Source: Bacteroidota bacterium (GTDB lineage Bacteria; Bacteroidota; Bacteroidia; M30B66). From it: a stretch of DNA of 52,981 nucleotides. The first letter of the stretch is position 1; each line of letters opens with the position of its first letter. This document shows, piece after piece, positions 1 through 52,981 of the stretch. The stretch covers positions 1 to 52,981 of the forward strand of contig CANHIS010000016.1 of the NCBI GenBank assembly GCA_947460255.1. Reading direction: 5' to 3'. Both the position numbers and the translations under genes were made by a program. Under the pieces are notes generated by a model. That model was not told the origin of the DNA. It made no database searches and saw only the letters and a list, made by a program, of their open reading frames with translations.

Positions 1-15
1 GTGCTCTTCCGATCT
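1..15. other. Residual Illumina adapter at the contig end
   Basis: The first 15 bases, GTGCTCTTCCGATCT, are identical to the 3' end of the Illumina TruSeq adapter that precedes inserts. They also interrupt purH: in frame they put a TAA at 15-17, directly before codons that still match PurH. This stretch is library sequence and not genome. The true contig begins at base 16. Confidence 0.95.
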
Positions 16-227
16 AAGCAGGCAGAATGGGCTTCACTACCGAAGGAGCAGTTTTGGCCTCCGATGCATTTTTTCCTTTCCCCGATTGTGTAGAACTTTC
101 AGCAGAAGCTGGAATTGCAGCTATCATCCAACCTGGAGGATCGATGAAAGACCAAGATTCAATTGACGCAGCCAATCGCCTCAATATCTGCATGGTAACC
201 ACTGGAACAAGACATTTTAAACATTAA
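16..227 (+). CDS. purH: Bifunctional AICAR transformylase / IMP cyclohydrolase PurH (3' end only)
   Basis: This is the C-terminal end (about 70 residues) of PurH, which carries out the last two steps of IMP synthesis: formylation of AICAR and ring closure. The visible residues carry the PurH tail signatures: a [12 protein letters not shown] block, IQPGGS, and the terminal TGTRHFKH, close to the usual T-G-x-R-H-F-R/K-H ending. The 5' part is missing because the contig starts here. The ATG at 27 is an internal methionine and not the start, since the codons at 18-26 already continue the family sequence. The stop lies 19 nt before mreB, the order usual in Bacteroidota, where purine synthesis and the mre operon are neighbours. 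Confidence 0.95.
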
Positions 228-228
228 T

Positions 229-236
229 AAGGAGAT
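229..236 (+). promoter_or_regulatory. Shine-Dalgarno sequence of mreB
   Basis: AAGGAGAT lies 10 nt before the mreB ATG at 247. It is a strong SD match and notable because most starts in this window lack a clear SD. It fixes the mreB start and suggests high translation. Confidence 0.7.
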
Positions 237-246
237 ATAACAGACA

Positions 247-1269
247 ATGGGTTTGTTCAACTTTTTCAGCCAAGAAATAGCGATTGACCTTGGAACGGCC
301 AATACGATCATTATTCATAACGACAAAGTTGTTGTGGATGAACCTTCTATTGTGGCCATCGAACGGTCAACAGGAAAGGTAATTGCAGTGGGCAAACAAG
401 CTCAGCAGATGCACGGTAAGACGCACGAAAACATCAAAACAATTCGTCCGCTTAAAGATGGTGTAATTGCCGACTTTAACGCTGCAGAACACATGATTCG
501 CGGAATGATCAAAATGATCAATCCAAACAGAAAAATCTTTTCGCCTTCCTTGGTGATGGTTATTTGTATTCCTTCGGGGATTACAGAAGTTGAAAAGCGT
601 GCTGTACGCGATTCAGCAGAACATGCCGGTGCAAAAGAAGTGTACCTGATTCACGAACCAATGGCTGCCGCAATCGGTATTGGTATCGACGTGGAAGAGC
701 CGATGGGAAATATGATTATCGACATCGGAGGTGGTACTTCCGAAATTGCAGTAATTGCCTTAGGTGGAATTGTTTGCGACAAATCCATTCGCGTTGCGGG
801 TGATGATTTCACATCCGACATTGAAGATTACATGCGTCGCCAACACAACATCCACATCGGAGAGCGCACGGCTGAAAGAATCAAAATTGAGGTGGGTGCT
901 GCATTAACAGAAATCGACAATCCTCCACCAGATTTTGCAGTGCATGGTCGCGATATGATGACTGGTATTCCTAAAGAAATCATGGTTTCTTATCAAGAAA
1001 TTGCGCATTGTCTAGACAAATCAATCGCTAAGATCGAAACTGCGATTTTGAATGCCTTGGAAATGACTCCTCCTGAACTTTCTGCAGATATTTATCGCAC
1101 AGGAATTTATTTGGCTGGCGGTGGTTCGATGCTTAGAGGGCTCGACAAACGAATCTCTGCAAGAACAAAACTTCCTGTTTACATTGCAGAAGATCCACTA
1201 CGTGCAGTTGCGCGTGGCACAGGTATCGCGTTGAAAAACCGCGATAAGTTCAAGTTCCTCATTCGCTGA
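247..1269 (+). CDS. mreB: Rod shape-determining protein MreB
   Basis: This is the bacterial actin homologue that forms membrane-associated filaments and steers lateral peptidoglycan synthesis by the elongasome. The protein has 340 residues, the usual MreB length. The first phosphate loop (IDLGTANT, residues 13-20) and the second nucleotide-binding segment (DIGGGTSEIAVI) are intact, as is the late adenosine motif with YLAGGGSMLRGLD. The N-terminus carries a short amphipathic stretch (GLFNFFSQ) suited to membrane attachment. The start at 247 is set by a strong SD. It is the first gene of the mreB-mreC-mreD-mrdA-rodA operon, 21 nt before mreC. Confidence 0.97.
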   Translation: MGLFNFFSQEIAIDLGTANTIIIHNDKVVVDEPSIVAIERSTGKVIAVGKQAQQMHGKTHENIKTIRPLKDGVIADFNAAEHMIRGMIKMINPNRKIFSPSLVMVICIPSGITEVEKRAVRDSAEHAGAKEVYLIHEPMAAAIGIGIDVEEPMGNMIIDIGGGTSEIAVIALGGIVCDKSIRVAGDDFTSDIEDYMRRQHNIHIGERTAERIKIEVGAALTEIDNPPPDFAVHGRDMMTGIPKEIMVSYQEIAHCLDKSIAKIETAILNALEMTPPELSADIYRTGIYLAGGGSMLRGLDKRISARTKLPVYIAEDPLRAVARGTGIALKNRDKFKFLIR

Positions 1270-1290
1270 GTCGTTTAAAGGGGATTCGCT

Positions 1291-2121
1291 ATGCGGAATT
1301 TTATCCTGATCATCAGAAAGTACAATTTCTTTATTGTGTTTCTGCTGTTGCAAGGAGTCTCGATGTATTTGTTGGTGAACAATAACACCTACCAGCGAGA
1401 AGCTGTTGTTTCAACGTCGAATGAGGTTGTGGGAGAAATCTATGCTGCCTACTCGAATGTTACAGATTACCTCACTTTGGGTATCACCAACAGATTGCTT
1501 GCCGAAGAAAATGCCCGATTAAGAAGAGCCGATTCTACTTCGTTTTACGATGCATCATTTAAACTGATGAAAGTAAACGACTCGCTCGGATTTCAGCAAT
1601 ACGAATACATTACCGCTAAAGTGATCAACAACAGTATTTCGAAAGTGAACAATTATCTCACACTCGATGCAGGATCCGACAAAGGCATTCGAAAAGATAT
1701 GTCGGTGATTTCATCTAACGGTGTTGTTGGAATTGTTAAGGATGTAAGTAAACACTTTTGCACAGTGATGTCGGTGCTTAATAGCAAAACCCGCATTTCT
1801 ACCATGGTGAAAAAGAACGGTTATTTCGGTTCAACCATTTGGTCGGGCAATTCGCCGATGCTTGCCAATTTGCTCGACATTCCAAGCCACGCAAAAGTTT
1901 CTGTTGGCGACACAATCGTTACAACATCCTTTTCGATATACCCGAAAAACATCATGGTTGGTCGTGTAGCCGAAATAGGCACTTCGGGCGAAAGTTTCAA
2001 GGAAATCAAAGTGAAACTATCCACAGATTTCCAAAATATCTCATACGTTTACATAGTGCGCGACATTCTTAAACAGGAGCGCGATACGCTAGAAGCCAGG
2101 ACCGTAGCCAATGATCAGTGA
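1291..2121 (+). CDS. mreC: Rod shape-determining protein MreC
   Basis: MreC is the periplasmic scaffold of the elongasome that links MreB/MreD to PBP2. The 276-residue protein has one N-terminal membrane helix (about residues 13-30), a charged coiled-coil-like segment (about 55-85, including LLAEENARLRR) and the two beta domains. The family hallmark LTLDAGSDKGI followed by MSVIS and GVVGIV lies near 125-155. The last 11 bases overlap mreD, a common sign of coupled translation. Nothing unusual was seen. Confidence 0.95.
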   Translation: MRNFILIIRKYNFFIVFLLLQGVSMYLLVNNNTYQREAVVSTSNEVVGEIYAAYSNVTDYLTLGITNRLLAEENARLRRADSTSFYDASFKLMKVNDSLGFQQYEYITAKVINNSISKVNNYLTLDAGSDKGIRKDMSVISSNGVVGIVKDVSKHFCTVMSVLNSKTRISTMVKKNGYFGSTIWSGNSPMLANLLDIPSHAKVSVGDTIVTTSFSIYPKNIMVGRVAEIGTSGESFKEIKVKLSTDFQNISYVYIVRDILKQERDTLEARTVANDQ

Positions 2122-2644
2122 TTTAATTGCTAATTTTTTCAGGTTTTTCCTTCTCCTGTTCGTACAGGTTTTGGTGCTGGATCAAGTGGAAATCACTGGC
2201 CCTGTGAATGGCTATTTCAATGCGTACTTGTACATCCTGTTTTTGCTGATGCTCCCAGTAAATATTAACCGATTACTGCTGTTATTGATTTGCTTTATCA
2301 CTGGAATCAGCATCGATATGTTTACCGGAACTGCCGGAATGCACGCATCAGCTTGCCTTGTATTAGGATTTATTAGACCTAGCTTTTTGAATTTGATCGC
2401 GCCCCGAGAAGGATATGAATCTACACTTCGCTTAACGATGCAAGGTATGGGCGGAAGCACCTTTTTTGTTTATGCGGGCGTGCTCACATTTGTGCATCAT
2501 TTGAGTTTATTTCTCCTCGAAGCTTTTAATTTTCTGAATTTTTTCGATTTGTTGCTCCGCGTATTCACCTGCAGTATATTTACTATGATGCTCATTGCTG
2601 TAACACAGGTACTTTCACAACGCAGCAAGGAGGTTGAAGGATGA
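2111..2644 (+). CDS. mreD: Rod shape-determining protein MreD
   Basis: This is a small integral membrane protein of the elongasome, 177 residues, with about five hydrophobic helices and few charged residues outside the loops. Sequence alone would only say membrane protein. The identification comes from size, topology and the place between mreC (11-nt overlap) and mrdA (4-nt overlap). Family sequence conservation is low, so context carries most of the weight. Confidence 0.9.
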   Translation: MISDLIANFFRFFLLLFVQVLVLDQVEITGPVNGYFNAYLYILFLLMLPVNINRLLLLLICFITGISIDMFTGTAGMHASACLVLGFIRPSFLNLIAPREGYESTLRLTMQGMGGSTFFVYAGVLTFVHHLSLFLLEAFNFLNFFDLLLRVFTCSIFTMMLIAVTQVLSQRSKEVEG

Positions 2645-4473
2645 ATCTATTTTCGGACCGCAAGTATGTAATCAGTACGATCTTCATCACCTTGGTGGTG
2701 TTGTACTTGATCCGATTGTTCTACATCCAAGTTATTAACGACAAGTACAAATTAGCAGCCGACGACAATGCACTTCGTCACAAAATCGAATATCCAGAAC
2801 GTGGCGTTATTTATGACCGCAACGGTAAAATCTTGGTTTACAACGAAGCCGCTTACGATTTAATGGTAATCCCGAAACGGGTAAAAACCATCGATACGTT
2901 AGACCTTTGCAATATGCTTCAAATAACCAAAGAAGCATTCATCCAAAAACTAACTAAACTCAAAAAGCAAAAATTTAGCTCGTTTAGGCCTGAAGTTTTT
3001 GAAGGGGAAATATCGCTCGAAACATACGCTACGCTTCAAGAAAAGCTCTATAAATTTCCTGGATTTTTCGTGCAAGCAAGAACTTTACGGAAGTATCCGA
3101 TGCGCATTGCTCCGCACGCATTGGGCTATGTTGGTGAGGTCGACGAAAAGCTCATTTCATCCAATCCATATTACCGCATGGGCGATAACATGGGTTTGAG
3201 TGGCGTAGAAAAGGCTTATGAAATCCCGCTTCGCGGACAACGTGGAGTGAAAATCGTGATGGTTGACGTTTATAACAGAGAAAAAGGAAGCTTCGAAGGT
3301 GGAAAATACGATACTGCATCGGTTTTAGGCAGAAGTTTAACATCATCTATTGATGCAGATCTTCAAGCCTATGGCGAAAAATTAATGCAGAATAAAGTTG
3401 GGGCTATTGTCGCTATCGAACCTTCAAGTGGAGAAATTTTGTCGATGGTTTCTGCGCCAACCTACGATCCCAACTTGTTGGTTGGTCGAAACAAAAAGAA
3501 GAATTACCCCAAAATGGCACTCGACACGTTGAAACCGCTTTACAATCGGGCAACGATGGCGAAATATCCGCCAGGATCTACCTTTAAATTGGTAAATGCC
3601 TTAATTGGTTTACACGAAGGCGTAATCAACGAAAACACACTCTTTAGCTGCAGCAGAGGGTTTCATTTTGGAGGCTTAACCGTTGGTTGTCACCCGCATG
3701 CTTCACCAGTAAACCTTAAATTCTCGATTACAACATCTTGCAATTCTTACTATTGCAACACATTCAAAAATATCCTTCAGAAGTACCCAAAAACGGCCAT
3801 CGGATTTAACGTGTGGCGAAACCATGTCATGAGTTTTGGTTTGGGGCAGAAATTCCCAACCGATTTACCGCAAGAATCCTCTGGAAACGTTCCAACAGTA
3901 AAATATTACGACAAGTACCATGGTTCGGGCAGGTGGAATGCAATTACTGTAATTTCTTTGGCAATTGGTCAAGGCGAAATGGGCGTAACGCCTTTACAGA
4001 TGGCGAATTTCTGTTCGGTAATCGCTAACCGCGGATGGTTTTATCCTCCACATGTGATCAAAGAAGTTGATGGTGGTAAAATCGATTCCAACCTTCGAAC
4101 GAAACATTACACCAAAATCGAACGTGAATATTTCGACATGGTGGTTGATGGTATGCGCAATGTAATTACGAACGGTACTGGACGAATTGCCCAATTAGAT
4201 TCATTGGAAATTTGCGGGAAAACAGGAACTGCTCAAAATCCACACGGAAAAGACCACTCAATCTTTATCGCTTTTGCACCTATGGATAAACCCAAAATCG
4301 CAATTGCCGTGTATGTTGAAAATGCAGGATTTGGCGCAACTTGGGCGGCTCCGATAGCCAGCTTGATGATGGAAAAGTATCTTCGCAGAGAAGTGAAACG
4401 ACCAGAAATGGAAACACGAATTTTCGAAGCCAACCTTCTGCCGAAAAAAGAAGACTGGATTTCTAAGAAATAA
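2641..4473 (+). CDS. mrdA: Penicillin-binding protein 2 (elongasome transpeptidase)
   Basis: This class B PBP cross-links new peptidoglycan during cell elongation. The 610-residue protein has a short cytoplasmic tail, one membrane anchor (about 10-30), a PBP dimerisation/pedestal domain (starting near ERGVIYDRNG, 53-62) and the transpeptidase domain. All three catalytic motifs are present: STFK with the nucleophile Ser313 and Lys316, SCN at 366-368 and KTGT at 527-530. It overlaps mreD by 4 nt and is followed 3 nt later by rodA, its SEDS glycosyltransferase partner. The family and the pairing make the role clear. Confidence 0.97.
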   Translation: MNLFSDRKYVISTIFITLVVLYLIRLFYIQVINDKYKLAADDNALRHKIEYPERGVIYDRNGKILVYNEAAYDLMVIPKRVKTIDTLDLCNMLQITKEAFIQKLTKLKKQKFSSFRPEVFEGEISLETYATLQEKLYKFPGFFVQARTLRKYPMRIAPHALGYVGEVDEKLISSNPYYRMGDNMGLSGVEKAYEIPLRGQRGVKIVMVDVYNREKGSFEGGKYDTASVLGRSLTSSIDADLQAYGEKLMQNKVGAIVAIEPSSGEILSMVSAPTYDPNLLVGRNKKKNYPKMALDTLKPLYNRATMAKYPPGSTFKLVNALIGLHEGVINENTLFSCSRGFHFGGLTVGCHPHASPVNLKFSITTSCNSYYCNTFKNILQKYPKTAIGFNVWRNHVMSFGLGQKFPTDLPQESSGNVPTVKYYDKYHGSGRWNAITVISLAIGQGEMGVTPLQMANFCSVIANRGWFYPPHVIKEVDGGKIDSNLRTKHYTKIEREYFDMVVDGMRNVITNGTGRIAQLDSLEICGKTGTAQNPHGKDHSIFIAFAPMDKPKIAIAVYVENAGFGATWAAPIASLMMEKYLRREVKRPEMETRIFEANLLPKKEDWISKK

Positions 4474-4476
4474 CTG

Positions 4477-5745
4477 ATGGCAAACCGGAACAACGAAGGC
4501 GTATTACAGAACATCGACTGGGTTTTGGTGACATTGTACCTTGTGATGGTTACCATGGGCTGGTTCAACATTTATGCAGCCGTTTACAACGAAGAATACA
4601 AAAACATCTTCGATACTACACAAAGCTACGGGATGCAACTCGTGTGGATTTTAACATCGCTGTTTATTGCCTTTGTGATTTTAGTTATCGATGGAGAATT
4701 CTTTCCTCGATTCGCTTGGCCAGTTTACGGAGCGTTTGTCTTACTACTCATTGCAGTAATTTTTGTTGGCGCCGAAGTGAAAGGGTCGAAATCGTGGATT
4801 GGGGTAGGCGCATTTCGTGTTCAACCTGCCGAATTTGCCAAGTTTGCCACCAATCTAGCTTTAGCGAAATTCCTCAGCAACATCAACATAAAAATTGAGA
4901 AGCTGAGCACCAAACTCATTGCATCCGCCTTGTTTGCAGTTCCCGCCTTGATCATTATTCTCCAAAATGAAACAGGATCAGCACTCGTTTATGCTGCCTT
5001 TGTTTTGGTGCTTTTTAGAGAAGGCCTTTCTGGAAACATCCTAATTTTTGGGGTCGCCATGGTGATCTTATTTATTCTTGCCCTGTTGGTGGATGAAACC
5101 ATCTTGAGCATTATTTTATTCTGCATTGCTGCAGCATCCTTCATATTCGTTCGCTTAAAACTTTCGAATTTAGTCATCACCGGAAGTATTTTACTTGCCT
5201 CCTTGGCCTTTATACATTCGGTGGATTACGCCTTTGTGAATATCCTCGAGCCTCACCAGAAAAAAAGGATTAACGTGCTTCTAGGTAAGGAAGTAGATCC
5301 CAAAGGTGCGGGCTACAACGTAAACCAATCGATGATAGCGATCGGCTCAGGAGGCCTAATCGGAAAAGGGTACTTAAAAGGAACACAAACGAAGTATAAT
5401 TATGTGCCCGAGCAAAGCACCGACTTTATCTTCTGCACAGTTGGAGAAGAATGGGGATTTGTGGGCAGTGTAGTTGTGCTCGGGTTATTTGTTGTGTTGC
5501 TTCTGAGGATAATCTATTTAGCTGAACGACAACGATCTACATTTTCACGAATATACGGCTACGGCTTGGCAAGTATCATCTTTGTGCATATTGCCATCAA
5601 TATTGGCATGACGATCGGATTGGCTCCCGTGGTAGGAATTCCGCTTCCGTTCTTCAGTTACGGAGGCTCTTCTTTGTGGTCGTTCACCATCCTCACATTT
5701 ATATTTGTTCGATTAGACGCTTACCGTTTTCAGATACTTAGATAA
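4477..5745 (+). CDS. rodA: Peptidoglycan glycosyltransferase RodA (SEDS family)
   Basis: RodA polymerises lipid II into glycan strands during elongation, together with PBP2 encoded just upstream. The 422-residue protein has about ten membrane helices. The SEDS hallmarks are present: GSGGLIGKG followed by PEQSTDFIF (the conserved Asp of the active-site region), the GEEWGFVG segment, and near the C-terminus GIPLPFFSYGGSSL. It starts 3 nt after mrdA. The next gene starts only 7 nt after its stop and so is probably on the same transcript. Confidence 0.96.
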   Translation: MANRNNEGVLQNIDWVLVTLYLVMVTMGWFNIYAAVYNEEYKNIFDTTQSYGMQLVWILTSLFIAFVILVIDGEFFPRFAWPVYGAFVLLLIAVIFVGAEVKGSKSWIGVGAFRVQPAEFAKFATNLALAKFLSNINIKIEKLSTKLIASALFAVPALIIILQNETGSALVYAAFVLVLFREGLSGNILIFGVAMVILFILALLVDETILSIILFCIAAASFIFVRLKLSNLVITGSILLASLAFIHSVDYAFVNILEPHQKKRINVLLGKEVDPKGAGYNVNQSMIAIGSGGLIGKGYLKGTQTKYNYVPEQSTDFIFCTVGEEWGFVGSVVVLGLFVVLLLRIIYLAERQRSTFSRIYGYGLASIIFVHIAINIGMTIGLAPVVGIPLPFFSYGGSSLWSFTILTFIFVRLDAYRFQILR

Positions 5746-5752
5746 TATTCAA

Positions 5753-7174
5753 ATGCTCAAGGCTGTAGAATTCGTGTACAAGCCAATTCGGGCATTTAGG
5801 AAGATTATCTTGCTGAGTCTGTTTCTGCCAATACAGGTTTTGGGACAAACTATTCCATCGGCAGATTCGCTTGATATCATAATCAATCAGTGCTTAAAAT
5901 ATCTAAAGGATACGCAGAAATCTACCACCGTAGCCGATAGTCATTTTGCTGGTGAATGGCCAACATTCATGGAAATGCGCACAGGCTATATCTTATTAGG
6001 CACACAAAAAAAAGTGTACGATTCAAATTGTTTTGCCCTTGCAGGGATGATGAATATATTAGCAGATGTGTATCGAATCGATACCAATTTGAATCAAATC
6101 CCACGTATGTTGGAGATTGCTTATCCTCAGTTAATCAGCTACAAAGACAACAACGGCTTCAATTTTTGGCCATCCTTGCAGCCGAATGGGAAAATGCTCT
6201 CCAAGGAAGATTCAGCAAGAACAGATGTTAAAGTTAGAAGACCTCTTCGGTTCAAGATTCTGAATAACTATATCCGCAGAGCGGCAAATATCATGAACGA
6301 CAATGATGATACTGCACAAGGCTTACTGGCGGAATGGAACTATCAAAGCATTTCAGGAAATTCGATCATCCATGAGGAATTCCCACGTTTCGACGATTAT
6401 AGAGACACGCTACGCAGCAACATCCATTATTACAATCACTTTGCAAGGGACCCGAGAAGCTCAGGCGCATTTTTAACATGGCGTGGAGAAGAACAAGCTT
6501 TCCCGACACAAAACTTGGTGAAATTACTCATCAATAACGCACTGTTTTTAACTCCAAAAAGCACGGCCTACCCTTATGCTTATCAACCTTACATGCCTTA
6601 TGGATCAAACGATGTAGATGCAGTTGTAAATGCGAATGTGTTGGCTACTTTGGCAACCTTGAAAATAAAATCCGATGGAATTGATGGCGCATCGAACTTC
6701 ATCGAACAAAAAATCAAACGCAAAAAATGGAGTCGTGCCGGCATTTATTATCCAAACCGTTACCAAATTCACTATGCCGTGATGAAGGCTTGGAAATCGG
6801 GAGTTTTGAGTTTGTCGAACTGCATCGAACCACTAATCGACCACATCAAAACCAGTCAATTGCCCAATGGAAGTTTTGAAAGTCGTAGAATAGTGAATAA
6901 AAAAGACGCAATCCAATCTACCGCTTACGCACTAAATGCTATGCTGAAACTTGGTAATCCCCAAATTACTGGCTTGGATAAAAATGTGACGTCCGCATTA
7001 AATTACTTGCTTTATCAAGCTCATTTTGAGAACGGAAAAGCATATTGGCATGGTGGCGTTTATTTTTCTGGTGGTACAGTTATTCGAAATACTTTGTATT
7101 GGAAATCAGATGCTTTAACCACTGCAATTATTCTAGAATCGCTGTGCTTAATGAGAAAATATCATTCGAATTAA
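5753..7174 (+). CDS. Secreted protein of unknown function, helical-toroid-like, at the end of the mre operon
   Basis: I do not recognise a characterised family with confidence. The 473-residue protein begins with a signal peptide (basic start, hydrophobic stretch ending near VLGQ, residue 32) and so is probably periplasmic or outer-membrane located. The body is mainly helical, with repeated segments of the type QxPNGSFxS followed by a helix rich in Ala/Leu (for example near DAIQSTAYALNAML). These resemble the (alpha/alpha)6 barrels of prenyltransferase/squalene-cyclase-like proteins and some polysaccharide-active enzymes. Aromatic and acidic residues (WPTFMEMRTG; SNDVDAVVNANVL) could line a central cavity. 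It starts 7 nt after rodA, so co-expression with cell-wall elongation is likely. A wall- or glycan-related role is inference only. Confidence 0.6.
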   Translation: MLKAVEFVYKPIRAFRKIILLSLFLPIQVLGQTIPSADSLDIIINQCLKYLKDTQKSTTVADSHFAGEWPTFMEMRTGYILLGTQKKVYDSNCFALAGMMNILADVYRIDTNLNQIPRMLEIAYPQLISYKDNNGFNFWPSLQPNGKMLSKEDSARTDVKVRRPLRFKILNNYIRRAANIMNDNDDTAQGLLAEWNYQSISGNSIIHEEFPRFDDYRDTLRSNIHYYNHFARDPRSSGAFLTWRGEEQAFPTQNLVKLLINNALFLTPKSTAYPYAYQPYMPYGSNDVDAVVNANVLATLATLKIKSDGIDGASNFIEQKIKRKKWSRAGIYYPNRYQIHYAVMKAWKSGVLSLSNCIEPLIDHIKTSQLPNGSFESRRIVNKKDAIQSTAYALNAMLKLGNPQITGLDKNVTSALNYLLYQAHFENGKAYWHGGVYFSGGTVIRNTLYWKSDALTTAIILESLCLMRKYHSN

Positions 7175-7224
7175 GAAACAAGTTTTCAATTATTCAAGTT
7201 AGAATACTGATCGAACTTATTGTT

Positions 7225-7232
7225 TAGTTTTG
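7225..7232 (+). promoter_or_regulatory. Putative -7 promoter element (TAGTTTTG)
   Basis: TAGTTTTG fits the Bacteroidota -7 consensus TAnnTTTG. It is followed by CG and lies 9 nt before the ATG at 7242, so the mRNA would be almost leaderless. The TTG at 7230 falls inside this box and is therefore an unlikely start codon. No clear -33 TTG at the ideal spacing was found. Confidence 0.45.
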
Positions 7233-7241
7233 CGCTTACTG

Positions 7242-8204
7242 ATGAATTCTTTTAAAGCCCTTTTTCCAGCTATCTTGTTGTCTTGTTCATTACAAGGTCA
7301 ACTAGCAATTCAATTGGAAAAGGCAGCAAATCAAGATTCTAGCTATTATGACGTTTTTAAGCTAAAGAATGGAAATATCTGGCTTGGTGGCGAATTTGGA
7401 ATCATCAAACAGCTCAACGGTAACAAGCTTGAGAAAATAGAGATCCCAAACAATGGAAGTAACATTCTAAAAATTGCCCAGGTTAACAACCAAGTATTTA
7501 TAGCTGCTGATCAAGGAACGCTTTATCGATACGATCTTAACACGAAAACCGCGGTAAGAAAAGTTTTTCGGGGCTTTGAGAACCTTTGTTTTTATGATAT
7601 TCTTCCAGATGCCAATGGAAAATTATTGGTTTGTGGAGGAAGCTCAGGAATTGGTAAAGGCAAAATTCGAATTCCAAGGGGATTCATTGCAAGAATAGAT
7701 TCTAATTTAACGGAAGAACCCGAAATCCTTTGGGAAAGTAAATTCCACTTTGTGTGGTCGCTCTGCCGCGATGAAGCAGGAGAAATCGCTGCTGCTGTAT
7801 TCAATGGCAGAAACACGAAAGTTTCAATTCTCGATGATAAAGGTATTCTGCACCCAAAATTTAATGTAAAAGGTTTAGTGCATAGCCTCAATTTTGTGCA
7901 AAACAAGTTAATGTACTGTGGAACACCATCCTTTCGGTACAAAAACGATGGCACTTACGGCGTTGTTGGAGATTCAAAAAGCCACACGGTGATTAAAAAC
8001 TCTGGCTTTCTCTCTGGCTTGGTTGGCTATAACGAATTGCTCGTAGGCTATTCTCAACAAGGCAAAGTGTACAATCTGATTTCCGAAAACCCTGAAATTC
8101 TTCTCGAGACAAATTCAGGTGCTGTTTATGAAGCCGTTGCCGACCAAGATGGGATTTTATTTGTTGGGCACGGTAAGAGTTGCTTTAGAATGGTCTTGAA
8201 GTAA
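7242..8204 (+). CDS. Secreted beta-propeller-like protein of unknown function
   Basis: The 320-residue protein begins with a signal peptide (hydrophobic stretch to about SLQGQ). It continues as a series of beta-strand blades of the pattern seen in WD40/two-component-propeller-type proteins: GNIWLGGEFGIIKQL, QVFIAADQGTLYRYDL, GKLLVCGGSS, ILFVGHGKSC. No catalytic motif is evident, so binding or structural use is as likely as an enzyme. I chose the ATG at 7242 over the in-frame TTG at 7230 because the latter lies in a promoter-like box. It follows the preceding gene by 67 nt. The same frame stays open for 58 codons beyond its stop. Confidence 0.6.
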   Translation: MNSFKALFPAILLSCSLQGQLAIQLEKAANQDSSYYDVFKLKNGNIWLGGEFGIIKQLNGNKLEKIEIPNNGSNILKIAQVNNQVFIAADQGTLYRYDLNTKTAVRKVFRGFENLCFYDILPDANGKLLVCGGSSGIGKGKIRIPRGFIARIDSNLTEEPEILWESKFHFVWSLCRDEAGEIAAAVFNGRNTKVSILDDKGILHPKFNVKGLVHSLNFVQNKLMYCGTPSFRYKNDGTYGVVGDSKSHTVIKNSGFLSGLVGYNELLVGYSQQGKVYNLISENPEILLETNSGAVYEAVADQDGILFVGHGKSCFRMVLK

Positions 8205-8419
8205 TCCTCAACTCGTTTTTATCTGCTAAAAACTGAACCCGAAAGTTTTCAGAAGAATCATTGTATTGTTATAAATCCGTTTGGAGACTACGATAAGTTG
8301 AACCAAAGCGATCAACTTGTTTCTGTTCACCAGTCATTCGATCATGTGATAGGTTTTACTAGCAAGGCTCGGACTTATTGAGAATCATTCAAACAATCAA
8401 CCAAATCATAGCGCAAAAA

Positions 8420-8449
8420 AAAGGCTGCCTCAATGAAGAGACAGCCTTT
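8420..8449 (-). terminator. Rho-independent terminator of the sialidase-like gene
   Basis: AAAGGCTGCCTC (8420-8431) pairs with GAGACAGCCTTT (8438-8449) across a 6-nt loop with one mismatch. A run of A on the left (8415-8422) gives the U tract for minus-strand transcription. It sits 22 nt after the stop at 8472. Confidence 0.85.
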
Positions 8450-8471
8450 ATAAAAAATTCAAAGCAGTTAA

Positions 8472-10430
8472 TTAGTGCTTAACAACCAATTTCAAAGTTG
8501 AAACTGCATTACCAGCAGTAATGTTCACCAAGTAAATTCCTGAAGGAATGTTCTGCGTGTTCAAAGAAACAGTGTGACTTCCTTTTGCTGCATTTGCATT
8601 AGAGATAGTCTCAACATTCTGACCAAGAAGATTGGTAATATTGATCGTTACATTCTCTGTTTGCTCAAGTTCAAATGATAGTTTAGAAACTTCATTTGCT
8701 GGGTTCGGAAGAAGATTTGCTTCAATTGTTGAAGCAGCAATTTTATTCAAACCAACTTGATCAAAATTATTTGGAACAGATAAGTAAACGATGTCGTTTT
8801 CAGTTCCGTTTGGATGAACAGCACCATCATCGATGGTTACTGAAGATCCTGGGAAACCATCTCTTTGATAGATCAAGTGGATGTTTTCATCAACCAATTT
8901 AGCAATTGCACCGTAAGTGTATTCAGCAAATTGATCAAAACCATCTGCTTCACTTCCAACTAAGTCAACTGGAGCAATCCAAGTGTTACCGTTATCGGTT
9001 GACTTTGTCATGTAAATGTGCTTGTAATTCGGTCCAACAGGGCGGTAATCAGCACCTTCTTTTGTTCCAGCATAGCTCAAATAAAGCGTTCCGTCAGCAT
9101 CAATACCTGCACTAGGGAAAGTTGTAAGACCCGCATTGTAAGGTACCGGACCATCGTTCGGATAATCAATAACAACATCGATTGTTGCATCGCCATTGTC
9201 GTCTACAACGTCTGCTGCCAAACGAACATCATCAGTAGCGAAACCTTCATTCCAGTAAAGGATTCCTGAAGTTCCAGGGAAGAAGCTGTAGCTTTGTTCA
9301 GCTTCTTGAGCATCATTCAACATTCTTTGTGCACCAAACCATACGTGAACAAGGTTGTTATTATCAATGATGATTGCAAAGTTACCGTCGGCTACATCAA
9401 GTGTATCAACATTTCCATCGCCATCAACATCCGTAAGTTGGTCATTCCATGGTTCGAATGGAAAAGAAAGGATGGTTGTAGTATCCCAAGTAACACCGTT
9501 ATCAGAAGACTTCCATAGCATTACGCGGGTGTTAGTTTCACCAGATACGAAAGCTACAGTGTTTCCGCGAGAATCAATTGCGTAAGCATCACCAGAGAAA
9601 CCATCAAAAATTGAAGAATCAACACCTGGCAATTGAACCATTGTTTGATCGAATGATTGGCCACCGTCTGTTGAGCGGTTGTACAACAAAGCACCATTAA
9701 TTCCATTGAAAGGGGTTCCAGTAAATGTTCCTCCAGTCGGCTCTGTTAATCCGATTACGTGAACGGTTTTTCCATCAGGACCACCAACTGCCATTCTTGG
9801 CCAAATAAGTGACATCTCCGTTTCAACGTTAACGATCCAGTTTTGTGTTTCAGTCAAGTTTGGATTGCGGCTAACTACAAGTGCTTGAGAAGGTGTACCT
9901 GCATTGTGAGCAACGATAATGTCACCAACATCGCTGATACGACCAATCGAACCGAAACCAGTTCTGGTTGTACCTTCCACTCTTGTAATTCCACTAGCTT
10001 GCTCATAATCAGGTAGATTTACCCAATTTGTACCATTGTAATAATGGTAAGCCATACCACGATCAGACCATGGAGTTCCAGCTTCGCCGCTGAATGTCCA
10101 AGTAGTAGAAAGTGTTCCATTACCATGGTTTAAGATACGGGTAGGCATTGAAGAATTGGTCTGCAAATCATACAATGTTTGACCAATTTTCACTTCCGGC
10201 CCAAAAGCTCTTGGAGCTGAAGTATTAAATGATGATGTTGTTGGATTAGGTGCCAAGAAAGGAATCCCCATGTATTCTTGGCTAAATCTTGCTGGGTTAG
10301 GAAGTTTCTTAGCTTTTACTGGCGAATGCATACCAAGGCCTAATGAAGCACGGTTTGTTTGTGCTACAAGTGCTCCAGTTCCCAATAAAATCAACCCGGC
10401 AGTTAAAACTTTGTAAAATTTCTGTTTCAT
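8472..10430 (-). CDS. T9SS-exported sialidase/BNR-repeat-like beta-propeller protein
   Basis: This is a 652-residue exported protein. Residues 1-23 form a signal peptide. The body carries at least three Asp-box motifs (S-x-D-x-G-x-T/S-W/F): STDGGQSF near 253, SSDNGVTW near 308 and STDNGNTW near 477. These mark sialidase-like or VPS10-like propellers. Between them lies a calcium-loop-like segment (DVDGDGNVD, 334-342) and a second acidic one near 410. The last 80 residues form a type A T9SS sorting domain: it starts with NLLPNPA, contains GQNVETIS and SGIYLVNI, and ends KLVVKH. The protein is therefore sent across the outer membrane and anchored or released. Catalytic sialidase residues could not be assigned, so binding is as possible as hydrolysis. 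It stands alone, with its own promoter-like box and terminator. Confidence 0.85.
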   Translation of the reverse strand: MKQKFYKVLTAGLILLGTGALVAQTNRASLGLGMHSPVKAKKLPNPARFSQEYMGIPFLAPNPTTSSFNTSAPRAFGPEVKIGQTLYDLQTNSSMPTRILNHGNGTLSTTWTFSGEAGTPWSDRGMAYHYYNGTNWVNLPDYEQASGITRVEGTTRTGFGSIGRISDVGDIIVAHNAGTPSQALVVSRNPNLTETQNWIVNVETEMSLIWPRMAVGGPDGKTVHVIGLTEPTGGTFTGTPFNGINGALLYNRSTDGGQSFDQTMVQLPGVDSSIFDGFSGDAYAIDSRGNTVAFVSGETNTRVMLWKSSDNGVTWDTTTILSFPFEPWNDQLTDVDGDGNVDTLDVADGNFAIIIDNNNLVHVWFGAQRMLNDAQEAEQSYSFFPGTSGILYWNEGFATDDVRLAADVVDDNGDATIDVVIDYPNDGPVPYNAGLTTFPSAGIDADGTLYLSYAGTKEGADYRPVGPNYKHIYMTKSTDNGNTWIAPVDLVGSEADGFDQFAEYTYGAIAKLVDENIHLIYQRDGFPGSSVTIDDGAVHPNGTENDIVYLSVPNNFDQVGLNKIAASTIEANLLPNPANEVSKLSFELEQTENVTINITNLLGQNVETISNANAAKGSHTVSLNTQNIPSGIYLVNITAGNAVSTLKLVVKH

Positions 10431-10461
10431 GTGACGATTGTGTTTTTAGATCGAAGAATCG

Positions 10462-10469
10462 CAAATCTA
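10462..10469 (-). promoter_or_regulatory. Putative -7 promoter element of the sialidase-like gene
   Basis: Read on the minus strand this is TAGATTTG, matching TAnnTTTG, followed by CG. It lies 32 nt before the start codon at 10430. No convincing -33 TTG was found at the usual distance. Confidence 0.4.
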
Positions 10470-10522
10470 TTCAATAATTTCCAATTAACATTAGGGAATA
10501 ATAACCTACAATGCATCAAAAA

Positions 10523-12490
10523 TTAACGTTTGTCGGACAATAAACTTAAGCCCTTTAACCAGGATGCAAAACTGATAAACTTAAAAACTCTTCCATTATC
10601 CTGATTACCTGATGGTTGAAGAAAAGATTCGTAAGACGCATCGAACTTTTTCTTGTCGATATATTTGTAAATATCGGATTGCTCAAAAAGGCTCTTCAAT
10701 TCTGGAGAAATCCTTCTAATCCACTCATTGTTAGGTGTGGTGTATCCTTTCTTATCCTTACGAGCATAAATTTCGATTGGCATAAATGGTTTTGCAGCTT
10801 CTCGCAACAGCACTTTGCCCGAACTGTTCGCGATTTTCATCTTCCCCGGAAGGGAAAAAAGCCATTCTGCCAATAAATGATCATCCGCAAATGGAGTGCG
10901 ACTTTCAACCGAATGCCACATCGAACAACGGTCTTCGCAACGCAAATATGACTTTAATGTCGAATTGTCTATTTCCCAAGCCAACCTACTATTAAGGTCA
11001 CTCCAATTCCGAAATTCTTGCTTGTGAAAACGGGATTTGTGTCGGCCAAAAAAATCTGGATTCAATAAATTTAATCCTGGGAAATAATTTCGATAAACAC
11101 TCGCCGCAACCGTATTTCCAACGCGAAAAACGCCTTCATACCTCAACCATTGTCGCCACTTAAATTTTCGAGCATCTTCGCCAAATGCATGCATTTCAGC
11201 TTTCCGTTCCGACTTCTGCAAACCTTTCCAAAAAAAGTACAAATGTGGCGCATAGCCTCCAAAAAGCTCGTCGCCTCCTTGTCCGTCGAGCACAACCTTC
11301 AAGCCCTTTTCGCGTACCAATTTCATCACGCTAAATTGTGCAAATGTGCTTGTTGACCAAATCGGCAAATCGAGCGCAAAACTCATTTCATCTAGCGAAT
11401 GCATTAGCATTTCGGCAGTTGGCTCCACTTCGTGGGATATGGCACCTGCGTAATCGGCCATCATTCGTGCCCAGGAACTTTCATCGGATTCCTTTCCCGG
11501 AAACACGGCGGTAAACACATGCAATGGATGATTTGTGGGCAACAAATGGCGCATCATGCCCACCAAAGCAGAACTGTCTAAACCTCCACTCAAGCAAGAA
11601 CCTACTTCCACGTCGGCACGAAGTCGGATGCGGATAGCTTCCAACAATTTCGATCGTGTAATTTCTACCAATTCAGTGGAAGAATATTTCACCGAAACGC
11701 TTTCATCCACAAATGGAAGTGTGTAATAACGAATCACTTCGAGCCTCTCCGACTTTAAATCGTAGCTCAAATGATGCCCAGGATTCAATTCAACTATCTG
11801 TTCAAAAAAACCCTTCGGTTCGTATTCAATTTCTGAAAACACAAAATAATCGAACACTGCATTTTCATTGAGATTTGCAGATACTTCACCACTTGCCAGC
11901 AGCACTTTGTATTCAGAGGCAAACAAAAGTTTCCCTGGAGAAACGTGGTAATAAAATGGCTTCACGCCAAAACGATCGCGCGCGGCAAAAAGGGTTTGTT
12001 CTAAACGATCGAAAATTACAAACGACCACATCCCATTAAATCGATCCAAGCAAGATTTTCCCCAGTGCTGATAAGCCGCTAAAATGACCTCAGTATCTGA
12101 TTCCGTTTGAAATTTAGAGCCTAGACTTTCGAGTTCTGCCCTAATTTCTGGGTAGTTGTAAACTTCTCCGTTGTAGGTAATCCAATACCGATCGTTGTAC
12201 GACATAGGCTGGTGGCCACTTTCGTCGGTCGATATGATAGCCAATCGGCGATGAACAAATCCACCTTGAATTTTTTCGTGTTGAAATTCGGGTGATTTGG
12301 GCAACCAAGAAAAGCGACCATTGAGGCAATTGGGCGTGGTGTCGCTTCCAGAAACAGGCGTCGCCTCACCGTTAGAAACAAACAAAAAACCTTCACCATC
12401 TGGGCCACGGTGTTGCATGCGCCGACTCATCTTGAGCAGGACGTTCGAATCGAATCCGTCTCGATAAAATGCGCCAGCAATGCCGCACAT
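10523..12490 (-). CDS. asnB: Asparagine synthase (glutamine-hydrolysing), surface-glycan-cluster type
   Basis: The N-terminal glutamine amidotransferase domain begins MCGIAGAF, leaving Cys2 as the nucleophile after Met removal. It continues with the HRRLAI and YNGEVYN segments. The synthetase domain carries the ATP pyrophosphatase loop SGGLDSSAL near residue 303 and GGDELFGGY. At 655 residues it is slightly longer than typical AsnB. The reaction transfers the amide of glutamine to aspartate or, in glycan-cluster homologues, probably to a carboxylated sugar. The ATG overlaps the stop of the methyltransferase gene by one base (TAATG), and glycosyltransferase and flippase genes precede it. A glycan-modifying role is therefore plausible, but free asparagine synthesis cannot be excluded. 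Confidence 0.92.
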   Translation of the reverse strand: MCGIAGAFYRDGFDSNVLLKMSRRMQHRGPDGEGFLFVSNGEATPVSGSDTTPNCLNGRFSWLPKSPEFQHEKIQGGFVHRRLAIISTDESGHQPMSYNDRYWITYNGEVYNYPEIRAELESLGSKFQTESDTEVILAAYQHWGKSCLDRFNGMWSFVIFDRLEQTLFAARDRFGVKPFYYHVSPGKLLFASEYKVLLASGEVSANLNENAVFDYFVFSEIEYEPKGFFEQIVELNPGHHLSYDLKSERLEVIRYYTLPFVDESVSVKYSSTELVEITRSKLLEAIRIRLRADVEVGSCLSGGLDSSALVGMMRHLLPTNHPLHVFTAVFPGKESDESSWARMMADYAGAISHEVEPTAEMLMHSLDEMSFALDLPIWSTSTFAQFSVMKLVREKGLKVVLDGQGGDELFGGYAPHLYFFWKGLQKSERKAEMHAFGEDARKFKWRQWLRYEGVFRVGNTVAASVYRNYFPGLNLLNPDFFGRHKSRFHKQEFRNWSDLNSRLAWEIDNSTLKSYLRCEDRCSMWHSVESRTPFADDHLLAEWLFSLPGKMKIANSSGKVLLREAAKPFMPIEIYARKDKKGYTTPNNEWIRRISPELKSLFEQSDIYKYIDKKKFDASYESFLQPSGNQDNGRVFKFISFASWLKGLSLLSDKR

Positions 12491-13308
12491 TAGCCTTGAT
12501 ATTTTTTCAGGTGAACACTAAAGCCCGGATTTGGAACTGCAGGATATTTGCGCACGCCAGCAGGCACATCCGAATAAGGATAATATACCGCCGATAAAGT
12601 ATTTGAAACAGTGTACAAATGTTTGCGTTGGGCTTCAGGCGTTCCTTTCCATATGGCGTGTAAAACATTCCAGCGCACCGATTCGGGATTGTGGCCGTAG
12701 TCGTGCCAAATAATCACACCAGATTCGGGTGTTACAAGCTTGAAAGCCGATTGTGTGTCTTGAACCACCGAATCGAAATGGTGGTCGCCATCAACAAAAA
12801 CCAAGTCTTGCTTTCCATTAAAGTTTGAGAAATCAAATGTTCTCGAATCACCTTCCAAATGAATAATTCGAGGATTATTCTTAGAATAATAACCGTGTAA
12901 ATCGATGTACTGAGGATTCCAATTTCGACGGTGCATTTCTTCTGCCGATAAATTCAAGGTGAAACATTCGGGCACTGAGGCCGCTGCTTGCATTACACTT
13001 TCACCACGCCAGGTTCCGATTTCGAAATACCGTTGCGCACCAATTTTCAAGGCCATCATTCGAATCAAGGCCAAATCTGTAACCAACGATCCGCCTTCTA
13101 AAAACGCAAAAGGCTCGATGCAAATTCCATTTTCAGGCAGAAATGCATTGAAGGGAAGTTCTGGAAAACCATGTTCTAACGACTTGATTTTCTGCATTTC
13201 CCGTTGATGATCATCTTCTTGATCGAGCACTAAATTGAGCAATGCTGGTTGCTTGATCACCTGCGCAATTGCCCTGAAGAATTTGTTGAGTTTTCGTTTG
13301 TTCGACAT
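12490..13308 (-). CDS. Class I SAM-dependent methyltransferase (Methyltransf_24-like)
   Basis: This is a 272-residue soluble protein with a Rossmann methyltransferase core. The SAM-binding loop reads FEIGTWRGES (counterpart of the E/D-x-G-x-x-x-G motif), and an acidic VFVDGDHHFDSV segment follows, typical of the Methyltransf_24 group found among sugar methyltransferases. I chose the ATG at 13308, two bases after the flippase stop (TGA-AA-ATG). The longer frame starting at 13332 would overlap the upstream gene by 22 nt. It sits between a flippase and AsnB, so the likely substrate is a sugar or lipid-linked oligosaccharide; the exact acceptor cannot be read from sequence. Confidence 0.8.
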   Translation of the reverse strand: MSNKRKLNKFFRAIAQVIKQPALLNLVLDQEDDHQREMQKIKSLEHGFPELPFNAFLPENGICIEPFAFLEGGSLVTDLALIRMMALKIGAQRYFEIGTWRGESVMQAAASVPECFTLNLSAEEMHRRNWNPQYIDLHGYYSKNNPRIIHLEGDSRTFDFSNFNGKQDLVFVDGDHHFDSVVQDTQSAFKLVTPESGVIIWHDYGHNPESVRWNVLHAIWKGTPEAQRKHLYTVSNTLSAVYYPYSDVPAGVRKYPAVPNPGFSVHLKKYQG

Positions 13309-13310
13309 TT

Positions 13311-14591
13311 TCAGGCTGCCGGACGGAACCATTTCACGAAGCGCTGAACATCATTCCACCGCGGAATGAGCGCGTTCCAATGAATTCCACTGTCGGCTTT
13401 GAAAAACCAAATAACGGAAAAAAAGATGGCGAAATTTGCAACACTCGTAATCGCAGCTGCCGTAATTTCATCAGGCTTCGTTTTGGTTACGAATTCTATC
13501 AATAAAAATCCAACAATTGTGACCAACACACCTGATAAAATGGCCAGATTGTTCCGGTAAAACTTACCAGTTCCTGAAAAATAATGCCCGATAATTAAAT
13601 ATCCCGACAGGAACAAAACACCCGGAAGCAGAACCACCAAACTTTGTTTAACATCCTTAAAGGCAGGGCCGAAAAGCAATTCGTAGAACGAGGCAGGAAC
13701 AATGGCAGCAGCCAAAACAGCCAAGAAACTCAACCAAAGTGTAGCTCTAAAAAGTTCGGCTGTGAGTTCGGCTGCCCGTTTTGGGTCGCTCATGTTGGAA
13801 ATTTTTCCGTACTGCACCATGGCAACGCTTCCAGCAATCATCCAAATAGATTCGCTCAAAGCCACGGCATTCGAATAAATACCCAAACCATAGGCAGGCA
13901 TGAACCAAAAGAAAATCCTTTGATTGAAAAACTGCAGCAAATGGCCAAGTTGATTGGCAGCTCCTGTCGAAAACAATTTCTTGATATCGCGCCGAATGTG
14001 AAAGACTTTCAATTTTGCATCATCCAACAGTTGGGTGTCTTTTCGGATGTGCCGAATACAGGCAATCGATACAAACCAAAGCGTTCCCCAACTCACATAA
14101 AGCGCATAGAAATAATCGAGCACTTCAGGATCGGAGCGAAGAAAAAAGAACAAGCTTACAAAAGTGATGATAGCTTGCAACAGCAGCAATCCTGCGGCAA
14201 GTTTGAACCATTCACGACCATTAAGCAGATGAATATGTAAGGTATAAGTTGTATTGATAAAGCATAACAATCCTGCTTGCCAGCCAATTTCATGTAGCTG
14301 ATGTTGATCGGAAAATGTGAGGTAAACGCCTAATCCAAAACTGCAGATGGCGGCCCAAGTCCAAGTAGGAAGCATCAAGCTAAAAACCCGATACCGCGAC
14401 GACAAATAAACCAAGGCTGCGCCACCAGCGAAATCGCAGAGCATTTGAACACTTACCAAGGTAACCAGCAACAAGGTGGATAGCCCTTTGCCTTCCGGAC
14501 CTAAAGTCCTAGAGATTAAGACGATTACCCCGAAATTCACAACAGCCGTAGCCAATCGACTGATGAAAGTCGAAAGCATGAGTTTTAGCAT
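13311..14591 (-). CDS. Polysaccharide flippase-like membrane protein (MATE/Wzx superfamily)
   Basis: This is a 426-residue integral membrane protein with about 12 hydrophobic helices. It opens with the family-like pattern in which helix 1 is followed by VLISRTLGPEGKG, the cytoplasmic G-P-E-G-K-G/R-G loop of polysaccharide-biosynthesis translocases. It would flip undecaprenyl-linked sugars to the periplasm. The start overlaps the stop of the glycosyltransferase gene by 7 nt (ATGCTAA). A second ATG at 14579 is possible. Neighbours (glycosyltransferase, methyltransferase, AsnB) support a surface-glycan role. Confidence 0.85.
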   Translation of the reverse strand: MLKLMLSTFISRLATAVVNFGVIVLISRTLGPEGKGLSTLLLVTLVSVQMLCDFAGGAALVYLSSRYRVFSLMLPTWTWAAICSFGLGVYLTFSDQHQLHEIGWQAGLLCFINTTYTLHIHLLNGREWFKLAAGLLLLQAIITFVSLFFFLRSDPEVLDYFYALYVSWGTLWFVSIACIRHIRKDTQLLDDAKLKVFHIRRDIKKLFSTGAANQLGHLLQFFNQRIFFWFMPAYGLGIYSNAVALSESIWMIAGSVAMVQYGKISNMSDPKRAAELTAELFRATLWLSFLAVLAAAIVPASFYELLFGPAFKDVKQSLVVLLPGVLFLSGYLIIGHYFSGTGKFYRNNLAILSGVLVTIVGFLLIEFVTKTKPDEITAAAITSVANFAIFFSVIWFFKADSGIHWNALIPRWNDVQRFVKWFRPAA

Positions 14592-15766
14592 TGCTTGAAA
14601 AGATTTTGGTAAACCTGATCAAGTTGAGCCGAAACTGCTGCTTGCCCAAAGCGAGCTTGGATGTTGTTTCGAATGGATGCACTATCGAAATTCGATCTCT
14701 GTTGAAGCCAAATCTCAAATGCTTGCGAAAAGCCGTTTTCAACTTTGGGATCGAATAGCACACCGTTGGATGAATTCACAAATTCAGGAATGCCTCCAAC
14801 GTTTGGCACAATTACCGAAATGCCGCACAAAAGAGCTTCAAGAATAACCACTCCTTGGGTCTCGAAGCGACTGTTCATTACAAATACATTGGCTTCACGG
14901 TAAACTTTTGCGAGTGCTTCACCTTCAAGCTTTCCAAGAAAGTTAACGCCTCGAAATGTTAACCCAAGTTCGTTAGACAATCTTTTTATCGCTGATTCAT
15001 CGGAGCCTGCGCCCACAATATTTAACTCTACATTTGGATGAAGACGTTTTAATTGGACGAATTGTTTGAGTAATCCAGTTACATTTTTTTGTGCATCATC
15101 GAGCGAAGAAACGTGCAGCATTTTCAACCCTTCTATGGGTTTTTCGGGCAATACAAACATCGCATCATTTACCACATTGGGCACGACTTGATAGTTTCCA
15201 TTTAAGCCATGATTCAACATTGCCGATTTAAGACTTTCGCTCACGGGCAAAATCACTTTGGCTTTTTTGATGGTTTTGCGGGTAATTCGCTTCATTGCAA
15301 ATCCACGGTAGCGACCATCCTCGGGCTGATAACCAGTCCAATGTTCGGTAACTACAAGTGGTATTTTCCAAAATTTGGCCAATCGTCTCGCAATAGTTCC
15401 TAGTGGGAACACTACATTCAGATGTAAAACATCAGGCTTACCGTACCATTGTTCGATTTTTTCGGCTCCAAAACGGTAATGTTTTTTCAACAAACGAAAC
15501 TGTGCAAGGGCATTGAAAAACTTATTCCTCCTTGATTTCTTCCCGTAATGCAAAATTACTTCCCGAAGGTAGCCCTCTTCGCGTTTCACAATACGAAATT
15601 CTCCTTCCTTCATCGAAAGGTCCGAAACAGCATGAAGTACAGTTACTTTGTGTTTAATGGCCACTGCTTCGGCATGTCGCCGGATAAAAATCCCTAGCAA
15701 TGGATTTGCAGGTCCTGGATACCAGGAAGCGAGAAAAACGATATGATATTCCCGACTGTCGCTCAA
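14585..15766 (-). CDS. Family 4 glycosyltransferase
   Basis: This is a 393-residue GT-B enzyme. The N-terminal domain begins FLASWYPGPANPLLGIF and includes IRRHAEAV; this start is common in exopolysaccharide GT4 enzymes. The C-terminal donor-binding domain carries VSSLDDAQKN, the NVFVMNSRFETQGVVILEAL segment with the GT4 E-x7-E-type acidic pair, and the VPNVGGIPEFV loop. It is cytoplasmic or membrane-associated and retaining by family. The donor and acceptor sugars cannot be predicted. It is the first gene of the four-gene glycan set and lies 37 nt after copA. Confidence 0.9.
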   Translation of the reverse strand: MSDSREYHIVFLASWYPGPANPLLGIFIRRHAEAVAIKHKVTVLHAVSDLSMKEGEFRIVKREEGYLREVILHYGKKSRRNKFFNALAQFRLLKKHYRFGAEKIEQWYGKPDVLHLNVVFPLGTIARRLAKFWKIPLVVTEHWTGYQPEDGRYRGFAMKRITRKTIKKAKVILPVSESLKSAMLNHGLNGNYQVVPNVVNDAMFVLPEKPIEGLKMLHVSSLDDAQKNVTGLLKQFVQLKRLHPNVELNIVGAGSDESAIKRLSNELGLTFRGVNFLGKLEGEALAKVYREANVFVMNSRFETQGVVILEALLCGISVIVPNVGGIPEFVNSSNGVLFDPKVENGFSQAFEIWLQQRSNFDSASIRNNIQARFGQAAVSAQLDQVYQNLFKQC

Positions 15767-15803
15767 TTCAAAAATTGTTCGGTGAATTTATATGAATTAA
15801 TCG

Positions 15804-17942
15804 TTAATCAATGCGCCGAAGTTTCAGAAGGATTGAATTTCCGATCACCACCACGTCAGAAAATGCCATAGAAAAAGCAGCAATCATCGGACTCAAAAAT
15901 CCGGATGCAGCTACAGGAATGGCGATTACGTTGTAAATGAAGGCCCAAAACAAATTCTGGTGAATGGTTCGAAGGGTTAATTTACTAATCTTCAAGGCTG
16001 TAAGAATTCCAGAAAGATTACTTCCAGAAGTAAGTATAACTCCCGCAGAATCAATGGCAATCTTACTAGCTGCGCTCATTGAAATCGACACATCAGCAGC
16101 ATGAAGTGCAGGCGCATCGTTAATTCCATCGCCCACCATGGCAACTTTTCCTTGTTTCTTTAACTCAGCAATAATTCGCAATTTATCTTCTGGAGAACAT
16201 TCGCTATGTACAGTTTCAATTCCAGCCGCCTGCCCTACCCTGTCGCACGTTGATTTTCTATCTCCGCTGAGCATGATTACTTGATAGCCCAATTTCTTGA
16301 GCGAAACCACGGTTGATGAAGCGTCTGATTTGAGTGCATCCATCAGGTCGAAGCCCGCCACCAACGCATCATCAATCGACAAATAAAGGTCATGCGCTAT
16401 GTTAGGTTGTTGGTTTAATACCTTGACCGATCCGAGCTTAGCTATACTTCCGTTCGACAATTCGCCCTGCATGCCGATACCCTTAATTTCTTTTACATTT
16501 CGAATCTCGACAGGAATTGCCCCCTTGTAAATTTCTCGCAATGAGGCCGCAAGCGGATGATTTGAGGCTTGCTCGAGCGCTATCACCAGAGAATCAACAG
16601 TGTGGCGAAAGGCTTCGTTGTAAATTATTTGCTGTTGTAAACTGAAGCGACCTTCAGTGAGTGTGCCAGTTTTATCGAATACCAAGATCTTCGTTTTTGC
16701 CAGCATTTCAGCATCTGTTCCACTGCGGAAAAGCACACCCATTTTTGATGCCCTGCCCAATCCAGCCATTACAGCTGTGGGTGTTGCAAGTCCCATTGCG
16801 CATGGACAAGAAATCACCAACACCGCGATGGCATGCATGAGACTGTCGCTAGTTGAAAGCCCCAACAGCATTGAAATAACCAAAGTGAGCAGCGCGATGA
16901 CCAGCACAGCAGGAACAAAGATTGCACTGATTCGGTCGCCGAGTTTTTGCACTGGAGGCTTATCGTTTTGGGCTTTTCGCACCATTTCGACAATTCCAGA
17001 GAGAACGGTTTGCTTGCCTGTTCGGGTGGTTTTCATCAAGATGTTCCCACTCACGAGTAGCGTTCCACCAGTAACTTCTTGATTAAGTGTTTTTTGAATC
17101 GGCAAACTTTCGCCTGTTATCATACTTTCATCCACCAAACCATCCCCTTGAAACACGATGCCATCGGCTGGAATCCGGCCTCCCTCATTGATTCTAAGCA
17201 AGTCGTTTGTTTGAATTTGATGAGCCGAAATGGTTTCATTGTGTTCATGACCATGCGAAAGGTCAACACGAATAGCTTGTTCAGGAATTAAATTGGCAAG
17301 TTCACGCAATGCACTTCCCGTTTGCTTTACAGATCGCTGTTCGATCACATTGCCAAACATCACCAAAGTGATGATAGTGGCAGAAGTTTCGAAGAACAAG
17401 TATTCGTGGGCATTTATAGGATCGAGAAAAAAGGTTCCAATCACACTGTAAATAAATGCCGAAGATGCACCGATTGAAATCAAAACATCCATGTTGGGCA
17501 CACCCGTTTTGAGTGAATTGATGGCGCTTTTCCCGAAATACTCTAAACCAACCAACATTACTGGCAAACACAGCAGCAATTGCGTGATGGGCGAATGTAA
17601 AATTGGTGTATCGAGCACCATGTGCAACAAAAGCGGTAAAGTAAAAATGGCCGAAAAGATGAGCCGTTTTTCTAAGGTTGAAAATCTTGGTTTGGGTTGA
17701 TTGGTATCGTTTGATAGTACTGTGTAGCCGAGATTTTCGATATCGTGCTTTACCTGTTCAACAGGATAATTTTCAACCAATGTAAAAGAAACTTCGCCGT
17801 TTGCAAAACTCACATGAGTATCGGAAAGCCCTTTTTTAACAAGCACATTTCGAATACCTTGAGCACAATTTGCACAGGTCATCCCGTCAACTTTCCAGAC
17901 GATTTCCGATGTATCAACATTCGACTGGTTCGGGAGTTTCAT
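15804..17942 (-). CDS. copA: Heavy-metal-translocating P-type ATPase, copper type
   Basis: This P1B ATPase exports Cu(I) from the cytoplasm. The 712-residue order is: one HMA domain with GMTCANC (Cys23, Cys26), eight expected membrane helices, the actuator domain with TGES (276-279), the metal site CPC (379-381) in helix 6, the phosphorylation site DKTGT (Asp423), the SNHPLA His-Pro motif, and GDGINDAPAL near the C-terminus. CPC with a single CxxC HMA domain points to Cu(I)/Ag(I) rather than zinc. A His-rich stretch (SHGHEHNETISAH, 229-241) sits in the actuator region. It starts 4 nt after the CorC-like gene. No copper chaperone or CueR/CsoR-type regulator is nearby. Confidence 0.93.
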   Translation of the reverse strand: MKLPNQSNVDTSEIVWKVDGMTCANCAQGIRNVLVKKGLSDTHVSFANGEVSFTLVENYPVEQVKHDIENLGYTVLSNDTNQPKPRFSTLEKRLIFSAIFTLPLLLHMVLDTPILHSPITQLLLCLPVMLVGLEYFGKSAINSLKTGVPNMDVLISIGASSAFIYSVIGTFFLDPINAHEYLFFETSATIITLVMFGNVIEQRSVKQTGSALRELANLIPEQAIRVDLSHGHEHNETISAHQIQTNDLLRINEGGRIPADGIVFQGDGLVDESMITGESLPIQKTLNQEVTGGTLLVSGNILMKTTRTGKQTVLSGIVEMVRKAQNDKPPVQKLGDRISAIFVPAVLVIALLTLVISMLLGLSTSDSLMHAIAVLVISCPCAMGLATPTAVMAGLGRASKMGVLFRSGTDAEMLAKTKILVFDKTGTLTEGRFSLQQQIIYNEAFRHTVDSLVIALEQASNHPLAASLREIYKGAIPVEIRNVKEIKGIGMQGELSNGSIAKLGSVKVLNQQPNIAHDLYLSIDDALVAGFDLMDALKSDASSTVVSLKKLGYQVIMLSGDRKSTCDRVGQAAGIETVHSECSPEDKLRIIAELKKQGKVAMVGDGINDAPALHAADVSISMSAASKIAIDSAGVILTSGSNLSGILTALKISKLTLRTIHQNLFWAFIYNVIAIPVAASGFLSPMIAAFSMAFSDVVVIGNSILLKLRRID

Positions 17943-17946
17943 AGCT

Positions 17947-19257
17947 TTAGTCGTTGTGCACTGCTTCTGTATCGATTACAGTAAGACGCACTTGTTCAAC
18001 ACTGTGCTTGAATCTTTTGGTAATTGTAAATCGATATCCACCGTAATCTACTTCTTCGTTTACAGCTGGAATTCCACCGAAAATCTTGTTCACTAAGCCC
18101 GAAACTGTTTCATAATCAGTTCCTTCTTCAAGAGAAATCGGGAGTAAATCATTCACATCCGAAATGTTGGAAGTGGCATTTACGAGGTATTCCATTTCTG
18201 ATTTCTTTTCTACAGCTGGTTTTTCCTCATCGTGTTCATCCTGAATTTCACCAACCAATTCTTCGATGATGTCTTCCATGGTAACAATTCCTTCAGTTCC
18301 GCCAAATTCGTTAGTGACGATTGCCATTTGGATGTGCTGTCGCTGAAGTTCTCTCAAAAAATCGTTTACTTGTTTACTCATTGGAACGTAATACGCTGGG
18401 CGCAACATGCCTTCTAAGTCGATTTGTTGTTTCTTGTGAATCAATCGAATTAAATCTTTGGCATGCACGATGCCCAGAATATTGTCGATACTGTCTTTAT
18501 AAACTGGCATTCTCGAATAACCTTCCTCAACTACTTTCTCGATATTTTTTTCGAGATCATCGTCGATATCGATGGCCATTACACGGGTTCGTGGGATATA
18601 AATTTGGCGTACTACCCGGTCGTCGAACTCAAATACATTCTGAATTAGTTCGTGCTCTGAAGGCTTGATGGCTCCACCTTCTTCAGATTCAGTAAGAATC
18701 ATTCGAAGTTCTTCTTCTGTGTGAATTTCAGCGTGATCGGTGGTGGATAATCCAACAAGCTTAAGTGTAAGAATCGACAATCCGTTTAGGGCCCAAATGA
18801 AAGGGCGGAAAACAAAATAAAACACCCGAAGCGGAACTGCAATGAAAAATGTTGTTGGCAGCGGCTTGCGGATGGCAGCTGTTTTAGGCACTTGTTCGCC
18901 TAGTACAATATGTAGGATTGTAATGAGCGAAAAGGCGATAGGAATTGAAATCGCGTGTGAGGCTTCTGGAGTCATTGTATATCCCAGATTGTGCATAATT
19001 GAAAGAACGATGGTATTAACAACGTCCTCACCTATCCAACCAAGTGCGAGGCTGGCGAGTGTAATTCCAAGCTGACAGGCACTAAGATAACCGTCGAGAT
19101 GCTCTAGAATGTGCTTGGCAATTTTTGCAACGCCGCTTCCTTGAGAGGCACGAAGTTCAACCTGCGACTGTCGAACTTTCACAATTGCAAACTCAGCCGC
19201 CACGAAAAAACCGTTAAGGACGACCAGTAAAAGGGTAATTAATATGTCTGATAACAT
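17947..19257 (-). CDS. CNNM/CorC-HlyC family membrane protein (DUF21-CBS-CorC)
   Basis: The 436-residue protein starts with the DUF21 membrane domain (about 1-190; GFFVAAEFAIVKVR and LGWIGEDVV are family-typical). Two CBS repeats follow (about 205-325; YIPRTRVMAID, EEGYSRMPVYKDSIDNILGIVHAKDL). It ends with a CorC/HlyC FAD-like domain with the acidic GTEGIVTMEDIIEELVGEIQDE linker. Relatives are linked to Mg/Co efflux. In Bacteroidota a paralogue, GldE, is needed for gliding. I cannot tell these apart here. It lies 4 nt upstream of copA, so the two are probably co-transcribed; this suggests metal homeostasis, by inference. Confidence 0.9.
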   Translation of the reverse strand: MLSDILITLLLVVLNGFFVAAEFAIVKVRQSQVELRASQGSGVAKIAKHILEHLDGYLSACQLGITLASLALGWIGEDVVNTIVLSIMHNLGYTMTPEASHAISIPIAFSLITILHIVLGEQVPKTAAIRKPLPTTFFIAVPLRVFYFVFRPFIWALNGLSILTLKLVGLSTTDHAEIHTEEELRMILTESEEGGAIKPSEHELIQNVFEFDDRVVRQIYIPRTRVMAIDIDDDLEKNIEKVVEEGYSRMPVYKDSIDNILGIVHAKDLIRLIHKKQQIDLEGMLRPAYYVPMSKQVNDFLRELQRQHIQMAIVTNEFGGTEGIVTMEDIIEELVGEIQDEHDEEKPAVEKKSEMEYLVNATSNISDVNDLLPISLEEGTDYETVSGLVNKIFGGIPAVNEEVDYGGYRFTITKRFKHSVEQVRLTVIDTEAVHND

Positions 19258-19454
19258 GTAAAAAGTCTACAGGATAAAGATAAAAGAGAGAAACGATTCG
19301 TTAAACAAATGCATCGTGCATATTTGCAACGAAATATTCACAGTCGTTGTGGATCAATTGATCCTACATTTAGGGAGGTCGTTTCAAAATCCTGATTTCT
19401 GCGACAAAATTACAATAAAGTTTCTGAACCTATTTTTTGAATTTAATGAATTAC

Positions 19455-19462
19455 TATATTTG
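19455..19462 (+). promoter_or_regulatory. Promoter -7 element of tRNA-His
   Basis: TATATTTG matches TAnnTTTG exactly and is followed by CG. It ends 12 nt before the tRNA. A TTTG at 19436-19439 could be the -33 element with a short spacer of 15 nt. Confidence 0.65.
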
Positions 19463-19474
19463 CGCCCCTAATAC

Positions 19475-19549
19475 GGTGGTTATAGCTCAGGTGGTTAGAG
19501 CGCTAGTTTGTGGATCTAGAGGTCGTGGGTTCGAGCCCCATTAGCCACC
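19475..19549 (+). tRNA. tRNA-His (anticodon GTG)
   Basis: A full cloverleaf folds by eye. The acceptor GTGGTTA (19476-19482) pairs with TAGCCAC (19542-19548) with one G-U, plus the extra G at -1 (19475) opposite C73 that is diagnostic for tRNA-His. The D stem is GCTC/GAGC and the T arm GTGGG-TTCGAGC-CCCAT. The anticodon GTG is at 19510-19512. The anticodon stem has a U-U pair at 31-39. CCA is not encoded. It is transcribed alone, from a TAnnTTTG box into a strong terminator. Confidence 0.95.
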
Positions 19550-19555
19550 CAAGAA

Positions 19556-19596
19556 AAGAAAGGCGTTCTGAAACATCAGAACGCCTTTCTTATTTT
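19556..19596 (+). terminator. Terminator after tRNA-His
   Basis: A perfect 16-bp stem (19556-19571 with 19576-19591) closes on an AACA loop and is followed by TTATTTT. It also carries A residues on the left, so it may serve the convergent DinB-like gene on the minus strand. Confidence 0.9.
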
Positions 19597-19622
19597 AAGC
19601 TAAAAATCAAGTATTTATGATT

Positions 19623-20210
19623 TCATTTTACCTCCGCAGCACGTTTGGCTTGGTGCAAATGTCGGAGATGATGTGCCATATAAAACTGCAAAACGTCGCC
19701 TACTTTTAGCTGAATAAATCTTGAAAGTGAGATTGGAATTCTGATGTTTTCCAGATTTTTGCCAGAAGATTTCTGAAGAATTTGGTCCAATTTGAGGAGT
19801 TGTTCGTCGAAATTTTTCATGGTTTTTTCGATTTCAAGGTTGTTAATCGGCAATTTATCAGCTGGCGACTTCATGATTTTTTTGGGTTTACCGTTGCTTT
19901 TGATTTGCATCATGTTGATGAATTTATTGCCCAACCAACCGGAACGAAACGGAGCGCTATTAGCTGAAGCTTCCTTGGGTAATTGTTCTATACTCTTGAT
20001 GAGTTGGGGCAGATAAAAATCGCCATAATTGTTGAGGTGTTTCAGGCATTCGTTCGCGCTCCAGCTATCCGCCGAAGGCTTAAGGGTAAGAAAAGCAGGT
20101 GCTAGATTGCCCAAATTGTTCCTGAGCGATTGAAGTTCACGAAGCTGCAAATGAAGATGTTGCAACAGCGCATGGTTGGAATTGAAGTGCATAACCAAAA
20201 TTTTCAACAA
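19623..20210 (-). CDS. DinB-like / DinB_2 family protein
   Basis: This is a 195-residue four-helix-bundle protein of the DinB/YfiT type. These proteins are putative metal-dependent hydrolases or thiol transferases, often linked to low-molecular-weight thiols. The spaced histidines expected for metal binding are visible: ECLKHLNNYGDFY near 75-87 and the C-terminal HHLRHLHQAKR (about 179-189). The segment SWSANECLKHL matches the W-S-x-x-E-x-L-x-H-L pattern of DinB_2. An alternative ATG seven codons in (MHFNSNH, at 20192) is possible. Because this organism appears to make bacillithiol (bshB1 at 27156), a thiol-transferase role is conceivable but unproven. Confidence 0.8.
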   Translation of the reverse strand: MLKILVMHFNSNHALLQHLHLQLRELQSLRNNLGNLAPAFLTLKPSADSWSANECLKHLNNYGDFYLPQLIKSIEQLPKEASANSAPFRSGWLGNKFINMMQIKSNGKPKKIMKSPADKLPINNLEIEKTMKNFDEQLLKLDQILQKSSGKNLENIRIPISLSRFIQLKVGDVLQFYMAHHLRHLHQAKRAAEVK

Positions 20211-20266
20211 AAATCAACCACACCATCGACATAAATCTTTGTGCAGATCAAGATTATTGATAAAAC

Positions 20267-20851
20267 TTAGAATTCTACGCGGCTAATCAACTTCGAAAAC
20301 GTGGCAGGATCCATTCCGAGGTAAGAGGCAATGTACTTTTGAGGAGAAAGATTGAGCAGATGCGGACTTCTCTTCATGATGAGCCTAAATTTCTCTTCTG
20401 CCGTGCAGGCCATGAGCTCAATTTGACGCTGAACAGCCCCACGCAAAGCAATGGAAGTTGCATTGTGAATCAACTTGAGAATTTCGGGATTGGAGTTACA
20501 AAGATCGATCACCGCACTCCTATCGGCGCGTAAAAACGTGCTCTTGGTGAGGGTTTCCATATCGTAAAGAGCTGGTTTACCCAACAAAAATGAATCGGCA
20601 ACCCCTGAGAATGAATGCGGATAGGTAAAAACTACGGTATGTTCCTTTCCTCGATCATCGGTATAGAAGGCACGCTGCAGACCTTCGAGTACGAAATAGG
20701 CATACCGTTCAGATTCACCTTGCCGGGTCATCATTTGTTTTCGTGACATTTCATGGATCTGCCAGATGGAAGAAAACTTTTTCCAATCGGCTAATGGCAG
20801 TGTATGTAAGTCATTTAAATGTGACCGAAAGATTTCAAGCGTCGGTTTCAA
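20267..20851 (-). CDS. Crp/Fnr-family transcriptional regulator
   Basis: This is a 194-residue protein with an N-terminal cyclic-nucleotide-binding-type beta barrel (about 20-120; the YAYFVLEGLQRAFY and VVFTYPHSFSGVADSFL segments are typical). A short C-terminal DNA-binding domain ends in LSPQKYIASYLGMDPATFSKLISRV, the helix-turn-helix of Bacteroidota Crp/Fnr proteins. It lacks the Cys residues expected for an Fnr-type Fe-S sensor. It is a single gene with a perfect -7 box 20 nt before the start. The target and ligand are unknown. Confidence 0.88.
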   Translation of the reverse strand: MKPTLEIFRSHLNDLHTLPLADWKKFSSIWQIHEMSRKQMMTRQGESERYAYFVLEGLQRAFYTDDRGKEHTVVFTYPHSFSGVADSFLLGKPALYDMETLTKSTFLRADRSAVIDLCNSNPEILKLIHNATSIALRGAVQRQIELMACTAEEKFRLIMKRSPHLLNLSPQKYIASYLGMDPATFSKLISRVEF

Positions 20852-20870
20852 TAGTAGCGTGTTGAACTAC

Positions 20871-20878
20871 CAAATATA
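20871..20878 (-). promoter_or_regulatory. Putative -7 promoter element of the Crp/Fnr gene
   Basis: The minus strand reads TATATTTG, a perfect TAnnTTTG, 20 nt before the start codon at 20851. No -33 TTG at the usual spacing. Confidence 0.5.
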
Positions 20879-20896
20879 AAAATATCTACAAATGAA

Positions 20897-21640
20897 TCAT
20901 TTAGAAAGAATATATTTTCCCGAATTGTTCGAAGTCCACTTACCGGGCTTGGAATGTTCTTCGAAGTAACCGTAGATCTCTGCTAGATTTTCCCAGAATG
21001 TCTTCCATTGATTATTCGCCTTCATGCGATTTACCAACAGCATGGATTGGTTGTTCATCCGAAACGGGAAAATGTGCACTGGAATTTTTGATTGTCCACC
21101 ATTTTTTGCCATCACAGCCAAAATATACACTTCATTAATATATGTATCTGTAATGGCCAAACATCCAATGCTTGCACATGAACCATGGATGAAGATATCG
21201 CCACCTGGATTTGCGGCACCGCTTCGTTTTAGGTCGAGCGCATTAGGATAATTGATGCCCAAGGAAAGATGAAATGAGGATTGTGGATTAAATCGATCGA
21301 TAAAATAAACGCCTTCAGGCACCTGCAAGTCGCCTTGTTTCACTTTGGGACCAAGCGTGCCAGAGGCTGCGCAAACATCAAACTGCTCGAAAAGTTGAAA
21401 TGGGCCATCTGCAGAATTAGCGACCCAAACCTCCAATTGCTTCTCCTGCTTGAAAGCCCTAATGAAGATGTGTAAATTCTTGGCTGTAACACCTGCCGAT
21501 TTCAATTTTTGCTCGATTGTTTCTTTTTTGATTTTATAAGCAGAAGCCACACGCGGATATTTAAGTTGAGAAGACCAGAAATCTTGTGCGATGGAAAATA
21601 GAGGAGTTGCCAGACAGAAAAATGCGAACAATCGTTTCAA
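20897..21640 (-). CDS. L,D-transpeptidase-family (YkuD/YafK-like) periplasmic protein
   Basis: The YkuD-fold active site is visible as DIFIHGSCASIGCLAITD: the H-G, then S-x-G-C with the nucleophilic Cys. The upstream GTLGPKVKQGDLQVPEGVYFI segment is typical of the YafK-like murein L,D-transpeptidase group, which modifies or cleaves 3-3 peptidoglycan links or lipoprotein attachment. The open frame runs back to an ATG at 21745, but those 35 extra codons look non-coding. Starting at the TTG at 21640 gives a clean signal peptide (KRLFAFFCLATPLFSIAQ), so I prefer that start. It stands alone between the Crp gene and tRNA-Phe. Confidence 0.85.
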   Translation of the reverse strand: MKRLFAFFCLATPLFSIAQDFWSSQLKYPRVASAYKIKKETIEQKLKSAGVTAKNLHIFIRAFKQEKQLEVWVANSADGPFQLFEQFDVCAASGTLGPKVKQGDLQVPEGVYFIDRFNPQSSFHLSLGINYPNALDLKRSGAANPGGDIFIHGSCASIGCLAITDTYINEVYILAVMAKNGGQSKIPVHIFPFRMNNQSMLLVNRMKANNQWKTFWENLAEIYGYFEEHSKPGKWTSNNSGKYILSK

Positions 21641-21739
21641 AATCGGTGAATAAAGTGACTCAAATGAACGAAAAAAGAAAGTGTAAATTATTTTGATGCC
21701 TTGATTTTGCGGCAATTGCGCAATAAAATTCAAAAACAC

Positions 21740-21769
21740 TTGCAATGAAAGAAAATGATACTATTTTTG
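21740..21769 (+). promoter_or_regulatory. Promoter of tRNA-Phe
   Basis: TTG (21740-21742), a 19-nt spacer, then TATTTTTG (21762-21769) give the full Bacteroidota -33/-7 arrangement. It ends 25 nt before the tRNA. It is the best-formed promoter in the window. Confidence 0.75.
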
Positions 21770-21794
21770 CATCCCGCTTTCGAGCGCTACGGTT

Positions 21795-21867
21795 GGTGCC
21801 TTAGCTCAGATGGTAGAGCAAAGGACTGAAAATCCTTGTGTCCCTGGTTCGATCCCTGGAGGCACCA
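21795..21867 (+). tRNA. tRNA-Phe (anticodon GAA)
   Basis: The acceptor GGTGCCT (21795-21801) pairs with AGGCACC (21860-21866), with discriminator A at 21867. The anticodon arm AAGGA-CTGAAAA-TCCTT puts GAA at 21828-21830. The T arm contains GGTTCGATCC. CCA is not encoded. It is a single-gene transcript with its own promoter and terminator. Confidence 0.97.
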
Positions 21868-21876
21868 CACAAGAAA

Positions 21877-21908
21877 GAAAAGACTATCGGAAACGGTAGT
21901 CTTTTTTT
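21877..21908 (+). terminator. Terminator after tRNA-Phe
   Basis: AAAAGACTATCG pairs with CGGTAGTCTTTT around a GAAA tetraloop (one T-G pair) and runs into seven T residues. It lies just downstream of tRNA-Phe. Confidence 0.85.
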
Positions 21909-21954
21909 GTTGATACATATATGAAATAATCATTCTGCAGCGTTCATCAAGTTT

Positions 21955-21962
21955 TATATTTG
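21955..21962 (+). promoter_or_regulatory. Putative -7 promoter element of the coaX operon
   Basis: TATATTTG followed by CG, identical over ten bases to the tRNA-His box. It lies 17 nt before the coaX ATG at 21980. Confidence 0.6.
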
Positions 21963-21979
21963 CGTCGCATATCCAAGTT

Positions 21980-22717
21980 ATGGTAAATCTACTGATCGAT
22001 GTCGGAAACACTGCAATCAAGGCGGCCTGCTTCAAGGATCGCTATTTGATTCGTGCCGTGAGGGCGTCTCGTAGCGATGCTCAAGAATTGGAAGAAGCGC
22101 TTTTAAAGTTGATTCCTTCGGAACCTTCAAGAGCATTTATTAGCAATGTTGCACATGGTCAACCTGAACTGGAAGCATTTCTTCAACGTGCTGAGATTCC
22201 ATTCAGCTATTTCACGCCCGAAACTGCACTGCCGATTGAGAACAAATATGAAACGCCCGAAACTTTGGGTCGTGATAGAATCTCGAATGCCGTAGCTGCA
22301 AACCTCATTTTCCCTGGAAAGCCTGTAGTGGTTATTGATGCAGGTACTTGTATAAAGTTTGATTTTATCACCCACAAGAATGAATATTTTGGTGGTTCAA
22401 TCGCCCCGGGAATCGATATGCGATTTAGGGCTTTACATGAATTTACTGCTAGATTGCCGTTGCTCAATCGCACCGATACGGTTTATCTAATTGGGAAAAA
22501 TACACGCGAAGCAATTCAGTCGGGGGTGATTAATGGAGCGTTAGCTGAAATTAAAGGCGTACTCGAACAATATCAAATGACACACAAAGACCTTCAGGTA
22601 ATTATTACTGGAGGCGACTTCGCCCTGCTGGAGCGCAATCTTAAAACCAGCGTACAGCCAGAACCTTGGCTAACTTTGAAAGGACTCAATGAAATTCTTC
22701 TCCATCAAAAAGCCTAA
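21980..22717 (+). CDS. coaX: Type III pantothenate kinase
   Basis: CoaX phosphorylates pantothenate, the first step of coenzyme A synthesis. The 245-residue protein has the ASKHA-fold motifs of the type III group: LLIDVGNTAIKAA at the N-terminus (phosphate loop 1), the GRDRISNAVAA substrate segment, DAGTCIKFD (phosphate loop 2, catalytic Asp), GGSIAPGI and IITGGDF. Length is normal. The stop lies 29 nt inside the next gene, whose signal peptide begins at 22689. The order coaX, outer-membrane protein, lptC is common in Bacteroidota. Confidence 0.95.
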   Translation: MVNLLIDVGNTAIKAACFKDRYLIRAVRASRSDAQELEEALLKLIPSEPSRAFISNVAHGQPELEAFLQRAEIPFSYFTPETALPIENKYETPETLGRDRISNAVAANLIFPGKPVVVIDAGTCIKFDFITHKNEYFGGSIAPGIDMRFRALHEFTARLPLLNRTDTVYLIGKNTREAIQSGVINGALAEIKGVLEQYQMTHKDLQVIITGGDFALLERNLKTSVQPEPWLTLKGLNEILLHQKA

Positions 22718-24080
22718 TTTTTCATCCAGCTTTCTCGGCTTTCTCTTGCTAACTTCAGTAGGATTAACTGCCCAAAATTTAAGTCAGTCGCCTTACGGCA
22801 GATATGCACTCGGCGACAACCTGCCTAACCCATCTGCTTGGAGCCAATCGTTGGGAGGAAGTTTTCATGCTATAAGCGATTCTTCTGTACTAAACCTTGG
22901 GCAACCGGCATCTTTAACCAGCTTAGGCAGGGGTGTGAGTGTTTTTGAAGGATCCATTTCGGCAGGAATAGTAGATTATTCGAATGGTACTTCAACGAAA
23001 AGAGGCACTACTGCAGGCTACAGCTCTGTGGCACTCGCATTTCCAATTTTAAAGAAAGGTTGGTCAGCCGCAATTCATTTGATGCCTATCACCAACATGG
23101 GATATTCGTTACGTGATAGTATTGAGAGCGAAGAAGATGGATTAATCAGCTACAATTACAATGGCAATGGAGGGATTTCGGCAGTAGGATTTACGAATTC
23201 AATACAAATTTTTAAAGACCTGGCCATCGGTGCAGAGATGCGATATATTTTCGGAAAGTCGAATTATATCACCGAAGTCAATTTCCCCGATCAACAATTG
23301 CAGATCAGAGCAACCAAAACAACTGCAACAAATCAGATAAAGGATTTCGATGCAAAATTCGGTATGACCTATCAAATTCGATTTAGAAGTCCACGCAAAA
23401 AAACAAGAGAAACTACGGTGCTTGAGCCTGGAGTTTCTCAAAAACAAAAAACCAACAAAGATTCTTTGCACCTCAAGTTTGGCTTCACTTTCAAACCATC
23501 GTTAAGCTTAACAGGAAATTACAACTTCGTTGCTGAATCATTTTTCGGAAGCAGCGAATTTGCTACAATAATTGATACTGTGTTCGAACGAGAAAGTTTG
23601 GGCGGGCAAGTTATCATGCCAATGCAATATGGCGCTGGTTTAAGCCTTTCAAATTCGAACAAAAAATGGATGTTCACAGCCGAATATCGTTACACCGATT
23701 GGGCTAATTTCAAGCTTTTCGAAAACACAGACTCTGTTCGCTCAAGCTACACTGCTTCTGCTGGCATTCAGTTCATTCCTCAGCCTACAAAATCAGGGAC
23801 ATTTAGAAGTGCTTCGTACCGCTTGGGTGGTTATTATTCTGATGGAATGTTGCGAATCAATGGCAACAATGTACCTGAATATGGTTTAAGTTTCGGCGTT
23901 GGTTTACCTTTTACCATCCCAACATACTACAGAAAACCCGTAACGAGTATGGTGAATTTGGCGTTTACTTATGGACAGCGAGGAAACATCAATCCTAATT
24001 TACTTGCAGAACAATTTTTCAGAGTGAGCCTTTCGTTTTCTTTGAACGATAGATGGTTTGTAAGAACTCGATTTGAATAA
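22689..24080 (+). CDS. Outer-membrane beta-barrel protein (FadL/OmpP1-like), function unknown
   Basis: This is a 463-residue exported protein. A signal peptide (hydrophobic LGFLLLTSVGL, cleavage near TAQ29) is followed by a region of alternating strands typical of an outer-membrane barrel. The mature start, SPYGRYALGDNLPN, is a pattern of this Bacteroidota group that I associate with OmpP1/FadL-like annotations. It ends WFVRTRFE, with an aromatic near the C-terminus. The start lies inside coaX (29-nt overlap), and no later Met would keep the signal peptide, so the overlap appears real. It precedes lptC with a one-base stop/start overlap (TAATG). A role in outer-membrane lipid transport is inference from context. 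Confidence 0.75.
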   Translation: MKFFSIKKPNFSSSFLGFLLLTSVGLTAQNLSQSPYGRYALGDNLPNPSAWSQSLGGSFHAISDSSVLNLGQPASLTSLGRGVSVFEGSISAGIVDYSNGTSTKRGTTAGYSSVALAFPILKKGWSAAIHLMPITNMGYSLRDSIESEEDGLISYNYNGNGGISAVGFTNSIQIFKDLAIGAEMRYIFGKSNYITEVNFPDQQLQIRATKTTATNQIKDFDAKFGMTYQIRFRSPRKKTRETTVLEPGVSQKQKTNKDSLHLKFGFTFKPSLSLTGNYNFVAESFFGSSEFATIIDTVFERESLGGQVIMPMQYGAGLSLSNSNKKWMFTAEYRYTDWANFKLFENTDSVRSSYTASAGIQFIPQPTKSGTFRSASYRLGGYYSDGMLRINGNNVPEYGLSFGVGLPFTIPTYYRKPVTSMVNLAFTYGQRGNINPNLLAEQFFRVSLSFSLNDRWFVRTRFE

Positions 24081-24619
24081 TGCTCCGAATTTCTATCATT
24101 TTTATTGGCATTCTTTTCAGTCTATTCTCTTGCACGAACGATCCTGTTGAAGTGCGGAAGATCAATTCTGATATAGTATTGCCAGTTTCGTCTACCAAAA
24201 ATGTGGAAATGCTGTACTCAGATTCTGCCAAGTTGAGGGCAAAGATCAAGGCTCCTCAACGCGATACATATATAGGAGAGAACGAATACATAGAATTTAC
24301 CAAAGGCGTTGATATGATTTTCTACGATGCCGATGGAAAAGAATCGGGCCACATGAAGGCCAAGTATGCCATCAGCTACAACAAGAAAGAACAGATGATT
24401 GCACGAAACAATGTAGAATTGTGGAATGCAGAAGGCAAAAGATTAGATACTGAAGAGCTTATCTGGGACCAAAAATCAGGGCGAATACACTCAGAAAAGT
24501 TTTCTAAAATCACTTCTCCCACAGAAGTTATTTATGGAGATGGATTTGAGTCGGATCAAGACTTCAGCAAATATAGAATTGTTAACATCAGTGGAATCGT
24601 AAGCGTAAAAAATGAATAA
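24080..24619 (+). CDS. lptC: LPS export protein LptC (lipoprotein form)
   Basis: LptC receives lipopolysaccharide from LptBFG and passes it to the periplasmic LptA bridge. The 179-residue protein has a lipobox-like signal (LFSLFSC, Cys18) as in Bacteroidota, where LptC is lipid-anchored rather than a transmembrane protein. A single beta-jellyroll follows with the repeats expected for LptA/LptC: SDSAKLRAKIKAP, YIEFTKGVDMIFYDADGK, GHMKAKYAI, NVELWNAEGKRLDTEEL and IHSEKFSKIT. It overlaps the outer-membrane protein gene by 1 nt and the next small gene by 8 nt. Confidence 0.9.
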   Translation: MLRISIIFIGILFSLFSCTNDPVEVRKINSDIVLPVSSTKNVEMLYSDSAKLRAKIKAPQRDTYIGENEYIEFTKGVDMIFYDADGKESGHMKAKYAISYNKKEQMIARNNVELWNAEGKRLDTEELIWDQKSGRIHSEKFSKITSPTEVIYGDGFESDQDFSKYRIVNISGIVSVKNE

Positions 24620-24839
24620 TCACAAAATCTTCAGAGTCATGGAAATCTTCTGGCTCGTAGTTTCCGGAATCATGGCAGTATTGAGTGTTTGGTTGATGAT
24701 TGAACAGAAGTTCGATTCGGCCAGAATGCCACTATTTGCAACATTCGCAGCAGCAACATTATTTGCATTAAGAAGGTATCAGCGAAAGCGAATCGAAAAA
24801 ATGAATGCAGGAAATCAAGAAAATTTAAAAAAACCTTGA
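24612..24839 (+). CDS. Small two-helix membrane protein, unknown
   Basis: This is a 75-residue protein with two hydrophobic helices (about residues 13-28 and 37-52) and a basic, hydrophilic tail (RYQRKRIEKMN). It overlaps lptC by 8 nt, so it is most likely translated from the same mRNA. No family recognised. The real start may be the second Met (MEIFWLVV, codon 11). Conservation next to lptC in relatives would support it as a real gene. Confidence 0.6.
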   Translation: MNNHKIFRVMEIFWLVVSGIMAVLSVWLMIEQKFDSARMPLFATFAAATLFALRRYQRKRIEKMNAGNQENLKKP

Positions 24840-24907
24840 TTGTCGATTTATTCACACAGGATTGATGATAACCAAATTTTCGGATTTCGATTTAATGGAA
24901 GAATCCT

Positions 24908-24915
24908 TATATTCG
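24908..24915 (+). promoter_or_regulatory. Possible -7 element upstream of the foldase gene
   Basis: TATATTCG followed by CA deviates by one base from TAnnTTTG. It lies 32 nt before the ATG at 24948 in the 108-nt gap after the small membrane protein gene. Confidence 0.35.
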
Positions 24916-24947
24916 CAGCCCGAAAATAAAAGACCAAGAAACATAAA

Positions 24948-27074
24948 ATGGCCGTTTTAGAAAGAATCCGCTCACGCGCAGGAACCATCGTAGTAGTAGT
25001 AATCGGACTTGCACTCCTCTCTTTTGTACTTCAGGATTTGTTTTCCTCAGGTAATTCAATTTTCAATGGTGGATCCAATCAAATTGGTGAAATCAATGGA
25101 AACACCGTTGCAGGTGAAGAATTTGCAAACCGTTTAAATGCTGCTGAAGAGAAATACAAGCGCAACCAGAATGCATCTGGTGTAGACGAAAATGTACGTC
25201 AACAACTAGTTAATGAAATCTGGAATGAATACCTAGATCAGTACCTTTTCAATGTTGAAATGGAAAAAGCGGGTGTTGGTGTTGCAGACGACGAACTTTT
25301 CGACATGGTACAAGGAGAAAATGTTGATCCACAGGTTCAGCAAATTCCATTGTTTCAGGATTCAATTACCCGTCAGTTCGACCGTAACCGTGTAATCCGT
25401 TTCTTGAAAACACAACTTACCGAAGAAAACGATCCTGATGGGAAATTCCGCGAATCATGGTCAGACTTTGAACAATCGTTGCTAAAAGCTAGAAGAAAAG
25501 CCAAGTACAACAACTTGATCAAAAAGGCAATCTACGTTACTTCCGCTCAAGCAAAAAGCTCTTACACAGAAAGAAATCGTTCTGTAACTTATCGTATAGT
25601 TGGTAAAAGCTACGATTCTTTAGCAGATTCATTGGTGAAGATTTCTGATGAAGACTACAAAAAATACTACGACGAGCACAAGCACGAACTCGAGCAGCAA
25701 GACGAAACACGTAAAATGGAATATGTAGTTTTCCAAGTGAATCCTACACCTGAAGACCGCGCAGAATTGATGGGTTCTATGGAACAAATCAAAACTCAAT
25801 TCCAATCTGCTGCTAACGACACCTTGTTCGCCAATGCAAATTCTGCAAACGGGTTCCGTGAAGAAAGTGTTAAAAGAGGAAGCCTAAACATTCAGATTGA
25901 TTCTGCAGTATTTTCTGGAAATCCAGGATCTGTTTATGGTCCGTTTGTAGATGGCAATGAAGTGAAAGTAGTGAAACTTCGTGGTTTCAAATCAGCTTCC
26001 GATTCTGTAAAGGCTCGTCATATCTTGATTTCTACACGTGAAGGCGTTTCAGAAATTGTAGCTATGGCAAAAGCTGATTCATTGAAAAAAGTAATTCAAT
26101 CAGGTGGAGATTTCGCAGCATTAGCTACATTGATTTCCGATGATCCAGGTTCGAAAATTAAAGGTGGTGACCTTGGTTTCTTCCCTGAAGGAGCAATGGT
26201 TCCAGAATTTAACAACGCTTGTTTTAATGGTAAAGTTGGAGACCTCGTTGTTGTGAAAACACAATTCGGTGCACACTTAATCAACATCCAGGACAAAACA
26301 AAACCTACCAACAAAGCACAGGTAGTTTTCATTAGCCGTCCTGTAGAAGCTTCTACAAAAACAAATGAGGCGGTTTTTAACTCAGCAAACGACTTCGCAG
26401 TGAATGCTGAAAACTACGAAGCGTTCAAGAAAAAGGCCGACGAGAAAAAGATCTTCATCGTAAAAGCAAACAGCATCCGCCCAACTGATCGTCAAGTAAA
26501 CGACCTTGCAAACTCTCGTGAGCTAGTTACTTGGGCATTCAATGACGAAACTGAATTGAACGATGTTACTAAAGTAATGGAACTCGATGGCAAATACGTT
26601 GTAGCTTCTCTTACTGGAAAACGCGATAAAGGTGTTCCACCACTTGATCAAGTAAAAGAAGACATCGAACCATTAGTGAAGCGCATGAAGAAAGCTGAAA
26701 CTTTCGAAAAAGAACTAGCACTTGCAGGAGCTACTACAATTGATGCTTTTGCTGCTCGTGTTAAACTTACTGCAGATGCTCCAAACACTATCAATTTCAG
26801 CTCTTATTCTTTGCCAAACTATGGTTACGAGCCTAAGTTGGTGGGTATGATTCCTTATGCCAAAATCAATGTGCTAAACGGTCCAGTTCGCGGTAACGCA
26901 GGTGTGTTTGTTTATGTTGTAGAAACAGTAACAGAAGCTCCAGCAATGACAACCGACATCAAAGACTTTAAGAAACAATTGGCAAGTACCAACCAAGGTC
27001 GTGTTGATATGGGTGTTTACAATAGCTTATTGAAAAAAGCAGGCGTGGAAGACAAGCGTTACCGCTTCTTCTAG
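24948..27074 (+). CDS. ppiD: Membrane-anchored periplasmic peptidyl-prolyl isomerase (PpiD/SurA type)
   Basis: This is a 708-residue foldase for secreted and outer-membrane proteins. One N-terminal membrane helix (about 12-29) anchors it. A SurA N-terminal-like chaperone domain follows (GEINGNTVAGEEFANRLN onward). One parvulin/PpiC domain lies near 350-447 (VKARHILI, GGDFAALATLISDD, GGDLGFFPEGAMVPEF, FGAHLI). A second, degenerate isomerase-like half fills the C-terminus. This is the PpiD layout, not soluble SurA. It closes the coaX-OMP-lptC envelope block and ends in a strong shared terminator. Codon choice looks optimised, hinting at high expression. Confidence 0.9.
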   Translation: MAVLERIRSRAGTIVVVVIGLALLSFVLQDLFSSGNSIFNGGSNQIGEINGNTVAGEEFANRLNAAEEKYKRNQNASGVDENVRQQLVNEIWNEYLDQYLFNVEMEKAGVGVADDELFDMVQGENVDPQVQQIPLFQDSITRQFDRNRVIRFLKTQLTEENDPDGKFRESWSDFEQSLLKARRKAKYNNLIKKAIYVTSAQAKSSYTERNRSVTYRIVGKSYDSLADSLVKISDEDYKKYYDEHKHELEQQDETRKMEYVVFQVNPTPEDRAELMGSMEQIKTQFQSAANDTLFANANSANGFREESVKRGSLNIQIDSAVFSGNPGSVYGPFVDGNEVKVVKLRGFKSASDSVKARHILISTREGVSEIVAMAKADSLKKVIQSGGDFAALATLISDDPGSKIKGGDLGFFPEGAMVPEFNNACFNGKVGDLVVVKTQFGAHLINIQDKTKPTNKAQVVFISRPVEASTKTNEAVFNSANDFAVNAENYEAFKKKADEKKIFIVKANSIRPTDRQVNDLANSRELVTWAFNDETELNDVTKVMELDGKYVVASLTGKRDKGVPPLDQVKEDIEPLVKRMKKAETFEKELALAGATTIDAFAARVKLTADAPNTINFSSYSLPNYGYEPKLVGMIPYAKINVLNGPVRGNAGVFVYVVETVTEAPAMTTDIKDFKKQLASTNQGRVDMGVYNSLLKKAGVEDKRYRFF

Positions 27075-27092
27075 TCTGAATAAAAATTCCAT

Positions 27093-27134
27093 AAAAAAAG
27101 TCCCGGTCTGATTATTTCAGCCGGGACTTTTTTT
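27093..27134. terminator. Bidirectional terminator between ppiD and bshB1
   Basis: AAAAAAAGTCCCGG (27093-27106) pairs with CCGGGACTTTTTTT (27121-27134), with inner TGA/TCA pairing. A and T runs lie on both sides, so it can end both convergent genes. Confidence 0.9.
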
Positions 27135-27155
27135 ATGCTCTAAACTTTCAATTGA

Positions 27156-27866
27156 TTAGTACAATTCGGTGAGCTTCTTCACACCCGGAAGTCTAATTAA
27201 CATTAGAGGTTCACCATAATCAAAACCCGCTTGAATGCCATATTCTGAGGCACGTGCACGAAGATTCTCTTTGAACTGTGGAGATGAAATAACAGTTTCC
27301 GGCTCCATTGATTCTGGATTGAAGAACTGCGATTTGTGTGCTAAAACACAAGCCACCTTTTCATCAATCACATGGCTGATATCGTACACAAAGCTCGCCT
27401 GATGTATATAAAACTGCATGTATTGATATATTGCTCTTGGCCTCCAGGCGTTTTCACCTGTTCCATCAACTTGATACTTTCTTAAACCAGCCTTAAAACA
27501 AGCTTCAACAACAAGCGAAGCTGCATGTCCATGATCTGGATGACGATCTGAAGGTGCATTGGTAATCACTATATCGGGTTGATACTTTCGAATTACACGA
27601 ATGACCTTTTCTAAATTCTCGGCATTCGTTTCTAGAAATGCATCTGGCATATCGAGATTTTCGCGAACTGCTGCTCCAATAATTTTTCTAGCTTCTTCTG
27701 CTTCTTGATTTCTGATTTCTACAGTTCCACGCGTGCCCATTTCGCCGCGGGTTAAATCAATCAAACCTACCTTTTTTCCTTGTCGCACCTCAGAAATCAG
27801 CGTTCCGCCAACTGAGATTTCAACATCATCAGGATGAGCGCCAAACGCCAGAATGTCAAGTTTCAT
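27156..27866 (-). CDS. bshB1: Bacillithiol biosynthesis deacetylase BshB1
   Basis: This is a zinc-dependent PIG-L/LmbE-family enzyme that removes the acetyl group from GlcNAc-malate, the middle step of bacillithiol synthesis. The metal site is visible as GAHPDDVE near the N-terminus (His11, Asp13, Asp14) and SDRHPDHGHA in the middle. The LTRGEMGTRG and YMQFY segments match BshB1 rather than mycothiol enzymes. I chose the ATG at 27866 because the enzyme then begins MKLDILAFGAHPDD as in the family. The frame continues six codons further upstream. bshA and bshC are not in this window. Confidence 0.9.
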   Translation of the reverse strand: MKLDILAFGAHPDDVEISVGGTLISEVRQGKKVGLIDLTRGEMGTRGTVEIRNQEAEEARKIIGAAVRENLDMPDAFLETNAENLEKVIRVIRKYQPDIVITNAPSDRHPDHGHAASLVVEACFKAGLRKYQVDGTGENAWRPRAIYQYMQFYIHQASFVYDISHVIDEKVACVLAHKSQFFNPESMEPETVISSPQFKENLRARASEYGIQAGFDYGEPLMLIRLPGVKKLTELY

Positions 27867-27937
27867 TTTTAAAATTTGGCGCAAATTAACACAATCTGCA
27901 GCAATCAGCCGTCCTGTTTCGTACGTTTACATCAACA

Positions 27938-29341
27938 ATGAAAATATCCTTCCACGGCGCAGCGCGCACAGTTACCGGTTCGAAACACCTCATCACCTTG
28001 AAAAAGGGAAAAAGAATCCTGCTCGATTGCGGCATGTTTCAAGGAATGGGCATCGATACCGACGAATTGAACCGTCATTTCGGATTCGATCCTTCAACAG
28101 TCGATTACATGGTGCTTTCGCACGCTCATATCGATCATTCAGGCTTAATTCCGTTTCTAGTAAACCAAGGATTCAAAGGCCCGATCTTTTGCACACCTGC
28201 AACTTTCGATTTGTGTAAGATCATGCTAGAAGATTCTGCTCACATTCAAGAAAGCGACACGCGTTTCATCAACGAACGTCGAAAAAGACAAGGAAAGCCG
28301 CCCTTGAAACCTCTTTATACAGCCGAAGATGTACATCTCGCATTTAAGCAATTCGAACCTGTGCCCTATCATCAGTCCAAAACTATCGAGACGGGAATTG
28401 AACTGCTTTTTACTGATGCAGGTCACATTCTTGGTTCGGCAGTAGTAAATCTTCGGATTGAAGAAGACCACCACGTAAAAACAATCTGCTTCACCGGCGA
28501 TCTTGGTCGTGCGAATCCTACAATCATTCGCGATCCTGAACCATTTCCACAATGTGAATACCTCATCACTGAATCAACTTACGGCGATCGAACCCACAAA
28601 AACAGAAGCGAATCGCTCGACGACTTGTTACGAATTGTGGTGGAAACCTGCGTATTGAAAAAAGGAAAACTCATTATTCCTGCATTCTCGGTGGGCAGAA
28701 CGCAAGAAATCGTTTACGCACTCGACCGACTCGAAGCCGATGGCAGACTTCCTCACCATGTGGATGTTTTCGTGGACAGTCCACTGTCGACCAATGCCAC
28801 CGAAATCATGCGCAACAATTCCGATTGTTTCAACGAGGAAGTGCTGCAATACATGGAGTCGAACGAAGATCCATTTGGTTTCAACAAGCTCACTTACATC
28901 CGCGAAGTGGAACAAAGCAAGCGACTCAACAGCCACAAAGATCCTTGCATCATCATTTCGGCGTCAGGAATGGCAGAAGCCGGACGAATCAAACATCACA
29001 TTGCCAACAACATCGATAATCCCAACAATACCATATTAATTGTTGGGCATTGCGAATCAGGTTCGTTGGGTGCACGTTTGGCATCGGGCGATAAAGAGGT
29101 GAGGATTTTCGGTGAGAGTCATGTTGTTCGCGCTCATGTTGAAGTACTTGGATCATTTTCCGCCCATGGCGATGTAGAAGAAATGGTTAGTTTGTTGAAA
29201 TGCCAAAACATCCCGAAGGTTAAAAAGGTATTTCTTGTGCATGGAGAATACGACACCCAACTTCGGTTTATGATTCGTTTGCAACAAGAAGGTTTTAGAA
29301 GTGTGGAAATCCCAGATAAGGGCAATACATTTGAGCTATGA
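27938..29341 (+). CDS. Beta-CASP metallo-beta-lactamase-fold nuclease (RNA specificity domain)
   Basis: This is a 467-residue enzyme of the CPSF73/YkfA-like group of bacterial RNA-processing nucleases. The metal-binding motif HAHIDH is at 62-67. Other metal ligands appear in GHILGSAVV and FTGDLGR. The beta-CASP insertion begins near PAFSVGRTQEIVYAL and includes SASGMAEAGRIKHH. The C-terminal FSAHGDVEEM gives motif C. The role is probably 5' exo- or endonucleolytic RNA processing; the substrate is unknown. Its stop overlaps the ccmB start by 4 nt, and the two are likely co-transcribed. Confidence 0.92.
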   Translation: MKISFHGAARTVTGSKHLITLKKGKRILLDCGMFQGMGIDTDELNRHFGFDPSTVDYMVLSHAHIDHSGLIPFLVNQGFKGPIFCTPATFDLCKIMLEDSAHIQESDTRFINERRKRQGKPPLKPLYTAEDVHLAFKQFEPVPYHQSKTIETGIELLFTDAGHILGSAVVNLRIEEDHHVKTICFTGDLGRANPTIIRDPEPFPQCEYLITESTYGDRTHKNRSESLDDLLRIVVETCVLKKGKLIIPAFSVGRTQEIVYALDRLEADGRLPHHVDVFVDSPLSTNATEIMRNNSDCFNEEVLQYMESNEDPFGFNKLTYIREVEQSKRLNSHKDPCIIISASGMAEAGRIKHHIANNIDNPNNTILIVGHCESGSLGARLASGDKEVRIFGESHVVRAHVEVLGSFSAHGDVEEMVSLLKCQNIPKVKKVFLVHGEYDTQLRFMIRLQQEGFRSVEIPDKGNTFEL

Positions 29342-30006
29342 AATCGCAGGTAGGCCGCGAAATTGTTCAACTCCTGAAACGGGAAATTACACTCGAGCTC
29401 AAGCAACGTTTTGCCTTGAATGCCATACTGTTGTATGTTGTTTCCACTGTTTTCGTGTGCTACCTTTCGTTCAAAACACTCGTTGATGTACCCACTTGGA
29501 ACGCCTTGTTTTGGATTATCATCTTGTTCACCGCTGTAAATGCAACATCCAAAAGCTTCAGTACCGAAAGCCGCGGAAGATTACTTTATTACTATACGCT
29601 CGCATCCGCACAAGCGATTATACTTTCGCGAATCATCTACAATGCGCTGTTGATGTTGGTAATAACCTTGGCGGGATACTTCATCTATAGCCTGCTCATT
29701 GGCAACTTAGTACAAGATCATCCATACTTTTTCCTTGCGCTTGCTTTGGGATCATTTGGCTTTTCTTCGATTCTCACTTTGGTAGCTGCAATTGCTGCAA
29801 AAACTCGTCAGAATAGCACTTTGATGGCTATCTTGAGTTTTCCTGTGGTGATTCCAATGTTGATTGTATTGATCCGTTTTTCGAAAAATGCTGTCGACGG
29901 ATTGGACCACAGCATCCAAAGTCCTTACATCTTTGCCCTGCTGTCGATCAATCTGATCGTTGTAGTTTTAGCGTATTTACTGTTTCCGTTTTTGTGGCGC
30001 GATTAA
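29338..30006 (+). CDS. ccmB: Haem exporter-type ABC permease CcmB
   Basis: This is a 222-residue membrane protein with six predicted helices. It carries the CcmB start pattern LLKREITLELKQRFA and the NATSKSFSTESRGRLLYYY loop. CcmB works with CcmA and CcmC in cytochrome c maturation, moving haem to CcmE. Here it overlaps a beta-CASP nuclease gene by 4 nt, and no ccmA, ccmC, ccmD or ccmE lies downstream. The next gene is a secreted protease. The cytochrome-type lipoproteins at 37674-38811 would need such a system. Confidence 0.88.
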   Translation: MKSQVGREIVQLLKREITLELKQRFALNAILLYVVSTVFVCYLSFKTLVDVPTWNALFWIIILFTAVNATSKSFSTESRGRLLYYYTLASAQAIILSRIIYNALLMLVITLAGYFIYSLLIGNLVQDHPYFFLALALGSFGFSSILTLVAAIAAKTRQNSTLMAILSFPVVIPMLIVLIRFSKNAVDGLDHSIQSPYIFALLSINLIVVVLAYLLFPFLWRD

Positions 30007-30116
30007 ATTCGCGATGTAAGTTAGATCCTATATCTTTCATAACCCTTCGAATACATTATTGGTTAAACAAACGAATTCGAGATTCAATCGTTAAATCTAT
30101 AATAAAACCGAAGTTC

Positions 30117-33100
30117 ATGAAGAACCTCAACTTACTACTTAGCCTGTCATTACTGATGTCGCCGATGTTATCGGAGGCACAATCGTATGCCATTCCGCAG
30201 GCTGTTCAAGCTACGGATATTGTTCCGGGCGAAATGATTCTGAAATACAAAGAATCGTACAGAAACCTCATCAACACTGATCCTTCAGAAATTTCGGCGT
30301 TAAAAAACGTGATCAATCAGCTTGGGGTAACTTCCTCCCAGAAGATTTTTGCACACATCAACAAGCCGCGTAAGGAAACCAATAGTTCAGGGAAAAAACT
30401 GGCCGACTTGAGCCTGATCCTTTCTTTGAAATATCAGTCCAACAAAGATTTTCGTGAAGTGGCAATGCTGCTCAACAAAACCGGACTGTTCGAATGGGTG
30501 CAGCCGCGCTTTGTGCATAAACCCATGTTCACGCCAAACGACCCGCAGATTAGCCAGCAATACCATCATGCACTCATCAAATCATTTGAGGCATTTGATA
30601 TTGAAGAAGGCGACACCAATGTGTTTATCGGGATCACCGATGCTGGAATTCAATTCGATCACCAAGATTTGGGCAACGTGAGATTCAACTATGCAGATCC
30701 AATCAACGGAGTCGACGATGACAACAATGGCTATATCGACGATTTTCGAGGATGGAATACGGTGAATAATACAAATGATCCAACCGCTACGCTTTCGCCG
30801 CACGGCATGTTCACCAACGGAATGAGTTCTGCAACTGTGAACAACGGAATTGGCGTTGCCGGAAATGCTTACCGATGCAAATTTGTTCCTGTGCGGATTG
30901 ATGATGCCAACGGATTTAACTTTGGCTATGAAGGCATCGTTTATTTGAGCGATTTGGGTTGTAATATCATCAACGCCAGTTGGGGCAATACTTTTCCGAA
31001 TCCGTTTGCGGAGGAAGTGATTCAATATGCCATCAACAACAACGATGCATTGATCATAGCTGCCGCAGGAAATTCGGGCTTGAATGAAAATTACTATCCT
31101 GCCTCCTACGATGGCGTGATGAGCGTTGGTGCAACTGGATCAACCGATTTGGCTTGGTCGCTAACGACATATGGCCCGATGCTCGACATCGTAGCTCCAG
31201 GCGAATTGGTGCGTTCATGTTGGCCTTTCAATGGTTACGACATCAGCTCTGGAACCTCCTTCTCTGCCCCACTTGTTGCTGGTGCAGCAGCCTTGGTGAA
31301 GAGCCATTTTCCAGAATACACAGCACAGCAAATCGCTGAACGTTTGCGCGTTACTGCAGATACATCTATTTATACCCTTCCGGGGAATGACAACCGTTAT
31401 CACTTGCTCGGTTCAGGTCGTTTGAACACCCTTCGTGCACTTAACGATCCGCAAATTCCATCCGTTCGATACCAGAACTATCAGTTTGCAAGCAATGGAA
31501 ACACTTTCGTTGTTGCCGGAGATACAATGTTGCTCACAGGAGATTTTTTGAATTATCTCAGTCCGACAAACAACCTCACCATTCATTTGAGCACTGAAAA
31601 TCCTGCCATTGAAATCCTACAAGGAACCGTAACTGCAGGAACTATTGCCACTTTACAATCGGTGAACAACAATGCAACACCTTTCGAGATTCGCGTGCTT
31701 TCAAATGCACCAATCAATGAAGATGTGATTTTCAAGCTCACTTATTCAGATCCAGCGAGCAACTATTCAGCATTCGAGTACATCAGTGTTCGCGTGAACA
31801 AAGATTACATGGATTTGGCAGTGAACAACTTACACACAACAATCACTTCACGTGGAAGCATAGGTTACAACGCCGATTACGCCACAGATGGTTTAGGCAT
31901 TTCATTTAACAACAGTGGAAGTCAGATCTATGCATCAGGATTTATGTTGGGCAGCGGCGGACAAGTTGCAGACAACGTATATGCTTCAGTGATTCCGGGC
32001 TACGACAACGATTTCACGAGAATTGATGCAGTTAGAGAAATCGAAAATGTTTCCGCGGGCGAGAAGCAAATCGTGTCGCAGTTTAGTACAAATGCAGCGG
32101 GTGTGCAGCCACTTTCAGTTCGGCAGCGCGCTTATGCTTCCTCCGAAGGAGAAATGGCAAACCATGTAGTGATTGAGTATACCGTAAAAAACACTGGAAA
32201 TGCAGTAGCATCGGATGTTTTTGGTGGAATTTTTACCGATTGGGACATTCAAAATTCGGCCTCCAATGTATGCACTTGGGATCCTATTCGGAAGATGGTT
32301 TACGCATTTGATGCTACACAAAACAATCGATTTATGGCGGTTAAACTGCTCAGTTGGCAAGATGGAAGCGCATATTGCTTCAACAGTGATGGGGCAGGTG
32401 GAAGTATCAACTTGTTTGACGGCTTTACGAACCAAGAAAAATTCAACGTGCTCTCGGGCGTATCGGTTCGAAACAGCAGTATAGCCGGCGATGTATCTGC
32501 CTCAATCAGCACTTGGGGAGAAACCATTGCACCAGGAGATTCGGCCTTGTATGCCTTCGCGATTTTGGGTGGAAACACCTTGCAAGCACTGCAAGAATCG
32601 GCATCGAAAGCACAAGCAATGTGGAATTTAAACCAAATGCAACTGGCGCTTCAAGTAACCCCTGAAAGCTGTGCAGAAAATGATGGTTCAATTGATTTAT
32701 CGGTTGGATTGCCAGGCACAGCGCAACTTTTACTCTTCAATGGAGATGGTGTTGAACTCACCGGACAAGACATTGTAGAAAGCACATTTACCTACGAAGG
32801 CATGCCGGCTGGCAATTATACATTGGCATTTGATTTCTTTGACGGCACTTCGGAAGAAGTAAACTTCACCATCGAAAATTCTGATCCTGTGGTGATTACT
32901 GAAATCACAGCATCCTCAGAAATCGTAGTGCTTCCAGAAGGCTCAGTTGATTTTTCGATCGTAGCTGAAGGCGCAACCGAATATCTCTGGGATTTTGGGG
33001 ATGGAAACACCTCAACAGATGAAAACCCGAGCTACACCTACACCGAAGCTGGAACATACACAGTTACTTGCACAACATCGAACGACAATTGCAGTGAAAC

Positions 33101-33380
33101 TTCCACAATTACAATTGAAGTTGGAACCACAGTTTCGATCAACGAATTGAACAACGAATTGCTGATCTATCCAAATCCAGCGCAAGATCTTTTAAACATC
33201 AACCTGGGCAATAGCAGGCAAGCGGAATACATTTCGTTGATCGATCTCAGTGGAAGAACAGTTGCTGAAGTAAGTCAGAATGACCAAATCAGCGTTTCGC
33301 ATCTTGCTAACGGCACTTATTTCGTGCGCGTTGTAGATGGCGCAAACTATTGGATGAAAAAGATCCAAGTGATTCGATAG
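30117..33380 (+). CDS. T9SS-exported S8 (subtilisin) peptidase with PKD domain
   Basis: This is a 1087-residue serine protease exported by T9SS. From the ATG at 30117 there is a clean signal peptide (LLLSLSLLMSPML, cleavage near EAQ). The upstream in-frame extension to 29994 lies in ccmB and its trailer and is rejected. An inhibitor-like prosegment precedes the catalytic domain, which holds the full triad: Asp175 (TDAGIQ), His229 (SPHGM), Ser381 (GTSFSAP), with oxyanion Asn319 (AAGNSG). A beta-rich region follows, then a PKD domain near 945-1000 (WDFGDGNTSTDENPSYTY). A type A sorting domain starts at LLIYPNPAQ and ends IQVIR. The Asp/Asn-rich loop GVDDDNNGYIDD suggests calcium binding. It probably processes extracellular protein for nutrition or surface maturation. 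Confidence 0.9.
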   Translation: MKNLNLLLSLSLLMSPMLSEAQSYAIPQAVQATDIVPGEMILKYKESYRNLINTDPSEISALKNVINQLGVTSSQKIFAHINKPRKETNSSGKKLADLSLILSLKYQSNKDFREVAMLLNKTGLFEWVQPRFVHKPMFTPNDPQISQQYHHALIKSFEAFDIEEGDTNVFIGITDAGIQFDHQDLGNVRFNYADPINGVDDDNNGYIDDFRGWNTVNNTNDPTATLSPHGMFTNGMSSATVNNGIGVAGNAYRCKFVPVRIDDANGFNFGYEGIVYLSDLGCNIINASWGNTFPNPFAEEVIQYAINNNDALIIAAAGNSGLNENYYPASYDGVMSVGATGSTDLAWSLTTYGPMLDIVAPGELVRSCWPFNGYDISSGTSFSAPLVAGAAALVKSHFPEYTAQQIAERLRVTADTSIYTLPGNDNRYHLLGSGRLNTLRALNDPQIPSVRYQNYQFASNGNTFVVAGDTMLLTGDFLNYLSPTNNLTIHLSTENPAIEILQGTVTAGTIATLQSVNNNATPFEIRVLSNAPINEDVIFKLTYSDPASNYSAFEYISVRVNKDYMDLAVNNLHTTITSRGSIGYNADYATDGLGISFNNSGSQIYASGFMLGSGGQVADNVYASVIPGYDNDFTRIDAVREIENVSAGEKQIVSQFSTNAAGVQPLSVRQRAYASSEGEMANHVVIEYTVKNTGNAVASDVFGGIFTDWDIQNSASNVCTWDPIRKMVYAFDATQNNRFMAVKLLSWQDGSAYCFNSDGAGGSINLFDGFTNQEKFNVLSGVSVRNSSIAGDVSASISTWGETIAPGDSALYAFAILGGNTLQALQESASKAQAMWNLNQMQLALQVTPESCAENDGSIDLSVGLPGTAQLLLFNGDGVELTGQDIVESTFTYEGMPAGNYTLAFDFFDGTSEEVNFTIENSDPVVITEITASSEIVVLPEGSVDFSIVAEGATEYLWDFGDGNTSTDENPSYTYTEAGTYTVTCTTSNDNCSETSTITIEVGTTVSINELNNELLIYPNPAQDLLNINLGNSRQAEYISLIDLSGRTVAEVSQNDQISVSHLANGTYFVRVVDGANYWMKKIQVIR

Positions 33381-33399
33381 TTACTTTTAAAATAGTGAG

Positions 33400-33439
33400 C
33401 CCTGCAATCTTCCGAAACATTGAAGATTGCAGGGTTTTT
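33400..33439 (+). terminator. Terminator after the S8 peptidase gene
   Basis: CCCTGCAATCTTC (33400-33412) pairs perfectly with GAAGATTGCAGGG (33422-33434) and is followed by TTTTTC. Its position also rules out a VWA-gene start at 33420, which would begin inside the loop. Confidence 0.92.
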
Positions 33440-33515
33440 CATTTTTAAAAATTTAACATGGATCTTCAAAAATTCGAACTTTCTCCATTGGCAATTGTTC
33501 ATACATTACAGAACC

Positions 33516-34604
33516 ATGGAAGGATTTCGTTTTGCCCGGTATGACCCTGATGATGAACAAGATCCGTTTACGCGTTTGTTCAATCTGTTTAAGGAGATTT
33601 TATTGCACACAGCTGGCGATGTAGACGAAGCATTGGGCTGGATGAACGAAATAGATCGGCAGCACAACATCACCGACGACGATTACGCCATGGGCGATTT
33701 CCTGGAAGACCTGAAACGAAAAGGATATCTGAAAGAAGACAAGCCGGGAAGTTTGATCATGACACCAAAAACGGAAGGAGAAATCCGACGAGGTGCCTTG
33801 GATCAGATTTTCGGAAAGTTAAAAAAGGGCAAAGCCGGACAAAGATCCACACGTTACAGTGGAAACGGCGACGAAGCCGGAACTGGTCGCAGAGCTTATG
33901 AATTTGGCGATCCAGCTGAAAGCATTTCGCTGACGGATTCAATCCGAAATGCCCAAGTAAACCATGGAGTTGGAGATTTAATCCTCGAAGAGAAAGACCT
34001 TGAAGTGATGGAGCGCGAATACCGCACACAGACCTCAACGGTTCTCATGATCGACATTTCGCACTCGATGATTCTGTATGGTGAAGACCGCATCACTCCA
34101 GCAAAAAGAGTGGCTTTGGCATTGGCTGAATTGATTCGCATCAAGTATCCAAAAGACACCTTAGACGTGATTGTGTTTGGAAACGATGCTTGGCAGATTG
34201 AAGTGAAAGACATTCCATATTTGCAAGTTGGGCCCTTCCACACCAATACTGTAGCCGGATTAGAACTCGCAATGGATTTGTTGCGCAGACGAAAAAACCC
34301 GAACAAGCAGATTTTCATGATCACCGACGGAAAGCCAACCTGTTTGAAAGAAGGTGATTCGTATTATAAAAACTCGAACGGGCTCGATCGCAAGATTGTG
34401 AACCGCACACTTGCGTTGGCAGTGCAGTGTAAAAAACTAAAAATTCCGGTTACCACCTTCATGGTAGCGACCGATTCCTGGCTGCAGGATTTTGTAAATG
34501 AATTTACCGAAGCCAATGGCGGCAAAGCATTTTTCACGGGACTGAAAGGTCTTGGTGATTTGGTATTTGCCGACTTTGAACGCAATCGAAATAAAAAACT
34601 TTAA
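33516..34604 (+). CDS. VWA-domain protein paired with a ChlI-like AAA+ ATPase
   Basis: This is a 362-residue protein without a signal peptide. The N-terminal part is acidic and helical (EQDPFTRLFNLFKEIL). A basic linker follows, and the von Willebrand A domain starts near 174 with the metal-ion site DISHS (180-184), IVFGNDAW and the MITDGKPTC segment. The layout matches the VWA subunit that works with a MoxR/ChlI-type AAA+ ATPase, encoded 6 nt downstream. Such pairs remodel protein complexes or insert metals in known cases; the target here is unknown. The start at 33516 is chosen because the longer frame begins in the upstream terminator. Confidence 0.85.
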   Translation: MEGFRFARYDPDDEQDPFTRLFNLFKEILLHTAGDVDEALGWMNEIDRQHNITDDDYAMGDFLEDLKRKGYLKEDKPGSLIMTPKTEGEIRRGALDQIFGKLKKGKAGQRSTRYSGNGDEAGTGRRAYEFGDPAESISLTDSIRNAQVNHGVGDLILEEKDLEVMEREYRTQTSTVLMIDISHSMILYGEDRITPAKRVALALAELIRIKYPKDTLDVIVFGNDAWQIEVKDIPYLQVGPFHTNTVAGLELAMDLLRRRKNPNKQIFMITDGKPTCLKEGDSYYKNSNGLDRKIVNRTLALAVQCKKLKIPVTTFMVATDSWLQDFVNEFTEANGGKAFFTGLKGLGDLVFADFERNRNKKL

Positions 34605-34610
34605 GTTCTG

Positions 34611-36113
34611 ATGAACGAACTCCTCAAAATTAAAACCTTGGGTGAACTCAAGGCAAGTGGCTACAAAAGCAGATCAATTGGAAGCGAATTGCGGGAAAAT
34701 TTGATTGTTGCGATCCGTGAAAAACGAAATCCATTTCCTGGCGTTTTGGGTTACGAAAAAACAGTGATGCCCGATATTCAACGCGCAATTCTGTCCGGTC
34801 ATAACATCAACCTATTGGGATTACGTGGACAAGCAAAAACACGTATAGCCCGCCAAATGACTGCGCTTCTGGACGAATACATTCCAGTATTGAAAGGTTC
34901 GGAAATCAACGAAGATCCTTTGAATCCGATTACAAATTCGGCCAAGGAGCAAATTTCCATTCATGGCGACCAAACAGAAATTTCTTGGATGCACCGCGAT
35001 GATCGTTTCGTGGAAAAGCTTGCTACACCTGATGTAACCGTGGCCGATTTGATTGGCGATATAGATCCGATCAAGGCTGCTAACTTGAAAATTTCCTATT
35101 CGGACGAACGCGCGATACACTTCGGATTGATTCCACGTTCGAACCGTTGCATCTTCGTGATTAACGAGTTGCCCGATTTACAAGCGAGAATTCAGGTGGC
35201 ATTGTTCAACATCCTTCAGGAAGGCGATATCCAAATCAGAGGCTTCCGCCTGAGATTAGCGCTCGACATCCGCTTTGTGTTTACGGCCAATCCTGAAGAT
35301 TACACCAACCGTGGATCGATTGTAACACCACTAAAAGATAGGATTCAGAGTCAGATTGTGACGCACTATCCAAAAAATCTTCGCATCGCGAAAACCATTA
35401 CCTCTCAAGAAGCACGTTTACCGAAAGCGCAAACCGATTTGGTTGAAATTCCAGAATTGCTTCGCGACCTTGTTGAACAAATTGGCTTTGAGGCGAGAAG
35501 TTCTGATTTTGTGGATGAAAAAAGTGGAGTTTCAGCGCGTTTGAGCATTTCGGCACTTGAAAATTTGGTGAGTACAGCAGAGCGTCGTGCCTTGATCAAC
35601 AACGAAACAAGCACAACAGCGCGAGTGAGTGATTTGTGGGGAACAATTCCAGCCATCAATGGAAAAATCGAGCTCGTGTACGAAGGCGAGCAAGAAGGTC
35701 CAGTGAATGTTGCTAGATTCTTGATTTCCAAAGCGATCAGAACCCAATTTGTGAACTTTTTTCCAGATCCGGAACGCATCAAGCGAGCGAAAGAGAAAAA
35801 TCCATACGAACAAGTTATTCAATGGTTTAACCAGAACAACGAAGTCGATTTGTTGCTCGATGAATCCAATGCTGGATGGAGAGAAAAACTCTTGTTGGTA
35901 GATGGTTTGGAAGCCATGGTGAAGCAATACCACAAAGAAGCCAAAAATGACCAGCTGTGGTTGTTGATGGAATTTGCCTTGTATGGTTTGGCTTCCTACT
36001 CGATGATTAACCGAATGGCGCTAGATAGCAACGTGTTGTTCAAAGATTTGATGTCGAGTGTCTTCAGCGAAGAAGACTTCGATGAAGAAGGCGACGACTT
36101 CAACATGAACTAA
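34611..36113 (+). CDS. AAA+ ATPase, magnesium-chelatase ChlI/MoxR-like
   Basis: This is a 500-residue soluble ATPase. It has Walker A GLRGQAKTR (70-78, Lys76). A long insertion holds DLIGDIDPIKAA, typical of ChlI relatives. The Walker-B-position segment FVINELPDL has Asn185 where most AAA+ enzymes have Asp, followed by the expected Glu186. Sensor 1 follows in FVFTANPEDY. The region after 280 forms the lid and a C-terminal helical domain. It follows the VWA gene by 6 nt; together they resemble MoxR-VWA chaperone pairs and cobalt/magnesium chelatase modules. No porphyrin-pathway genes are near, so a chelatase role is unlikely. It ends 6 nt before the convergent DUF5777 gene. Confidence 0.85.
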   Translation: MNELLKIKTLGELKASGYKSRSIGSELRENLIVAIREKRNPFPGVLGYEKTVMPDIQRAILSGHNINLLGLRGQAKTRIARQMTALLDEYIPVLKGSEINEDPLNPITNSAKEQISIHGDQTEISWMHRDDRFVEKLATPDVTVADLIGDIDPIKAANLKISYSDERAIHFGLIPRSNRCIFVINELPDLQARIQVALFNILQEGDIQIRGFRLRLALDIRFVFTANPEDYTNRGSIVTPLKDRIQSQIVTHYPKNLRIAKTITSQEARLPKAQTDLVEIPELLRDLVEQIGFEARSSDFVDEKSGVSARLSISALENLVSTAERRALINNETSTTARVSDLWGTIPAINGKIELVYEGEQEGPVNVARFLISKAIRTQFVNFFPDPERIKRAKEKNPYEQVIQWFNQNNEVDLLLDESNAGWREKLLLVDGLEAMVKQYHKEAKNDQLWLLMEFALYGLASYSMINRMALDSNVLFKDLMSSVFSEEDFDEEGDDFNMN

Positions 36114-36119
36114 ATCAGG

Positions 36120-37019
36120 TTACTTTCTTGGGTCGAAAAGTGTAAAATTCCTGGAGATACAAAAACCTCCTATGATATCGCCTTTATCCCAACGGCCAGT
36201 AGTTTCGTGAATGAAAGCACGTTCAATCATTCCAGGAGAATTGGTAAATGAAATCTGAAAAACGTGCCCACCTGTTTCTATATCGAATCCTATGGAAAGA
36301 CTGTTTACCGTTCCTTCAGGTCGATTAAATTGGTAGTAATATTCGGCATTGATGCTCATTCGGCGGGTAAGCTTTAAGCGGCCGCCCATGCCAAGAGAGA
36401 TTAAATCGTGCGGGTCGGTTGAAAGTGGTACTAAGTTTCTGTGTACAACAGTTGGCGCGATCATGAACGAAAAGCTGTCATCAAACTTTCGCGCCACGAT
36501 AATTTGATGAGTAAAGAAGAAGTTAGAGGTGTAATAATTTTTAATGTCGGGATTTGAGAATTTCAAGGTTCTCACAGCCCAAGAGGTGAAATAATTTAAA
36601 GTAATAGGCATGACTTTTTTCCCTTTGCTTTGACGAAGAAGTCGGAATTTCGCAAATCCATCATACGTTTTTTCGTAAGTACTTCTTCCACCACCCACTG
36701 TTAACCAAGGCGTTACACCATATTCTAGCGCCATTCTCATGGATGCGATATCTAATCCGAAGAAATTATAAGCACCAGAATTGAATGCTCCAAAACGGTG
36801 AGAAATCCTAAAATCCAACACGCCCGCAGCCACTTGTTCGTTTGAATGCCCATTCACCAATCGCGTAGTTTTAAAGGTTGCTGCAGCGTATTCGGGCGTT
36901 TCTTGTTCCGCCAACGACTCTTCGAGAAGTTTGGCCATTTCGTCATCCACTGGTTGGGCGAATGCGATCGAAACAGAGAAAAAACAAGTGAAGAAAAGGA
37001 GTGTAGAGAATCTTAACAT
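36120..37019 (-). CDS. DUF5777-family outer-membrane beta-barrel protein
   Basis: This is a 299-residue exported protein with a signal peptide (LLFFTCFFSVSIAFAQ). A short acidic helical segment (DDEMAKLLEESLAEQE) follows, then a barrel with many alternating strands. The TTRLVNGHSNEQVAAGVLDF opening and ISHRFGAFNSG segment are typical of DUF5777. Function is unknown. Members in Bacteroidota often sit beside YceI and haem-binding lipoprotein genes, as here. A terminator lies between it and yceI, so it may be transcribed separately at least in part. Confidence 0.8.
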   Translation of the reverse strand: MLRFSTLLFFTCFFSVSIAFAQPVDDEMAKLLEESLAEQETPEYAAATFKTTRLVNGHSNEQVAAGVLDFRISHRFGAFNSGAYNFFGLDIASMRMALEYGVTPWLTVGGGRSTYEKTYDGFAKFRLLRQSKGKKVMPITLNYFTSWAVRTLKFSNPDIKNYYTSNFFFTHQIIVARKFDDSFSFMIAPTVVHRNLVPLSTDPHDLISLGMGGRLKLTRRMSINAEYYYQFNRPEGTVNSLSIGFDIETGGHVFQISFTNSPGMIERAFIHETTGRWDKGDIIGGFCISRNFTLFDPRK

Positions 37020-37032
37020 AGAGAAAAAAATA

Positions 37033-37059
37033 AGGGCTGGAGGATAAATTTCCAGCCCT
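37033..37059 (-). terminator. Terminator after yceI-like gene
   Basis: AGGGCTGGA (37033-37041) pairs with TCCAGCCCT (37051-37059). The run of A at 37022-37030 supplies the U tract for minus-strand transcription. Confidence 0.8.
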
Positions 37060-37073
37060 AAACTAAAACTTAA

Positions 37074-37631
37074 TTATTTCTTTGGTTCGTAAGCTGCATC
37101 AACAGTAATTTCAACTGTTTCAGCAATCTTATCAGCAACAACTGCTGGACGTTCGATGCGGTAATCGCTCAATTTTACTTTGAACTTTGAGTTAGCCGAA
37201 ATCTTTCCACCTTTAACAGTGATGATTCCATCTGCAGTAGCTGGCTGTGTAACTCCATGCATGGTTAAACTGCCAGTAACTTTTGCTTTGTAAGTTCCAT
37301 CTTTTGAGAAATCTACTTCAGCAAGATTGGAAATTTTCCCTTTGAAATCTGCTTTCGGGAACTTCGTGCTTTCCATGTAGTTCTCGTTAAAATGCTCTTC
37401 CATCAAGGCTTTTTCGAAACGGAAACTCTTAACCAAGGCAGCGAAAACGATGTCGCCAGTTTTGGTATTGATGAATGATGTAGCTTCTTTGTTTACTGCA
37501 TCGATGTTTTCTACAGGTGTTTTGGAGAAAAACTGGATTTTGGCAGTTCTGGTTTGGTGCATGTCTTGCGCATTCACTTGAAATGATGCTGCCAAAATAA
37601 GGGCACCGGCAAATAATTTATTGATTTTCAT
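37074..37631 (-). CDS. YceI-family periplasmic lipid-binding-type protein
   Basis: This is a 185-residue exported protein with a signal peptide ending at VNAQ (about residue 22) and a lipocalin-like YceI barrel. In known homologues the barrel binds long isoprenoid chains such as quinones. Family segments are visible: IQFFSKTPVENIDA, FINTKTGDIVFAALVKSF, and the MHGVTQPATADG turn. The substrate cannot be read from sequence. The gene follows a cytochrome-type lipoprotein pair by 42 nt, so carriage of a quinone-like molecule near an electron-transfer chain is a reasonable inference. Confidence 0.9.
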   Translation of the reverse strand: MKINKLFAGALILAASFQVNAQDMHQTRTAKIQFFSKTPVENIDAVNKEATSFINTKTGDIVFAALVKSFRFEKALMEEHFNENYMESTKFPKADFKGKISNLAEVDFSKDGTYKAKVTGSLTMHGVTQPATADGIITVKGGKISANSKFKVKLSDYRIERPAVVADKIAETVEITVDAAYEPKK

Positions 37632-37673
37632 GTGGAAAGGGTTTTAAAGATTGAAGTAAAAACAATGCCAAGA

Positions 37674-38054
37674 TTAATTCTCTGGATAACCAGCTACCAC
37701 CCAAGCAGAAATTTTGCTGATATCGCAGGCTTCTAATTTTGGCTGGCCTTGTGGCATGTTCGATGCATTTCCATCGCGTTTTACAGAAGAAACCAAAGTT
37801 GCTGCAGCGCCATCCAAATAGGCTTTCGTATCTGTGTATGTATCCAATTTAATTCCGGCCGATGGAGAAGCTCCACCATGGCAGCCTGTGCATTTGGAAT
37901 CTAAAATTGGCTTAACAGAGGCGAAATTAAGTGCTGTGGTATCGCAAGTAGCTTTATTATCAGGATACAGTTCCTCTTCTACATCGTAGTAACATCCTGA
38001 GAAACTAACGATAGCTAGTGCAATCAAGGAAATATTTACAAAAGTCTTCATCAT
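37674..38054 (-). CDS. Single-haem-type cytochrome lipoprotein
   Basis: This is a 126-residue exported lipoprotein (signal ending FSGC). It has one c-haem motif, CTGCH, in the context LDSKCTGCHGGASPSAGI. A candidate distal ligand Met follows in SNMPQGQP, then a conserved-looking Cys and WVVAGYP. The ATG at 38054 is chosen over 38114, which would overlap the neighbour and spoil the signal peptide. It lies 43 nt after the related two-domain gene. An electron-transfer role is inferred from motif and context. Confidence 0.8.
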   Translation of the reverse strand: MMKTFVNISLIALAIVSFSGCYYDVEEELYPDNKATCDTTALNFASVKPILDSKCTGCHGGASPSAGIKLDTYTDTKAYLDGAAATLVSSVKRDGNASNMPQGQPKLEACDISKISAWVVAGYPEN

Positions 38055-38097
38055 TTGAGGCAATTTCGTAATTTTTAACAACGGAAACACAAAGAAC

Positions 38098-38811
38098 TTA
38101 ATTATTGTTTGCACCAGCTTGTACCCATTTTTGAATCACGGTTCTTTCGCAAGCCGACATTTGCGGTTGATTTTTCGGCATGGCAGAATAGCCTGTTAAA
38201 TGATTAATCGTTCCAAGAAGTTTTCCGTTGTTGGCTTGTGCTAAAATTCCTGCATAATTAACCAAACTGATTCCTGCGCTTGGGAAATTCCCACTGTGGC
38301 AACCATTGCAATTTGCTTGGATGATCGGCTGAACATTGGCAACAAAAGTGAAACTGGTTGTGTCGCAACCAGAACAGCCTGTGGTGTTTTGTGCACCTTG
38401 ATTCATCCATTGCACAATCAAATTGATTTGAGCTTGGTTGAGCGGCGCAGCAGGTGGTCGAGGCATGATCTTGTCGGGATCAGTTTCTGTAATTACTTCT
38501 AGCATTTCGCTGCTCCAAGCATTTCCCGCCACAACAAGATCGTTTCTTGGGCTGTTCATGATGTGCTCGTAACTGTCGAGCATGATGCCTTCGGCTGGAT
38601 TGGTTGCATTGTGACAGCCCGACATTGCACAATTAGAATTCAGCAAAGGCAGAATTTCCGTTTCAAAACAAATCAGCGTATCCGACGGGTCGGGCGTATT
38701 TGTAGTATCAGGCACAATGGGATTATTGTTATTGTTTCCAATAATTTCTGGCTCATGCTTGCAAGCCGCAAACGAGAGCACCAAAAGACCCATTAAAAAC
38801 AATTTATTCAT
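38098..38811 (-). CDS. Two-domain cytochrome-type lipoprotein (CX4CH and CX2CH)
   Basis: This is a 237-residue lipoprotein (LSFAAC signal) with two domains of the same type as the downstream single-domain protein. The first motif is CAMSGCH, a CX4CH form, with the ligand candidate in DKIMPRPP. The second is CNGCH with YSAMPKNQP. A short acidic and Asn-rich linker follows the lipid anchor. The start at 38811 is preferred over 38856 because it gives a normal lipoprotein signal and lies 19 nt from a -7 box. It belongs with its neighbour and YceI in an outer-membrane or periplasmic module; the redox partner is unknown. Confidence 0.8.
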   Translation of the reverse strand: MNKLFLMGLLVLSFAACKHEPEIIGNNNNNPIVPDTTNTPDPSDTLICFETEILPLLNSNCAMSGCHNATNPAEGIMLDSYEHIMNSPRNDLVVAGNAWSSEMLEVITETDPDKIMPRPPAAPLNQAQINLIVQWMNQGAQNTTGCSGCDTTSFTFVANVQPIIQANCNGCHSGNFPSAGISLVNYAGILAQANNGKLLGTINHLTGYSAMPKNQPQMSACERTVIQKWVQAGANNN

Positions 38812-38829
38812 CGATTTTTTATTTCTAAG

Positions 38830-38837
38830 CAAACTTA
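38830..38837 (-). promoter_or_regulatory. Putative -7 promoter element of the cytochrome/YceI cluster
   Basis: The minus strand reads TAAGTTTG, matching TAnnTTTG, followed by C. It lies 19 nt before the start at 38811. A TTG at 38854-38856 (minus) gives a 16-nt spacer. Confidence 0.5.
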
Positions 38838-38953
38838 ACCAAGTTGTAAGTTTCAATACATTATATATCGACTACACTATTACAGCTTCAAGACAAACAA
38901 TTGAAATTAGATGTTTCAAATTCAGCCCATTAGGCAAATTCTTTAAAACAGCT

Positions 38954-39961
38954 TCAAGCTTCTGGTTCAGGCTTTATAATGATCTTCATGAGCATTAAAA
39001 ACCAAGAAATTAGCAATGGACCAAAAACCAAACCTAACAATCCAAAAACTGGGATACCCACAATGACGCCCAAAATAGTAACCAAGGGGTGAGTATCAGC
39101 AAAGTAACGCGAAATGAAAAATCTAAGTACGTTGTCGATGTTTGTAACCAACACAAAACCATAAATAATAATTCCGTAACCCGCAAAAGAGTCGCCGTAA
39201 GCCAAGGCAATTAAACCTGCAGGTACAAACACGATGGGTGCACCAACCACTGGCAGAAAGGAAACAAAGAAAGTGATCGTTCCCCAGAACACTGGATCTT
39301 CCAAATCGAAAATCACAAATCCAATCGACAACAATATCGCTTGTACCAAACAGATGGCTCCTTGCCCAAGCACGTTTCCGAAAGTCGAGCTCTTCAGTTC
39401 ATCAGCAAACTGATCCGATTCTTCCCGTGAAAACGGCACCAGTTTCGCCAGCGTTTTTTCGAACTTGTTGTAGTTCATCCACATAAACCACTGAATAAAA
39501 TACGTGATTGCCACGGTAAGCAACATCCCTCCTACTCCACTAATCACTGAACTCACACTTCCAAAAAGATTCCCTTGCACCGATTGAATGAGTTTTTGAA
39601 GAGTTGCCGGATCATGAAAATCGTACCCAATAAAATCTTGTACTTTATACAAAATTGCGTTGATTGAGTCGGTTTGTTGAAGCAACAAGTTCACTTTGTC
39701 GGCAATCATTAATCCAACCACTACAAACGGTAATACGAGCAACAGAAAAGATACTGTAATCACCGATAGCGTGGCCAACCACCTAGGAAAATGCCATTTC
39801 ACAAGAAAGATCGCAAAAAGTGGCCTGAACAAAACGTACATCACTACAGCACCAAGAAATGCAGGAATAATATCACGCATCATCCAAAGCAAAAAACAGC
39901 CCATGGCTATTGCAATAACCAAAATCAGCTGGCGACGTTGTTTCTCGGTGTAAAGTCCCAT
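38954..39961 (-). CDS. AI-2E/YdiK-family permease
   Basis: This is a 335-residue membrane protein with about eight helices. It carries the family features: an early helix pair around MRDIIPAFLGAVVMYVLFRPL, a large periplasmic segment, then FLPVVGAPIVFVPAGLIAL and the C-terminal FGLLGLVFGPLL. Members have been linked to export of small molecules (AI-2) or sodium/proton exchange. The substrate here is unknown. The start shares its last base with the stop of the upstream SPOR-like gene, so the two are probably co-transcribed. Confidence 0.88.
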   Translation of the reverse strand: MGLYTEKQRRQLILVIAIAMGCFLLWMMRDIIPAFLGAVVMYVLFRPLFAIFLVKWHFPRWLATLSVITVSFLLLVLPFVVVGLMIADKVNLLLQQTDSINAILYKVQDFIGYDFHDPATLQKLIQSVQGNLFGSVSSVISGVGGMLLTVAITYFIQWFMWMNYNKFEKTLAKLVPFSREESDQFADELKSSTFGNVLGQGAICLVQAILLSIGFVIFDLEDPVFWGTITFFVSFLPVVGAPIVFVPAGLIALAYGDSFAGYGIIIYGFVLVTNIDNVLRFFISRYFADTHPLVTILGVIVGIPVFGLLGLVFGPLLISWFLMLMKIIIKPEPEA

Positions 39962-40953
39962 TATTTTTTGCTTAAACGAATTGCCTCTTCAAGGTCGATT
40001 CTACTGCCATTTTTGTAACCTGTTACGAACGCACCCTGTTTCATTTTTGCGTTGCTTGCCATCGATTTCTTGGCATCCGAAAGCGTAGCAAATTCGCCAG
40101 TGGTGTACTTGAACATAGCGTTGTGATTTTCCTCTTGAATCGCTTTTTCATCCACGCCAAACTTGGTGGCTAACTCTGTGGGATTTCCTTTTTCCGACGA
40201 TGCTGCCAACTGTATTCTGAACGTAATTTTGTCGCTGTTGGCTGTTGCTTTCCCTGCCGGGGAAGATGGAGCGGCTGCATTCGTGTTAGTTTTTGCCACT
40301 ACAACAGGCTCTTTAGTTAAATTCTTCTGTTCAAAAGGCGCCTCTTTCAGCTTGGAAGATTCGGCTGGTTTCGAGGGTACAGGCTCCGATTTAACAGGCT
40401 TTTCAACTTTCTGATTGACATCAGGTTTAGGTGCAGGCTTTACAGGTATTGCTTGTGCAGGACTTCCAGGTGCTATTGGTTTCGCACTAACTGACTCGAC
40501 AGGTTTGTCTTGCTTGATAGCCGTAAAACGCTTGGTTGCTTCTCCGCTAACAACAAGCTGCATCGGATTAAAAACCTTTTCTTGACGCACTGTACCATTG
40601 AGGTAATAAAACCTTGTCGGGACTTCTGTTTTACCCCCAAAACCGGGCAAACAGCGAAGCTTATAGGAAATCGATAAGCTGTCTTTTACTGGCAGTTGAA
40701 TCCAAAGAAATTGCAACAATCCATTCGAGAATGAAATAATTGCACCGTCGTTTTTTTCCTCACTTACTTCGAATCCTCTTGGAAATTCTTGCTGAAAACG
40801 GGCAATTCCTTGGATATCCTTTACTGGAATGTTTACAGAAACAACAATTTCTTCTCCCGATTTAAATTCCTTTGGAAGTTGATAGTTTAATTTCTGACTC
40901 ACCGCCGTTAACTGCATCACAAGCAGCACGACGAAAAATAAGAGCTGTTTCAT
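39961..40953 (-). CDS. Secreted protein with N-terminal beta domain, Pro/Lys-rich linker and SPOR-like C-terminus (paralogue A)
   Basis: This is a 330-residue exported protein with a signal peptide (LLFFVVLLVMQLTAVSQ). The N-terminal beta domain contains FQQEFPRGFEV and ISYKLRCLPGF. A long low-complexity linker rich in Pro, Lys, Ala and Val repeats (about 145-235) follows. The C-terminal SPOR-like domain has FRIQLAASS, a central MFKYTTGEFATLSDAK and FVTGYKNGSRI. SPOR domains usually bind peptidoglycan stripped of stem peptides. The start at 40953 gives the cleanest signal peptide. It is a tandem paralogue of the upstream gene at 41065-41880, which lacks the long linker. Confidence 0.75.
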   Translation of the reverse strand: MKQLLFFVVLLVMQLTAVSQKLNYQLPKEFKSGEEIVVSVNIPVKDIQGIARFQQEFPRGFEVSEEKNDGAIISFSNGLLQFLWIQLPVKDSLSISYKLRCLPGFGGKTEVPTRFYYLNGTVRQEKVFNPMQLVVSGEATKRFTAIKQDKPVESVSAKPIAPGSPAQAIPVKPAPKPDVNQKVEKPVKSEPVPSKPAESSKLKEAPFEQKNLTKEPVVVAKTNTNAAAPSSPAGKATANSDKITFRIQLAASSEKGNPTELATKFGVDEKAIQEENHNAMFKYTTGEFATLSDAKKSMASNAKMKQGAFVTGYKNGSRIDLEEAIRLSKK

Positions 40954-41008
40954 TTGGCGAAGTTCGCAAAACAACATGAATCAACACTTGCATATTTATT
41001 TAAAAAAT

Positions 41009-41040
41009 AAACGCTCCGAAGGTTTCCCCGCGGAGCGTTT
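41009..41040 (-). terminator. Terminator between the SPOR-like paralogues
   Basis: AAACGCTCCG (41009-41018) pairs perfectly with CGGAGCGTTT (41031-41040). A-rich sequence to the left gives the U tract for the minus-strand gene that ends at 41065. Confidence 0.85.
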
Positions 41041-41064
41041 AAAATTTGCGAACACAGCACTAAT

Positions 41065-41880
41065 TTAGTTTTTTGCTACCGTTTTTCGTTTCGATGCCAG
41101 CTGCATGGCTTCGCCTACTGTAATTCGAGCGCCTCTATTGTAAGCAATCACGAATGGAATATATTTTTGAAAATCAAGTCGATTTTTGAAGTCTCTCGCT
41201 GATTCGTAGGTTTTAAAATTACCTACTGTGTATTTGTAAAGACCATTGAAGTTTTCTTCGTTCACAACATCGTTCACATTGTATTCTTTGCGCAAAGAAT
41301 CGCTGCTAAGTTTGCGTGTAGAGCTTAGAATTTGAACCTTGAAAAGTAAATCTGGCTTTTCTTCGGATGCATAAGTTGGCTTATTTACATCGTTGTTGAT
41401 GATGCCAAGCAGCGCTTTTTCGGCCAAAGAATCAGATGGAGCAGAATATTCGATTACTTCGATGTTATTGGTTGGAAGCGCATACGATTCTTTCTCTTCT
41501 TCACGAATGTAATAGTAGTTTCCTTTGATGGCTTGAGCTCCACGCATTTCGAATGGAACCTTCACCTTGTACATCACCTGTACTTCTTCCGTGGCTGGAA
41601 GACGCAACCATGTATACTTCACCTTTCCGTCTTTAAACGAAAATGTCGCGCCCTGACTTTCAACACCTGTAGCTTCCATTCCCTTTGGGAGGTCTTGCTG
41701 AATTTGAAAGTAGCTGTCCAGATTTCGTCTTTCGATGCGAATTTTCACCAAGAATGTACCACCAGCGTAAGCCTTTTGTTGCGACAATGACTGAGATACT
41801 CGAACGATACTGTCTGCTGCTGAAAGTTGCCCTGCCATCAGAACAAGTCCAAGAACCGGAGCTAAGAGTTTGCGAATCAT
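41065..41880 (-). CDS. Secreted protein with N-terminal beta domain and SPOR-like C-terminus (paralogue B)
   Basis: This is a 271-residue exported protein with a signal peptide (LLAPVLGLVLMAGQLSAA). Its N-terminal domain aligns by eye with paralogue A: IQQDLPKGMEA against FQQEFPRGFEV, and VMYKVKVPFE against ISYKLRCLPG. The SPOR-like end also aligns (LYKYTVGNFKTYESA, FVIAYNRGARI). The linker is short. The ATG at 41880 is chosen because the 27 codons before it are non-coding in character. It may bind peptidoglycan; the N-terminal domain is of unknown function. It is separated from A by a terminator, so each gene may have its own control. Confidence 0.75.
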   Translation of the reverse strand: MIRKLLAPVLGLVLMAGQLSAADSIVRVSQSLSQQKAYAGGTFLVKIRIERRNLDSYFQIQQDLPKGMEATGVESQGATFSFKDGKVKYTWLRLPATEEVQVMYKVKVPFEMRGAQAIKGNYYYIREEEKESYALPTNNIEVIEYSAPSDSLAEKALLGIINNDVNKPTYASEEKPDLLFKVQILSSTRKLSSDSLRKEYNVNDVVNEENFNGLYKYTVGNFKTYESARDFKNRLDFQKYIPFVIAYNRGARITVGEAMQLASKRKTVAKN

Positions 41881-42211
41881 AATTTTTTTGATGTTAAATT
41901 TCGTGTGTGTGTTGCTTTGTTCGTTAAGCTTCGTTAGCGTGTTTTGAACAACGTTATTCAAACCTTATTTGTGTCTTATTACCCAGAAAACAGAAAGATA
42001 GTTGCTCCAAAATTGCTTGCTTGCTTACAACAGATCTGCTTATTTAGACGATGTAGATTATGTCTTAACAATTTGTTTATCTGAATATTAAGTGAATTTA
42101 CCCATGCCGAAACCATAAAAATCTTTCAACCAATGGCTTGAAAGAAAACCACAATCCGATTTTGCAATACGGTAACAACAAAAATCAGTCGCCCACAGAT
42201 TTACATTAAGC
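41881..42211. other. Divergent intergenic region (331 nt)
   Basis: This gap lies between the SPOR-like gene (-) and a glycosyltransferase gene (+), so promoters for both should be here. I see no exact TAnnTTTG in a useful place. It contains a short TTGC run (three units, 42013-42024) and GAATATTAAGT at 42083-42093, which matches half of the element found upstream of the CotH locus. No RNA gene or additional coding frame was recognised. Confidence 0.5.
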
Positions 42212-43492
42212 ATGTATATTCGCGAAGTGCAAAAAGTTGTTGTATTTGGTCCAGGACCTCAATTCAAAGGAGGCATATCAAACTTTACGGTTTCACTCTG
42301 TAAAGCACTTGAAAAACAAGGCAATGAGGTGCACTTGGTTTCATGGACACAACAGTATCCTGCAATAATCCCCAGAGATTTTATCGACCGAAATTCGCGA
42401 ACAAATCTGTTGGAAGGAAGCAAGATTACCGTGCATTACATCACCAATTATAACAATCCTTTCAGTTGGTTTAAAACGGCAAACTTGATTGCGAAAATTG
42501 CACCTCAAAAAGTGATTTTCCAATGGGCTATTGCGATTCAAGGATTGCCGATGGGTGTGATTGCTCAGAGGGTAAAGAAAAAGTTGCCTGCTTGTGAGAT
42601 CATTTTCGATGTGCACAATGTGGTGCAAAAGGAAACGGGGGAATTAGATAAAATCCTCACCCGTTTTGCGCTGAAAAAAGCGGATACATACATCATGCAC
42701 GGACAAATCACCATTGAAGAATTTGGTGCATTTATGCCCGAAGTGAAATTCATGGTAAGTACCGATGGATCGAGATCGAAAGAAATGAAGACAATCCTCA
42801 AGTTGTTTCATCCTATTTACGACATCTTTGTTCCTGACGCACATTTCGATGTTGAACAAGAACGTAAAAAGGAAAAACTTGGAACAACCGTGTTTTTGTT
42901 TTTCGGATTTATTCGAAAATACAAAGGCCTGCATTATACCATTGAAGCATTTTCAAGAATTGCTCAGAAATATCCCGATGCAAGTTTGATTATTGCAGGA
43001 GAATCCTTTTGGGATACTGTAGATAAAAAGAAATGGCATGTGAAATTAAAATCGGCCATATTTAAAATGTTGAAGTCGATTTTTATTAAAAGCAACGACC
43101 AAGAAAAAGATTATCGACCTTTAGAATTAATTGAAAAATTCGGAATTCAAGATCGGGTTTTGGTGGCGAATCGATTTATTGCCAACGAAGAAGTACATCG
43201 TTTTTTTCAATTGAGTGATGTTGTGGTAAATTACTACGAATATGCCACTCCAAGTGGTGTAGAATCTATTGCTTACAATTTCAACAAACCTATTTTAGCC
43301 ACTAGAGTTGGACATTTTGCTCACGCTATTTTGGATGGTAAAAATGGTTACCTCGCCGAAGCGGCGGATATTTCGAGCATGGCAGAAACCATGGAACATT
43401 ATATTCAAAACCCAATTCCTGCTTCAGCTGTAGCAGTTTTTAAAAAACAATTGAGTTGGGAAGAATATGCGAGAACAATTAATTCGAATTAA
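42212..43492 (+). CDS. GT-B glycosyltransferase (family 4-like)
   Basis: This is a 426-residue enzyme with a GT-B fold. The N-terminal acceptor domain starts VVVFGPGPQFKGGISNF (the G-G-I loop typical of GT4). The C-terminal donor domain has LFFGFIRKYKGLHYTIEAF, LIIAGESFW and the nucleotide-sugar binding YYEYATPSGVESIAYN segment. No signal or membrane helix is seen, so it is cytoplasmic or peripheral. It stands alone on the plus strand and is not adjacent to the 10.5-15.8 kb glycan cluster. Donor and acceptor are unknown. Confidence 0.88.
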   Translation: MYIREVQKVVVFGPGPQFKGGISNFTVSLCKALEKQGNEVHLVSWTQQYPAIIPRDFIDRNSRTNLLEGSKITVHYITNYNNPFSWFKTANLIAKIAPQKVIFQWAIAIQGLPMGVIAQRVKKKLPACEIIFDVHNVVQKETGELDKILTRFALKKADTYIMHGQITIEEFGAFMPEVKFMVSTDGSRSKEMKTILKLFHPIYDIFVPDAHFDVEQERKKEKLGTTVFLFFGFIRKYKGLHYTIEAFSRIAQKYPDASLIIAGESFWDTVDKKKWHVKLKSAIFKMLKSIFIKSNDQEKDYRPLELIEKFGIQDRVLVANRFIANEEVHRFFQLSDVVVNYYEYATPSGVESIAYNFNKPILATRVGHFAHAILDGKNGYLAEAADISSMAETMEHYIQNPIPASAVAVFKKQLSWEEYARTINSN

Positions 43493-43551
43493 ATCTGCTG
43501 AATTATCATCTACGATTTAATTTCATGAATTAATTAGATCATTATTTACAG

Positions 43552-45966
43552 TCAACGAATTGATTTCGCAAGCATTTTCTTCACCCGATCTTCAATGGTT
43601 TCCGTGCTCATTTTTCCGCGCAAACGGTCTACCAAAATTGGGAAGGAAAATGGAGTGTATTGCGTTGGATAATTCAAGATAATTTCTTGTGTATTTATCC
43701 TTTCCAAAGCCATTCTCAAACGCTCTTCTTCTAACTGATCGGTAAAAACTTCTCGGTACGCTTGAGCCAACAATTCGTTTGATGGATCATATTGTTGAAA
43801 CACATCAAACAACAACCGCGATGATGTCTGCAAATGCTTTGTACCAGCCAACTTCCCAGGATAACCTTGAAAAACTAAACCAGCAATGCCCGAAATATCA
43901 CGAAATCTTCTTCTTGCCAACTCTGAGGAATTGATACTTTCCAAAATATCTTCATGCAATCCACTCATCGTAAAAAGATCTTCTTCCAGCGCTTCGCGGA
44001 TAGGGATTTCCTGATCGGATAACAATTCGAAGCCATAATCATTCATCGCAAATGAGCATGTGATTGGGGTAAGTTTCGAAATCCTGTAACTGAACAACGA
44101 AGCCAATCCTTCGTGCACCAATCGGCCTTCGAAGGGATAAAAGAAAACATGATGCCCATCGCGACTCTGCATCACCTCAATTAAAAACTGGCCTGTATCG
44201 GGAAGTGTCGATCGCACTTGTTGCAACTCGAACAGTGGAAGCAGAAAGCGGGTTTCATCATACAATTCATCGTGGTTGTGCTTCACTTTATCTAATTCCT
44301 GACGAATCAAGGATGAAAGCTGTGAAGAAAGAGGCATCCTCCCTCCCATCCATTGCGGCACTTGACCTTGCTTTTTGTTGGATCGTTTTACACTGACCAC
44401 CATATCGCGCACTTGGATGAGTTCGAGTACCTTTCCGCCAAACCAAAAAATATCGCCCGGTTTCAGCTTTGCGATAAACCATTCCTCAATCGTTCCAAGC
44501 CTTCCACCTCCTAAATATTTAACTGTGAGCACTGGATCGCTAACGATGGTTCCCATATGTAAACGGTGTCGCATTGCAGTGCGCTTGTCTTTCACCAGCA
44601 ATTTTCCATCTTCGAAAACAGCCTTGGCAAAATCTGGGTACGCAGATAACGCTTCTCCACCTGAAGTGATGAACTGGATTGTCCAGTCAAATGCATCCCG
44701 CGTAAGCGACTGATATGCATGCGTTTGAACAAGCTCAGCATACAAATCATCTGGCACAAAACCATCCGAAACAGCCAAAGTAACCAAGTACTGAACAAGG
44801 ACATCCATCGATAAAGTAATTGGAATCCGCGCTTCAACAATCTGATTTTGAACTGCTTCACGAATGGCTGCAATTTCGATCAACTCCAAAGAGTGTGTTG
44901 GAACAAACCAAATTTTACTGATAGCTCCGGGTCGATGTCCAGATCTTCCAGCACGCTGAACAAATCGGGCAACACCTTTCGGACTGCCAACTTGGATGAT
45001 GTTATCGACAGGACGGAAATCCACACCCAAATCGAGACTTGAAGTACATACCACAACGCGTAACAATCCTTCATGCAAGGCATTTTCCACCCAATTTCGA
45101 AGCTCTTGGGAAATGGAACCGTGGTGCATGGCGATTTGTCCAGCCAAAGATGGATCGGCGTTGAGCAATTCTTGGTACCAAATTTCAGCTTGCGATCTGG
45201 TGTTGGTGAAGAGCAATGTGCTTTGATTTTCTTGCAAAATCGGAATCACTTTAGGCAGTAGATGAATGCCTAAATGGCCTGCCCAAGGAAGCTTTTCCAG
45301 TTCATCAGGAAACACCGTGCGAATTTCAGGAAAGCGGCTGTGTTCGGCGCGAATCATCGTGCCATTGTGATGAACTCCAAGTAAGACCTGCATGGCTTCA
45401 TTGAGATTTCCAATGGTTGCAGAAATTCCCCAAATGAGCAATTTCGGTTGGATGTTTTTGAGCCTTGAAAGCGCCAATTCAACCTGAACGCCGCGCTTCG
45501 AACCGATGAGTTCGTGCCACTCATCTACAACAATGGCATCGAGGTTCTTGAAATAATCTGGATAATTCTTCGAAGCCAACATCAAATGTAGGCTTTCGGG
45601 CGTGGTTACCAAAGCATCAGGTGGATTTCTGCGCAGCGCTTCGCGTGTTTTGGTATCGGTATCTCCACTTCGCATCCCAACTTTCCAGCCTGTTTCAAGT
45701 GCATTTGCGGCATCCTGCATCGCTGCTGCAATATCCTTCGACAAAGCGCGCAATGGTGTGATCCAGAGAATCTTCAATCCTTTCTTCTGTTCGTTTTTTC
45801 GGGCAAGTAACCCTAACCAAATGGCGAAGGTTTTTCCGCTACCAGTTGGCGCATTTAATAAACCAGACTTTCCTTCGGCAATAGCTTCCCAGCAGTTTTG
45901 CTGAAACGGAAAAACATTCCATTCTTTTTGCCGAAACCATTGATTTATTTGGGAAATTGATGCCAT
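43552..45966 (-). CDS. Ligase-associated DNA damage response DEXH-box helicase (Lhr-like)
   Basis: This is an 804-residue superfamily 2 helicase of the Lhr core type. Walker A NAPTGSGKT is at 38-46 and the DExH box reads DEWH (148-151). Motif VI is in the QRAGRSGHRPGA region. A winged-helix and Lhr-specific domain follow with RHRLHMGTIVSD. Members of this subgroup usually sit beside an ATP-dependent DNA ligase, an MBL-fold exonuclease and a phosphoesterase, and are thought to act in DNA repair. None of those partners is adjacent here. The stop lies 59 nt from the convergent glycosyltransferase gene. Confidence 0.9.
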   Translation of the reverse strand: MASISQINQWFRQKEWNVFPFQQNCWEAIAEGKSGLLNAPTGSGKTFAIWLGLLARKNEQKKGLKILWITPLRALSKDIAAAMQDAANALETGWKVGMRSGDTDTKTREALRRNPPDALVTTPESLHLMLASKNYPDYFKNLDAIVVDEWHELIGSKRGVQVELALSRLKNIQPKLLIWGISATIGNLNEAMQVLLGVHHNGTMIRAEHSRFPEIRTVFPDELEKLPWAGHLGIHLLPKVIPILQENQSTLLFTNTRSQAEIWYQELLNADPSLAGQIAMHHGSISQELRNWVENALHEGLLRVVVCTSSLDLGVDFRPVDNIIQVGSPKGVARFVQRAGRSGHRPGAISKIWFVPTHSLELIEIAAIREAVQNQIVEARIPITLSMDVLVQYLVTLAVSDGFVPDDLYAELVQTHAYQSLTRDAFDWTIQFITSGGEALSAYPDFAKAVFEDGKLLVKDKRTAMRHRLHMGTIVSDPVLTVKYLGGGRLGTIEEWFIAKLKPGDIFWFGGKVLELIQVRDMVVSVKRSNKKQGQVPQWMGGRMPLSSQLSSLIRQELDKVKHNHDELYDETRFLLPLFELQQVRSTLPDTGQFLIEVMQSRDGHHVFFYPFEGRLVHEGLASLFSYRISKLTPITCSFAMNDYGFELLSDQEIPIREALEEDLFTMSGLHEDILESINSSELARRRFRDISGIAGLVFQGYPGKLAGTKHLQTSSRLLFDVFQQYDPSNELLAQAYREVFTDQLEEERLRMALERINTQEIILNYPTQYTPFSFPILVDRLRGKMSTETIEDRVKKMLAKSIR

Positions 45967-45975
45967 AAACAGAAA

Positions 45976-46008
45976 AAAGCCCGAACAGAGAAACTCTATC
46001 CGGGCTTT
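45976..46008 (-). terminator. Terminator after glutathione peroxidase gene
   Basis: AAAGCCCG pairs with CGGGCTTT, with an inner AGAG/CTCT helix. The A run to the left (45973-45978) provides the U tract on the minus strand. It lies between the peroxidase stop and the helicase start. Confidence 0.82.
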
Positions 46009-46024
46009 AATTTAAAGCGTTTAA

Positions 46025-46585
46025 TTATAGCTTTTTAACGATATCGTCACTCATCGGCTTTGCAGCTGAATTGAAGAAGTTGACGAGTTTACCTTCTTCA
46101 TTGATGAGGTATTTGCAGAAATTCCAATTCGGCTTTTCGCTGTTCCAACCATTTAAAGCTGGATCAGTGAGCCACTTATAAATTGATGCAGTATTTTCTC
46201 CTTTTACAGAAACTTTATCCATCATTTGAAAGGTTACTCCATAGTTCTTTGAGCAGAACGACAGAATCTCAGAATTCCCGCCAGGTTCTTGTCCACCAAA
46301 ATCGTTACAAGGGAAACCAATAACTGTCACCTTATCGCCATACTTCTGATGAAGCTCTTGCAAACCAGCATATTGCGGGGTATAACCGCATTCTGATGCA
46401 GTATTTACGATAAGCAGCTTTTTCCCTTTAAAAGAAGAAAAATCGATGGTAGTTCCATCAATGGCTTTTAGCTTGAAATCGTAAATAGATGCTGTAGGTG
46501 CTGGCATATTGTTCGGGCTAGAGACTACATTCACGCAGGAAGTAAATATTGCTGCGGAAAGCAGAAGGATGAATAGTTTTTTCAT
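46025..46585 (-). CDS. Glutathione peroxidase-family thiol peroxidase (lipoprotein)
   Basis: This is a 186-residue protein with the GPx fold. The peroxidatic residue is Cys66 (NTASECGYTPQ; not selenocysteine). Gln99 lies in GGQEPGG and a Trp is in PNWNFCKYL, completing the catalytic set. A lipoprotein-type signal (AAIFTSC, Cys17) places it in the cell envelope, unlike the usual cytoplasmic form. A second Cys in FPCNDFGG (Cys93) would be the resolving Cys of thioredoxin-dependent GPx enzymes. It probably reduces lipid or organic peroxides. It has its own terminator. Confidence 0.9.
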   Translation of the reverse strand: MKKLFILLLSAAIFTSCVNVVSSPNNMPAPTASIYDFKLKAIDGTTIDFSSFKGKKLLIVNTASECGYTPQYAGLQELHQKYGDKVTVIGFPCNDFGGQEPGGNSEILSFCSKNYGVTFQMMDKVSVKGENTASIYKWLTDPALNGWNSEKPNWNFCKYLINEEGKLVNFFNSAAKPMSDDIVKKL

Positions 46586-46711
46586 GGTTGCGTTTATTCG
46601 AAATATGATAAGGAAACACAGAAAGTGCGCTCTTGTTTATCTATTTGTAAAAAGAAGAACAAGCCATCGAATGATTTAAATCATCGATAAATTTAGACAC
46701 CTTCAGAACAA

Positions 46712-47425
46712 TTAGAATGCAGGAGTGGAAATCGTTCTTTTTTCAGCTTTCGCTTTCCGCTTCAATTCGTAGGACAAAGTTGTAGAGACAATCTGTATAT
46801 CCGCTGGGTTGTTAAAGTTAAACTGACGAGTGTAACCAACTTGTATTTCCCAAGGCCCTGGCAATGATCTTTTCACACTAATTGTTGAACGCACTCTGCG
46901 AAAGAAAAAGCTGCCCGCTTCGGATCTCCACATGGGTTCAGACTGTATTGTTAAGTACGTTTTCTTGATAATTTTCTTGGTGAATGAGGCCCTAAATCGG
47001 TAGTTCTGTTGTGGAACATCGATGCCATATTGAACATCGGCTGTGGGGAAAAACTGGTATTGATAGAGGGCTCTGAGTTTTAATTCATTGTTTCCTTTCT
47101 CATCGAACTTGACATTTTTCTGCAAGCCAATCCCGAAGCGATATTTGTCCCATCTGCTAGAAGTAGCAAATCGTGCATCCAACAAGAGTCTGAATCCATT
47201 ACCTAGTTTTCGAGATGCATCAATGCTAAAGTAATTCCCTCTGAGGCGATTTATTTCACGGTCGAAGCGTGATTGAAACTGCGCCGAAAGCTCAACTTTT
47301 TTATTAAGCTTGTGGTTGACTTCAATGGCTGTCCAAAGGTGAAGATCCCGTTGATCCGCTTGCGCAAAAACAACTGAAGTTGAGGCAATAATTAAAGCTG
47401 AAACCAGGATTTTTTTAATCATCAT
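46712..47425 (-). CDS. DUF2490-family outer-membrane protein
   Basis: This is a 237-residue exported protein (signal ASTSVVFAQ) with a beta-barrel pattern of about ten strands: LHLWTAIEVNHKLNKKVELS, QFQSRFDREIN and GIGLQKNVKF are typical of DUF2490. Function unknown. The ATG at 47425 follows a GGTGGAG SD-like stretch and overlaps the DUF4956 stop by 11 nt. It is the last gene of the CotH/VTC/DUF4956 locus, and would be its outer-membrane component. Confidence 0.8.
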   Translation of the reverse strand: MMIKKILVSALIIASTSVVFAQADQRDLHLWTAIEVNHKLNKKVELSAQFQSRFDREINRLRGNYFSIDASRKLGNGFRLLLDARFATSSRWDKYRFGIGLQKNVKFDEKGNNELKLRALYQYQFFPTADVQYGIDVPQQNYRFRASFTKKIIKKTYLTIQSEPMWRSEAGSFFFRRVRSTISVKRSLPGPWEIQVGYTRQFNFNNPADIQIVSTTLSYELKRKAKAEKRTISTPAF

Positions 47426-48077
47426 CTCCACCTTTACTGATGGCTACTTCAGCATCGTTTCTATAATCATTGTAAAAGACAAAAATTCGTGCAGTATCCT
47501 TGAAGAAATCGATTTTTGAAAACTCCACTCTGTGAATATTTAATCCGGTTCTTTGACGAAGATCTTTGATCATTTCATCTCGTTTTTCAGGTGAGATCAA
47601 ATCAATACGATCGTAAATAACTTCCTTATAGTTTTCGTGTGTAACGCGCACTTTGTGATCGATGATCCATGCCACACTGAGGATGATCAGATTTGCGATA
47701 ACGAGCATAATCATGCCTTGTTCGCTAGTGGTTAACGCGTTGATAATTCCGAGGGTAACCGAGATAAAGAAATATCCCATTTCACGAACTGGCACAGTAA
47801 CCGTTCTATAACGAAGAATGGAGAAAATCGCGAAAAGTCCGAAAGCAAAGCCCATCTTTAGCTTCGCACTGCTCAACAAAAAGCAGATCAAGAAATTGAT
47901 GATATTGAAAAGGAAAAAGGTGAAAAGGAAATCACGGTTTTTTCTTAACGGATAATAGAGCAACCTGACTAAAACAAATATCACGAAGAAGTTGATTCCG
48001 AAACGAATTCCGAAATCAGTTAAACTGTGCGCTCCAGTAGCGCTTAAGCTTTCATTAATTGCTTCTATTGGCTCCAT
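47415..48077 (-). CDS. DUF4956-family integral membrane protein
   Basis: This is a 220-residue protein with four helices in the first 150 residues and a cytoplasmic alpha/beta tail (YKEVIYDRIDLISPEKRDEM to FVFYNDYRND). The signature segment FGLFAIFSILRYRT followed by VPVREMGYFFI is DUF4956. Relatives are commonly encoded next to VTC-domain and CotH-kinase proteins, as here. Function is unknown; a channel or membrane partner for polyphosphate synthesis is inference. It overlaps the polymerase gene by 23 nt and the DUF2490 gene by 11 nt. Confidence 0.88.
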   Translation of the reverse strand: MEPIEAINESLSATGAHSLTDFGIRFGINFFVIFVLVRLLYYPLRKNRDFLFTFFLFNIINFLICFLLSSAKLKMGFAFGLFAIFSILRYRTVTVPVREMGYFFISVTLGIINALTTSEQGMIMLVIANLIILSVAWIIDHKVRVTHENYKEVIYDRIDLISPEKRDEMIKDLRQRTGLNIHRVEFSKIDFFKDTARIFVFYNDYRNDAEVAISKGGDDD

Positions 48078-48834
48078 TATTTGAAATCAATTGTTTGATT
48101 TTAGAAATTTTATGTCTGAATGCATTTGTTTTTTCAACAGCATTCATGAGCACCATGCCCATTGCGTATTTTGAAATTCCGAAAGGACGATTTCTACGTT
48201 TGCGTAGTGCTTGAATGATCGGACTTTCGCGTTTTACTTGGTCTTGTTTTACTTCGATAATCACCAATCCGTCCATTGATTCTACACCACTTTCCTTTTT
48301 GAAACAAAGTTCCGTATCGATGGTCACACGTTCAGATAGATCTTTCGCGCTGAGAGTAATTCTAGAGTAGTCAATGAGAATAGAGGGTACTAATGAAATA
48401 TGGTCAAGTTGATGAAAGATCAACAATTCTTGCTCTAATTGCTCGTCGTTTAAGGTATCTCCAGATTTTTTAATTCTGTATTTCTCAGTTCTGAATCCTT
48501 TGATTTTCTTCTTTATTTCGAAAAATGCAGTGCCTGTATCAAGATATTCTCGACTGCGAATTTTAATTCGATTGGGTTTTCCATTGTGGTGGTCGGTGTA
48601 AAAATTCAGTGCGTCTGTATCGTAATATAGACTGCTGTATTTGAATAACCGTTTCCCATCAATTTCAAGCACGTTATAGCTGTGCAGAATTTCTGCCAAC
48701 AAATCATTGAGTTCATGTTGATGAAGGATAAACTTTTGATCTACCCGATTCATCAGTTTAACTCTATCGAGTTGCTGCAATGAAACTGGTTCAAAATGCT
48801 GAAGAGCAGGAAACGAAACTTGATTTTCAGCCAT
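48055..48834 (-). CDS. VTC-domain polyphosphate polymerase-like protein
   Basis: This is a 259-residue protein of the triphosphate-tunnel fold, like the catalytic domain of yeast Vtc4, which makes polyphosphate from ATP. Conserved tunnel residues are visible in order: MNRVDQKFIL (basic start strand), NRIKIRSREY (Arg/Lys/Arg), AFFEIKKKIKG (Glu and Lys), ERVTIDTELCF and VIIEVKQDQ (metal-binding Glu). No membrane helix, so it would act at the inner face of the membrane with the DUF4956 neighbour. The ATG overlaps the lipoprotein stop by one base (TAATG). Polymer synthesis is family-based; the substrate is not proven here. Confidence 0.88.
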   Translation of the reverse strand: MAENQVSFPALQHFEPVSLQQLDRVKLMNRVDQKFILHQHELNDLLAEILHSYNVLEIDGKRLFKYSSLYYDTDALNFYTDHHNGKPNRIKIRSREYLDTGTAFFEIKKKIKGFRTEKYRIKKSGDTLNDEQLEQELLIFHQLDHISLVPSILIDYSRITLSAKDLSERVTIDTELCFKKESGVESMDGLVIIEVKQDQVKRESPIIQALRKRRNRPFGISKYAMGMVLMNAVEKTNAFRHKISKIKQLISNNGANRSN

Positions 48835-49220
48835 TAATCGAAAATCTTGATATCGGGGGCTATAACCTCTTGCTTATTTTCGGTGATTTCGACAGTTTGT
48901 TTCACTACTTCTTGGTTAAATGGACAACTATTGCATTGAGAATAAACGAAAATAGTGTATTTACCTTTTCTCAGTCCACGAAAAACATAATCGCCTGTAT
49001 ATGATGTTCTAATGTCATCATCTACTGTTGTTCCATCGCCGTAAGTAATGTAAACTCTCGCATCTTGCACATATGCGCTATCGGTAACGATTCCAGAAGT
49101 ATTTACGTCATAACCAAAAATCTTTCCTTGAATGGAGGACGTACCGCCTTCTCCGGCCTCTTTTGAACATGAAATCAGACCGATAGCAATAACTATCGCT
49201 GGAATAATTCGCTTCAACAT
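48834..49220 (-). CDS. Small lipoprotein with CarboxypepD_reg-like beta domain
   Basis: This is a 128-residue lipoprotein (lipobox LISC, Cys18). The mature part is a beta sandwich of the carboxypeptidase-regulatory type: SSIQGKIFGYDVNTSG, then VYITYGDGTT, and YVFRGLRKGKYTIFVYS. A CNSC pair of cysteines lies near residue 99. It is the first gene of the VTC-DUF4956-DUF2490 overlap group and follows the CotH gene after 92 nt. A surface-exposed or periplasmic accessory role is likely. No specific function can be named. Confidence 0.7.
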   Translation of the reverse strand: MLKRIIPAIVIAIGLISCSKEAGEGGTSSIQGKIFGYDVNTSGIVTDSAYVQDARVYITYGDGTTVDDDIRTSYTGDYVFRGLRKGKYTIFVYSQCNSCPFNQEVVKQTVEITENKQEVIAPDIKIFD

Positions 49221-49252
49221 CGTTTGAAAATATTCCGCAATATACGTTAAAT

Positions 49253-49273
49253 GAATATTAAGTAAAAGTTAAC
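49253..49273. repeat. Shared upstream element, copy 1
   Basis: GAATATTAAGTAAAAGTTAAC lies 33 nt upstream of the lipoprotein start. It matches copy 2 (51768-51788) at 19 of 21 bases. Contains GTTAAC and AATATT palindromes. Possible operator or promoter element. Confidence 0.55.
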
Positions 49274-49312
49274 CCCTAGATAATCGTTGATCCTTAAAAA
49301 TCATTGTTTTGA

Positions 49313-51715
49313 TCAATTACTTTTAACGAATCGTTGGGCTTTCGAACCAATTTGAAGGAAGTAAATACCAGAAGAAAGTTCAGAAATATCTACAATGGTT
49401 TCACTGTTTAAAGATCCAGTTTGTAATACCTGACCAAGCGTATTGTAGATCGAGAAGCGAGGGCTTTCTGAAACGTTATTTAGAACTATTCGAATTTGGT
49501 CTTGAGCAGGATTAGGAAAAATCACAAAATTATTGGTAAATAAATTGTCCATTCCATTTGGAACATTGTTGTTGTTAGCTGCAAATGTCCCAGCTTGATT
49601 AACAAAAGCTCCAGTTCCATTGGGTACTCTGGCGTAAGCCACATTGGAAGTTTGAGGTCCGAAGTTCAATGAATCGACCAAATTCAATCCTGCATCTAAA
49701 AGCATCACAGATTCTCCCAATGCAGATAATTTAAAATTACAGTGTCTGCTTCCTTGAGCGCTGTCTTCATCGGCCCAAAAAATCAGGTAACCATTGCCGG
49801 GAATAACAGTTCCTGCAGGGATTTCCCATTTAGGAAGATTGAGCAAATTGTCCGATAGGTAAAAACCGCTTAAATCGATTGGATTAACATTGTTATTATA
49901 CAGTTCTATCCAATCTTCAAATTCACCTACTTCATCTGAGGCGCCGCTATTGTTGGATGCCATGACCTCATTAATTACAACACCTGTTATTTCAGATTGA
50001 TTGGCCTTAACTTGGTAAACAAACACGTCATGTTCGGCTCCAGTAGGCAGGTATGACGCTGACTTCGTTACATTTGCAGAAACTGCTTCAACATAAAAGC
50101 GAACATATATTCCAGCTGAGTAACCGGGGATTTCAGCCCCATAAATTCCATCATTCGCGCCTCCATCGTTGTGCGCTCCATCATCGAACATGAGCGTCTC
50201 CATAAACGTTCCTGTGAGTTGATTGGAATAGAACAAATTCACATGATCAATGCCTGAAGCAGAAGTAACTGTAGCATTAACAGTGACCGCTGTAGCTGCG
50301 TCTGGCTGCTCCCATTCTGCTCCATTTGAATTCTTGTAAAGAGCTGAAGAAATTGTTGGTGCAACTTGCTGGATTTCAGTATTTGTATTTAGATAATTTA
50401 CTCGGCTTTCCATCCAATCTTTCATCGCGGTTTCCTCTGCAACAAATTGATTGTAGGTGTATAGCTTTTTAGGATCGCTCTGAACCAAGGCATCAATTTG
50501 AGCTTTGTAATTGTCGAGGATTGCATCACAATTTGCAATATTCATTTCCTCTTGAATAATCGTGCGGAAATGCGCTAAATATCTCTGGCGAATAGCAGGA
50601 ACAGTGAGCAATTTATTCAACAACGGATAATTTGCATTGGTGACATTGTAAAAAACGCTCCAATTCAGAGCATTGCTTGCCATTACACTGTTGCCATCAA
50701 ATTCTATTGGTGTAAGCCGATTAGTTTCTGGATCGAAATACACGTAATAATCCATCTTACCTTTAAACACATAACTATCATCGTCGGAAAATGCAATTTC
50801 GGAAGCCAAAAACCACAACGCGCGGTCGATGTCGTAAAATGCTGGCAAATCAGTTGGAATATTTGCCGCTGCAGTATTGTTCAATTCATAACATCCATCC
50901 ACAAGATGTTGCCATGAGTTACTGATATCGCTACTTTTTAACGTGTATTTGGTTTGATAGAGTGCAGTATCTGCTCCTAAATAATTCAATCCTGCTGTTC
51001 CATCGCCCCATTGCGCTCCGCCGCCTGGTCCACCACCGCCCGGACCTCCAACTGTTCTAACATGCGCTCTAAAATTTGCGCCATCGTTGCTAAAGAACCA
51101 TTCTTCAAGAAAATCCTTATTCAATTGTTGAACATTTGGATACAAACCCCAATCTTGATCATTGATATACAAATGAACAAAGTTGGCTTTTGCAGCAGGA
51201 ATGTGTCGACGGATTTGATGCAAAAAATAAACCTCTCGTAAAAAAGATTCATCTTGGTATGCATTGTTGAGATTCAATGTCGAATAGCCCATCAAATCTT
51301 GGTTATCGCGAAATTCTTCGGTTTTAATACTGAAAGATTTTTTCTGAGAAGTACCCGTTCCTTGATAAGACGTGTTACCTTTAAAACTCACTCCAACACT
51401 ATCGAGAGTAATTCCATCTACTGTTAATGTTGCTGGAATGTGCGTTCTAGTTGCATAATTATTTGTGAGAAGGGTCCAGTAATTGGGCTGCGCAAACGAA
51501 AGCCGAAACTCTCGTATGATTGTTGAATCGTACAATCCAGTTGGGTTAACTTTTCCGGTGTACAACATTTTGCCATCCGAACTAAAAGTCATGTCGTTGG
51601 GCAAAGATTGAGTCTCTCCATCGAGCGTAGCAAACAGCAAAAGTGCAGATGCGAAAGCGGTTTTAAATGAAATGATTTGATTAAAAACGCGCGTTTGAGT
51701 TGGTAGTTTTTCCAT
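49313..51715 (-). CDS. T9SS-exported CotH-type kinase with lamin-tail domain
   Basis: This is an 800-residue exported protein. The N-terminal hydrophobic stretch (ASALLLFA) acts as a signal. Residues 80-420 form a CotH kinase domain: GVSFKGNTSYQG, KKSFSIKTEEF (probable ATP Lys), DWGLYPNVQQL, and the metal-binding DDDSYVFKG followed by LTPIEFDGN (Asp340). CotH proteins are atypical protein kinases. A Gly-rich insert lies at 223-238. A beta domain with DDGAHNDGGANDGIYG follows, then a lamin-tail domain near 577-690 (INEVMASNNSGASDE, WIELYN, GYLIFWAD). A type A sorting domain ends in QRFVKSN. It is exported past the outer membrane. It heads the polyphosphate-type locus. Confidence 0.88.
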   Translation of the reverse strand: MEKLPTQTRVFNQIISFKTAFASALLLFATLDGETQSLPNDMTFSSDGKMLYTGKVNPTGLYDSTIIREFRLSFAQPNYWTLLTNNYATRTHIPATLTVDGITLDSVGVSFKGNTSYQGTGTSQKKSFSIKTEEFRDNQDLMGYSTLNLNNAYQDESFLREVYFLHQIRRHIPAAKANFVHLYINDQDWGLYPNVQQLNKDFLEEWFFSNDGANFRAHVRTVGGPGGGGPGGGAQWGDGTAGLNYLGADTALYQTKYTLKSSDISNSWQHLVDGCYELNNTAAANIPTDLPAFYDIDRALWFLASEIAFSDDDSYVFKGKMDYYVYFDPETNRLTPIEFDGNSVMASNALNWSVFYNVTNANYPLLNKLLTVPAIRQRYLAHFRTIIQEEMNIANCDAILDNYKAQIDALVQSDPKKLYTYNQFVAEETAMKDWMESRVNYLNTNTEIQQVAPTISSALYKNSNGAEWEQPDAATAVTVNATVTSASGIDHVNLFYSNQLTGTFMETLMFDDGAHNDGGANDGIYGAEIPGYSAGIYVRFYVEAVSANVTKSASYLPTGAEHDVFVYQVKANQSEITGVVINEVMASNNSGASDEVGEFEDWIELYNNNVNPIDLSGFYLSDNLLNLPKWEIPAGTVIPGNGYLIFWADEDSAQGSRHCNFKLSALGESVMLLDAGLNLVDSLNFGPQTSNVAYARVPNGTGAFVNQAGTFAANNNNVPNGMDNLFTNNFVIFPNPAQDQIRIVLNNVSESPRFSIYNTLGQVLQTGSLNSETIVDISELSSGIYFLQIGSKAQRFVKSN

Positions 51716-51767
51716 TCAGCAGAAATTAACATTGCGGCAGACCATTCAAGTGCAAAGAGGTTTAATT

Positions 51768-51788
51768 GAATATTAACGAAAAGTTAAC
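51768..51788. repeat. Shared upstream element, copy 2
   Basis: GAATATTAACGAAAAGTTAAC lies 53 nt upstream of the CotH start and differs from copy 1 (49253-49273) at two bases, both in the centre. The pair would suit common regulation of the two transcripts. Confidence 0.55.
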
Positions 51789-51882
51789 AAATTTCACAAA
51801 CAACTGATTTGCAACTCGATAAAATTAAATTATCAAATTACATTTACTTATAATCCGGCGATTAGGCTCAAACATTTTACAA

Positions 51883-52308
51883 TTAAAAGTTGGAGCCTTG
51901 AAATTCATTGATTTTATCTTTCCAAAGTTGCGGAACAGGAATCGAGGTTTCTTGCTTGTAATGAAAACAAACAACCACTGATTTTCCTGTTGCCTTTATG
52001 ATCGAACCAGTATCAGTATCTACCATAAATCGATAATCGAAGGTTACGCTTTTGGATCCAATTGCGCTCACCCACGTTTCCACATAAAAATCATCGTTTA
52101 AAAACACCGGAATTTTGAAATCGAATTCCAATCGCGCGATAATTAAACCAACTTCACTCCAATCGTGCTGTTGCGCAACTAAATCACGGTAATATTGCAT
52201 CCTTGCATTTTCCATGAAGGTCGCGAACTTCGCATTGTTCACGTGACGGAGCATATCGATGTCTGAAAATCGAAGCTGAATTTTGGTTTTGTGCACGCGT
52301 TGATTCAT
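51883..52308 (-). CDS. Acyl-CoA thioesterase (4HBT / YbgC-like hotdog fold)
   Basis: This is a 141-residue single-hotdog enzyme. The motif SDIDMLRHVNNAKF matches the D-x-D-x-x-x-H-V-N-N pattern of 4HBT thioesterases, in which the aspartate takes part in catalysis. The rest of the barrel follows (FYVETWVSAIGSKSVTFDYRF). It hydrolyses acyl-CoA; the chain length cannot be predicted. It is cytoplasmic and lies 36 nt after the epimerase gene on the same strand, so it may be its downstream partner in a transcript. Confidence 0.9.
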   Translation of the reverse strand: MNQRVHKTKIQLRFSDIDMLRHVNNAKFATFMENARMQYYRDLVAQQHDWSEVGLIIARLEFDFKIPVFLNDDFYVETWVSAIGSKSVTFDYRFMVDTDTGSIIKATGKSVVVCFHYKQETSIPVPQLWKDKINEFQGSNF

Positions 52309-52344
52309 GGTAAAAATTTAGGATGCTAAAAGTGTATTTATTGC

Positions 52345-52981
52345 TTAATCAAGCTGTTCGAAAACACTGTTTTTTGATTTGTATTCCGGAATCAAAAGCT
52401 TCATTCTTTTAACTATTTCTTCGTTGTTTTGGGTTTCGAAGAATGGAATCATTTCATTGATTGCTTGTTCAACCAAATTAAAATCGAACTCTTGCACCAA
52501 AGCTTTCATGATTCGTTTGTGGTGCGTTTCAACTGTATTTTCTTTGTCGTTGAGCAATTCTTCGTAAAGCTTTTCACCTGGTCGTAAGCCTGTGTATTTG
52601 ATCGTTATATCCTTATTCAGCGTTAGCCCTGAAAGCTTGATCATCTTTTCTACCAAATCTTTTATTTTGACAGATTTTCCCATATCGAAAAGGAAAATCT
52701 CACCACCTTGACCATAAGTTCCTGCTTCTAAAACAAGCAAACAAGCTTCTGGGATGGTCATGAAAAAGCGCGTCACATCAGGATGGGTCACTGTAACTGG
52801 TCCGCCGCGTTCAATTTGTCGCGCAAAAATTGGGATCACTGAACCATTGCTGCCTAACACATTTCCAAATCGTGTGGTTATGAATTTGGTTTTGCTTACT
52901 TGACCTAAGCTTTGCACATAAATTTCTGCAACACGTTTAGAAGCGCCCATCACATTGGTAGGCCTTACCGCTTTATCGGTA
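52345..52981 (-). CDS. Nucleotide-sugar epimerase/dehydratase, CapD/FlaA1 type (3' part)
   Basis: This is the C-terminal part of a polysaccharide-biosynthesis SDR enzyme of the CapD type (UDP-GlcNAc/GalNAc 4,6-dehydratase or epimerase). The gene runs off the window. The segment at the edge reads [16 protein letters not shown]; the Lys after GAS and the preceding block are family-typical. Further on are [31 protein letters not shown] and [14 protein letters not shown]. Full members have an extra N-terminal membrane region and Rossmann domain, both missing here. It lies at a contig edge, probably the start of another glycan locus. Confidence 0.9.

Follow-up and report, generated by a model that had tools for sequence, protein, structure and literature searches.

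The conserved core of the locus described here is a pair of genes, those of a VTC-type enzyme and of a DUF4956 membrane protein, and the five genes which stand together are not one unit. The window, by which we mean the whole stretch of 52,981 nucleotides that was analysed, contains all five open reading frames of the locus (5/5), all of them on the minus strand:

49313..51715, minus strand: CotH kinase gene (800 aa); its secreted product has lamin-tail and T9SS type A sorting domains; accessory, a separate unit.
49227..49255, minus strand: conserved non-coding block TTCATTTAACGTATATTGCGGAATATTTT, directly upstream of the lipoprotein gene; candidate promoter or regulatory region.
48834..49220, minus strand: lipoprotein gene (128 aa), lipobox Cys18, transthyretin/CarboxypepD_reg-like body.
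48055..48834, minus strand: gene of the VTC-type triphosphate tunnel metalloenzyme (259 aa; polyphosphate polymerase domain).
47415..48077, minus strand: gene of the DUF4956 inner-membrane protein (220 aa).
46712..47431, minus strand: gene of the DUF2490 predicted outer-membrane beta-barrel, with a GTG start and an alternative ATG at 47425.

The lipoprotein and VTC genes overlap by 1 nt, the VTC and DUF4956 genes by 23 nt in the window, and the DUF4956 and DUF2490 genes by 17 nt with the GTG start or by 11 nt with the ATG. The first-pass annotation had given five genes with overlaps of 1, 23 and 11 nt, which the minus-strand reading frames confirm (the 11 nt being those of the ATG start), and its picture of gene products laid out across the envelope is supported. 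The CotH gene lies 92 nt away from the lipoprotein gene and has no overlap coupling to the other four. In two congeners, L163 and L165, the four-gene block occupies the same place but CotH is missing there; TTCATTTAACGTATATTGCGGAATATTTT is largely shared with both, and we regard it as a candidate promoter or regulatory region of the four-gene operon. Since the block of the nearest congeners lacks CotH and stands behind this conserved upstream block, CotH is optional.

We counted these families in an unbiased sample of 148 genomes of the phylum. Every VTC genome also has DUF4956 (29/29, hence 0/29 with VTC alone; hypergeometric 1e-19, and 2e-12 at genus level), and DUF4956 occurs without VTC in 16 genomes. 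The two genes are almost always adjacent: in the set of type A loci (the type of the window), which was gathered by a DUF4956 scan and is therefore biased towards the relatives of the window, they are at most 30 nt apart in 79 of the 81 measurable loci, with overlapping reading frames in 58. No fusion of the two genes was found among the loci measured. Both families were found in the same 3 of 14 control genomes; these three come from two phyla of bacteria and, among archaea, from Methanosarcina. The partners of type A loci in the unbiased sample are DUF2490 (9/13), the lipoprotein (3/13) and CotH (2/13). This means that the conserved five-gene unit of the first-pass annotation does not hold as such: co-conservation stands for VTC, DUF4956 and, in type A, DUF2490, and fails for the lipoprotein and for CotH, which is also missing from the block of the closest congeners. 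The family Cthe_2159 was considered as a general partner and rejected, as it adjoins gut Bacteroides-type loci (L139 and L140) yet is carried by only 5 of the 148 genomes. In 13 loci PorV/PorU, recognised by eye from the sequences, lie beside the pair on the opposite strand; this neighbourhood is probably lineage synteny.

The VTC protein matches Pfam PF09359 with 102.5 bits (cut-off 23; 3e-29). The nine catalytic residues K200, R264, R266, K281, K294, R361, R373, E426 and K458 of Vtc4 are all present as K34, R93, R95, K108, K118, R158, R169, E194 and K222, and are invariant or nearly so in an alignment of 16 sequences; Vtc4 K455 is the exception and is not kept. Searched against the PDB, the profile matches Vtc4 and Vtc2 chains only, bar one chance-level match (3g3q, E 3.5e-13). 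The structural model (pLDDT 89) aligns with Vtc chains at Z 13-18 (mostly 16-18, best 18.4) over 204-222 residues, and Vtc comes first in Foldseek (E 5e-13). The active site of the polyphosphate-polymerase-type enzyme announced by the earlier annotation is thus intact, and polymerase activity is likely. A Pfam scan of the 259 residues gives the VTC domain alone, with neither an N-terminal SPX nor a C-terminal Vtc1-type membrane domain. Bacterial VTC-type enzymes are common, and databases name them polyphosphate polymerases. The genome of the window also encodes PPK1, and the idea that VTC substitutes for it was ruled out, PPK1 being present in 27/29 VTC genomes (p 0.77).

The DUF4956 protein (Pfam PF16316, 172.5 bits against a cut-off of 30.6, 8e-51) carries the invariant motif GLxA.F...RYRT. 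It had been described as a four-helix membrane protein; the membrane protein stands but the four helices do not, the model having five hydrophobic helices followed by a C-terminal beta-alpha-beta-beta domain (ferredoxin/ACT-like). In profile-profile comparisons the DUF4956 of the sister type, type B, matches MgtC at Prob 98 (2.9e-13, 200 columns including the ACT-like domain; controls at most 0.9), whereas the type A profile of the window matches type B at Prob 95 and MgtC directly at Prob 0.1. The Pfam MgtC family (PF02308) does not match the DUF4956 of the window, and the best type B score, 24.3 bits, is under the 31.4-bit cut-off. DUF4956 thus appears to be a distant relative of the MgtC/SapB superfamily, through its sister type, and not a recognisable Vtc1-type pore. 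A Vtc1-like pore was tried as another identity and rejected: there is no sequence relative in the PDB, Foldseek gives nothing for the membrane part, and the top VIA rows are plant ALMT channels, at a Z of 6.3 which is within the chance level for helical models.

The DUF2490 protein has an N-terminal signal sequence and matches Pfam PF10677 with 36.6 bits (cut-off 29.8; 5e-9), which is low for this family; locus-linked members score low as a group (36-81 bits). Their net charge is 9.5, against 5.8 for members elsewhere (p 0.015), and that of the protein of the window is +19. A ladder of arginines was discarded as evidence for a polyanion pore, the conserved positions being present also in DUF2490 proteins outside such loci. 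In the lipoprotein, the lipobox Cys18 is followed by the family motif C-x-K-E-x-G-x-G-G, and the CarboxypepD_reg match is sub-threshold (4e-6, Pfam).

The two types differ in their partners. DUF2490 is found in 58/90 type A loci versus 0/22 type B loci, and an HlyD-like adaptor in 1/90 versus 20/22, so that the swap is near-exclusive; a TolC-like channel or outer-membrane efflux protein accompanies 8/22 type B loci. Next to the type B adaptor or channel we identified no ABC, MFS or RND pump, and the locus of the window has no adaptor with outer-membrane channel beside DUF4956. The type B partners (HlyD-like, TolC-like, never DUF2490) point to envelope export, which is indirectly supported because type B DUF4956 is linked to this adaptor and this channel. 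Several type B loci combine DUF4956, adaptor and channel without VTC, and therefore the cargo exported there need not be polyphosphate.

We tentatively favour, at somewhat less than even odds, the reading that a conserved bacterial gene set encodes a polyphosphate synthase coupled to the membrane, and that its product or a signal from it reaches the envelope. Two proteins at the inner membrane would form the core machine, in which the cytoplasmic VTC-type enzyme would polymerise the phosphate of ATP into polyphosphate and would work only with DUF4956. The latter, with its cytoplasmic ACT-like domain, would tether VTC at the membrane and either couple it to the periplasm or pass the product in. 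In the Bacteroidota type, a surface-anchored or periplasmic lipoprotein and the DUF2490 barrel would finish the envelope path, filling the position of the type B HlyD-like adaptor and TolC-like channel, and CotH would be an optional surface kinase, exported by type IX secretion and acting on the product or next to it. Two findings, the strict reliance of VTC on DUF4956 and the swap between DUF2490 and HlyD-TolC, make the coupling of synthesis to transfer across the Gram-negative envelope a testable hypothesis. Some observations point against this reading: PPK1 is already in the genome, no relation between DUF4956 and Vtc1 was detected, the known roles of the MgtC relatives of DUF4956 are regulatory and not those of polymer channels, and Vtc4 K455 is not conserved. 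The deletions in Streptococcus intermedius, silent for VTC but not for DUF4956 and CotH, also count against it (PMC12345266).

Less probable, and on the whole unlikely, is a regulatory module, in which VTC would make or read a local polyphosphate signal and an MgtC-like DUF4956 would respond to ATP, phosphate or magnesium. The output would be an altered state of surface polysaccharide or surface protein, with DUF2490, the lipoprotein and CotH as effectors. The type B match to MgtC (Prob 98 over 200 columns) speaks for this reading, as do the S. intermedius deletions of DUF4956 and CotH, which alter Pel or aggregation when that of VTC is silent (PMC12345266), and the presence of the trio beside Gram-positive Pel operons (PMC7112168). 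However, it explains neither the type B tie to HlyD-like and TolC-like proteins nor the type A tie to the barrel, and the type A profile of the window has no direct match to MgtC.

It is improbable that VTC is a tunnel enzyme of another reaction (a tripolyphosphatase, or a hydrolase of nucleotides or small phosphates) in an operon handling phosphorylated envelope precursors. Enzymes of the tunnel fold do catalyse several kinds of reaction, those other than Vtc align with the model at Z 10-14.5 (below the Vtc chains), and in the literature searched we found no bacterial VTC enzyme with biochemical characterisation or measured activity. But the ExExK motif is the mark of hydrolytic tunnel enzymes, and its first Glu is replaced by Arg here (R30-x-x-x-K34) as in Vtc4 (R196-x-x-x-K200); moreover, the residue set of Vtc4 is kept and sequence searches yield only Vtc proteins.

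The secreted CotH (Pfam PF08757, 142.8 bits, 2e-41) is a predicted kinase and an optional addition to the VTC-DUF4956 core. Both catalytic Asp are present, D313 and D340 aligning with the equivalents in 5jd9 of B. subtilis D228 and D251, and the C-terminal T9SS type A sorting domain is matched by PF18962 (5e-14) and TIGR04183 (1e-14). It could be a chance neighbour, one among the several CotH proteins that this genome secretes by the T9SS: its CotH genes number seven, the block of L163 and L165 lacks one, and TTCATTTAACGTATATTGCGGAATATTTT lies between CotH and the lipoprotein gene. We consider this improbable, as CotH is within five genes in 18/93 type A and 6/22 type B loci, well above the expectation from a few copies per genome, and L167, of another genus of the family, has a full-length CotH, 61% identical, again directly upstream of VTC. 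CotH is also present somewhere in 29/29 VTC genomes against 60/148 overall (2e-14; 4e-8 by genus and 3e-5 by family; the rCotH profile, whose seed includes the T9SS tail and over-matches, was left out of the counts), and all three families are found together again in Firmicutes and Bifidobacterium (PMC7112168).

A link between CotH and our preferred synthase would be that the module exports ATP-made polyphosphate as phosphate donor, or as polymer for attachment, for secreted CotH acting on surface proteins or glycans; this is very improbable, although ATP is scarce outside the cell, where secreted CotH kinases work, and such a supply, if true, would explain CotH in every sampled VTC genome, adjacent or not.

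Among known systems, BT3498-BT3499 of Bacteroides thetaiotaomicron, a laboratory strain, is the same DUF4956-DUF2490 gene pair; it appears, with a change that is not significant and with no mention of CotH, in an iron-response table (PMC10434189). In yeast, the tunnel domain of Vtc4 delivers polyphosphate through a membrane channel (PMC9911596). The yeast complex (Vtc4/Vtc3/Vtc1) shares with our locus a tunnel-fold polymerase, the same catalytic residues and an obligate membrane partner, whereas SPX and the Vtc1-type (DUF202) domain are absent here and DUF4956, which appears to belong to the MgtC superfamily through its sister type, takes the place of the membrane partner. MgtC/SapB proteins such as E. 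coli YhiD likewise have membrane helices followed by an ACT-like C-terminus, with a full-length profile match for type B; unlike them, DUF4956 is below the Pfam cut-off (the protein of the window has no direct match) and has VTC and an outer-membrane barrel as its partners. Tripartite exporters (an adaptor of HlyD type with a channel of TolC type) resemble type B, where DUF4956 adjoins the adaptor and often the channel, whereas the type of the window has the DUF2490 barrel in their place.

Finally, the CotH-PPP-DUF4956 trio adjoins pel operons in Gram-positives and recurs in Firmicutes and Bifidobacterium (PMC7112168); NELoc-2 also carries VTC/CotH genes (PMC2879425). In S. intermedius (SIR_1592-1594), deletion of VTC had no aggregation phenotype, that of DUF4956 raised Pel and lowered aggregation, and that of CotH lowered Pel and changed aggregation (PMC12345266). 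These pel accessory genes are the same three families clustered, with a secreted CotH and a DUF4956 made of an MgtC-like membrane part and an ACT domain; the window differs in adding a lipoprotein, a DUF2490 barrel and the T9SS domain on CotH, and no Pel genes were found. Neither a Pel family nor pelDEAFG contiguity was seen among the ORFs scanned in the window (the contig ends at 52981), nor PelG among the polytopic neighbours screened around related loci. A 2025 paper reports that it did not find the synteny of the trio outside Pel loci (PMC12345266); the Bacteroidota loci described here are such cases. They show that CotH, VTC and DUF4956 also cluster independently of Pel, and the basic function of the cluster is therefore to be sought outside Pel production.

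The locus consists of CotH, lipoprotein, VTC, DUF4956 and DUF2490 genes, in that order, all on the minus strand; the regions of the window mentioned here are the following:

247-5745: cell-shape operon of mreB, mreC, a 177-aa ORF, a penicillin-binding transpeptidase and rodA
36120-38856: cluster of a DUF5777 barrel, YceI and two cytochrome c proteins
42212-43492: group 1 glycosyltransferase, flanking the locus
46712-51715, minus strand: the five-gene locus
52345-52980: CapD-like polysaccharide biosynthesis gene, flanking the locus and interrupted by the contig end

The ORF listing agrees with the five genes of the first-pass annotation: the overlaps are 1, 23 and 17 nt, the last shrinking to 11 nt with the ATG as the DUF2490 start, and a gap of 92 nt separates CotH from the lipoprotein gene. 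Pfam supports the VTC, DUF4956 and DUF2490 assignments, as well as a CotH, a lamin-tail and a type IX sorting domain in the CotH protein. The lipoprotein, whose sole Pfam match (CarboxypepD_reg) is sub-threshold, is a member of a recurrent family in which the lipobox cysteine is followed by the motif C-x-K-E-x-G-x-G-G. The operon is real, conserved, uncharacterised and envelope-associated.

The five genes as such are not a conserved unit. Of the 13 genomes with DUF4956 of the window's type (type A) in an unbiased sample of 148, 12 have VTC beside it, 9 DUF2490, 3 the lipoprotein and 2 CotH; in a larger set of 93 loci selected by similarity, the counts are 86, 59, 38 and 18. The exact order recurs in two related loci (L093, L108) and, with one additional small gene, in three others (L071, L072, L133). 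Two loci of the window's genus, L163 (VTC 81% and DUF4956 92% identical to the window's) and L165, have at the same position a four-gene block devoid of CotH, downstream of a gene sized like the window's 141-aa thioesterase gene. Directly upstream of the lipoprotein gene, a 29-base block is common to the window and L163, the L165 match being poorer; this suggests a four-gene operon with a putative promoter of its own.

A model centred on CotH, as first proposed, must be corrected. The CotH gene is optional, an accessory outside the core. The window protein keeps, as D313 and D340, both catalytic aspartates known from Bacillus (PMC7821199). It belongs to a subgroup (DDDSY...MDYY...DGN; window, L167, L110, L136) linked to VTC in the four cases seen. 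In L167, from another genus of the same family, the gene immediately upstream of VTC encodes a CotH with 61% identity over 778 residues; among the other eight relatives examined, no comparably close copy was found. CotH is found in all 29 VTC genomes of that sample of 148, drawn evenly from the phylum (2e-14; by genus 4e-8; by family 3e-5), genome size and ancestry confounding such counts, and this co-occurrence points to a possible role in the system.

The pairing of VTC with DUF4956 is what stands of the co-conservation, together, in type A, with DUF2490. DUF4956, VTC, CotH and DUF2490 occur in 45, 29, 60 and 55 of the 148 genomes. DUF4956 is present in 29/29 VTC genomes (1e-19; by genus 2e-12), while 16 genomes carry it without VTC, which means that VTC depends on DUF4956 and not the reverse. 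Comparing the two hit lists, DUF4956 directly adjoins VTC at 30 of 33 VTC places; of the other three, two lie at a distance of about 3 kb or less from it, and the third is a fragment close to the end of a contig. The same 3 of 14 control genomes (Bacteroides ihuae, Corynebacterium glutamicum, Methanosarcina acetivorans) are positive for both. A functional coupling is strongly indicated. VTC as a replacement for PPK1 is ruled out, since PPK1 is present in 27/29 VTC genomes and in the window's own.

Other neighbours were observed in related loci. In 15/16 loci, the gene immediately upstream of VTC belongs to a family of about 138 aa (for instance in L068, whose member has no Pfam match, L090, L100, L106, L107, L111, L114, L115 and L125). 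Type A DUF4956 stands without adjoining VTC in L043 (7863-8516), L079, L081, L083, L095 and L128, L079 and L128 beginning near the locus end. In L138-L140 (gut Bacteroides/Prevotella-type), the VTC-DUF4956-DUF2490 block has a Cthe_2159 carbohydrate-binding protein downstream of it, an assignment that Pfam confirms for L139 and L140; in B. ihuae this protein is the genome's sole copy. Many Flavobacteriales-like loci (L034, L071, L072, L089, L105, L120, L129, L131) have the pair convergent with ispF-, porV- and porU-like (T9SS) genes, as judged by sequence and size.

Apart from one chance-level match (E 0.78), all PDB matches of the profile of 16 VTC relatives are Vtc4 or Vtc2. In the alignment, Vtc4 K200/R264/R266/K281/K294 and R361/R373/E426/K458 correspond to window K34/R93/R95/K108/K118 and R158/R169/E194/K222, all nine being invariant or nearly so; to inactivate the enzyme of yeast, R264, R266 and E426 are the positions that were mutated (PMC9911596). 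Vtc chains are the best matches of the predicted model (pLDDT 89), with Z up to 18.4, whereas other tunnel enzymes do not exceed 14.5. Judging by this active site, VTC is likely a polymerase.

DUF4956, modelled as five helices and a C-terminal beta-alpha-beta-beta domain, has no reliable PDB match for its membrane part. By genomic context it splits into two types: type A (90 loci) has DUF2490 in 58 and an adaptor in 1, whereas type B (22 loci, seven families) has an HlyD-like adaptor in 20, a TolC-like channel in 8 and DUF2490 in none; 8 of these 22 are without VTC. In L143 (6485-10400) and L152-L158 (about 8000-11000), type B DUF4956 is directly followed by adaptor and TolC-like protein, an arrangement present in several genomes lacking VTC and possibly an unrecognised export system.

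Of the readings considered, a membrane-coupled polyphosphate synthase with a route through the envelope has the best support. Its cytoplasmic member would be VTC, coupled with DUF4956 in the inner membrane; the lipoprotein and DUF2490 would lie farther out, and CotH at the surface. From the type B adaptor and channel and the type A barrel, we infer export. The chief alternative is a regulatory module of MgtC type that exports nothing. Over 200 columns, the C-terminal domain among them, the type B profile matches that of the MgtC family (Prob 98.0, 2.9e-13; at most 0.9 for a reversed profile and unrelated membrane proteins), even after splitting type B by VTC linkage and splitting the MgtC set, and Pfam gives a below-cut-off MgtC signal in type B too. 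Type A matches type B (Prob 95) and has no direct match to MgtC. For the homologue of Streptococcus intermedius, an MgtC-type membrane part with an ACT domain was described earlier (PMC12345266). In that species, deleting DUF4956 raises Pel and lowers aggregation, deleting CotH lowers both, and deleting VTC has no aggregation phenotype (PMC12345266); these mutants fit the regulatory module better than export. The envelope polyphosphate system first proposed is kept, stripped of its five-gene framing, as a testable hypothesis.

That CotH, VTC and DUF4956 occur together elsewhere is borne out by Gram-positive pel operons, where they are accessory genes (PMC7112168); a Clostridium perfringens locus has both VTC and CotH (PMC2879425). 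The trio was reportedly not found outside Pel loci (PMC12345266). No Pel family was found in the window or among the scanned polytopic neighbours of related loci, PelF and PelD having been sought in part of the loci; on this basis, contrary to that report, the present loci are instances outside Pel loci. Unlike yeast VTC, the window enzyme has neither an SPX domain nor a Vtc1-type membrane domain, and compared with the Gram-positive pel cluster, the operon represents the Gram-negative version of a cluster that is already known in part.
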